Shown here in pieces: positions 1-36,716 of a DNA stretch of 36,716 bases. Origin of the DNA: an uncultured Reyranella sp. Its GTDB lineage: Bacteria; Pseudomonadota; Alphaproteobacteria; Reyranellales; Reyranellaceae. The notes beneath the pieces were generated by a model. That model was given only the letters and a program-made list of their open reading frames with translations. It searched no databases and was not told the origin of the DNA. Numbering within the stretch: the stretch's first letter is position 1; each line of letters starts with the position of its first letter. A program made the translations under genes and the position numbers. The stretch lies in contig CALFRN010000327.1 of assembly GCA_937919085.1 (NCBI GenBank), positions 1 through 36,716 on the forward strand, given 5' to 3'.

Positions 1-59
1 GCGATCGCGACCGGGACGGCATCCCGAACTTCATCGACATCCAGAACAACCGCCGCTGA
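1..59 (+). CDS. C-terminal end of a protein with an Asp-rich tail (partial)
   Basis: Only the last 18 codons and the TGA stop (57-59) are inside the window, read in the frame beginning at base 3. The tail reads DRDRDGIPNFIDIQNNRR. The D-x-D-x-D-G-I-P-N pattern resembles the calcium-binding loop of thrombospondin type 3-like repeats, which often ends small secreted or envelope proteins in alphaproteobacteria. The rest of the gene lies upstream, so function cannot be given. Confidence 0.55.
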   Translation, partial: DRDRDGIPNFIDIQNNRR

Positions 60-129
60 GCCGCAGGCTCCGGCAAAGGGGAAGCGGGCTCGCAGACACG
101 GGACCGCTTTCTTTTGGGTCCCGGCGGCC

Positions 130-135
130 TATCAT
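130..135 (+). promoter_or_regulatory. candidate -10 hexamer (TATCAT) for a leaderless transcript
   Basis: TATCAT ends five bases before the ATG at 141, and no Shine-Dalgarno sequence lies between them. If this is a real -10 element, transcription would begin at or next to the start codon, giving a leaderless mRNA. The -35 region (about 107-113, CTTTCTT) is weak. This is an inference from spacing alone. Confidence 0.25.
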
Positions 136-140
136 AGGGC

Positions 141-1031
141 ATGCGCAAGAATCGTTTCGGCCTGTCCGTCGCCCTCGCCACACCGTTCGCCGAGGACCGC
201 TCGATCGACCTGCAGCGCCTGGTGGCGCACGGCCGTCAGTCGCTGGCCGATGGCTGCTCGAGCCTCACGGTGTTTGGCACCACGGGCGAAGGCGCCTCGC
301 TCGGAGTGAATGAACGCAACCGCGCGCTGGGCGCGGTGGCCGGTGCCGGCGTCGATCCCGGTACGCAGCTCGTGGTCGGCATCGCCGCCTCCTCGGTCGA
401 GGAGGCGATCGCCCAGGGCCGCGCCGGGCTGATGCTGGGGTGTCCGAGCTTCCTGCTGGCGCCGCCGTTCTATTTCAAGGGTGCGGGCGAGGAGGGGCTG
501 TTCGACTGGTTCGCCGCGGTGCTGACGGGACTTGGCCCCAAGGCGGGCAACGTCATCCTCTATCACATCCCGCAGGTGACCTCGGTCGGGCTGTCGATGG
601 CGCTGGTCGATCGTCTCAAGAAGGCGTTCCCCCGGCAGGTCACCGGCGTCAAGGATTCGTCCGGCGACTGGGACAATGCCCAGGCGCTCCTGAAGCATCA
701 CGGCGAGCTGCACATCCTGATCGGCGACGAACGGCTGCTGGCCAAGGCCATGAACCTCGGGGCTTCGGGCGCCATCACCGGCCTCGCCAACATCGCGCCC
801 GACCTGATGAAGCCGCTGATCGACGGCATCGAGGAGCCGCGCATAAATGCCATGGTCGAGGCAGTCCTGCCCTATGCCGTGACGCCGGCCGTGAAGGCGC
901 TGGTCGGCCATCGCCGCAAGGACGCCATCGCATGGAGCCGCATGCGGGCGCCCTTGAAATCGCTGGGCGAATCGGATTGCCTGAAACTGTTCGCCGCCAT
1001 CGACGCCATCCGCGCCAGGCGCGCCGCCTGA
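141..1031 (+). CDS. dihydrodipicolinate synthase (DHDPS/NAL) family aldolase or dehydratase
   Basis: A 296-residue class I aldolase-type TIM barrel, the usual length for the DapA/NanA/KDG-aldolase superfamily. Visible landmarks are the substrate-carboxylate loop GTTGEG (residues 46-51), Tyr141 in YHIPQ, and the Schiff-base Lys171 in GVKDSSGDW. Superfamily members condense or cleave pyruvate-containing 2-oxo acids through a Lys imine. The next gene, 25 bases downstream, is a UxaA/GarD-type sugar-acid dehydratase. A role in sugar-acid breakdown (2-keto-3-deoxy acid aldolase or dehydratase) is therefore more likely than lysine synthesis, but this is inferred from context. The N-terminus fits the family start (GLSVALATPF just after Met), so the ATG is credible although it lacks a ribosome site. 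Confidence 0.88.
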   Translation: MRKNRFGLSVALATPFAEDRSIDLQRLVAHGRQSLADGCSSLTVFGTTGEGASLGVNERNRALGAVAGAGVDPGTQLVVGIAASSVEEAIAQGRAGLMLGCPSFLLAPPFYFKGAGEEGLFDWFAAVLTGLGPKAGNVILYHIPQVTSVGLSMALVDRLKKAFPRQVTGVKDSSGDWDNAQALLKHHGELHILIGDERLLAKAMNLGASGAITGLANIAPDLMKPLIDGIEEPRINAMVEAVLPYAVTPAVKALVGHRRKDAIAWSRMRAPLKSLGESDCLKLFAAIDAIRARRAA

Positions 1032-1056
1032 TCCCCCCTGCCGCCGCGAGGACACC

Positions 1057-2568
1057 ATGACCGCACCGCTCACCATCCGCCTGCATCCCGGCGACAACGT
1101 CATCGTGGCGCGCATGGACATCCTGCCCGGCACCAGGGTCGAGGGCGAGGTGGCCGCGGCCACGCGCGTGCCACCGGGCCACAAGATCCTGACCCGCGCG
1201 GTGAAGAAGGGCGAGGCGCTGCGCAAGTACAACCAGATCATCGGCTTCTCCACCGAGGACATGGCACCGGGCGCGCATATCCACACGCACAATTGCGTCA
1301 TGGGCGATTTCGAACGCGACTACGCCTTCTGTGTCGATGCCCACCCGACCGACTACGTCGTGCCGCCGGTCACCTTCCAGGGCTATCGCCGCGGCGATGG
1401 CCGCGCCGCGACGCGCAACTACATCGGCATCGTCACCACGGTGAACTGTTCGGCCGCCACCAGCCGCATGATCGCCCGCCACCTCGAGCCGCTGCTCGCG
1501 CAGTTTCCCAACATCGACGGCGTGGTGCCGCTCACCCACGGCGGCGGCTGTGGCATGGCGGCGTCAGGGCTGGAGATGGATGTGCTGCGCCGTACGCTGG
1601 CGGGCTATACGCGCCATCCCAACATGGCGGCGGTGGTCGTGCTCGGGTTGGGCTGCGAGACCAACCAGATTTCGGGCCTGATGAATGCCGAGGGCCTCAA
1701 GGAAGGCCCCAAGCTGATTCCGATGGCGATACAGGACGAAGGCGGTGTTTCCAGGACCGTGATGCGCGCCGTCGGTTTCCTGAAAGAGCTTCTGCCCGAG
1801 GCCAACAACGTGAAGCGCGAGGCGATCCCCGCCAGCGAGCTGATCCTGGCGTTGCAATGCGGCGGCTCGGACGGCTACTCGGGCATCTCGGCCAACCCGG
1901 CGCTGGGCGCGGCGGTCGATCTTCTGGTGCGCAACGGCGGCTCGGCGGTGCTGTCGGAAACGCCGGAAATCTACGGCGCCGAGCATCTGCTGACGCGGCG
2001 CGCCGTCACCAAGGAGGTGGGCGAGAAGATCGTCGAGCGCATCAGATGGTGGGAGGATCACTGCGCCAGGACCGGTGGCGAAATGAACAACAACCCCTCG
2101 CCCGGCAACAAGGCGGGCGGCCTCACCACCATCCTCGAAAAATCGCTGGGAGCCGTCGCCAAGGGCGGCACCACCAACCTGGTCGATGTCTACAAGTATG
2201 CCGAGCCGATCACCGCCAAGGGTTTCGTCTACATGGATTCGCCGGGCTACGATCCGGTCTCGGCCACCGGCCAGGTGGCGGGCGGGGCCAATGTCCTCTG
2301 CTTCACCACCGGCCGCGGCAGCGTGTTCGGCTGCAAGCCGACACCGTCGCTCAAGCTTGCAACCAACAGCGCCCTCTATCGTCACATGACCGACGACATG
2401 GACATCAACTGCGGCACCATCGTCGATGGCGAGGAGACGATCCAGGAAAACGGCCGGCGAATCTTCGACCTTATTCTTGCCACGGCTTCGGGGCAGAAAA
2501 CGAAATCAGAGGTGTTGGGCATCGGCGACGACGAGTTCGAACCGTGGAAAATCGGCGCGACGATGTGA
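1057..2568 (+). CDS. UxaA-family sugar-acid dehydratase (altronate/galactarate dehydratase type)
   Basis: At 503 residues it carries both parts of the family. An N-terminal SAF-like domain (about 1-85) has the conserved HIHTHN segment. The long UxaA/GarD catalytic domain shows TRNYIGIVTTVNCSA, THGGGCGM, GLGCETNQ, LQCGGSDGYSGI, NPSPGNKAGG and FTTGRGSVFG. Family members are metal-dependent (usually Fe2+) dehydratases making 2-keto-3-deoxy acids from altronate, galactarate or related aldonates. Several conserved Cys and His residues fit a metal site. The start is supported by GAGGA at 1048-1052. With the preceding DHDPS-family gene it probably forms a two-step dehydration and cleavage pathway. 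The exact sugar acid cannot be read from the sequence, and no transporter or regulator for it is adjacent. Confidence 0.9.
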   Translation: MTAPLTIRLHPGDNVIVARMDILPGTRVEGEVAAATRVPPGHKILTRAVKKGEALRKYNQIIGFSTEDMAPGAHIHTHNCVMGDFERDYAFCVDAHPTDYVVPPVTFQGYRRGDGRAATRNYIGIVTTVNCSAATSRMIARHLEPLLAQFPNIDGVVPLTHGGGCGMAASGLEMDVLRRTLAGYTRHPNMAAVVVLGLGCETNQISGLMNAEGLKEGPKLIPMAIQDEGGVSRTVMRAVGFLKELLPEANNVKREAIPASELILALQCGGSDGYSGISANPALGAAVDLLVRNGGSAVLSETPEIYGAEHLLTRRAVTKEVGEKIVERIRWWEDHCARTGGEMNNNPSPGNKAGGLTTILEKSLGAVAKGGTTNLVDVYKYAEPITAKGFVYMDSPGYDPVSATGQVAGGANVLCFTTGRGSVFGCKPTPSLKLATNSALYRHMTDDMDINCGTIVDGEETIQENGRRIFDLILATASGQKTKSEVLGIGDDEFEPWKIGATM

Positions 2569-2592
2569 CAAAACGGCGAGAGGGCGCGTAGC

Positions 2593-2621
2593 TTGACTTC
2601 GAGATCGTGCTTTAGCATACG
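2593..2621 (+). promoter_or_regulatory. candidate sigma-70-type promoter of the cold-shock gene
   Basis: TTGACT (2593-2598) is a good -35 match. CATACG (2616-2621), 17 bases further on, is only a partial -10. Initiation here would give a leader of about 155 nt before the csp start codon, as is usual for cold-shock genes. The -35 is convincing; the -10 is weak. Confidence 0.35.
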
Positions 2622-2783
2622 CGGTCTTACGACTTGCGAACTTGGCCCTGCTTTGGCGGCCCGGCCCTCTGCCGCCTCGAACTCCTCTCACGAGTTCCCC
2701 ACCAAATTCTTCGAGTTGTCACCGGCGATAGCAGCGAGCGCATCGCCGGCGTATTTGTGTGTGCTCGCCCAACGGAGAGAGAA
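2622..2783 (+). promoter_or_regulatory. structured 5' leader of the cold-shock gene (three perfect stem-loops)
   Basis: Three consecutive perfect inverted repeats occupy this leader: GGCGGC/GCCGCC (2655-2660 with 2671-2676), GAACTC/GAGTTC (2679-2684 with 2692-2697) and CCGGCGAT/ATCGCCGG (2722-2729 with 2742-2749). A second copy of GAGTT at 2713-2717 could pair with AACTC (2680-2684) instead of the nearer copy, so two exclusive folds are possible. The ribosome site GGAGAGAG (2774-2781) is outside the third stem. Long, temperature-responsive leaders are known for E. coli cspA. A similar role here is inference. Confidence 0.5.
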
Positions 2784-2990
2784 ATGGCTACAGGCACCGT
2801 GAAGTGGTTCAACGCCACCAAGGGATTCGGTTTCATCCAGCCCGACGGCGGCGGCAAGGACGTGTTCGTCCATATCAGCGCCGTCGAGCGGGCGGGCATG
2901 AACGGTCTGAACGAAGGCCAGAAGATCGGCTACGAAGTGGCCAGCGAGCGCGGCCGCGAAGCGGCCGTGAACCTCAAGGAAGTCGGCTGA
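2784..2990 (+). CDS. cspA: cold-shock protein, CspA family
   Basis: A 68-residue single cold-shock domain, the canonical size, beginning MATGTVKWFN. The RNA/ssDNA-binding motifs are intact: RNP1 as KGFGFI (residues 13-18) and RNP2 as VFVHI (27-31). Family members act as nucleic-acid chaperones in the cytoplasm, melting mRNA structure in the cold or in stationary phase. The open frame extends 50 codons upstream, but the ATG at 2784 has a strong Shine-Dalgarno (GGAGAGAG, 2774-2781) and gives the family N-terminus. A GNAT gene starts four bases after the stop. Several CspA paralogues usually exist per genome, so the symbol is generic. Confidence 0.95.
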   Translation: MATGTVKWFNATKGFGFIQPDGGGKDVFVHISAVERAGMNGLNEGQKIGYEVASERGREAAVNLKEVG

Positions 2991-2994
2991 CCGA

Positions 2995-3453
2995 ATGAAG
3001 ATCGTCCCGCTCGTCGAACGCCCCGATCTGGCCGTGCAGGTCGCGACCTGGGGGTTCGGCGAGTGGGGACATCTCAATCCCGAGGAGACGCTCGAGAAGC
3101 GCATCATCCGGATCCGCGGCAAGATGAATGTCGACCGTGTGCCGGTCGCGTTCGTCGCCCTCGGCGACGATGATGGCATCACGGGCACCGCTTCGCTCAT
3201 TTTCGACGATCTCGAAGGCGATCCACGCAATCCGTGGCTGGCCAGCGTCTTCGTGCCCTCCGAACATCGCAAGAAGGGTATCGCTTCGGCCCTGGTGCGC
3301 ACGGTCGAGAGTGCCGCCCGGCGTCTGGGCTATGACCGGCTCTATCTGTTCACCTCCACCGTGCCTGATCTTTATGCGGGTCTCGGCTGGAGGTCGCTTG
3401 AGCGGCTCGACTATCGGGGTGAAAATATCCAGGTGATGGACAAGACGCTTTGA
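2995..3453 (+). CDS. GNAT-family N-acetyltransferase
   Basis: A 152-residue protein with the GNAT fold signature. The acetyl-CoA pyrophosphate-binding motif A is VPSEHRKKGIASALV (R/Q-x-x-G-x-A pattern), preceded by the beta-4 strand WLASVFV and followed by a LYLFTS strand and a YAGLGW segment typical of the C-terminal half. It should transfer an acetyl group from acetyl-CoA to an amine; the substrate is unknown. The start lies four bases after the csp stop with AAGGA inside the end of csp, so it is probably translated by coupling and co-transcribed. A cold-shock gene joined to an acetyltransferase is reminiscent of protein or ribosome modification, but nothing in the sequence proves this. Confidence 0.88.
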   Translation: MKIVPLVERPDLAVQVATWGFGEWGHLNPEETLEKRIIRIRGKMNVDRVPVAFVALGDDDGITGTASLIFDDLEGDPRNPWLASVFVPSEHRKKGIASALVRTVESAARRLGYDRLYLFTSTVPDLYAGLGWRSLERLDYRGENIQVMDKTL

Positions 3454-3463
3454 GGGAACGCGC

Positions 3464-4858
3464 ATGGCGGCCGATCTGCATTATCTGTCGCTGGGCGAGG
3501 TCGCCCGGCGTCTGAGGGCGCGCAAGCTCTCGTCGGTCGAGGCGACCACGGCGATGCTGGATCGTATCGAGACCGTGGATCCCAAGATCCGCTCCTTTGC
3601 CACGCTCACGCCCGAACGGGCGCTGGCTGACGCCGCGCGCCTCGACGCCGAGACCGCGGCCGGAAGGTCGCGCGGACCTCTGCATGGCGTGCCGATTGCC
3701 GTAAAGGACCTCTGCGATACCAAGGACATCGTGACCGCCGCCGGCATGACGATCCATCGGGACAATGTGCCGGTTCGGGATGCCACCGTCGTCGAGCGCC
3801 TCAAGGCGGCCGGCGCGGTGATGCTGGGCAAGCTGCAGATGACCGAAGGGGCCTTCGGCGCTCACCATCCGGCCATTCCCGCGCCGCTCAATCCATGGAA
3901 TGCGGCCTACTGGACGGGTTCGTCGTCGTCGGGCTCGGGTGCGGCGACCGCGGCGGGGCTCTGCTTTGCCTCGCTGGGCTCCGATACCGGCGGCTCGATT
4001 CGCTTTCCATCGACCATGAACGGTCTCACGGGCCTCAAGCCGACCTGGGGCCGGGTCAGTCGCGCTGGAGTCTTCGCGCTTGCCGAATCGCTTGATCATG
4101 TCGGGCCGATGACCAGAAGCGCGCTCGATGCCGCCATCGTGCTGGGCGTGATCGCCGGCGCCGATCCCGATGATCCGACCGCGGCCGGCGTGCCGGTCGG
4201 CGACTACGCCGCCGCGATCGGCGCCGGCGTGCGGGGCCGCCGCATCGGTGTCCCGAACAACCTGCGCGACATCGATGACGACGCGCGGCGGGCACTCGAT
4301 GGCGCCGTAGCGGCGATGACGCATGCGGGCGGGGCAATCGTCGACGTCACGTTGCCTTCATCGTTCGCTGCCGCCGCAATCGACTGGGTACCGCTGTGTG
4401 CCGCCGAAGCCGCCGTTGCCCACAGAGCGACCTATCCGGCTCGTGCGGCCGAGTACGGGCCGGTGCTGGCCGGTCTCCTCGATACGGGCCTGCGGTTGCG
4501 CGCCACCGAGCTCGTTGAAATGCAACTGCGTCGGTCTGCATTGACCGGCCGGCTCAACGCGCTGCTGGCGTCGGTCGATCTGCTGTTGATGCCGGTGATG
4601 GGAGTGGCGGCATGGTCGCTTGAGGCGCTGCAGGCGGCGGGGCGGGATCCGGAGACCGTTGCGGCGCGGTTGAAATATACGGCGCCATTCGACATGAGCG
4701 GCCATCCAACGCTCACCTTGCCCGGTGGCATGACCCGCGACGGCGTCCCCATCGGATTCCAGATCGTCGGCAGCGCCTTCGACGAGGCGGGGCTCCTCGC
4801 GGCCGGACATGCCTATCAGCAATCGACCGACTGGCATCTCAAACGTCCGCCACTCTGA
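3464..4858 (+). CDS. amidase, amidase-signature (AS) family
   Basis: A 464-residue AS hydrolase with the full Ser-cisSer-Lys triad visible: Lys81 in GVPIAVKDL, the cis-Ser in the GSSSSGSG loop (about Ser154), and the nucleophile Ser178 in GSDTGGSIRFPS. The Gly/Ser-rich signature is intact and the length is normal. AS enzymes hydrolyse amide bonds, releasing ammonia and a carboxylic acid; the family includes GatA, and no gatB or gatC lies nearby. The variant loop SSSSGSG (instead of SSGGS) and the absence of partners favour a stand-alone catabolic amidase. The ribosome site GAGGGA (3452-3457) overlaps the previous stop codon, linking it to the csp-GNAT unit. Confidence 0.92.
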   Translation: MAADLHYLSLGEVARRLRARKLSSVEATTAMLDRIETVDPKIRSFATLTPERALADAARLDAETAAGRSRGPLHGVPIAVKDLCDTKDIVTAAGMTIHRDNVPVRDATVVERLKAAGAVMLGKLQMTEGAFGAHHPAIPAPLNPWNAAYWTGSSSSGSGAATAAGLCFASLGSDTGGSIRFPSTMNGLTGLKPTWGRVSRAGVFALAESLDHVGPMTRSALDAAIVLGVIAGADPDDPTAAGVPVGDYAAAIGAGVRGRRIGVPNNLRDIDDDARRALDGAVAAMTHAGGAIVDVTLPSSFAAAAIDWVPLCAAEAAVAHRATYPARAAEYGPVLAGLLDTGLRLRATELVEMQLRRSALTGRLNALLASVDLLLMPVMGVAAWSLEALQAAGRDPETVAARLKYTAPFDMSGHPTLTLPGGMTRDGVPIGFQIVGSAFDEAGLLAAGHAYQQSTDWHLKRPPL

Positions 4859-4931
4859 GCCGATTGGCTGCCTGCATGGACGGTGATTCGTCTTTGCTGT
4901 AGGATACGATATTCCCTCTCGAGGACGGACC

Positions 4932-7103
4932 GTGCGCCGGGGCTGCGGCAGAGCCCAACCTCGTCACACTCAAGACGGTTGGCCCATGAGAACTCTCTTC
5001 AGGAACAAGCTGCGACTGAAGCCGAGTATTCTGGCGGCGTTTGCGTTTCTCACGGTGCCGGTATTCCTCGCCATTATTATCGTCACCTACATTTCCAACG
5101 ACAGGATCGCCCGGCTGAATGCCGGCGAGCTCATCGAACGATTCCGCACCGACGCCATCGACGACATCAAGGGCGAATTCGATCCCATAACGTCGCTGGT
5201 GAGATCCGCCGCGGCCATCGGCAACGACGTACCCGGCTTCTATGCCGACAATCGCTGCCTGAAGTATTTTCAGAGCATCCTGTTGCACAGCAAGACGATC
5301 GTCAGCGTCTATGTCGGTTTGCAGGACGGTGCCTTCCGCCAGTCCCGGCGTGTCGACCCGTCGGTGGAAATCCAGGGCAGGCTGCCGCCCCAGGGCGCCA
5401 CGTTCGCAGACCGCTCGATCGAGCCGGGGGCAGGCGTGGATCGCGTGGACCGCTACGTCTTCCTCGATCCACAAGGCGTGGAACTCGGTACCTCCGAACG
5501 GGTGACGACCTACGATCCGCGGGTCCGGCTCTGGTATCGCAGCGCCGTAGAGGCGGGGTCGACCATGATTTCCGATCCCGATGTTTTTGCAACACTGGGC
5601 CTGATCGGCATCACCGTTGCCGCGCCATTCTATGCCGATGGGAAGGTGCTCGGCGTCGCTGCCGCCGACATCACCCTCGACGGCATGTCGAAATATCTTG
5701 CCGAGCGCAAGGTCAGCCCGGGCACCCTGAGCTACATCATCGATCACCAGGGCAGGGTCATCTCGGCGTCGGACCTGTCGAAAACCTACGCCAATGTAGA
5801 TGGGCGACTGGAACTCAATCACATCACCTCTCTCGACAATGACCTGCCGGCCGTTGCCTTCAGCGCACGCCCCCGCCAGCACGAGCAGCAGTACTCCTTC
5901 GTCCATGCCGGCAAGGAATATTTTGCCAGCCTCTCCACGTTTCCTCCCGAGCTCGGCAAGCGGTGGCAGCTCTTCATCATCACGCCGGTCGACGATTTCA
6001 CCGGCGCGTTCCAGGAAAACAACAACCGCCTGTTCGTGTTCGGTCTGATCGCGATCGCGCTGCAGATTGTCATTATTTACTTCCTGACCGGAGCCATCGC
6101 CCGCCCGCTCGAGAAACTTGCTTTGAAAGTCGGCAGGATTCAGGAACTCAGGGCGGAGACCTTGCCGGTCATCGTCTCACCGGTACGCGAGATTGCCGTG
6201 TTGTCCAAGGCGATCGAAACGCTCGACACGGCGGTGAAATCCTTTTCGGCCTTCGTTCCGGTCGGCCTGGTGACCCAGTTGCTGGAATCGGATCAGAAGC
6301 TGGAGCTTGGCGGTCACAGCAGATTCCTGACGATTTTCTTCTCCGACCTCGAATCGTTCTCGACCCTCTCCGAAGAGGTGCCTTCGCAGGAACTTCTGTT
6401 GAGGGTGTCGACGTACCTGGAGATCGTCACCAAGGCGGTCAACCAAGAGCACGGCACGATCGACAAGTTCATCGGTGATGGCGTGATGGCCTTCTGGGGC
6501 GCACCCGCCCTGCTCGATGACCACGCCTGGCGAGCCTGTGTTGCCGCGCTCCGCATTCAAAAGGCGATGGATGCCCAGAACGATCGTTGGCAGCAGGAAG
6601 GTCTCAAGCCGTTGCGGGTCCGGATCGGCATCCATTGCGACGCCGTGCTCGTCGGCAACATTGGGTCCAAGGAGAGAATGAGTTATACCGTCATGGGCGA
6701 TGGCGTGAACATCGCGTCGCGCCTCGAGGGAATAAACAAGGAATATGGCACCCGTATCTGCGTTAGCCACAGCGTCTTCAAGGAAGCGGGCGAACGTCTG
6801 GTCGTCCGGCCGATCGACGATGTCGCGGTCAAGGGACGGCGGTCAAAGATTCCGATCTACGAACTGGTCGGTGTCCTCGGTGTCGCCCCGGAATTCGAAC
6901 CGGACCCGCAGACAATCGAATTGTGCAGGATGACGCGCCTGGCCTACGAGGCGCTGGTTGCGGAAGACATCTCGCTGGCTTCGGAACGCTACCGCGAGAT
7001 CGTGGACCGGTTTCCCGGGGACAAAGTTGCTTCCGAACTCGCCAAACGGCTTGTTGCGGTGGCGGAGATCGATCACGCGCCGTCCAGAGGCCGTCTTGCC
7101 TGA
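4932..7103 (+). CDS. membrane adenylate cyclase: dCache-type sensor, HAMP-like linker, class III cyclase
   Basis: A 723-residue receptor cyclase. Order: TM1 (about 33-54), a large periplasmic region (about 60-345) of dCache type, TM2 followed by a HAMP-like linker (about 365-430), and a class III nucleotidyl cyclase domain (about 455-650). The catalytic residues are complete: metal-binding Asp472 (FSDLESFS) and Asp516 (KFIGDG), the adenine-selecting pair Lys512 and Asp590 (MGDGVN), and transition-state Asn593 and Arg597. The Lys/Asp pair predicts ATP as substrate and cAMP as product. The GTG start has GAGGA at 4921-4925. An ATG at 4986 is a plausible alternative giving 705 residues with TM1 nearer the N-terminus, but has no clear ribosome site. 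The signal sensed is unknown; dCache domains often bind amino acids or carboxylates. Confidence 0.9.
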   Translation: MRRGCGRAQPRHTQDGWPMRTLFRNKLRLKPSILAAFAFLTVPVFLAIIIVTYISNDRIARLNAGELIERFRTDAIDDIKGEFDPITSLVRSAAAIGNDVPGFYADNRCLKYFQSILLHSKTIVSVYVGLQDGAFRQSRRVDPSVEIQGRLPPQGATFADRSIEPGAGVDRVDRYVFLDPQGVELGTSERVTTYDPRVRLWYRSAVEAGSTMISDPDVFATLGLIGITVAAPFYADGKVLGVAAADITLDGMSKYLAERKVSPGTLSYIIDHQGRVISASDLSKTYANVDGRLELNHITSLDNDLPAVAFSARPRQHEQQYSFVHAGKEYFASLSTFPPELGKRWQLFIITPVDDFTGAFQENNNRLFVFGLIAIALQIVIIYFLTGAIARPLEKLALKVGRIQELRAETLPVIVSPVREIAVLSKAIETLDTAVKSFSAFVPVGLVTQLLESDQKLELGGHSRFLTIFFSDLESFSTLSEEVPSQELLLRVSTYLEIVTKAVNQEHGTIDKFIGDGVMAFWGAPALLDDHAWRACVAALRIQKAMDAQNDRWQQEGLKPLRVRIGIHCDAVLVGNIGSKERMSYTVMGDGVNIASRLEGINKEYGTRICVSHSVFKEAGERLVVRPIDDVAVKGRRSKIPIYELVGVLGVAPEFEPDPQTIELCRMTRLAYEALVAEDISLASERYREIVDRFPGDKVASELAKRLVAVAEIDHAPSRGRLA

Positions 7104-7119
7104 GTCGAGGCCGATCCCG

Positions 7120-7824
7120 GTGCGGGCCCCTGACTCTCGCATCGGTGCACCAGTCCGGGCGTTGCGGCCAAGCGAGTATACCGCCTCGCTCATTCAGTTT
7201 CTGCGGGCGGATGCCGACCGTGTCCGCAAGACCCACGTCCTCGAAATCGGCTCCGGCAGTGGAGTCGTGCTTGCTTCCCTCGGGGGGCTGGGTGCCGCCG
7301 CGCTTTGTGGCGTCGATATCGAGGGTGACGCTGTCGCGTCCAGCCGGCTGCTGCTCCAGGGCCTGGGATACGGTCGTATCGCGGAAATTTATCAGGGGGA
7401 TGTGTGGCAGCCCGTTGCCGGGCGCCGCTTTGATTTGATCGTCGCCAACCTCCCGCACTTCCCGATGGAACCGGTCGAAGTGGCCGGCCGTCTGCCGACC
7501 TGGAGCGCCGGCGGCACCGATGGGCGGCGCCTGCTCGACGTCTTTCTCGAGGGTTTGAAGGATCATCTTGCGCCGGGTGGCCGTTCGGTCATCACTCACA
7601 ATGCATTTGTCGACGTCGAACGCTCGCGCACGGTGGCAGGCGCGCGGGGCCTTTCTCTCAGCGTTGTCATGACAACCCTGATCCATGTTTCCGAGGAAAA
7701 ACTTGCCCGCATGACGCCGGCCGTACTTTGTGCCGAAGAGGGACGATCGATATACCGATATGGCCCCTATGCCTTTGCTGAAATGCACATCGTGGAAATT
7801 GTTCATTCGAACGCGGCCATCTGA
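7120..7824 (+). CDS. SAM-dependent methyltransferase, small-methylase (HemK/RlmG-like) type
   Basis: About 234 residues of a class I Rossmann methyltransferase. Motif I is VLEIGSGSGVV, the acidic end of beta-2 is GVDIEGD, and motif IV is FDLIVANLPHFP, a variant of the NPPY motif of HemK-like N- and O-methylases. The substrate is unknown. The open frame runs back to 6958 inside the cyclase gene. The best starts are GTG 7120 (GAGG at 7107-7110, nine-base gap) or TTG 7096 (AGAGG at 7086-7090). I chose the GTG because it avoids overlapping the cyclase and is the commoner start. The next gene begins two bases after its stop. Confidence 0.72.
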   Translation: MRAPDSRIGAPVRALRPSEYTASLIQFLRADADRVRKTHVLEIGSGSGVVLASLGGLGAAALCGVDIEGDAVASSRLLLQGLGYGRIAEIYQGDVWQPVAGRRFDLIVANLPHFPMEPVEVAGRLPTWSAGGTDGRRLLDVFLEGLKDHLAPGGRSVITHNAFVDVERSRTVAGARGLSLSVVMTTLIHVSEEKLARMTPAVLCAEEGRSIYRYGPYAFAEMHIVEIVHSNAAI

Positions 7825-7825
7825 G

Positions 7826-9508
7826 ATGCCGGTGTGGCGGTCCTCGTTGCTCGTTCTGTTCGCCTTTCTGGCAGGTGCAGTGGCGGTGCTTCCCGCCGTC
7901 GCGAGAGCAGACACGCCTGACGCCGCTCTCACCAAGCTGATCGAGGATGCGCGGGCGGAGGCTTCGGTGTCGGGTGCCTGCCTCAAACCTGATCTCGACC
8001 GACTGGTTCGGGTTTTTTGCGAGAACCGGCTTCGCCCCGGCGTGCGTGAGTACTATCCCCTGTTCGGGACGCGCGATGGCGAAACGCGCAGCGGCTACGA
8101 TGTCGACGTAGGCCGTGAGCTCGCCAAGCATCTGGGCGTCGAGCCGGTGTTTACCCGTGTCAATGCCGCCAGTCGCGTGCCGCTGCTTGCCGGGGACCGC
8201 ATCGACGTCATCCTGGCGACGATGGGGCACAACACCCAGCGCGACGGACAGGTTCGCTTCATCCGTCCGCACTATTACCAATCCGAGTCGACGATCGTGG
8301 GTCCACGCGCGCTCGCCGTGAAGGGCTGGCCGGACATCGCCGGCCGCACGATCTGCGTCAACATCGGCAACGGCTCCAACGCCCAGATCGTCTCGCACAA
8401 CGCCCGTCTGATGCTGTTCGACGAGGCGGGCGTTCTGCCGGACCGGCTTCGCGACGAGACCTGCTTCCTGGCCGCCCAGGACGACAGCTTTTTCGACTAC
8501 TACTTCACCGATCCCGGGTTTGCCGCGCGCTACGACAAGAAGTTCGGCTTCGCCCAGGTGCCCTGGGGCATGGCGGTGGCGCGCATTCCCGCTACCGACC
8601 GTCTGGCGCGGGCGTTCGAGCTGATGAGCCAGATATTCCACCGCGACGGCGTCTTCATCGACATTGCGCGCAAGAACCGTGTCGGCACCGGCTTTCTCGA
8701 ACGCCAGCAGGCTGTCTGGAGCCGCCCGGAGTGCAATGCAGATACCGGGGCCGCGAATCCGGCCTGCGTGCTGCCCGCGCTCAAGGCCGATCTCGAGCCG
8801 ACGCCATTTGCCGGCCGAGTGGTCGCGTTCGAGAAATGGTTCCGCGCGAACACCGGCTTCGATCTGTCGTTGCCGATGTTCAAGACCATGCCCGCCTGGT
8901 CTCTGTTCAAGGCAGGAGTCGTCAATTCACTCATTCTCGTCGCTGGTGCACTTGTTGCGACCGTGATCTTCGCGCTCGTGCTCGGCGCCGTGCAGAGCAC
9001 CCGCTGGCGCCTGCTTCGATGGCCCGGGCGGGCGGTCACCATCGTCCTGCAATCGTCACCGGTCGTGCTGACGCTTGTCATCGCCGCCGCGGTGGCTCAT
9101 GCCATTTTCCCCTACTCGTCGTCGGTAGCGCTCGGCGCGGCGATCGTGGCGCTCGGGTTGATGAACGGCAGCAATGCCGGCCAGGCGATCGCCGAGGCGA
9201 TGCATACCCTGCGAACCGAACGTGGCAGTGCGTCCATTCGGACGAGGACCCTGTTCGGCCGCGCCGTCGGGCGCTCGGCAACGCAGATCGTGTCGTTCCT
9301 CATCAATGCCGCCAAGGGTACGCCGATCGCAAGCTTCATCGGCGCACCGGAGCTGCTGAGCGCATTGACCGACATCACCGCCTTCGCAAGTGGCCGCGCC
9401 AGCACCTATTCACTGTTGCTGGTGTTCTACGTCGTCGTCGTGATGATCGTGGTCTGGCTTTGCGGCAAGCTGCGCATATTGCTGGAACGGAGGCATGAAG
9501 CACCATGA
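7826..9508 (+). CDS. polar amino-acid-type ABC transporter: solute-binding domain fused to permease
   Basis: A 560-residue fusion. An N-terminal hydrophobic signal ending in ARA (residues about 1-28) precedes a type II periplasmic binding domain (about 40-330) with the family block YDVDVGRELAKHLG, a GRTICVNIG segment and several Cys. A MetI-like permease domain follows (about 360-550) with multiple TM segments and an EAA-like loop around GRSATQIVSFLINAAKGTPIAS. The polar amino acid/opine importer family normally has these as separate proteins. Fused receptors are known from Gram-positive GlnPQ-type systems; in a Gram-negative cell the receptor would be tethered in the periplasm. The frame extends 32 codons upstream, but ATG 7826 gives a proper signal peptide. 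The next permease overlaps by ATGA. No ATPase gene is adjacent. Confidence 0.88.
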   Translation: MPVWRSSLLVLFAFLAGAVAVLPAVARADTPDAALTKLIEDARAEASVSGACLKPDLDRLVRVFCENRLRPGVREYYPLFGTRDGETRSGYDVDVGRELAKHLGVEPVFTRVNAASRVPLLAGDRIDVILATMGHNTQRDGQVRFIRPHYYQSESTIVGPRALAVKGWPDIAGRTICVNIGNGSNAQIVSHNARLMLFDEAGVLPDRLRDETCFLAAQDDSFFDYYFTDPGFAARYDKKFGFAQVPWGMAVARIPATDRLARAFELMSQIFHRDGVFIDIARKNRVGTGFLERQQAVWSRPECNADTGAANPACVLPALKADLEPTPFAGRVVAFEKWFRANTGFDLSLPMFKTMPAWSLFKAGVVNSLILVAGALVATVIFALVLGAVQSTRWRLLRWPGRAVTIVLQSSPVVLTLVIAAAVAHAIFPYSSSVALGAAIVALGLMNGSNAGQAIAEAMHTLRTERGSASIRTRTLFGRAVGRSATQIVSFLINAAKGTPIASFIGAPELLSALTDITAFASGRASTYSLLLVFYVVVVMIVVWLCGKLRILLERRHEAP

Positions 9509-10152
9509 TGCCGTTCCTGTCGAAGATTCCGGACGATTTCTTCCAGCAGTTGCTCGCGGGAATGGTTGTCAATTTCGAGATTGCCGCCATCGCGCTTGTG
9601 TTGGGTCTGGCGCTGGGCGGATTGCTTGCCTTGGCACGGCTGGGCGGCGGCGTGCCGGGCGCCGTGGCCACGCCGGTTATCGGCCTGATGCGGGCGGCCC
9701 CGACTTTCGTCGTCATGTTCTTCCTGCTGAACATCATCCCGCGCGATGCGACATTATTCGGTGTCGGCGTCGCGCCTTCCGGCATCATGACAGTGGCACT
9801 GTCACTGGTGCCCTACTCGGCATCCTACGTGGCCGACAACGGTGCCGAGGCCCTGCAGCAGTTCCGCCGCGGCTCGCCTCTGGGTGCGCTGCTGTTTCTG
9901 CCCAACATCACCCGTGCCTTCTTCGTGCTGGTGATGTCGTCCAGCGCCGGCGCTGCCATCGGCGTTACCGAAGGCATCGCGGTCATCCTGCGCGAGGCGG
10001 CGCTCCTGCACGGACTCGCCGACAAACTCGTCCTGTTCGCGATCGGCATCCTGCTGTTCGGCGTGACGCTCCAGGTCGGGTTCGCGATCATTCGCCTGCT
10101 TCAGCGCCATCTCGGTCGCATCGCGACGCGCGATGGCAAGGGCGGCACATGA
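9505..10152 (+). CDS. ABC transporter permease, polar amino acid (His/Glu/Gln/Arg/opine) type
   Basis: A 215-residue inner-membrane permease with about five TM segments. It opens with a typical amphipathic leader and MVVNFEIAAIALVLGLALGG, and has a cytoplasmic EAA-like loop around YSASYVADNGAEALQQFRRG, where the ATPase normally docks. Its ATG overlaps the stop of the fused receptor/permease gene (ATGA at 9505-9508), so the two permease domains probably form one heterodimeric channel. Its own stop overlaps the start of the following SDR gene in the same way. The partner ATP-binding protein must be encoded elsewhere, be shared, or be missing. Confidence 0.85.
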   Translation: MMPFLSKIPDDFFQQLLAGMVVNFEIAAIALVLGLALGGLLALARLGGGVPGAVATPVIGLMRAAPTFVVMFFLLNIIPRDATLFGVGVAPSGIMTVALSLVPYSASYVADNGAEALQQFRRGSPLGALLFLPNITRAFFVLVMSSSAGAAIGVTEGIAVILREAALLHGLADKLVLFAIGILLFGVTLQVGFAIIRLLQRHLGRIATRDGKGGT

Positions 10153-11009
10153 CCTACGACTCCGTCTTCCGTCCTGGCCTGTTCGCGGGGCAGGTCATCA
10201 TCGTCACGGGTGGCGGTTCCGGCCTCGGCCGCTGCACCGCGCACGAGCTGAAGTCGCTTGGCGCGCGGCTGGCGCTGATCGGGCGCACGCAGGAGAAGCT
10301 CGACCAGGTGCGACGGGAGCTGGGCGACGACGATACCTTCACCGTCGCTGCCGACCTGCGCGAGGAGGCCCAGGTAAAGGCGGCGATCGATGGTGTGCTC
10401 GCCTGGGGTGGGCGCATCGATGGTCTCGTGAACAATGCCGGCGGCCAGTTTCCGGCGCCCCTCAGGGACATCTCGCTCAACGGCTGGAATGCCGTGGTTG
10501 CCAACAACATGACCGCGACCTTCCTGGTGTCGAAAGAAGTCTATCTGCGCTGGATGGATCATAATGGCGGTGCCATCGTGAATGTCGGTGCCGACTTCGA
10601 ACTCGGCATGCCCGGCATGGGCCACAATGGCGCGGCGCGCGCCGGCCAGACCAACTTTACCTACACCGCGTCGGTCGAATGGGCGCACTCCGGCGTGCGC
10701 ATCAACTCGGTCATCCCGGGATTCATCGCGTCCTCCGGGCTCGATCGCTATCCCGAGCGCGCCCATGATGTGTTGCGCAACGTGAAGCACCGCATCCCGT
10801 TGAAGCGCCATGGCACCGAATCGGAGATCGCCGGCGCCATCGTCTATCTGCTGAGCGATGCCGCGGCCTATGTTACCGGCATCGCGCTTCGCGTCGATGG
10901 TGGATTGCACAACACCGCCAAGTCGAGCTTCTACGAAATGCCGGATCATGACCGGTCGAAGCCGTTCAACGGCTTCCCGCTCTACAAGACACCCAAGGTA
11001 CTGGGGTAG
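10149..11009 (+). CDS. SDR oxidoreductase resembling trans-2-enoyl-CoA reductase (PECR)
   Basis: A 286-residue short-chain dehydrogenase/reductase with the cofactor loop TGGGSGLG (20-27) and NNAG (95-98). The classical Ser-Tyr-Lys triad is absent: the YxxxK position reads N160-G-A-A-R164, and the strand before it is IVNVGADF without the usual Ser. The run HNGAARAG followed by an SVEWAHSGVRIN segment closely resembles my memory of peroxisomal trans-2-enoyl-CoA reductases and related dienoyl-CoA reductases, which use a different catalytic set. An NADPH-dependent enoyl-CoA or similar C=C reductase is the best guess. It overlaps the upstream permease gene by ATGA, so it is probably in the same transcript as the transporter. 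An unusual C-terminal tail of about 35 residues ends in PLYKTPKVLG. Confidence 0.82.
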   Translation: MTYDSVFRPGLFAGQVIIVTGGGSGLGRCTAHELKSLGARLALIGRTQEKLDQVRRELGDDDTFTVAADLREEAQVKAAIDGVLAWGGRIDGLVNNAGGQFPAPLRDISLNGWNAVVANNMTATFLVSKEVYLRWMDHNGGAIVNVGADFELGMPGMGHNGAARAGQTNFTYTASVEWAHSGVRINSVIPGFIASSGLDRYPERAHDVLRNVKHRIPLKRHGTESEIAGAIVYLLSDAAAYVTGIALRVDGGLHNTAKSSFYEMPDHDRSKPFNGFPLYKTPKVLG

Positions 11010-12205
11010 TGGCGGGTTCCTCGCAAGCGGCGAGCCGCACCGAGGTCGGTCTCGTATACGTGGCCGCTGTCATGCAGGGCCTGGCGCTGGTGACGTTTCC
11101 GGCCGCCAGTTCGATCTTCACCAGTCCGGACGGGTTCGGCTTCGACAGCACGCGCTACGGCGTGATGTTCGTGCCCCAGGTGGTGTTCGCAATTCTCGCC
11201 GCCGGCCTGGCGCCGAAGCTGGCGCGGCGATGGGGCTTGCGCCGGGTGCTGCTGATGGGTTTTGCCGGCGATTTCGCCGCCATGGCCCTGCTGGCGCTGA
11301 GCCGCCTGCTCATCGACGTCCCCGACACGGCCTTCGTCGTGCTGCTGATTGCCACTGCATCGTTGGGATTGGGCTTTGGCGCCACCGTCATGGCACTCAA
11401 CACCTATGCCGAGGCGTTTTTTCCGGAACGTGCCGATCGCGCGGTCCTGGCGCTGAACGCGCTGCTGGGCGTCGGCACCGCCCTGGCGCCGGCGCTGGTC
11501 GCGGTCGTCGTTGCCCTGGGGGCGTGGTGGCTGCTGCCTGTTGCCGCGGCAGCCTTCGTGGTTGTGCTCTCAGGCGTCGCCGTGACGCAGCCGCTCGAGG
11601 TGGCGGAAGCCGCCGGCGATGGCGATGCACCCCGATCGATCGGTCTGTCCGAGCTGCCGCGGCGGTTCTGGCTCTACGCCGCATCGGTCTTCCTCTACGG
11701 TTTCGTCGAGACCATGAACGGCAATTGGGCGATGCTCTATCTTACGACCGAGCGCGGCGTGTCGGTCCAGGGCGCCTCGTTCGCGCTCACCGCCTTCTGG
11801 GGAATGGTGACGGTGGGGCGCGTGCTCATTGCGGTGGTCGCTCGTTTTGTACCGCCACGCTGGATCTATCTCGGCCTGCCGCTTGCGCTTGTTGTCGTCT
11901 TTCAGATCGCGGCGCGTGTGCCGGGCGAGACGGGTGGCATCCTCATCTTCGGTCTGGCCGGGCTCGCCTGCTCGGGTTTCCTGCCGCTCAGCATCAGTTT
12001 CGGCGGCGGCGAGTTCCCGCGTCTGGCCGCGGTCATGGCCGGCGGGCTCATCGCCTTCTATCAATTGGGTTATGGCTTCGCCGCTTTCGGCATCGGGCCG
12101 CTGCAGGGCCTGCTTGGGTGGTCATTCGCGACCATATTCGCCGCCGGCAGCCTGATCGCGTTGCCGCTCGCCGTCGTCGCGGCGCTGGTCATCCGGCGGC
12201 CTTGA
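11009..12205 (+). CDS. MFS transporter
   Basis: A 398-residue major facilitator with about 12 hydrophobic segments and a central cytoplasmic linker (about 195-215). The loop between TM2 and TM3 (KLARRWGLRRVLL) is a degenerate motif A. The substrate is unknown; the second half contains NGNWAMLYLTTERGVS, which fits no specific family I recognise. The GTG start shares one base with the TAG stop of the SDR gene (11007-11009), making it the last gene of the cyclase-transporter run. Its final 17 bases overlap the end of a convergent cupin gene. Confidence 0.85.
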   Translation: MAGSSQAASRTEVGLVYVAAVMQGLALVTFPAASSIFTSPDGFGFDSTRYGVMFVPQVVFAILAAGLAPKLARRWGLRRVLLMGFAGDFAAMALLALSRLLIDVPDTAFVVLLIATASLGLGFGATVMALNTYAEAFFPERADRAVLALNALLGVGTALAPALVAVVVALGAWWLLPVAAAAFVVVLSGVAVTQPLEVAEAAGDGDAPRSIGLSELPRRFWLYAASVFLYGFVETMNGNWAMLYLTTERGVSVQGASFALTAFWGMVTVGRVLIAVVARFVPPRWIYLGLPLALVVVFQIAARVPGETGGILIFGLAGLACSGFLPLSISFGGGEFPRLAAVMAGGLIAFYQLGYGFAAFGIGPLQGLLGWSFATIFAAGSLIALPLAVVAALVIRRP

Positions 12206-12695
12206 TGTTGGATCGCTTGATGCGGTCGAGGTTTGCGCCCTCGATACGCACCAGCTTGGTGAGACCGTCGCGTTTGGGCGAGTGAACGACGCCGACATCG
12301 TAGAAATGCGCATCGCCCGGTTTCATCACGTAGGACGTCTCGGGCTCCACAAGGGAGGGGTTCGCCTCGTCGCCCTTCTTGACGATGCGCCAGTCGGTCA
12401 TTTCGGTGTCGCCGACCGCCAGACCATAGATCGCCCAGCTCGAACCGTGATCGTGCGGTGCGCCATGCGCCGGCTTTTCGTAGACATGACCGCAGATGCA
12501 GAAGCCGAGTTCGGGATCCTCGTACAGCACTTTGCGTGGCTTGCACTGCTCGGCGGTCAGATGCCGGGCGGTGAAGTCTTCGTCGCGCAGGACCTTGGAG
12601 ACCAGATCACAGATCGCCTGCTTGCCGGCGGGTCCGGCATCGGCTTTCAGGGCCGAGCGGATGTCGCTGCTCAGTTGCTCGAGTGTGTAGGTCAT
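12189..12695 (-). CDS. cupin-fold metal enzyme, cysteine-dioxygenase-like
   Basis: A 168-residue single-cupin protein with a three-His metal site: His81 and His83 in GAPHDHGSSWAIYG and His138 in GVVHSPK. This arrangement is characteristic of the cysteine/thiol dioxygenase superfamily, which uses Fe(II) and O2. The usual Cys-Tyr crosslink cannot be assigned with certainty, although several Cys (66, 68) precede the first His. The substrate may be a small thiol or another acid. A start with GGAG upstream on the minus strand supports the ATG at 12695. The gene converges on the MFS gene and overlaps it by 17 bases. It faces away from the gene at 12883. Confidence 0.78.
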   Translation of the reverse strand: MTYTLEQLSSDIRSALKADAGPAGKQAICDLVSKVLRDEDFTARHLTAEQCKPRKVLYEDPELGFCICGHVYEKPAHGAPHDHGSSWAIYGLAVGDTEMTDWRIVKKGDEANPSLVEPETSYVMKPGDAHFYDVGVVHSPKRDGLTKLVRIEGANLDRIKRSNIKAAG

Positions 12696-12803
12696 GAGGA
12701 GTCTCCAGCTGATGTGCCGAACGGAATGCTGTCGGATGCGTTCGTGAGTGTGCCGGGCCGCTCCCCGGCGTCAAGAGGTGCGGCCACAGATCTCCCGTGC
12801 GCG

Positions 12804-12822
12804 TGCCGACGCCGCGTCGGCA
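12804..12822. promoter_or_regulatory. 19-bp perfect palindrome in a divergent intergenic region
   Basis: TGCCGACGC-C-GCGTCGGCA is a perfect inverted repeat with nine-base arms and one central base. It lies between the divergent starts of the cupin gene (12695, minus) and the small gene at 12883 (plus), 60 bases upstream of the latter. It is not followed by a T-run on either strand. A dimeric repressor or activator site is the simplest reading; a terminator is less likely. Confidence 0.4.
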
Positions 12823-12882
12823 GCTTGCGGCCTGCGGGCCGGACGCGCAACATAGTGGCGGAAAATGAAGGGGAAGGTAGTC

Positions 12883-13158
12883 ATGTCTGGAGAATTGACC
12901 AAGGTGTTGCGGCGCTTCGAGGAGCGATTGGGCCTTCTTGAGTCGGGCAACCACGAGGGCCCCGCACACTGGAAGATCTTTCACCTGCACAATGCGCTCA
13001 ACGCACTGAAGAACGATCACGCGGCCGCCGCGCTGCATCTCGACGAATTCGACAAGGTCGACGTTGCCCGCGAATTCCCCGAGATGGAAGCCGACAGGAT
13101 CCCGACCGTCGAGCAGATCAGGTCCCGCTTCGACACGATCGCCGGCGGAATGCTCTAG
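12883..13158 (+). CDS. small helical protein of unknown function
   Basis: A 91-residue soluble protein beginning MSGELTKVLRRFEERL. It is rich in charged and His residues and predicted mostly helical, with no signal peptide or TM segment. I do not recognise a family. The segment EGPAHWKIFHLHNALNALKNDHAAAALHLDEFD has a spaced His/Asp/Glu pattern that could bind metal, which is speculation. The frame allows an ATG at 12865, but AAGGGGAAGG (12868-12877) sits at ideal distance from ATG 12883, so I use the shorter form. Its TAG stop is shared with the stop of the convergent SDR gene in one CTAG palindrome. Confidence 0.65.
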   Translation: MSGELTKVLRRFEERLGLLESGNHEGPAHWKIFHLHNALNALKNDHAAAALHLDEFDKVDVAREFPEMEADRIPTVEQIRSRFDTIAGGML

Positions 13159-13961
13159 CTTCGGGCCTTCACCACGTTCGTCACGGCGCCGCCGGTTGCT
13201 GTCCGCCCGCCATCGACCACGAACTGGCCGCCGGTCGTGTTGGCGGCGAGGTCGGAACACAGGAAGAGCACCATGTTGGCGATTTCTTCAGCGGTCGTGT
13301 AGCGCCCGGTCGGCTGCGCCGCCTGGTAGCGTTCGCTGACGGCGCCGGCGTTGCCCGGTGCGAGCTGCTCTTCCAGCGCGTGGATCATGCGCGTGTCGAC
13401 TGGACCGGGACACACCGCGTTCACCCGGATGCCCTGGCGCGCGACCTCGCCTGCGGCGGTCTTGGTGAGCCCGATCACGGCATGCTTTGACGCGACATAC
13501 GCCGGCATGCCCGGCGTCGCCACCAGGCCGGCAACCGAGGCGGTGTTGACGACCGCGCCGCTGCCCTGGCGGATCATTTCCGGCAGCACGTGGCGCAGTC
13601 CCAGGAACACACCCTTCAAATTGACGCCGATCACGGCATCGAACACCGCCTCGTCGTACTCCGCCGTCGGGGTGACCACGCCCTCGATGCCGGCGTTGTT
13701 GAAGAAGCAGTCGATCCGCCGGTACTTGTCAATCGCTGCCTTCACATAGGCCTTCACGTCGTCGGACCTGGTAACGTCCGCCGTGACGGCGAGCGCCTCG
13801 CCGCCGTTCTGGCGGATGATGCCCGCCGTGGCTTCCGCCGCTGCCCCGTCGCGATCGACGACGACAACCTTGGCGCCACGCTTTGCAAAGCCCGCCGCAG
13901 CCGCGCGCCCGATGCCATTGCCACCGCCGGTGATCAGCGCGACTTTCCCCGTGAAATCCAT
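13155..13961 (-). CDS. SDR-family NAD-dependent oxidoreductase (classical)
   Basis: A 268-residue classical SDR: TGGGNGIG cofactor loop (11-18), Asp36 at the end of beta-2 (VVVVDRD), which favours NAD(H), NNAG (88-91) and an intact catalytic Ser142, Tyr155 and Lys159 (YVASK). The C-terminus ends with the usual TTGGQFVVDGG segment. It should oxidise or reduce an alcohol/ketone; many homologues are named 3-oxoacyl reductases or glucose dehydrogenases without proof. The frame runs 30 codons further upstream, but Met at 13961 gives the family N-terminus (MDFTGKVALITGG) and has AAGGTGA a few bases before it. The end converges on the gene at 12883. Confidence 0.88.
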   Translation of the reverse strand: MDFTGKVALITGGGNGIGRAAAAGFAKRGAKVVVVDRDGAAAEATAGIIRQNGGEALAVTADVTRSDDVKAYVKAAIDKYRRIDCFFNNAGIEGVVTPTAEYDEAVFDAVIGVNLKGVFLGLRHVLPEMIRQGSGAVVNTASVAGLVATPGMPAYVASKHAVIGLTKTAAGEVARQGIRVNAVCPGPVDTRMIHALEEQLAPGNAGAVSERYQAAQPTGRYTTAEEIANMVLFLCSDLAANTTGGQFVVDGGRTATGGAVTNVVKARS

Positions 13962-14169
13962 CCTGTTCACCTTCTCTACGTAATGCCCGGTCGGAATGAT
14001 CGGACAACCTACCATCGCCGCGTCGGTGCGTCCTCCCGGTCCCAACGGCACGGCGTCAGGCCGGGCGGCTGGGTTCGTGTGGCGGCATTGTGGTGAAGGC
14101 TCGCCCGGCAGGCGGCGTGAGGGAACTCCCCCGACATCCTGGCCGGAGAATGTGCAAAGGGCATTGTCC

Positions 14170-14185
14170 AGCCGGTATACTGGCT
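14170..14185 (+). promoter_or_regulatory. candidate -10 (TATACT) within an imperfect palindrome, before the first TonB-like gene
   Basis: TATACT (14176-14181) lies 38 bases before the GTG start. It sits inside AGCCGGTATACTGGCT, which is palindromic at 14 of 16 positions. No good -35 is visible 17 bases upstream (TGCAAA). The arrangement would let a repressor cover the -10 element. Promoter function is inferred from sequence only. Confidence 0.3.
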
Positions 14186-14218
14186 GCCCGCCGTACTGCG
14201 CACTGAAGCAGGAAACCC

Positions 14219-15097
14219 GTGGCCCACGCCGTCAGCGCGTCCTCATCTCGTTCGGATCACATGTCGCCCGTGGCGCTGGCGTTGGCGATACTGCTGCATA
14301 TCCTGGTGGTGCTGGCGCTGTGGGCAACGTCGCTCGATCCGTCCCGACGTGAACAGGTTGAACGGGCCATCGAGGTTACGGTCGAACAGATCGAGCAGCC
14401 AAAGCCACCTCCTGTACCGGCGCCGCCGCAACCGCCGGCGCCCCTGATCGAACCTGGCCTCCGTCCACCTGCACCCCGGACCGCGGACAAGCCGACGCAG
14501 GTACCGCAGGCGCCGGTGAAGCCCGATGATGTGCCGGCACCGGCTCCGCCGGCATCTCGGGAGGTGGCCCGACCCCAACCTCCGGCACCCGAGCCTCCGA
14601 CGCCGGCACCACAGCCACAACCGCAGCCGTCGCCGCAAGCGCATGCTTCCGCGGCGCCGCCACCGCCCGCTGAGCCAAACCGCCCGCCGCAACGTCCCGC
14701 ACTTCGCCCTGCACCACACGCGCCGGCCCCGTCGCGACCGCCGGCGGCACCGTCAGCCGAGCAGCCTTCGCCTTCTCCGTTCGTGAACCCAGCCGGCGCC
14801 TACAATCATGCTCGGGTCGCCGACAATTATCTCTGGCAGGTCGCGCGCAAGCTGGTGGGATATCAATACGAGGCCAACGTCAGCGTCAGCCGTGGCACTA
14901 CCGTGGTGCGGGTCGTCATCGCCCGCAATGGCCGGCTGCTGGATGTTTCCATCGCCCGATCGAGCGGGGTGCCGGAGTTCGACAGGGGCGTGCTTGCCGG
15001 CGTGCGTGCCGGCTCGCCCTACGCCCCGCTGCCCGATGACATCAAGGGCGCCAGCGCTACTTTCGATCTTCCGCTGGTCTCGATCGCGAACCGGTAA
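14219..15097 (+). CDS. TonB-family energy-transducing protein (first of tandem pair)
   Basis: A 292-residue protein with TonB architecture. A short cytoplasmic N-terminus is followed by one TM anchor (about 15-38, VALALAILLHILVVLALW), a long Pro/Ala-rich periplasmic spacer (about 58-190), and a C-terminal TonB-like domain (about 195-292) with YLWQVARKL and SSGVPEFDRGVLAGVRAG. TonB proteins couple the proton gradient, through ExbB/ExbD, to outer-membrane receptors. No exbB, exbD or receptor gene is present in the window. The GTG start has AGGA about eight bases upstream; an ATG at 14261 inside the frame would shorten the tail before the TM. The next gene is a diverged copy. Confidence 0.85.
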   Translation: MAHAVSASSSRSDHMSPVALALAILLHILVVLALWATSLDPSRREQVERAIEVTVEQIEQPKPPPVPAPPQPPAPLIEPGLRPPAPRTADKPTQVPQAPVKPDDVPAPAPPASREVARPQPPAPEPPTPAPQPQPQPSPQAHASAAPPPPAEPNRPPQRPALRPAPHAPAPSRPPAAPSAEQPSPSPFVNPAGAYNHARVADNYLWQVARKLVGYQYEANVSVSRGTTVVRVVIARNGRLLDVSIARSSGVPEFDRGVLAGVRAGSPYAPLPDDIKGASATFDLPLVSIANR

Positions 15098-15205
15098 GCA
15101 GGTGCCGGGGCCCTCGATCGGCGGCGGCCTGCCGCAGGATCAAGTCTATGAGGAGACGGCTGCGCCGATGGCGCTGCCTGACGTTCCGTCCTAGCCTTTG
15201 TAGTC

Positions 15206-16048
15206 GTGGTCTTCGTTATCGACTCTCGGTCCCTGCGTTCCGAACTGCCACCGCCCGCGGCATGGGCGCTGGCGGCCCTCCTGCATGCGCTGGTGGCCCT
15301 GGGTTTGTGGGAGGCGTGGGTGCAGCGCCCGCCGGTGCTGCCAGACGAGAACGCGATAGAAGTCTCGTTCGAGCTGCCGGAACGAGCCGAGATTGGACGT
15401 GCCGCCCCGGGGCGCGCCTCGCCAACCCAGGCGCTCCCGGTGACTCGGCCCTCGACGGCGCCGCTCGCGCGACGGGCTCCTCTGGTGCCGCGTCTGGCAC
15501 TGGACCAGCAGGTCCTGCCACTTCCAGCTCCGGCATTCCTGCCGGCGCCCTCCGAGGTCGCGGCTCTGCCGGATTCCGAGTTGGCACCGATCCCGGCACC
15601 GCCGTTGCCGTCTCTGCTGGCGTCGCCGCCACCACCGTCCGAACCGCGCCCTCGGATCGAACCTCGTTCGGCGGCGCTCGCCACCGAGCCGCCGCCCGTC
15701 GCCGAGCCCGCCGACGAGCCGCCGGAGCGTCCCGACAGTCCGGCGGAGGCCTACCTCCGCGCCCGCGTCGCCGACGGTTACCTCCGGCAGGTCTTGCGCA
15801 AGCTGGAAGGCTACAGCTACCAGGCGGCCGTCGCCGCTAATCGCGGCGTGACCGTGGTGCGCATCGTCATTGCCCGTGACGGCAAGCTGATCGAGGCAGG
15901 CATCGCGAGATCGAGTGGCGTCCCCGAGTTCGACCGCGGTGTCCTGGCGGGCGTGCGCGCCGGTTCGCCCTACACCCCTTTGCCACCCGACGTCCGGGGC
16001 GACAGTGCCACCTTCGAACTGCCGCTGGCCTCGGTTGCGGGCCGGTGA
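15206..16048 (+). CDS. TonB-family energy-transducing protein (second of tandem pair)
   Basis: A 280-residue paralogue of the preceding gene with the same plan: TM anchor (about 17-35, AWALAALLHALVALGLW), Pro-rich spacer (about 50-175) and C-terminal TonB-like domain. By hand alignment the last 95 residues of the two proteins are about 70 percent identical, with a 21-residue block around SSGVPEFDRGVLAGVRAG unchanged. The spacers and N-termini are not alignable. The GTG start lies 108 bases after the first gene and has no strong ribosome site, so the true start is less certain. The pair arose by duplication, and the two may serve different receptors or share ExbBD. Confidence 0.82.
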   Translation: MVFVIDSRSLRSELPPPAAWALAALLHALVALGLWEAWVQRPPVLPDENAIEVSFELPERAEIGRAAPGRASPTQALPVTRPSTAPLARRAPLVPRLALDQQVLPLPAPAFLPAPSEVAALPDSELAPIPAPPLPSLLASPPPPSEPRPRIEPRSAALATEPPPVAEPADEPPERPDSPAEAYLRARVADGYLRQVLRKLEGYSYQAAVAANRGVTVVRIVIARDGKLIEAGIARSSGVPEFDRGVLAGVRAGSPYTPLPPDVRGDSATFELPLASVAGR

Positions 16049-16210
16049 TCGTCACGGAAATCTTCGAGGCCGACGCTACCCTCGTTTCAGGACCGTCGTG
16101 TCGTGCGAACTTCAGCATTTCCGATACTCGCGATCCCCGCGGCACGAGCAGGGGATGCGGCGCGCAGACCATCTCCTCAAGCTGCAATCGCCGCTGGCCC
16201 GTGCCGCCGG

Positions 16211-16222
16211 AGACTGTAGTCT
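16211..16222 (+). promoter_or_regulatory. small palindrome AGACT-GT-AGTCT before the desulfhydrase gene
   Basis: A perfect five-base inverted repeat with a two-base centre, ending 33 bases before the TTG start at 16256. The central TGTAGT followed by CTGC resembles the TATAGG-CTGC elements found before other genes in this window, so it may be a -10 region overlapping an operator. Weak evidence. Confidence 0.25.
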
Positions 16223-16255
16223 GCGACAGCACAATCGGCACGAAAGGCAACATCT

Positions 16256-17368
16256 TTGCACACCTCTCCGCTGCGCCCACTCGCGGAATCGGAGTTGCGC
16301 CATGCCGACGCCGAATGGTCGCGGCATGCCCTGGAAGTGATCCAGAACGATCAACGCCGGTCGGCCGACACTCACCTGTTGCGCCTCGACCTGCCGGCGC
16401 TGGCCGGCATCGACTTTTACCTCAAGGATGAATCGACACATCCGACCGGCAGCCTCAAGCATCGTCTGGCGCGCTCGCTCTTCTTGTTCGGCATCTGCAA
16501 CGGCCGCATTCGCGGCGACACGGCCATCGTCGAGGCATCGTCCGGCTCGACGGCGATTTCGGAAGCCTACTTCGCGCGGCTGCTCGGGCTGCCGTTCCAT
16601 GCCGTCATGTCGGCGACGACGTCGACGGAGAAGATTCGGGAAATCGAGCGCCAGGCCGGCACCTGTCACCTCGTGGCTGACGGCGGGGGTATTTATGCCG
16701 CCGCCGAAGCGCTCGCGGCGGAACTGGGGGGTGTCTACCTCGATCAATTCACCTATGCCGAGCGGGCGACCGACTGGCGCGGCAACAACAACATCGCCGA
16801 AACGATCTTCGAGCAGATGAGCCGCGAGCCTCATCCCGTGCCGGCTTGGATCGCGATGAGTGCCGGCACCGGCGGCACCACGGCCACCATTGGCCGCTAC
16901 ATCCGCTACAGGCGCTTCGCCACCCGGCTGTGTGTGGCCGATCCAGAGTATTCGGCCTTCTTCCAGGCCTATGCCGACGGCAATCTCCGCGCGACCTGCG
17001 ACCGGGCCTCGCGCATCGAAGGCATCGGCCGGCCGCGTGTCGAGCCGTCGTTCGTGCCAAATGTCATCGATCGCATGATGCGCGTGCCTGACGCGGTATC
17101 TCTGGCCGCCATGCGCGTGCTCTCGCGGCGGCTCGGCCGCAAGGTCGGCGGATCGACTGGCACCAACTTTTTCGCGCTCTGCGTTCTGGCCTCGCGGATG
17201 AGGGCCGAAGGCCTGACAGGTTCGCTGGTGTCGCTGATCTGCGACGGTGGCGAGCGTTATGGCAACACCTACTACGACGACGGCTGGATTGCCGCACAGG
17301 ATTTCGATCTGGCGCCGCATGAGAGCGCCCTCGAGGCTTTCCTTACGCACGGTCAGCCACTGGGATGA
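16256..17368 (+). CDS. cds1: PLP-dependent L-cysteine desulfhydrase, Cds1-like (cysteine synthase superfamily)
   Basis: A 370-residue fold-type II PLP enzyme. The cofactor Lys68 lies in [15 protein letters not shown], the substrate loop is [13 protein letters not shown], the phosphate-binding loop is [14 protein letters not shown], and GGSTGTN plus [12 protein letters not shown] close the site. Blocks such as [32 protein letters not shown] and [15 protein letters not shown] match my memory of mycobacterial Cds1 very closely. Cds1 breaks L-cysteine to sulfide, pyruvate and ammonia. The start is a TTG with AAAGG (16243-16247) eight bases upstream; no ATG precedes the conserved region. A cysteine synthase-like activity remains possible, but the longer Cds1 architecture argues against CysK/CysM. 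Confidence 0.85.
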
Positions 17369-17437
17369 AGGCAGTTTGTCATCGCCGACGAAGCCGCGTA
17401 TGCCGTGCCCGTTATTCGATCCGTGAATGAATCCAGT

Positions 17438-18250
17438 ATGTGTGAACTCTTCTCCCTGTCCAGCCGCCTGCCGACCCGGGCCACGTTTTCGCTCCGCCAT
17501 TTCGCTGAACATGGTGCGCCGGCCACCGGCAACGTCGATGGCTGGGGCGTAGCCTTCCACGACGGCTTCGATGCTCGCCTCTACAAGGAGCCCGAGCCGG
17601 CAGGCGACAGTCCCTGGCTCGCCTTTATCGAGACCCGCCCTCTGCCGACACGGCTTCTGATCTCGCACATCCGCCGCGCCACCCGTGGCCCCAACACTCA
17701 CGCCAACACCCAGCCGTTCGCGCACGCGCTGGGCGGGCGCATGCATCTGTTTGCACACAATGGTGGCTTCGACGCGATCGACCGGCATTTCGCTGCTTTG
17801 GCGGGGCGCTTCCATCCCGTCGGCCAGACCGATTCGGAGATGGCCTTCTGCGTGCTGCTGGAACGCATGGCGCCGTTGTGGGCTGGCGCTGCTGCTTCGC
17901 CGCTGGCCGTACCGTCGCTGGCGGCACGCCTCGCCGCCGTGGAGGCCTTCGCCGCCGACATGCGACCGCTCGGGATCGCCAACTTCCTGTACAGCGACGG
18001 CGAGTTCATATTCGGCCACGGTCACCAGCGCACCCAGGCCAATGGTATGGTTTCGTCACCTGGCTTGTGGTGCCGCCATCGCCACCGCCACCGAGCCGTC
18101 CACCACAAGCCCGGTGTCATGTTCGACCATCACGGCGAGGACCAGGAGATCACCATGCTCGCCAGCGTTCCCGTGACCGGTGGGAAATGGCGTCCGCTCG
18201 ACGAAGGTGAGATCGTGGTCGTGGCCGCGGGCGAACTCATCGCCCTGTGA
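17438..18250 (+). CDS. class II glutamine amidotransferase (YafJ/EgtC-like, COG0121)
   Basis: A 270-residue stand-alone Ntn-type amidotransferase. Translation from ATG 17438 begins Met-Cys-Glu-Leu-Phe, placing the catalytic Cys at position 2, where Met removal exposes it as the N-terminal nucleophile. This fixes the start 11 codons inside the longest frame. Other family marks are NVDGWGVAFHDG, HIRRATRGPNTHANTQPF, the oxyanion region FAHNGGF and GQTDSEMAF. Such enzymes hydrolyse gamma-glutamyl amides; EgtC does so in ergothioneine synthesis, while YafJ's substrate is poorly known. It follows the Cds1-like gene by 69 bases. A very strong hairpin begins one base after its stop. Confidence 0.87.
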   Translation: MCELFSLSSRLPTRATFSLRHFAEHGAPATGNVDGWGVAFHDGFDARLYKEPEPAGDSPWLAFIETRPLPTRLLISHIRRATRGPNTHANTQPFAHALGGRMHLFAHNGGFDAIDRHFAALAGRFHPVGQTDSEMAFCVLLERMAPLWAGAAASPLAVPSLAARLAAVEAFAADMRPLGIANFLYSDGEFIFGHGHQRTQANGMVSSPGLWCRHRHRHRAVHHKPGVMFDHHGEDQEITMLASVPVTGGKWRPLDEGEIVVVAAGELIAL

Positions 18251-18279
18251 CGCGGACGCTGTTGGTGCAGTCGTCCGCG
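18251..18279 (+). terminator. strong stem-loop directly after the amidotransferase stop
   Basis: CGCGGACG (18251-18258) pairs perfectly with CGTCCGCG (18272-18279). Inside, CTG (18259-18261) also pairs with CAG (18268-18270), leaving a single bulged T and a six-base loop, for 11 pairs in all. No U-run follows, so it may be an atypical terminator or an mRNA-stabilising 3' hairpin. Confidence 0.45.
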
Positions 18280-18544
18280 ACCGGACATGCGTTGAACGTC
18301 CTTGGTGTCCCAGGTCATCGATCGCAGGAAGCGCGTACTGGATGCCTCCGCCTGCACCAATTCGCCTGCAAGACCGGTGCCGAAACTCGGCAATACGCGA
18401 GTGCGCCCGCGGGATTTTTCTCGCGCACGTATATCCGCTGGACTGACGCTCGTCCGCATCGAACAGCGGTACAGGGCGGCGGTCGATGCTTGCCCGTTCT
18501 GCGTGCCCTGGGCCAAACTTCTTGAAACAGAAAGGTCGAACGCC

Positions 18545-19519
18545 ATGAAGTCCATCACCAGAAGAGCCGTGCTCGCGGGCGGTTCGGTTCTGCCGCTTGT
18601 CACTTCGGGTGCCGCTCGTGCCCAGGCGAAATTCCCCGACCGTCCGATCAAGCTGATCATTCCCTGGGCGGCCGGTGGGCCAGCCGATGGCGGCTTTCGC
18701 ATCCTGGCTGAGTCGGTCGCGCAGAAACTCGGCCAGCCGGTGGTGGTCGAAAACAAGGGCGGTGCCGCCGGCATGCTGGGTGCGCTGGCTCTGCAGGACG
18801 CCAAGCCCGACGGCTATACCATCTGCCAGATGCATATGGGCATGCTGCGCCAGCCGCTGCTCAATCCGCAGCTCAAGTACGATCCGATCAAGGACCTTAC
18901 ATATATCCTGCAGCTCACCGGCTTCGTCATGGGCGTTGTGGTACGCGCCGAGGCGCCGTGGAAGACGCTGCCCGAACTTCTGGACTACGCCAAGGCCAAC
19001 CCCGGCAAACTGAATTGGGGCACCCTGGGCATCGGCTCGACCCAGCATCTGGCGATGGAGCGTATCGGCATGGCCCAGGGCCTCAGCTGGACGCACGCGC
19101 CCTATCGCGGCACGTCCGACACGCTGCGCGCCCTGCTGGGTGGCGAGATCGACTTCGCCTCGGAGTCCTCGGGCTGGGCGCCGATGGTGATGGCGGGCAA
19201 GCTCCGTCTGCTCGCGGTCTTTACCGCCGAACGCGCCAAGCGCTTTCCCGATGTGCCGACCGTGCGCGAGCTCGGCCTCGAGGTCGTCGTCGACAGCCCC
19301 GGCGGCCTCGTCGGACCGCGCGGCATGGATCCCGCCGTGGTGAAGATCCTGGCCGATGCCTTCCGTGCCGCGGCGCAGGAACCGCGCCATCTGGAATTTC
19401 TCGCCAGACTCGACCAGCCGCTGATGCTGCTCGACGGTCCCGCCTATCGTGACGAAATGGCGAAGACGATGGAGCAGGAGCGCGCGCTGCTTAAGCGGCT
19501 GAAGCTGTTGCCGACATAG
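18545..19519 (+). CDS. Bug-family (tripartite tricarboxylate transporter-type) solute-binding protein
   Basis: A 324-residue periplasmic binding protein of the Bug/TctC family. The N-terminus MKSITRRAVLAGGSV carries a twin-Arg motif and a hydrophobic stretch ending in ARA-QA, so export by Tat (or Sec) is predicted. Family blocks visible are FPDRPIKLIIPWAAGGPADGG, VVVENKGGAAGMLG, KPDGYTI and PYRGTSDTLRALLGGEIDF. These receptors bind carboxylates and other small acids for TctAB transporters or for signalling. No tctA or tctB is nearby, which is common for this expanded family. The frame opens 81 codons earlier, but AAAGG (18531-18535) and the signal peptide fix the ATG at 18545. The 294 bases before it hold the hairpin at 18251 and otherwise nothing I can identify. 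Confidence 0.9.
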   Translation: MKSITRRAVLAGGSVLPLVTSGAARAQAKFPDRPIKLIIPWAAGGPADGGFRILAESVAQKLGQPVVVENKGGAAGMLGALALQDAKPDGYTICQMHMGMLRQPLLNPQLKYDPIKDLTYILQLTGFVMGVVVRAEAPWKTLPELLDYAKANPGKLNWGTLGIGSTQHLAMERIGMAQGLSWTHAPYRGTSDTLRALLGGEIDFASESSGWAPMVMAGKLRLLAVFTAERAKRFPDVPTVRELGLEVVVDSPGGLVGPRGMDPAVVKILADAFRAAAQEPRHLEFLARLDQPLMLLDGPAYRDEMAKTMEQERALLKRLKLLPT

Positions 19520-19526
19520 GGTCTAT

Positions 19527-19561
19527 CCCCCCTCTTCGCGAAAGCAGGGAAGACAGGGGGG
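19527..19561. terminator. hairpin between convergent genes, GNRA-like tip
   Basis: CCCCCC-TCTTC (19527-19537) pairs with GAAGA-CA-GGGGGG (19549-19561) with a two-base bulge, and the tip contains GC-GAAA-GC. It lies seven bases after the Bug gene stop and before the end of the convergent oxygenase gene. It lacks a T-run, so it could be a bidirectional terminator of weak type or a stabilising hairpin. Confidence 0.45.
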
Positions 19562-19607
19562 CATCGGCCTGGAGCCGGGCCCGGGCGACGCGATGGTCGT
19601 CCTGCCC

Positions 19608-20648
19608 TCAGTTCGCCTGCAGCTTCACGCCGTCGGCATTGCGCACGTGATCGTAGTTCTGGCTCTGATACCAGGTCATCCACTTGGCGTAGGTCGTCGG
19701 CTCGAACATCGGCGGATGGTCGGCGTCGGTGCAGGACGGCAGGCAGACCATTTCGTGATCGATGCTGCAGTCGAAGAAAAATGGAATGGCATAGCGGTCG
19801 CCGCCCGATCGGTTGACGACGCGATGGGGCGTGGCGCGAAAGCGTCCATTGCTCCACCGGTTCAGCATCTGGCCGCTGTTGACCAGGAAGGTGCCCTCGA
19901 CGGCCGGCGCATCGATCCAGCGGCCCGATGCCGTGCGCAGCGAAAGGCCCGGAACCTTGTTTTGCGCCAGCAGGGTCATGAAAGAGGTATCTGCGTGAGG
20001 CGCCAGGCCGTACTCGTTCGGGTCGAGATGTGGCGTGTGGGGGTAGTGCGACATGCGCAGCGTATATTGCGGCTCGCGGAAGGCGGGGCCGAAATGGTCG
20101 GCCGGCAAGTCGAGCGCCACGGCATAAACCGGCAGCAGCGCCAGCGACAGCTCCTCCATCGCGCGGCAATAATCGACGATGACCTCGCGGAAACCCGGCA
20201 GAGCGGCCGGCCACTGATTGGCGCCGCGGAACCGCTTGCCGGCAATGACATCGGGATGGTTGGCCGGCAGATCGCGCTTGACGAAAAAGGCCTCGTTCAG
20301 GTTGGGCTTGTTGCCGGTGCTGACGTCGGAATGGCGCGTGGTGGCAGCCTTCATCGCCAGATAGCCGATATTGTGCTCGTTGATCCTGAGTTTGAGCTTT
20401 TCCTCGACCGGCTGGGCATGAAAGCGCGCCACTTCCGCGAACACCCGGTCGATCCGGGCCTGCGGTATCCGGTGCCCCGCCAGAAACCAGAACCCGACGT
20501 CTTCGTAAGCGTGACGCAATTGCCGGGCACAGTTCGCAAGCGCAGCCGCATCGCCGGCCAGCACACCGGAGATGTCGATCACCGGAATCTCGTCGCTGCC
20601 GCCTGGAGCTGCAGCAAGCGGATGCGAGGCCGTCAGTACATCGCCCAC
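19608..20648 (-). CDS. 2-oxoglutarate/Fe(II)-dependent oxygenase, isopenicillin-N-synthase-like family
   Basis: A 346-residue double-stranded beta-helix oxygenase with the N-terminal DIOX_N domain (EIPVIDISG) and the C-terminal 2OG-Fe(II) domain. Iron ligands are His218 and Asp220 in APHADTSFMTLL and His275 in ATPHRVV. Arg285 in RYAIPFFF is the likely co-substrate anchor, although the usual R-x-S reads R-Y-A. The family hydroxylates or desaturates small molecules; nothing here indicates beta-lactam synthesis. The longest frame begins with TTG at 20690 without a ribosome site. GTG 20648 has a perfect AAGGAGG (20657-20663) eight bases before it, and I take it as the start. It is divergent from the aldehyde dehydrogenase gene. 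Confidence 0.88.
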   Translation of the reverse strand: MGDVLTASHPLAAAPGGSDEIPVIDISGVLAGDAAALANCARQLRHAYEDVGFWFLAGHRIPQARIDRVFAEVARFHAQPVEEKLKLRINEHNIGYLAMKAATTRHSDVSTGNKPNLNEAFFVKRDLPANHPDVIAGKRFRGANQWPAALPGFREVIVDYCRAMEELSLALLPVYAVALDLPADHFGPAFREPQYTLRMSHYPHTPHLDPNEYGLAPHADTSFMTLLAQNKVPGLSLRTASGRWIDAPAVEGTFLVNSGQMLNRWSNGRFRATPHRVVNRSGGDRYAIPFFFDCSIDHEMVCLPSCTDADHPPMFEPTTYAKWMTWYQSQNYDHVRNADGVKLQAN

Positions 20649-20656
20649 GGTCACGG

Positions 20657-20663
20657 CCTCCTT
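20657..20663 (-). promoter_or_regulatory. perfect Shine-Dalgarno (AAGGAGG) that decides the oxygenase start
   Basis: On the minus strand AAGGAGG lies eight bases before GTG 20648, and only two bases before another GTG. This spacing selects the second GTG and removes 14 residues from the longest reading frame. It is the strongest ribosome-binding site I noticed in the window. Confidence 0.65.
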
Positions 20664-20801
20664 CGGTATTCTGCGGAACTGCGTGTGCAAACGTAGGTCC
20701 GGACCGGAACCAAGGTCAAGGCAGCGTGCCGGCGCGCCGACCGTTCCTGTCGTTGCCCGGCCGGCCCGGCGCTCCTACCATCCCGCGGCAGGAGAATGCC
20801 C

Positions 20802-22244
20802 ATGTCCGCAACGCCCATCATCGCGACTGAGTTGAACCAGCTTCTGGCCCGGCAGAAGGCCGCACAATTGCGTGACGGCGCGCCTGCGGCAGCGCTGCGG
20901 GTCGACCGGCTGAACCGCTGCATCGGCCTGCTGGTCGATCACCGCACCGAGATCGAAACCGCTGTCGCGGCCGACTTCGGCGCACGCTCGCGTGAAGCCA
21001 CGGCATTCGCCGACGTAGCCGCCTCGATCGGTCCGCTGAAACATGCGCGCGACCGCGTGGGGCGCTGGATGCGGACCGAACGGCGCGCCACCAGCCCGCG
21101 CATCCTGGGCTTCATCGGCGCCCGGGCCGAGATCCGGCCCCAGCCCAAGGGCGTCGTGGGCGTGATCAGCCCGTGGAATTTCCCGGTGAATCTCGCCTTT
21201 GCACCCCTGGCCGGCGTGCTGGCCGCCGGCAACCGCGCGATGATCAAGCCGTCGGAGACAACGCCCGCCACCTCGGCACTGCTGAAGAAGATGTTCAGGG
21301 CGGCTTTCGATGAGGAGGAGATCGCTGTCGTCATCGGCGGGCCGGAAGTTGGCCAGGCCTTCGCCAGTCTCGCCTTCGACCATCTGGTCTTTACCGGGGC
21401 CACCGCGATCGGCCGCCACGTAATGCGAGCCGCCGCCGAGAATCTGGTGCCGGTCACGCTCGAACTGGGTGGCAAGAGTCCCGTCGTCATCGGCCGCTCC
21501 GCCGATCTGGCGGTCGCGGCGGCGCGGATCATGAACGGCAAGACGCTGAATGCCGGCCAGATCTGCCTGGCGCCGGACTACGTGCTGGCGCCGGCCGACC
21601 GGCTCGACGCCTTTGTGGCCGAAGCGAAGAGCGCCACCGCCCGCCTGTTCCCGACGCTGCGCGACAATCGAGACTACACCGCCATCGTGTCGGACCGTCA
21701 CTATGCCAGGCTCGCCGGCTACCTCGACGATGCCCGCGCCAAGGGAGCGGAGATTGTCGAGATCAATCCGGCCGGCGAGGATCTGCGCCAGCAGCCGCAC
21801 CGCCGCATGGCGCCGGTCCTGATCCTGAATCCGACAGACGACATGAAGGTCATGCAGGAGGAGATTTTCGGACCGCTGCTGCCGGTCCGCGCCTATCGCG
21901 AGACCGACGAGGCCATCGACTACATCAATGCCCGCGACCGGCCGCTCGGCCTCTATTATTTCGGCACAGACGCCGCCGAGCGCGACCGCGTGATCGACCG
22001 CACCACGGCGGGCGGCGTCACCGTGAACGACGTCGTGATGCACGTCGCCCAGGAGGAGCTGCCGTTTGGCGGAATCGGCCCGGCAGGCATGGGCGCCTAT
22101 CATGGCTACGACGGCTTCCGCGAATTCAGCCATCGCAAGTCGGTGTTCCACCAGATGAAGCGCGACATCGGCCCGTTGCGGATGCTGCGCCCGCCCTACG
22201 GCGCTGGCATCGCCAGGTTCCTGGCGGCACAAATCAGGCGCTAG
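20802..22244 (+). CDS. coniferyl-aldehyde-dehydrogenase-type aldehyde dehydrogenase
   Basis: A 480-residue NAD(P)-dependent aldehyde dehydrogenase with the general base Glu221 (TLELGGKSP) and nucleophile Cys255 (NAGQICLAPDY). Also visible are SPWNFPVNL, the cofactor loop FTGATAIGRH and the late EIFGPLLPV motif. The QICLAPDY variant, the early PQPKGVVGVISPWNFP and the C-terminal RPPYG segment match the CALDH branch, which oxidises hydroxycinnamyl and medium-chain aldehydes. An aromatic aldehyde substrate is plausible but unproven. GCAGGAG (20788-20794) lies seven bases before ATG 20802, so the slightly earlier ATG 20796 is unlikely to be used. Confidence 0.92.
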   Translation: MSATPIIATELNQLLARQKAAQLRDGAPAAALRVDRLNRCIGLLVDHRTEIETAVAADFGARSREATAFADVAASIGPLKHARDRVGRWMRTERRATSPRILGFIGARAEIRPQPKGVVGVISPWNFPVNLAFAPLAGVLAAGNRAMIKPSETTPATSALLKKMFRAAFDEEEIAVVIGGPEVGQAFASLAFDHLVFTGATAIGRHVMRAAAENLVPVTLELGGKSPVVIGRSADLAVAAARIMNGKTLNAGQICLAPDYVLAPADRLDAFVAEAKSATARLFPTLRDNRDYTAIVSDRHYARLAGYLDDARAKGAEIVEINPAGEDLRQQPHRRMAPVLILNPTDDMKVMQEEIFGPLLPVRAYRETDEAIDYINARDRPLGLYYFGTDAAERDRVIDRTTAGGVTVNDVVMHVAQEELPFGGIGPAGMGAYHGYDGFREFSHRKSVFHQMKRDIGPLRMLRPPYGAGIARFLAAQIRR

Positions 22245-22372
22245 CGGGAGCGGTCGCGAACCATTGATTCCGGCATGCGGCCAGGCGGGCGACTGCCGTG
22301 ATCTCGCCTGCGCCGCCGTGGCGGTAGTGATAGCCTCAGGCGACGACGGATGACCGACTGAGGAGGCCAATC

Positions 22373-22795
22373 ATGACCGCACCGACCCACAACGCGCCCG
22401 AGTTCAAACACCCGGACGACATGGACTGGGAGATGGGCCGATTCCGCAATGTCACCAAGTTCCTGTTCCATCCGACGCCCGAGCGCCCGACCGTGCCCAA
22501 CGCCGGCTTCCTGCGCTACGAGCCCGGCGCCGGGTTCCCGTTGCACAAGCACGACTTCGCCCAGATCTGGTACGTCATTGAGGGTGAGTTCCGTATGGGT
22601 GAAAAGACCTATGGCCCCGGCACGCTGGTCTATATGGAAGATCCGCATGTCGAGTACGAGATGCGTACCGAGACCGGCGGCACCGTTCTGTTCGTGCAGT
22701 ATCCTGGCCCCAGCACCGGTGCACGGCCGGTCTACGAGGGGCGAATGAACCTCAAGGTTGCCCCGGCGCCGGATCGGCTTGATCTGGAGCACTGA
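22373..22795 (+). CDS. small cupin-domain protein
   Basis: A 140-residue single cupin. Motif 1 is PGAGFPLHKHDFAQIWYVIEGE, with His58 and His60 as probable metal ligands and Gln64 in the usual third-ligand region. Motif 2 is PGTLVYMEDPHVEY, with His92. Proteins of this type are often isomerases, dioxygenases or sensors for small acids; the substrate is unknown. AGGAGG (22361-22366) is well placed before the ATG. It follows the aldehyde dehydrogenase gene by 128 bases in the same direction, and could share its pathway. The 197 bases after it, before the convergent kinase gene, contain no recognisable element. Confidence 0.82.
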   Translation: MTAPTHNAPEFKHPDDMDWEMGRFRNVTKFLFHPTPERPTVPNAGFLRYEPGAGFPLHKHDFAQIWYVIEGEFRMGEKTYGPGTLVYMEDPHVEYEMRTETGGTVLFVQYPGPSTGARPVYEGRMNLKVAPAPDRLDLEH

Positions 22796-22992
22796 GCGCA
22801 TGGTCATCGCAATGAACCGCAGGATCGAATCTCGGCACGCCGACTGCGCCTTTGGCACCGGGATCTGGACACTGATTGAGGCGGCATCATCCTGATTTGG
22901 CGCGGCACCAACCATGCGATGTCCCTGATAGGCAAACTTCGCACTGCACATTTCCGTCGCTCGGCACCGGGTGTTGGCGTCGGCACGACTGG

Positions 22993-25686
22993 CTAGTCCC
23001 GCACCGAGAGGCGCGCCATCGTCAAACGCACCACGAATTCCGCTCCATGCGGTTTGGCAGGAACGAGCGACAGGCTGCCATTGAATCGTTCGACGATCTG
23101 GCGGCTGATGGCCAGGCCGAGACCTGCTCCAGCCGGGCGCGGCATCGGTCCGCGCGCGAACTTGACGAAAATGCGTTCGCGTTCAGCCTCTGGAATTCCC
23201 GGGCCATTGTCGACGACCCGAGCTTCATAGACATCCTTGCGGACAGTACTCGACACCGTCACCGTCGGTACGGTGCTCAGGTTGTACTTTATGGCATTCG
23301 AAATCAGGTTGATGAAGACCTGCGCGAACCTGTCGCGATCGCCATAGACCCACGCCTTGCGCGCCCGGCCCGATCGTTTGAGCGTGACGCCAGCGGCGCG
23401 GGCCAGGGCCTCGCAGCTTTCCATCGCCTGATCGAGCGCCGTTTCGGGGTCGAACGGCGTTTCCTTCCAGGTGGGATCGCCACTCTCCATTTGATTGAGA
23501 TCGAGAATTCCATCGAGCAGCCGCGTGAGTCGGAGGCTCTCATTCTGGATAATGCCCAGAAACCGCAGTTTCTCCGCCTCGTCGATATCGCGATTGTTGA
23601 GCAGGATGTCGCTGAACGAGCGGATCGAGGTCATTGGAGTACGGACTTCGTGGCTCACCTGGCTCAGAAATTCGTCCTTTTGACCGTCGATCTCACGGAG
23701 GCGCTGGTTGGCCATGGCCAATTGGGCGGCGGTCGCCTCGATCTGGCGCGATTTGCGTTCCAGTTCGGCCGAGTAGGCACGGATCTGCTCGGCCTCACCG
23801 GCGAGCCGCTTCAATTCGTCGACGCTGATCGTCTCGCTGGTGACCACGCTGGATACCAGCGACCGCGCCGACGCCGCGCCGATATTGGCGGCCAGCCGTT
23901 GTTCGACCAGGGAAATGAGCTCGTCACTGGCTGTGACGGTGTGCTCTCCGCTCTTGTCGTTGAAAAGCAGCATCGCTTCGGCTGGGCCCAGGATGCGATC
24001 GGCGATCCGGTGCAGGTCTGAAACCTTTGCGGTGCGCCGGATGACACGCAACTCGCTTTCCGTCTGGCGGCGAAAGATGTCGATGAACAGGGTCGATTGA
24101 AGCCGCGCAAGTGGTGTCGGTTCCGAAAGCAGGGAAACGCCGACGAACAGCGCGAGGTTGATGCTGATACTCCAGAACGTGGCATGCACGAGCGGGTCGT
24201 AATCGGCGAGGCCGAACAGAGCATATGGCTTTAGCCACGCCCAGCCGAAGGCGCCGTTTTCGATCACGCTTGCCGGCATCAGGAAAAATCCCTCGAAGCT
24301 CGGCAGAAACAGCGCATACGCCCAGACCATGAAGCCTCCGACGAGGCCGGCAATGGCGCCACCATGCGTGGCGGATCTCCAGTAAAGCCCGCCGACCAGA
24401 CTGGGAAGAAACTGGGCGACGCCGCAAAAGGAGATCAGCCCGATGGCTGCAAGGGCATCGGAGGTTCCGCTCAGCCGGAAATAGAGGAAGCCGAGAAATA
24501 CGATGAAAACGATGCTCGTTCGGCGCGCACCGAGGATGAAGCGGCGGACGTTCGGCGCGCTCGCCGAAGGCAGGATCGAGAAGCGCAGCGCCAACGGCAT
24601 GACGATATGATTCGAGATCATTGTTGACAGCGCGATTGACGATACGATGACCATGGACGTCGCCGAAGAGAAGCCGCCGAGGAAGGCGAGCATCGCGATG
24701 ATGTTCTGCTCGGCGGCCAGCGGCAGCGTCAGCACATAGAGATCGGGGTCGGATCCCGTGGGCAGCCTGTTGAGACCGGCGACCGCAATGGGCACGACGA
24801 ACAGGCAGATCAGGAACAGATAGAGCGGGAACAGCCAGGATGCGGTGCGGAGCTGGCTTTCGCTGGAATTCTCGACAACGGTGACCTGGAATTGGCGCGG
24901 CAGGCAGATCACCGCCGCGCCGGCCAGGAAACACAGCGTGACCCAGCGTGCGCCGAAGGTCTCTTCGGGCGTCAGCAGGCTGACCGGGGCGTTGGCGAAG
25001 ACCTCGGCCGGCGTTCCCGCGAGTTCGACGACGACCCACAGGCCGACCGCCAGCAAGGCCATCAGCTTGACGATCGCTTCCACGGCAATCGCTGCGATGA
25101 CACCGTGATGACGCTCGTTCACGTCGATATTGCGCACGCCGAAGATGATCGAGAATGCGCAGAGACCGGCCGCCGCCCAGAAGGCCACGACATAGTCGGG
25201 TGCGAGGTTCGAACCGGCGGCGACGACGGCCCCTGCCGGGAAGGTGATGACCTGGAAGCTGGCGGTCAGCGCCTTCAGCTGCAGGGCGATGTAGGGCGCG
25301 GTGGCGATGAGGGCCATCAGCGTGACGATCGCACCCAACGTGGGGTTCTTGCCGAAGCGGGCGGAAATCAGGTCGGCAACGGAGGTGATGTTGTGAACGC
25401 GCCCGACGGTGACGAGCTTGCGCAGGAACACCCACCATCCGGCGAAGACGATGGTCGGTCCCAGATAGATGGTGACGAATTCCATGCCGTTGGCGGCCGC
25501 CGAACCTACCGCGCCGAAGAAGGTCCACGAAGTGCAGTAGATCGAAATCGACAGCGTGTAGACGAGTGGCGACGATAGCCACCCGCCCGGGTCCTTGCGC
25601 GCGCGGCGGTCGCCGGCGAAGGCAACGCCGAACAGGATGGCGACATAGATGAGACAGACCGCGACGACGAGATTGGCGTGCAGCAT
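22993..25686 (-). CDS. Na+/solute symporter-type sensor histidine kinase (CbrA/CrbS-like)
   Basis: An 897-residue protein joining an SSS/SLC5 transporter module to a histidine kinase. Residues 1 to about 510 contain roughly 13 TM segments with PutP-like blocks (SIYCTSWTFFGAVGSAA, LPRQFQVTVVEN). A STAC-like helical region follows (about 535-600), then a coiled coil (about 625-668). HisKA has phospho-accepting His679 in FLSQVSHEVRTPM, and HATPase_c has N-box NLISNAIKYN, G1 VDNGPGIP and G2 GAGLGLAIS. There is no fused receiver domain and no clear PAS domain. Relatives CbrA and CrbS respectively sense carbon/nitrogen status with histidine transport and regulate acetate use. It overlaps by ATGA with a small membrane protein gene and is co-transcribed with a receiver-only regulator, its likely partner. 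Confidence 0.92.
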   Translation of the reverse strand: MLHANLVVAVCLIYVAILFGVAFAGDRRARKDPGGWLSSPLVYTLSISIYCTSWTFFGAVGSAAANGMEFVTIYLGPTIVFAGWWVFLRKLVTVGRVHNITSVADLISARFGKNPTLGAIVTLMALIATAPYIALQLKALTASFQVITFPAGAVVAAGSNLAPDYVVAFWAAAGLCAFSIIFGVRNIDVNERHHGVIAAIAVEAIVKLMALLAVGLWVVVELAGTPAEVFANAPVSLLTPEETFGARWVTLCFLAGAAVICLPRQFQVTVVENSSESQLRTASWLFPLYLFLICLFVVPIAVAGLNRLPTGSDPDLYVLTLPLAAEQNIIAMLAFLGGFSSATSMVIVSSIALSTMISNHIVMPLALRFSILPSASAPNVRRFILGARRTSIVFIVFLGFLYFRLSGTSDALAAIGLISFCGVAQFLPSLVGGLYWRSATHGGAIAGLVGGFMVWAYALFLPSFEGFFLMPASVIENGAFGWAWLKPYALFGLADYDPLVHATFWSISINLALFVGVSLLSEPTPLARLQSTLFIDIFRRQTESELRVIRRTAKVSDLHRIADRILGPAEAMLLFNDKSGEHTVTASDELISLVEQRLAANIGAASARSLVSSVVTSETISVDELKRLAGEAEQIRAYSAELERKSRQIEATAAQLAMANQRLREIDGQKDEFLSQVSHEVRTPMTSIRSFSDILLNNRDIDEAEKLRFLGIIQNESLRLTRLLDGILDLNQMESGDPTWKETPFDPETALDQAMESCEALARAAGVTLKRSGRARKAWVYGDRDRFAQVFINLISNAIKYNLSTVPTVTVSSTVRKDVYEARVVDNGPGIPEAERERIFVKFARGPMPRPAGAGLGLAISRQIVERFNGSLSLVPAKPHGAEFVVRLTMARLSVRD

Positions 25687-25961
25687 CAGTGCTGCTCCGG
25701 CTCGGTCACTTCTGCCTCAGGCTTCGAAGGGATGCTCTCGTCGGCCGGCTCCCGACCGTGGCAGCGCGACAATAGCCATGCAGCCAGGATGACGGCGGCC
25801 CAGACGCCGAACACGTAGATGACGATGAGCGGGACTCCGGCGACGAGCACCGGAGCGGCAAAGACCAGGATGAAAGGCGGCAGGAGGAGCGCCGCGGCGG
25901 CGACGGGAAGAAGCGTCGCGGCGTCACGCGTGGCCTGGGCGTTGGCCCACCAGCGGTTCAT
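25686..25961 (-). CDS. two-TM small membrane protein, likely accessory subunit of the symporter-kinase
   Basis: A 91-residue protein with two hydrophobic segments (about 16-38 and 43-65) separated by VLVAGVPLIVIY, and a charged Glu/Pro-rich C-terminal tail (REPADESIPSKPEAEVTEPEQH) probably in the cytoplasm. The size and the G-V-P-L hairpin resemble the small partner proteins often encoded just before SSS symporters (DUF3311/DUF4212 type), but I cannot assign the family for certain. ATGA overlaps join it to both neighbours: its start overlaps the regulator stop and its stop overlaps the kinase start. Such tight coupling suggests a stoichiometric partner of the symporter domain. Confidence 0.78.
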   Translation of the reverse strand: MNRWWANAQATRDAATLLPVAAAALLLPPFILVFAAPVLVAGVPLIVIYVFGVWAAVILAAWLLSRCHGREPADESIPSKPEAEVTEPEQH

Positions 25962-26341
25962 CGCCCGCCGACACCTCCGGCGAGACGGGAGACATGTGCC
26001 ACCACCTCGGCGTTGGAGAATGGCTTGGTGATGAAGGCGCTGGCGCCGATCGCCTCCGCCATCCGGCGGTCGCCGGCCTGGCCCTTGGCGGTCAGCACGA
26101 TGACGGGCAGGGCCGCCAGCTTCTGGTCCGACCGGATTGCCCTCAGCACGTCAAAACCGTTCATGCCGGGCAGCATGATGTCCAGCACCAGGGCCGAAAA
26201 GGGCAGGCGTCGCACCCGGTCGAGCGCCTCCGTGCCGTCGGTCGCCGTGTCGACATCGAAGCCGGCACGATTCAGGATGAAACTCAGCGACTCGACGATG
26301 TTCTGCTCGTCTTCGGCGATGAGTATGCGCGCTTTGCCCAT
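25958..26341 (-). CDS. receiver-only response regulator
   Basis: A 127-residue protein that is just a REC domain: acidic pocket Glu10-Asp11, phospho-acceptor Asp54 (LVLDIMLPG), Thr84 (VLTAKG) and Lys106 (ITKPF) are all present. No DNA-binding or other output domain follows; the gene stops about seven residues after the last helix. It should be phosphorylated by the symporter-kinase encoded downstream and act by protein contact or as a phosphate relay. The frame extends 19 codons upstream, but Met at 26341 gives the standard REC N-terminus (MGKARILIAEDEQ). It lies 82 bases after the acyl-CoA-type regulator gene, in the same direction. Confidence 0.9.
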   Translation of the reverse strand: MGKARILIAEDEQNIVESLSFILNRAGFDVDTATDGTEALDRVRRLPFSALVLDIMLPGMNGFDVLRAIRSDQKLAALPVIVLTAKGQAGDRRMAEAIGASAFITKPFSNAEVVAHVSRLAGGVGGR

Positions 26342-26374
26342 GTGATCCGCTTCCCGCCAGAGCTTTTTCTGCAG

Positions 26375-26380
26375 CCTATA
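26375..26380 (-). promoter_or_regulatory. candidate -10 (TATAGG) before the regulator/symporter-kinase operon
   Basis: On the minus strand TATAGG followed by CTGC lies 33 bases before the ATG at 26341. The same ten-base string occurs before the SDR gene at 34199. The -35 region is weak. It suggests the kinase operon can be transcribed separately from the upstream regulator gene. Confidence 0.3.
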
Positions 26381-26410
26381 GGGTTTGGGTCGGGGCACAC
26401 ACAGGCTTTT

Positions 26411-26426
26411 TGACCGGCGTCGGTCA
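26411..26426. promoter_or_regulatory. palindrome TGACCG-N4-CGGTCA spanning the upstream gene's stop codon
   Basis: A perfect six-base inverted repeat with a four-base centre includes the TGA stop of the acyl-CoA regulator gene and lies about 70 bases before the start of the receiver gene. No T-run follows on the minus strand (it is followed by AAAAAG), so intrinsic termination is unlikely. An operator for the downstream operon is the better reading. Confidence 0.35.
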
Positions 26427-27896
26427 GGTGATCAGCGGTGCTTCCTGACGATGTCCGCAAGCTTCCCTTGGGCACAGGCGGCAGATCGTGCCGATCGGCG
26501 CCATCGCTTTGCCGAGGTCGATGCCGTCGCCGTAGACGACGCGGCCGGCGTCTTCTGCGGCACAGGCAAGCATCACCGACAGAAGGTGACGCGGCGCAGC
26601 CGCCGACGACGGTCGCTTCTCCACGGCGCGCGCGAAGAACAGGAACTGCTCGCCCGACGGCAATTCGCCGAAGCCGCGTGCGCTCACGCCCGGGTTCTGG
26701 AAAGCCGCGTGGATCGCCCACAACGGGCAGGCGTTGCCGTAGCGCGGCAGCGGAAGGCGCGGCAGCGGCAGCCGCTTGGTGACGTACCCTGAGGCATCGG
26801 TTCGCATGAAGGCGAAGCGCACGCCCTCGGCGCCCGGCCGGTGCAGCGTCGCCAGCCGATGCGCCGCCTGCTCGTACGAGACGCCGAACAGCCGGGACAG
26901 TGCGTCGAGGTCGTAGCGCCAGCGTTCGGCGGCTTCCAGGAAGTGTTCGTAGGGCATCAGCACGGCGGCGGCGGCATAGGCTGCCAGCGCCGCCGTGGCC
27001 AGAGTCCGGGACTCCTCCGAGACCAGCGCGGCATGGCTCTGGACGAGCGCCTGGATGGGTTCGGCGACGACAGGCTGCAACGCTTGCTTGAGCAGCCGAA
27101 AGCGCCGCGTCTCGAACCGCTCGGCGACCGTCGCCTCGGGCGGGAAGCGGCTGGATGCGTCCGGGAGTTTCTCCTTCGCGGCATCGGGCGTTCGGTCGGC
27201 GGCAAGAAAGTCCGCCGCCACCGCCTCGAGTTCGGGGAAGTAGTTGTCGGTGGCGAGGATGAAGGCATCGACGTGCTCGGCCGGCGTCGCCGAGCGCACG
27301 CGCATGTGTGCGCTGTTGAAGAATTCGAGCAAGGCATGGGCGGTACCCGAAAGCTTCTGGGCGTCGGTTGCCACGATGGACCGGAAGCGCCGGCGGTCGG
27401 CGGGCGTCAGTGCATCGTCGGCTTCGAGGATCTCGGCTGCGGCCCGGATCGAGGTGACGTTGGTCAACATGCGATGCACGCTGTCGCCGAGGAAGGGATC
27501 GCGATTGAGGCGGTCGGCGAGTGCGAGCACTGCCTGGTTCTGGTCGAGCCACGCCTGGTACAGCCGCAGTACGAGCGCCGCCCAGGCGGGATTGCGGCCG
27601 ACCAGGTCCTCCGCCGGGCCGGGATGGCCACCGCCGCTGGCGAGCTCCGGATCGGCCGCGATCTCCTCGAGGCTGGCAACCACGCGTCGTTCGGCCACGC
27701 CGTCGAGATCGGAGCGCTCGACGCCCAGCTCCGCGGCGATGCGGTCGACGAGCCCTCCGGCGATTGCCCGTTTGTCGCGCTCGATGAGGTTGAGATAGGA
27801 CGCCGAAATCCCGACCCGGCGGGCAAGTTCGCCTTGCGCCAGTTTGCGATCCCGGCGCAGCGCCCTGATTTTCAGACCGGTCAAGTTTCTGGCCAT
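26424..27896 (-). CDS. XRE-type transcriptional regulator, short-chain fatty acyl-CoA regulator (ScfR/RamB/PrpR-like) family
   Basis: A 490-residue regulator. An N-terminal XRE helix-turn-helix (about 7-62, with QGELARRVGISASYLNLIERDKR) is followed by a long helical middle region in place of a recognisable HExxH metallopeptidase motif. The C-terminal acyl-CoA-regulator domain contains four Cys at 390 (ACPLWAIH), 472, 475 and 480 (CRLCPREACGH). In mycobacterial PrpR the equivalent domain holds an Fe-S cluster and binds acyl-CoA; the same is inferred here. Relatives control propionate, acetate and glyoxylate-shunt genes. It is divergent from a HAAT ABC transporter across an AT-rich region and lies directly upstream of the receiver and symporter-kinase genes, so it is a candidate regulator of both. 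Confidence 0.87.
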   Translation of the reverse strand: MARNLTGLKIRALRRDRKLAQGELARRVGISASYLNLIERDKRAIAGGLVDRIAAELGVERSDLDGVAERRVVASLEEIAADPELASGGGHPGPAEDLVGRNPAWAALVLRLYQAWLDQNQAVLALADRLNRDPFLGDSVHRMLTNVTSIRAAAEILEADDALTPADRRRFRSIVATDAQKLSGTAHALLEFFNSAHMRVRSATPAEHVDAFILATDNYFPELEAVAADFLAADRTPDAAKEKLPDASSRFPPEATVAERFETRRFRLLKQALQPVVAEPIQALVQSHAALVSEESRTLATAALAAYAAAAVLMPYEHFLEAAERWRYDLDALSRLFGVSYEQAAHRLATLHRPGAEGVRFAFMRTDASGYVTKRLPLPRLPLPRYGNACPLWAIHAAFQNPGVSARGFGELPSGEQFLFFARAVEKRPSSAAAPRHLLSVMLACAAEDAGRVVYGDGIDLGKAMAPIGTICRLCPREACGHRQEAPLIT

Positions 27897-27916
27897 CTGT
27901 CCTCGTCGACATATCC

Positions 27917-28022
27917 GTGTATCAAGAATTTACAACAACTACACATAATCATCTAATAAATTTACTAAATTATCTATCTAGACCAAGGTCTTATGGAAAT
28001 ATGAACAGAATAGTGAACAATG
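27917..28022. promoter_or_regulatory. AT-rich divergent regulatory region
   Basis: This stretch is strikingly AT-rich in otherwise GC-rich DNA. It holds AATTTAC at 27927-27933 and again at 27959-27965 (32 bases apart, about three helical turns). The second copy is part of the perfect palindrome AATTTA-C-TAAATT (27959-27971). A further inverted repeat AGACC-AA-GGTCT lies at 27980-27991. It separates the divergent regulator and ABC receptor genes and probably contains both promoters plus operators. I could not pick specific -10/-35 pairs. Confidence 0.55.
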
Positions 28023-28082
28023 ACGTCGGCAGCGAACGCCTTCAATCGGCGGCGTGCCAAACAGCATCCATGGGAGGATCAT

Positions 28083-29429
28083 ATGAAATTCGACAGCTTC
28101 AACCGTCGCCGCTTCCTCGGGGCCAGTGCCGTGGCCGGCGTGGGCCTTGCCGCCCCGATGCACTTCGTCCGCGGCGCCTACGCCGCCGACATGTCCTGCA
28201 ACATGCCCACGGGCAAGACCGTCACTTTCGGCTGGAACATCCCGCTGACCGGCGCCTATGCCGATGAAGGCAACGACGAACTCAAGGCGTTCAAGCTCGC
28301 GGTCAAGCACCTCAATGGCGAGGGCGACGGCGGCATGCTCAAGACGATGAAGCCGACGGCGCTCAAGGGCAACGGCGTGCTCGGCAAGAAGGTCGCCTTC
28401 GTGCAGAGCGATTCGCAGACCAAGTCGGACGCCTCGCGCGATGGCGCCAAGCGCATGATCGAGCGCGACGGCGCCATCATGATCTCCGGCGGCTCCTCGT
28501 CGGGCGTCGCTGTCGCCGTGCAGGGCCTTTGCCAGGAACTCGGCGTCATCTTCATGGCCGGCCTGACCCATTCCAACGACACCACCGGCAAGGACAAGAA
28601 GCGTTACGGCTTCCGTCACTTCTTCAACGCCTACCAGTCGGGTCTGGCGCTCGCCCCCGTGCTCGCGCAGGAATACGGCAAGGACCGCACGGCCTACCAC
28701 CTCACCGCCGACTACACCTGGGGCTGGACCCAGGAGGAGTCGATCAAGAACGCCACCGAGAAGCTCGGCTGGAAGACGGCCAAGGCCGTCCGCACGCCGC
28801 TCGGTGCCGGCGACTTCTCGCAGTACATCACGCCGGTGCTCAATTCCGGCGCAGACGTGCTGATTCTCAACCACTACGGCAAGGACATGGTCAACTCGCT
28901 GACCCAGGCGGTGCAGTTCGGCCTGCGCGACAAGATGGTCAACGGCAAGAAGGTCGAGATCGTCGTGCCGCTGTTCTCCGAACTGATGGCGCAGGGCGCC
29001 GGCGATGCCGTCAAGGGCATCCTCGGCACCAGCAACTGGGACTGGAAGCTGCCCGACGAGGCGACCAAGAACTTCACCAAGTCGTTCGGCACCGAATACG
29101 GCACGCCGCCGTCGCAGGCGGCGCAGACCTGCTACGTCCAGGCGCTGCTCTATGCCGACGCCTGCGAACGCGCCGGCACCTTCTACGCGCCCGCCGTCAT
29201 CAAGGCCTTGGAAGGCTTCGAGTTCGATGGCATGGGCAACGGCAAGACATTGTACCGTGCCGCCGACCACCAGTGCTTCAAGTCCTGCCTTGTCGTGCGC
29301 GGCAAGGAGAAGCCGAAGGACAAGTTCGACCTCATGGAAATCGTGAAGGTCGTGCCGCGCGAGGATCTCATGTACGACCCCAAGATCTTCGGCGGGGATC
29401 TGGGACCTTCGACCGCCAAGCAGTGCTGA
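28083..29429 (+). CDS. HAAT-family ABC transporter substrate-binding protein (LivK-like)
   Basis: A 448-residue type I periplasmic binding protein of the branched-chain amino acid/amide class. The N-terminus contains NRRRFLGASAVAG, a twin-Arg motif, and a hydrophobic stretch ending AYA-AD, so Tat export of a folded protein is predicted. Core blocks are VTFGWNIPLTGAYADEG, MISGGSSSGVAVAV, the HFFNAYQSGLALAPVL segment and GADVLILNHYGKDM. It contains six or more Cys, more than usual for the family, which may form disulfides. The ligand could be an amino acid, amide or other small acid. GGGAGGA (28072-28078) decides the ATG; the frame starts 21 codons earlier. Codon use is strongly C-biased, consistent with high expression. 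A 10-bp hairpin follows. Confidence 0.92.
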   Translation: MKFDSFNRRRFLGASAVAGVGLAAPMHFVRGAYAADMSCNMPTGKTVTFGWNIPLTGAYADEGNDELKAFKLAVKHLNGEGDGGMLKTMKPTALKGNGVLGKKVAFVQSDSQTKSDASRDGAKRMIERDGAIMISGGSSSGVAVAVQGLCQELGVIFMAGLTHSNDTTGKDKKRYGFRHFFNAYQSGLALAPVLAQEYGKDRTAYHLTADYTWGWTQEESIKNATEKLGWKTAKAVRTPLGAGDFSQYITPVLNSGADVLILNHYGKDMVNSLTQAVQFGLRDKMVNGKKVEIVVPLFSELMAQGAGDAVKGILGTSNWDWKLPDEATKNFTKSFGTEYGTPPSQAAQTCYVQALLYADACERAGTFYAPAVIKALEGFEFDGMGNGKTLYRAADHQCFKSCLVVRGKEKPKDKFDLMEIVKVVPREDLMYDPKIFGGDLGPSTAKQC

Positions 29430-29444
29430 GCCGATGATCTGGTG

Positions 29445-29470
29445 GCCGACCGCCGGTTCGGGCGGTCGGC
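29445..29470 (+). terminator. perfect 10-bp hairpin between binding-protein and permease genes
   Basis: GCCGACCGCC (29445-29454) pairs perfectly with GGCGGTCGGC (29461-29470) around a six-base loop. It lies 16 bases after the receptor stop and 42 before the LivH-type start. Without a U-run it may be a partial terminator or a 3' barrier to RNases. Either would raise receptor mRNA over permease mRNA, a known theme in ABC importer operons. Confidence 0.55.
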
Positions 29471-29512
29471 TTCCGCTCACCGGCATGAACGACCAGTTGT
29501 AGGCCGACGAAG

Positions 29513-30538
29513 ATGGATGCGATTCTCCTGCAGGTGCTGAACGGCCTGGACAAGGGCGGTGCCTATGCGTTGATTGCGCTCGGCCTCACCCTGGTTTTCG
29601 GCACGCTCGGCGTGGTGAACTTCGCGCATGGTGCGCTGTTCATGCTGGGCGCCTTTTGCGCCGTTACCTTCGACAAGCTGCTCAAGCTCGAAAGCGTCGT
29701 CGTCGATCCCGAAAAGACCACGGCCTGGGGAAGCAAGCTCGAGATCCGCACGCCCTATGTCGAGGCCTGGCTGGGTGATTTCGGCAGGTTCCTGCACGAC
29801 TATTCGGTTCCGGCGTCGATCCTGCTCGCCATTCCCGTCATGCTGGTCATCGGCATCGTCATGGAGCGCGGACTGATCCGCCACTTCTACAAGCGTCCCC
29901 ATGCCGACCAGATCCTGGTGACCTTCGGCCTGGCGATCGTCATCCAGGAAGTCATAAAGCACTTCTTCGGCGCCAACCCGATCCCCCAGCCGGCACCGCC
30001 GGCCTTTGCCGGCACCGCCTATGTCGGTGCGCTCTTCGGCATGGGCCAGACCCTGGCCTACCCGTGGTGGCGCATCATCTACATGTTCTTTTCGCTCGCG
30101 GTGATCGGCGCCGTGTTCGCCTTCCTGCAGTTCACCACCTACGGCATGGTGGTGCGCGCCGGCATGCACGACCGTCAGACCGTCGGCTTCCTCGGCATCG
30201 ACATCCAGCGCCGCTTCACCGTCGTCTTCGGCCTCGCTGCCGTGGTCGCCGGTGTGGCCGGTGTCATGTACACGCCGATCCTGCCGCCCGATTACCACAT
30301 GGGCATGGACTTTCTGGTGCTGTCCTTCGTGGTGGTGGTGGTCGGCGGCATGGGCTCGCTGGGGGGCGCGGTGGCGGCCGGCTTCCTGCTCGGCATCCTG
30401 CAGTCCTTCGCCTCCATGAACGAGGTCAAATCAATCGTGCCCGGCATCGACCACATCATCATCTACCTGGTCGCGGTCGTCGTTCTTCTGACGCTTCCGC
30501 GCGGCCTGTTCGGCCGCAAGGGCGTCATGGAGGAATGA
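29513..30538 (+). CDS. livH: branched-chain-type ABC transporter permease, LivH family
   Basis: A 341-residue inner-membrane protein with about eight TM segments. It opens with the family signature [43 protein letters not shown] and later shows [16 protein letters not shown], the cytoplasmic coupling loop, and [21 protein letters not shown]. It is slightly longer than typical LivH (about 300) because of an extra charged segment after TM2 (about 55-95). It pairs with the LivM-type protein to form the channel. The ribosome site is weak (GACGAAG), so translation may be lower than for the receptor. The next gene starts four bases after its stop. Confidence 0.92.
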
Positions 30539-30542
30539 GACC

Positions 30543-31694
30543 ATGTGGAACAACCCTGCCCGCAATGACTGGTTTCTGCTCGCCGGCTTCAGCCTCGTCG
30601 TTCTTTGCCTCCCGCTTATCCTCGAGCCGATCGGTGCCGCCTATCCTGCGCTGATGCAGAAGTTCTGCATCTTCGGAATCTTCGCCATCGGCTTCAACAT
30701 CCTGTTCGGCCTGACCGGTTATCTCTCCTTCGGCCACGCCGCCTTCCTCGGCGTCGGCTCCTACGCCGCGGTGTGGTCGTTCAAGCTCCTCACCATGAAC
30801 GCCATCCCGGCCATCGTCTTCGCCATCGTCTGCGCCGCCGCCTTCGCGCTGGTCATCGGCTACGTCAGCCTGAAGCGCTCGGGTATCTATTTCTCGATCC
30901 TGACGCTGGCTTTCGCCCAGATGAGCTACAACCTTGCCTATTCGGTGCTGACGCCGCTCACCAACGGCGAAACCGGCCTTCAGCTCTCGCTCCAGGATCC
31001 GCGCATCATCGACGCGCTGTTCGTCGCGCCGCAGGCCGGGCTGCCGCGGGTCAATCTCTTCGGCACCTACACCAGCGGCGGCGGCTACGCCGGCTTCTAT
31101 CTCTGCGCGGCCGCGCTGATCGTCTGCTTCTTCATCGCCCTGCGCATCTTCCGCTCGCCCTTCGGCCTGATGCTGCGCGCGATCAAGTCCAACCAGAACC
31201 GCATGCGCTACACCGGCTTCAACACCCGGCCCTACCTGCTCGCCGCCTTCGTCATCTCCGGCATGTATGCCGGGCTGGCCGGCGGCCTCATGGCCGTCAC
31301 CGACCCGCTGGTCGGTGCCGAACGCATGCAGTGGACGGCGTCGGGCGAGGTCGTGTTGATGACCATCCTGGGCGGCGCCGGCACGCTGGTCGGCCCGGTG
31401 CTCGGTGCGGCGGTCATCAAGTATTTCGAGAACATCTTCTCCTCGTTCAGCGTCACGACCCTGCAGGGCGTGTTCGGCTTCCTGCCGGATGCCATCGAGC
31501 GGCCGCTGGTCTCCTTCCTGTCGCTGTTCGTCGGCGACGGCTGGAACCTCACCCTTGGCGTCGTCTTCATGCTGATCGTGATCTTCCTGCCCGGCGGCCT
31601 CATGGAGGGGCTGCGCCGCATCTGGAGCCTGTTCGATCGCCGCCCCGGCGGCGGCGACAAGGTTCCGGCCGCCCAGACCCAGCCGGCGGAGTAG
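30543..31694 (+). CDS. livM: branched-chain-type ABC transporter permease, LivM family
   Basis: A 383-residue permease with about 10 TM segments and the LivM blocks [70 protein letters not shown] (coupling loop) and [20 protein letters not shown]. The C-terminal tail after the last TM ([18 protein letters not shown]) is hydrophilic and Pro/Gln-rich. GGAGGA (30529-30534) overlaps the end of livH and gives a strong ribosome site, so the two permeases are translated together. The ATPase gene follows four bases after the stop. Confidence 0.92.
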
Positions 31695-31698
31695 CGGC

Positions 31699-32466
31699 AT
31701 GACCGCGCGCAATGTCGTCCTCCACGTCGCCGACGTGCACAAGAGTTTCGGCGGTCTGCACGCCCTGGCCGATGTCGACCTGCAGGTCGAGGAGGGGACA
31801 ACCCATGCCATCATCGGGCCCAACGGTGCTGGCAAGTCGACGTTGCTGAACGTCTGCATCGGCCGGCTGGCGCCCGACATCGGCGCCGTCGTTTTCGACG
31901 GCCAGGTGATCACCGGCAAGCAGCCGCACGAGATCAACCAGATGGGCGTCGTGCGCGTATTCCAGACGCCGGAGATCTTCTCCGACCTCGATCTGCTGCA
32001 GAACGTCATGGTCCCGGCATTCGCCAAGCGCGACGGCGCCTTCCGGCTGAACGCCATGAGGTCGGTCGCGACGCGTACCGACATTCGCGACGAGGCCCTG
32101 CATAGCCTGGAGGAAGTCGGGCTTCTTGGCCAGAAGGGCGCCATTGCCGGCAGCCTGTCGCGCGGCGACAAGCGCCGCCTCGAGCTTGCCATGGGCCTGG
32201 TCCAGAAGCCGCGGCTGTTGCTGCTCGACGAGCCGACCGCCGGCATGTCGCGTCACGACACCAATTCGACCATCGACCTTCTCAAGAAATTCAAGGGCCG
32301 CGGCATGACCAAGGTCATCATCGAGCACGACATGCACGTCGTGTTTTCCCTGGCCGACCGCGTCACGGTGCTGGCGCAGGGCCGCATCATCGCCGAGGGT
32401 TCACCCGACGAGGTCAGGGGCAACGCCAGGGTCCAGGAGGCCTACTTGGGGGGAGCACATCCATGA
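31699..32466 (+). CDS. livG: branched-chain-type ABC transporter ATPase, LivG family
   Basis: A 255-residue ATP-binding subunit. Walker A is GPNGAGKST (40-48). The ABC signature is LSRGDKRRLELA (from 153), the LivG-like variant of LSGGQ. Walker B is LLLLDEP, with Asp177 and catalytic Glu178, and the switch His lies in IIEHDMHVV. Length is normal for the family. With the following LivF-type protein it would form the nucleotide-binding heterodimer powering import through LivH/LivM. The start has CGGAG seven bases upstream; the last four bases overlap the next gene (ATGA-type). Confidence 0.93.
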   Translation: MTARNVVLHVADVHKSFGGLHALADVDLQVEEGTTHAIIGPNGAGKSTLLNVCIGRLAPDIGAVVFDGQVITGKQPHEINQMGVVRVFQTPEIFSDLDLLQNVMVPAFAKRDGAFRLNAMRSVATRTDIRDEALHSLEEVGLLGQKGAIAGSLSRGDKRRLELAMGLVQKPRLLLLDEPTAGMSRHDTNSTIDLLKKFKGRGMTKVIIEHDMHVVFSLADRVTVLAQGRIIAEGSPDEVRGNARVQEAYLGGAHP

Positions 32467-33236
32467 ATGCGATGGCCAAGCCGATGCATGGCTCCGGGCC
32501 CGGTCCGGCATCCAGCCCTTCCCCGGCGGCGGGCGCCTTTTTCAGCGTCAGCGACGTCCACGCCTATTATGGCGAGAGCTACATCGTCCAGGGCGTCAGT
32601 TTCGAGGTCGCCGAAGGCGACGTGGTGGCCCTGCTGGGCCGCAACGGCGCCGGCAAGACCTCGACCCTGCGCACGCTGGCGCGCGCTCTTGATCCGGAAC
32701 TCAAGCGGGGCGAGATCTGGCTGAATGGCGAAGCGCTGCACAAGCTCAAGGATTTCCAGGCCGCACGCCTCGGTGTCCAGCTTGTCCAGGAGGATCGCCG
32801 CATCATTCCCGGCCTCACCGTCGAGGAAAACCTCCTGCTCGCCCGGATCGCCGAGCCCCGGGGCTGGCCGCTTGAACAGATCTACCAGCACTTCCCGCGG
32901 CTGGCCGAACGCCGGCGGCAGGAGGGCGTTACCCTGTCGGGCGGCGAGCAGCAGATGCTTGCGGTCGCCCGGGCGCTGGCGCGCGATATCAAGCTGCTGC
33001 TGCTCGACGAGCCCTACGAGGGACTGGCGCCGGTGATCGTGCGCGAGATCGAGAGCATCGTGCGCGAGATCAAGAAGCTCGGCATCACCACCATCATCGT
33101 CGAGCAGAACGCGGTGGCCGCGCTCGAACTCGCCAACCGCGCCCTGATCCTCGACATGGGCCATATCGTCTTCGACGGGACGGCCCAGGCCGTGCTCGAC
33201 GACGCCGACCTGCGCAACGAGTACCTGGCGATCTGA
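32463..33236 (+). CDS. livF: branched-chain-type ABC transporter ATPase, LivF family
   Basis: A 257-residue ATP-binding subunit with Walker A GRNGAGKT (59-66), signature LSGGEQ (158-163), Walker B LLLLDEP (Asp182, Glu183) and the LivF mark YEGLAPVIVREIE. The H-loop position reads IIVEQNAVAAL: Gln-Asn replace the His, as is usual in LivF proteins. A Pro/Ser/Gly-rich extension of about 25 residues precedes the ABC domain (MNAMAKPMHGSGPGPASSPS), so a later start is conceivable. However, the ATG overlaps the livG stop and a G-rich ribosome site precedes it. It is the last gene of the importer operon. Confidence 0.92.
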   Translation: MNAMAKPMHGSGPGPASSPSPAAGAFFSVSDVHAYYGESYIVQGVSFEVAEGDVVALLGRNGAGKTSTLRTLARALDPELKRGEIWLNGEALHKLKDFQAARLGVQLVQEDRRIIPGLTVEENLLLARIAEPRGWPLEQIYQHFPRLAERRRQEGVTLSGGEQQMLAVARALARDIKLLLLDEPYEGLAPVIVREIESIVREIKKLGITTIIVEQNAVAALELANRALILDMGHIVFDGTAQAVLDDADLRNEYLAI

Positions 33237-33264
33237 GGCGCGGCCGCGGTATGGTGCGGAGCCC

Positions 33265-34113
33265 ATGATGCATCCAGCCATGACCCGCGGGATCGAGAGC
33301 CTGCTCGCCGCCCGGCCCGTGATCGACGACGGCGACATGCTGCTCTTCCGCGCGCTGCCGGCGCCACAGCGGCCGGCCGTCGGCCCCTTCGTCTTCGTCG
33401 ATCACTACCGTCACAGGAGTCGTCGTGGCATCGGCGACAGGCCGCATCCCCATGCCGGCATCGAGGTGCTGAGCTATCTCCTCGAAGGTGGCGTGGAGCA
33501 TCGCGACAGCATGGGCTTCCGCGACCGCCTGGGCCCCGGCGACGCGCAATGGATCCGCGCCGGGCGTGGCATCCTGCACGCGGAACAGCCGCAGGGCGGC
33601 CGTCACGGGTTGCAACTGTGGACCAGCCTGCCGCCGGCCGAGAAATTCGCCGAACCGGCCTATGCCTCTTGGCGCGCCGCCGATATCCCCCTGCTCGAAC
33701 GCCCCGGTGCGCGCGTGCGCGTGGTCGCCGGCAGCATCGAGGGCGCCACTGGCCCAATGGTGCTGACGACGCCGACCATATTCGCGCACGTGCGGCTCGA
33801 TGCCGGTGCTTCCGTAACGCTCGACGTCGATGCCGCCGCCGAGCTCTGCCTCTACGTTCTCGATGGTGAAATGGCAGGTGAGGGGGCGCCGCTCGGCGCC
33901 GGCACGATGGCCATCCTCACGCCTGGCACGCGCGTGGCGCTGGCGGCCACTGCCGGCGGCCCGGCCAACGTGGCACTGCTGGGTGGCGCACCGGTCGAGG
34001 GGCCGTTCCTGTTTGCCGGTCCCTTCGTGATGGACACGCCCGAGCGCCTCGCCCAGGCCGAACGCGACTACGCCAGCGGCCGCATGGGCCGTCTCGAAGG
34101 GGTACCCTTCTAG
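33265..34113 (+). CDS. pirin family protein
   Basis: A 282-residue bicupin of the pirin family. The N-terminal cupin carries the metal ligands His61 and His63 (RPHPHAGIEVLSYLLEGG) and His105 and Glu107 (GRGILHAEQP). The family block DHYRHR and the C-terminal GPFVMDTPE segment are also present. Bacterial pirins have been linked to quercetin oxidation, regulation of pyruvate dehydrogenase and stress responses; which applies here is unknown. Two ATGs are in tandem (33265, 33268) with GGAG at 33257-33260. It lies 28 bases after the ABC operon and may be read through from it. Confidence 0.9.
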   Translation: MMHPAMTRGIESLLAARPVIDDGDMLLFRALPAPQRPAVGPFVFVDHYRHRSRRGIGDRPHPHAGIEVLSYLLEGGVEHRDSMGFRDRLGPGDAQWIRAGRGILHAEQPQGGRHGLQLWTSLPPAEKFAEPAYASWRAADIPLLERPGARVRVVAGSIEGATGPMVLTTPTIFAHVRLDAGASVTLDVDAAAELCLYVLDGEMAGEGAPLGAGTMAILTPGTRVALAATAGGPANVALLGGAPVEGPFLFAGPFVMDTPERLAQAERDYASGRMGRLEGVPF

Positions 34114-34166
34114 AAGGACGTATCGCAGGGCGAGAGCGGTTTTCGTCCCCTGTCGGCGCCGGCCGG

Positions 34167-34172
34167 TATAGG
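34167..34172 (+). promoter_or_regulatory. candidate -10 (TATAGG) before the SDR gene
   Basis: TATAGG followed by CTGC lies 26 bases before the ATG at 34199, in an 85-base gap. The same string precedes the receiver/kinase operon. No convincing -35 at normal distance (TTTTCG is about 20 bases away). Confidence 0.3.
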
Positions 34173-34198
34173 CTGCGCGCCGGCAAGGGAGAGAAGAC

Positions 34199-34945
34199 AT
34201 GAACATCGATTTCACCGGCAGGAAGGCCATCGTCTGCGGCGGCTCCAGGGGCATCGGCCGCGCCATTGCGCTGGGCTTCGCGGCGGCCGGCGGCGACGTC
34301 TCGATCTGCGCCCGCGAGCCTGCGGCGCTCGAGGCGACGCGGGCAGAGATCGCGAAACTCGGCCGCAATTCCCACGCCGCCAGCGTCGATCTTTCCAGGG
34401 GCGACCTGGTGCGCGGCTATGTGCGCGACGCCGTCGCGGCTCTCGGCGGTGTCGATCTGCTGGTCAACAATGCTTCGGCCTTCGGGTCGTCGGACGATGA
34501 CGCGGGTTGGACCGGCAGCCTCGCCGTCGACATGATGGCGATCGTCCACGCCACCCAGGAGGCGCATCCGGCGCTGAAGAAATCCCAGGGCAGCGTCGTC
34601 AACATCTCCTCGATCTCGGCTCTTCATCCCGCCGTACGGCAGCCGCCCTACGGTGCGATCAAGGCAGCGGCGATTCACTACACGATCACGCAGGCGGCGA
34701 TGTATGCCAAGGACAGGATCCGCGTGAACTGCATCGCCCCCGGCTCGGTCGATTTTCCCGGCAGCGTCTGGGATCGCCGCAGGACTGACAATCCCGCGCT
34801 CTACAACGGCACGCTGGCCTCGATCCCGTTCGGCCGTTTCGGTACGCCCGAGGAGATCGCCAACGTGGCACTGTTCCTGGCCTCGCCGCTTGCTTCCTGG
34901 GTGACCGGTCAGGCGATCGCGGTGGCGGGCGCGCAAGGACTTTGA
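34199..34945 (+). CDS. SDR-family oxidoreductase
   Basis: A 248-residue classical SDR with cofactor loop CGGSRGIG (13-20; Cys replaces the usual Thr), NNAS (90-93, variant of NNAG) and the catalytic Ser138, Tyr151 and Lys155 (YGAIK). Arg39 after beta-2 (SICARE) suggests NADP(H). The C-terminal LFLASPLASWVTGQAIAVAGAQGL is typical. The substrate is unknown. GGGAGAG lies about seven bases before the ATG. The stop overlaps the start of the MFS gene (TTGA), so enzyme and transporter are probably co-expressed, perhaps for uptake and oxidation of one compound. Confidence 0.88.
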   Translation: MNIDFTGRKAIVCGGSRGIGRAIALGFAAAGGDVSICAREPAALEATRAEIAKLGRNSHAASVDLSRGDLVRGYVRDAVAALGGVDLLVNNASAFGSSDDDAGWTGSLAVDMMAIVHATQEAHPALKKSQGSVVNISSISALHPAVRQPPYGAIKAAAIHYTITQAAMYAKDRIRVNCIAPGSVDFPGSVWDRRRTDNPALYNGTLASIPFGRFGTPEEIANVALFLASPLASWVTGQAIAVAGAQGL

Positions 34946-36294
34946 CGGGGCCTGCAGCGACGGGTCCCGCAGAAACGGGCCCCGCGGAATCGGGCCCCGC
35001 AGAAACGGGCCCCGCCGCCAGGCCGTCCAGGCTGCGGCGCCAGGCGCTGGTGATCGTGGCCACCCTGGCCACCGCCTACGTCGCCAGTCATTTCTTTCGG
35101 GCGTCCAACGTCACCATCGGCCTCGAGCTGATGCACGACCTGCACATCGGCCCCGAGGCGCTGGGCGCGCTCACCGGCGCCTTCTTCTTCGGCTTCGCCG
35201 CCATGCAGATCCCCTGCGGCTTCTTCTTCGACCGCTTCGGTCCCCGCCGCACGATCTGCGGCATGCTGCTGCTGGCGGTGACGGGCGCCGCCGTCTTCAC
35301 CCTGGCGCCGAGCTGGGAGATCCTGCTCACCGGCCGCGCCCTGATGGGGGCGGGCTTCGGCGTCATGCTGATCGGCAGCATGGTGGTGATCTCGCGCTGG
35401 TTTCCGCCCGACCGGTTTTCCACCATGGCGGCCATGGTTCTGTCGATCGGCCTGGTCGGAAACCTGCTCGCCACCACGCCGCTCGGCTGGGGCACCGAGG
35501 TGATCGGCTGGCGCGGCGTGTTCGCCATTGTCGTGGCCTTCACCGCACTCGCCACCGTCGCCGTCTGGCTGGTGGTGCGCGACGCGCCGCCCGGCCATGC
35601 CTTCCATGGGCGCAAGGCCGAGAGTCCGCGCGAACTGCTGGCGGGCCTGGCCGAAGTCCTGCGCAATCCGCGGCTGCCCTACATCCTCACCCTCAATTTC
35701 TGCAACTACGCCTGCACCTTCACCGTGCAGGGCCTGTGGGGCGGGCCGTTCCTGCGCGAGGTCCATGGCCTCACCATCATCCAGTCGGGCAACGTCCTGC
35801 TGTCGGCGGTGGTGGCCTACCAGATCGGCATGCTGACTTTCGGCCCGCTCGATCGCCTGCTCGACACCCGCAAGTGGATCGCCATCGGCGGCACCGTGGT
35901 GATCGCCCTCATCCTCGGCACCCTGGCGCTGGCCGGCGAGGCGCCGCTGTGGCTGGCGATCGCCGCCATCGTCGGCATCGGCTTCTTCAGCGCGTCGAGC
36001 ACCATGGTGATGACCCACGGCCGCGCGATCTTTCCCGACCGGCTGATTGGCCGCGGCATGGCGACCATGAACACCTGCGTGATGCTGGGCGTTGCCTGCA
36101 TGCAGACCCTGTCGGGCGTCATCCTGGGCGCCTTCGCGCCGCTGGCCGACGGCGCCCGCTCCGAACTGGCCTATCGCACGCTGTTCGGTTTCATGTGCCT
36201 GGTGCTGCTGGTGGCGGTCGCCATCTACAGCCGCGTGCTCGACGTGCGGCCGAGCGACGAGCTGCGCGATGCCCTGAAGGAACGTGGCGCCTGA
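34942..36294 (+). CDS. MFS transporter with repetitive N-terminal tail
   Basis: A 450-residue major facilitator. An N-terminal hydrophilic tail of five TGPAx units (residues 2-26) precedes 12 predicted TM segments. Motif A is GFFFDRFGPRRTI between TM2 and TM3. The WFPPDRFSTMAAM and HGRAIFPDRLIGRGMATMNTC segments resemble anion/cation-symporter or nitrate/oxalate-type facilitators, but I cannot give a substrate. The start is a TTG overlapping the SDR stop (TTGA, 34942-34945), with AAGGA only two bases before it. No ATG occurs before TM1, so TTG with translational coupling is the likeliest start. Confidence 0.85.
   Translation: MTGPAATGPAETGPAESGPAETGPAARPSRLRRQALVIVATLATAYVASHFFRASNVTIGLELMHDLHIGPEALGALTGAFFFGFAAMQIPCGFFFDRFGPRRTICGMLLLAVTGAAVFTLAPSWEILLTGRALMGAGFGVMLIGSMVVISRWFPPDRFSTMAAMVLSIGLVGNLLATTPLGWGTEVIGWRGVFAIVVAFTALATVAVWLVVRDAPPGHAFHGRKAESPRELLAGLAEVLRNPRLPYILTLNFCNYACTFTVQGLWGGPFLREVHGLTIIQSGNVLLSAVVAYQIGMLTFGPLDRLLDTRKWIAIGGTVVIALILGTLALAGEAPLWLAIAAIVGIGFFSASSTMVMTHGRAIFPDRLIGRGMATMNTCVMLGVACMQTLSGVILGAFAPLADGARSELAYRTLFGFMCLVLLVAVAIYSRVLDVRPSDELRDALKERGA
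34945..35019 (+). repeat. five-unit 15-bp tandem repeat inside the MFS gene
   Basis: Five in-frame copies of a 15-bp unit, consensus ACG-GGC-CCC-GCA-GAA, encode TGPAA, TGPAE, TGPAE, SGPAE and TGPAA. Each unit differs at a few positions, mostly silent third bases. Copy number could vary between strains without shifting frame. The first unit begins directly after the TTG start. Confidence 0.85.
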
Positions 36295-36309
36295 GCGCGC
36301 ACGGCCCCA

Positions 36310-36711
36310 TCAGTTGGGCAGATGCTGCATCGCGCCCGTCGTTTCCATCACGGTCTGCCAGTTCTGGCCATCATGGCGTACCACCCAGACGACGGCGCTC
36401 TGGATGCCGGCATGCGGCCCGCCGTTCAGCACCACCTTCAGCACGTCAGGATGCTTCATCAGCCTTCGCAGCCGCGCATCCGCCGACTCGCGCGTCGACG
36501 TGCGGTGAAACACCCACTTGGCCTCGTTCGGAAGGTAGTGGCAGACCGCGAACGTGCCCGCGCTGCCGCGCGGGTAACGCTGGCCCTCGTCGCACAGGAC
36601 CGAGCTCGCATCGAAGCTCCGGCCCTTGAAGGAAATCGGCCTGACCGCCGGTGCCGCACGCGTGGTCGAGGGCATGCGGATCGCGGACTTGCGCTTCACG
36701 CCGGATTTCAC
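36310..36711 (-). CDS. hypothetical protein, possibly truncated by the window edge
   Basis: A 133-residue open frame, starting at GTG 36711 five bases from the end, so the true start may lie outside the window. Met13 (36675) is an internal option. The N-terminus is Lys/Arg/Thr-rich (MKSGVKRKSAIRMPSTTRAA); the rest is a mixed fold with FAVCHYLPNEAKWVFHRTS, LNGGPHAGIQSAVVWVVRHDG and two Cys. I recognise no family. It converges on the MFS gene, with 15 bases between the ends. Coding is likely because its codon use is similar to the neighbours' and no better frame overlaps it. Confidence 0.6.
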   Translation of the reverse strand: MKSGVKRKSAIRMPSTTRAAPAVRPISFKGRSFDASSVLCDEGQRYPRGSAGTFAVCHYLPNEAKWVFHRTSTRESADARLRRLMKHPDVLKVVLNGGPHAGIQSAVVWVVRHDGQNWQTVMETTGAMQHLPN

Positions 36712-36716
36712 GGCGG

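Follow-up and report, generated by a model that had tools for sequence, protein, structure and literature searches.

PrpR-family regulators sense acyl-CoA and Fe–S, and the receivers of two-component systems dock on DHp domains. In Spo0F–Spo0B and CckA–ChpT, a receiver is combined with a DHp-type phosphotransfer protein without a working kinase. For lone receivers, the target is often not known. The classes of ScfR regulators are reportedly the subject of a paper by Carter and Alber from 2015. The ligands of the [4Fe4S] cluster of PrpR are a cysteine of the GAF domain and a C-X2-C-X4-C motif (excerpt of PMC6765138). ScfR sites consist of a pair of similar boxes separated by 18 bp, and the published fragment sizes imply boxes of 14 bp, which puts their starts 32 bp apart (PMC10370305, in excerpt). 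One line of the same excerpt mentions that Pden_1785, an ScfR-network gene of Paracoccus denitrificans, clusters with a two-component system (PMC10370305). CbrXA is a transport-linked kinase with a small partner (part of PMC13022988), and kinases of the CrbS type carry a receiver of their own (PMC9100948).

In the window (the whole stretch of DNA analysed; 36,716 nt of contig CALFRN010000327.1 from an uncultured Reyranella sp.), an operon encoding a regulator, a lone receiver (REC), a protein with two transmembrane helices (two-TM protein), and a histidine kinase is transcribed divergently from the five genes of an ABC importer operon, which gives a nine-gene unit. Our main reading, to which we assign a probability of roughly 60%, is that this unit forms a two-input switch for small-acid uptake, in which the target of REC is a DHp hairpin inside the ScfR-type regulator. 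The arrangement suggests that the small relay protein of the operon carries an outside signal straight into the regulator. The original prediction had placed four genes on one strand; their coordinates were confirmed, and the strand is the minus strand. The unit is larger than this four-gene run, as it includes the divergent importer operon; the DHp inside the regulator was likewise absent from the prediction.

The 490 aa ScfR-type regulator (26424..27896, minus strand) comprises an HTH at residues 10–63, the hairpin at approximately 131–197, and the ScfRs domain at 350–488. It is followed on the same strand by REC (25958..26341), the two-TM protein (25686..25961), and an SLC5/STAC-type histidine kinase (22993..25686; HisKA residues 669–736 at 23479–23682, HATPase residues 782–890). 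The annotated ORF of REC extends to 26398 from a GTG, but the ATG at 26341 is the likelier start. With this start, REC is a lone receiver with the acceptor Asp54 and, as predicted, no output domain; the kinase's phospho-His is His679, located within HisKA. The last three genes were said to overlap by ATGA, which holds for REC and the two-TM gene, whereas the two-TM and kinase genes share a single base (TGATG); the regulator and REC genes do not overlap. The importer genes on the plus strand encode a substrate-binding protein (28020..29429), two permeases (29513..30538 and 30543..31694), and two ATPases (31699..32466 and 32463..33236). For the substrate-binding protein, a start at the ATG at 28083, behind GGAGG and with a Tat-like leader, is likelier. 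Another gene on the contig is up to 86% identical, along part of its length, to relatives in the same genus, and the contig therefore seems native rather than a contaminant. None of 24 genomes of the same genus showed a DHp-type regulator, that is, one with the hairpin; the module in the Reyranella window was therefore probably acquired or patchily lost.

The regulator matched the Pfam families HTH_3 (E 3e-10) and ScfRs (PF09856, E 5e-39) and contains a Peptidase_M78/IrrE-like stretch; its core matched PrpR structures in Foldseek (E 6.6e-17). The NCBIfam cut-off for RamB was not reached (257 of 700 bits). The residues Cys390, Cys472, Cys475, and Cys480, which are invariant in 13/13 regulators and kept in 82–83 of 85, line up with the [4Fe4S] ligands of PrpR, and a cluster is predicted at this position. 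The HTH_3 and ScfRs matches and the PrpR-like cysteines bear out the earlier identification as an XRE regulator, for which acyl-CoA and Fe–S sensing is predicted by homology.

An operator-like site with two TTTAC boxes 32 bp apart is located between the regulator and the importer (27928..27965, plus strand). Exact words were counted against dinucleotide shuffles; a position-weight model was abandoned after it had drifted towards AT-rich sequence. The word TTTACA was present in 60 of the 69 regulator–importer intergenic regions (shuffled mean 5.7), and paired TTTAC boxes 31–32 bp apart were found in 24 of them (shuffled mean 0.025). The pair in the window is the only match of the two-box pattern in its genome. 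A distance of 31–32 bp agrees with that expected for 14 bp ScfR boxes and their spacer, and such sites are compatible with a putative control of the importer by ScfR. The closest solved structures gave no indication of the importer's ligand. A gene for acetyl-CoA synthetase (acs) is located near the importer at seven distinct loci (L059 and L114, being one place, were counted once), and a weaker relative at an eighth, which hints at acetate or some other small acid as a candidate ligand.

Between the DNA-binding and acyl-CoA parts of the regulator, a HisKA-like DHp hairpin of about 66 residues was identified (residues 131–197; 27306..27506, minus strand; codon of His141 at 27474–27476). Its first sign was a set of tblastn cross-matches, in which part of the regulator resembled the kinase. 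When profiles of 13 regulators and 19 kinases were compared, regulator positions 116–193 aligned with the kinase DHp (hhalign probability 98.3%, E 2.5e-14), and a profile of 36 regulator segments aligned with it at 99.1% (E 6.5e-19). The controls, namely reversed, five column-shuffled, and DHp-deleted kinase profiles as well as 37 canonical ScfRs against the kinase, reached 0.1–0.5%. Because of these controls, a chance similarity between helical segments was rejected, for which fold scores alone would have been insufficient. At the level of sequence profiles, the hairpin is homologous to the DHp of its partner kinase. Pfam HisKA matched 7/13 regulators at E <= 1, with 3.5e-8 as the best value; the regulator of the window obtained E 0.0065 and 16.9 bits, below the cut-off of 26.9 bits. 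The regulator profile also matched the HK853 chains (E 6e-4). With the DHp profile, the partner kinase scored 56.8 bits. A further 18 HisKA proteins were identified in the genome, two of which were matched at all (16.6 and 12.1 bits). By this profile comparison, the partner kinase DHp is the hairpin's closest relative in the genome.

The structure model of the regulator (pLDDT 78) places helices at residues 134–159 and 165–200, where the hairpin lies, and has a PrpR-like core. For a model of the hairpin segment (pLDDT 81), DivL and HK853–RR468 were the top Foldseek rows, at E 0.18 and above, and no structure matched at E <= 0.001. Its best VIA Z was 10.0 (rmsd 2.1, 67 aligned); since unrelated helical hairpins reach 8–9.5, the fold by itself is weak evidence. 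In an alignment of 122 regulator-like proteins, 85 (81 distinct) contained the segment and 37 had at most six residues there, a ratio that is no census because the queries were DHp-type. A tree of 161 short rows with few columns united the regulator DHps in one group (support 100/99). Five other kinases were placed on the kinase side, so the tree is silent on the source branch of the regulator DHp.

According to the main reading, the SLC5/STAC kinase and its two-TM partner would sense an outside or transport-linked signal, and the kinase would phosphorylate the lone receiver at Asp54. The receiver would then dock on the hairpin, for which homology to the kinase DHp has been established. The regulator would bind acyl-CoA beside a [4Fe4S] cluster, as expected from the PrpR homology and the conserved cysteines, and would act at the two-box site in the region between its operon and the importer, where the motif is conserved. 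Docking, with or without phosphoryl transfer to His141, would alter the action of the regulator on these genes. The proposal that the receiver signals through the acyl-CoA regulator is partly supported: the indirect evidence is strong, because the regulator carries a DHp, a module on which receivers dock, and this DHp is related to that of the partner kinase, with His present at 64/64 receiver-linked loci. We consider docking of REC on the regulator DHp probable. Phosphotransfer to His141 is put forward tentatively, as the less probable of the two steps. Slightly more tentative still is the complete sequence from kinase to lone receiver to a His in an acyl-CoA/Fe–S-sensing transcription factor, i.e., a His–Asp–His relay ending on a DNA-binding protein. 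If true, such a relay would fuse one- and two-component control in a single regulator via a DHp captured from a kinase.

The regulator's His141 aligns with His679 of the kinase. At this phosphoacceptor position, 77/85 regulators have His and 8/85 have F, Q, or Y. REC was scored as adjacent if encoded at most 1.2 kb downstream of the regulator on its strand, which was so in 64 of the 85 DHp-type loci, all 64 with His; the two-TM and kinase genes came next in 61. REC was not adjacent in 19 loci (11 with His, eight with F/Q/Y); the remaining two are cut by contig ends. All eight non-His loci are therefore among those without an adjacent REC (Fisher 1.9e-6, kinship ignored). After near-copies had been removed (81 loci), the eight losses of His corresponded to only three changes on the tree, all without adjacent REC, so the link between His and REC adjacency is modest evidence. 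His was kept without adjacent REC in 11 loci (10 after near-copy removal). The kinase was sought in 16 genomes, mostly of unlinked loci, and was present in 14, the exceptions being Rhodocyclus, which has Gln in place of His, and a Lautropia MAG, which retains His. At locus L123, His is kept with no adjacent REC and no such kinase was found in the genome. In the four Phe loci, which belong to one family, the kinase gene is located approximately 8 kb from the regulator, and at locus L103, REC adjoins the regulator and the kinase is on another contig. In the receiver itself, the acidic pair Glu10 and Asp11 and the acceptor Asp54 are present in 64/64, and Thr84 in 61 (Ser in three).

These patterns bear on whether phosphoryl transfer is part of the mechanism at all. 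The phosphorylated receiver could dock on the DHp and shift the conformation of the regulator with no phosphoryl group passed to His141, as in DivL, a pseudokinase that reads phosphorylated DivK through its DHp (part of PMC4211667). In Foldseek, DivL heads the list for the hairpin model, but at E 0.18. It binds phosphorylated DivK with Tyr or His at the acceptor position (PMC4211667, same excerpt), which would suit the F, Q, or Y of eight regulators. Docking alone needs no His, yet His is present at every one of the 64 REC-linked loci, and we regard this reading as somewhat unlikely.

Compared with the kinases, the regulator DHps tend to have lost kinase-only residues and to have kept receiver-facing ones, as far as the alignments indicate. 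Relative to the phosphoacceptor His, all 71 kinases have Glu at +1, Arg at +3, and Pro at +5, whereas the same residues occur in 7/85, 11/85, and 0/85 regulators, respectively; the window's regulator has the non-acidic Arg142 at +1. At +4, 82/85 regulators have T, S, or N, with Ser in 24. In HisKA kinases, the acidic residue at +1 serves kinase activity only and T/N at +4 phosphatase activity only (excerpt of PMC3510030). The five receiver-specificity positions are those used to rewire HK853–RR468 (according to the title of 4JAU). At these positions, the regulator residue equals that of its partner kinase in 64% of cases (65 pairs) and in 32% elsewhere; 226 of 10000 random position sets did at least as well. 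A regulator DHp with His kept, T/S/N at +4, and the acidic +1 mostly lost has a phosphatase-type pattern (PMC3510030, in part), so that it might act as a brake which dephosphorylates REC, perhaps gated by acyl-CoA, with metabolite status shutting off the kinase signal. Such a role is doubtful, given that the Ser of 24/85 regulators is outside the residues shown to work at +4 and that a pure brake would leave REC without an output of its own.

The original prediction had made conservation of the gene order its test, and the order is indeed conserved. Relatives of the two-TM protein were found in 25 of 190 genomes of the class; in the fetched neighbourhoods of 20 of these 25, all nine genes in the order of the window were present in 10. 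The same was true for 12 of 27 further loci, picked mostly by the regulator profile. The remaining fetched loci had at least one piece missing, were rearranged, or were truncated at contig borders. When named genomes were scanned, all nine genes were present in 25 of the best 80 loci, and these 80 had a DHp-type regulator in 44 cases and an ScfR without DHp segment in 36. Nine-gene loci occur, among others, in Falsochrobactrum, Devosia, Thalassospira, Maritalea, Pelagibacterium, and Minwuia. The operon was found without the importer within the fetched stretch in Ferrovibrio and betaproteobacterial MAGs (Rubrivivax, Burkholderiales), and a plasmid of Neorhizobium sp. SOG26 carries the regulator, REC, kinase, and importer. 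A scan of viral contigs with REC gave a single weak match.

Among 385 genomes of the class, at least 45 have DHp-type regulators (42 among the matches listed and three shortened ones) and 53 have the full-length kinase. The kinase is full-length in 44 of the at least 45 genomes with a DHp-type regulator, and in the 45th (G064) its first 71 residues run off a contig end. Co-occurrence of the DHp-type regulator with the kinase is therefore near complete in these genomes. In 9/53 kinase genomes, no DHp-type regulator was among the matches listed; all nine keep REC and the two-TM protein, so REC has another role there. This observation, together with the loss of His or of REC adjacency in some regulators, would suit a hairpin that serves only the dimerization of the regulator and has lost its signalling role, REC acting on something else. 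We consider this improbable, since the acceptor His and the receiver-facing residues are kept and the co-occurrence with the kinase is near complete.

HisKA and HATPase were present in 19/19 relatives of the kinase. Pfam SSF matched eight of the 19, the window's kinase not included. The SLC5–STAC part of the predicted symporter-kinase was recovered by the profile of the 19 kinases, positions 5–619 of which matched the CbrXA SLC5–STAC structure 10ED (E 6e-109). The two-TM protein has the same position before the kinase gene as CbrX before CbrA. A search with the two-TM profile gave three matches at E <= 10, none of them CbrX; the likeness to CbrX is one of place and of two helices. A missing DNA-binding response regulator may be encoded elsewhere, and one LuxR-type regulator was found beside such a kinase (locus L053). 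It has, however, no counterpart in the sequence fetched around the 85 DHp-type loci and was detected at E <= 1e-40 in only 3/21 genomes, its own among them. A direct route, in which the kinase pairs with or phosphorylates the regulator DHp and REC is a phosphate sink in the way a hybrid kinase's receiver can be, would agree with the dimerization function of DHp domains, with the partner kinase's DHp being the closest relative in the genome, and with the receiver that CrbS-type kinases carry themselves (PMC9100948), but it is very unlikely given the mostly or fully lost Glu at +1 and Pro at +5 and the L103 arrangement, where REC remains beside the regulator with the kinase on another contig.

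A large protein encoded between REC and the two-TM protein or nearby was found in 7/9 of the kinase genomes without a listed DHp-type regulator, and at loci L056 and L112. Three of these proteins gave a DEDDh exonuclease and a PAS signal in Pfam, and the others align with these three. In the nine aligned proteins, a DHp-CA-like region matched the kinase at 98.4% (E 4.8e-15), with the His replaced. The large protein probably combines an exonuclease with a degenerate kinase module, and would be a second captured effector of the receiver family. This is in keeping with a receiver family that reaches its effectors by way of modules derived from kinases, and its wiring rule may be that kinase docking domains are handed to other effectors. 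At our locus, the sequence points to the target of a lone receiver, namely a kinase docking module inside the neighbouring transcription factor. If this is right, domain capture can place a metabolite-sensing regulator under a two-component system, a simple search rule becomes available for finding what other orphan receivers act on, and the regulator would be a point at which internal and external measurements of a small acid could converge.

Compared with known systems, the kinase resembles CbrA, CrbS, and RpuS in joining a symporter-like domain and STAC to a histidine kinase, and a small two-helix protein precedes its gene as in CbrXA. Unlike CrbS and RpuS, it ends after the HATPase and has no C-terminal receiver. 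In place of CbrB or the LuxR-type CrbR and RpuR there is a lone REC, accompanied by a divergent importer. As in DivK–DivL, a lone receiver would be paired with a DHp of kinase origin that does not serve as a kinase; DivL, in contrast, is a membrane-linked pseudokinase with a CA domain and does not bind DNA. In Spo0F–Spo0B and CckA–ChpT, phosphate goes on to a further receiver, whereas here the DHp is inside a DNA-binding protein. The location of an ScfR gene beside a two-component system recalls the gene context of Pden_1785. In the literature searched, which was mostly open-access, neither ScfR nor other XRE-type regulators were described with a DHp domain. With ScfR/IsaR regulators (PrpR, RamB, PccR), the regulator shares the XRE-type HTH, the IrrE-like/acyl-CoA core, the Cys ligands, and, putatively, the two-box operator. 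Yet it is no ordinary ScfR, as the hairpin stands where the 37 canonical ScfR/IsaR proteins examined have at most six residues, and a DHp inside a regulator from an acyl-CoA-sensing family is a new result.

The module at 22993-33236 looks acquired: its importer genes share 81-89% identity with those of Falsochrobactrum, and the DHp-type regulator was not found in 24 genomes of the window's genus. A galactarate/altronate dehydratase-like gene, an amidase gene, and genes of the SBP_bac_3, SDR, and MFS families lie at 1057-12205 and are predicted to form a catabolic cluster distinct from the module.

In Rhodocyclus tenuis (L128), Gln replaces His in the DHp-type regulator and the SLC5/STAC-type kinase was not found in the genome; this regulator probably represents a natural loss of input. 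In one family with a shortened regulator (L062, L242, L243, and L244), the HTH and the DHp with its His are retained and the acyl-CoA core matches weakly, as if the receiver input had outlasted the acyl-CoA input. At L054, L099, and L107/L149, the operon lacks the REC gene or this gene is found at a distance of 3-4 kb on the same strand, possibly due to recent rearrangements.

At nine loci, the receiver/kinase gene families of the module adjoin genes for proteins combining PAS, a degenerate DHp/CA in which the His is replaced, and a DEDDh exonuclease (L063:9313-11634, L060:9233-11311, and L112:1208-3319, as well as L056, L245-L248, and L250). By their domain composition, with Pfam applied to three of the nine, these proteins are predicted pseudokinase-exonuclease fusions.
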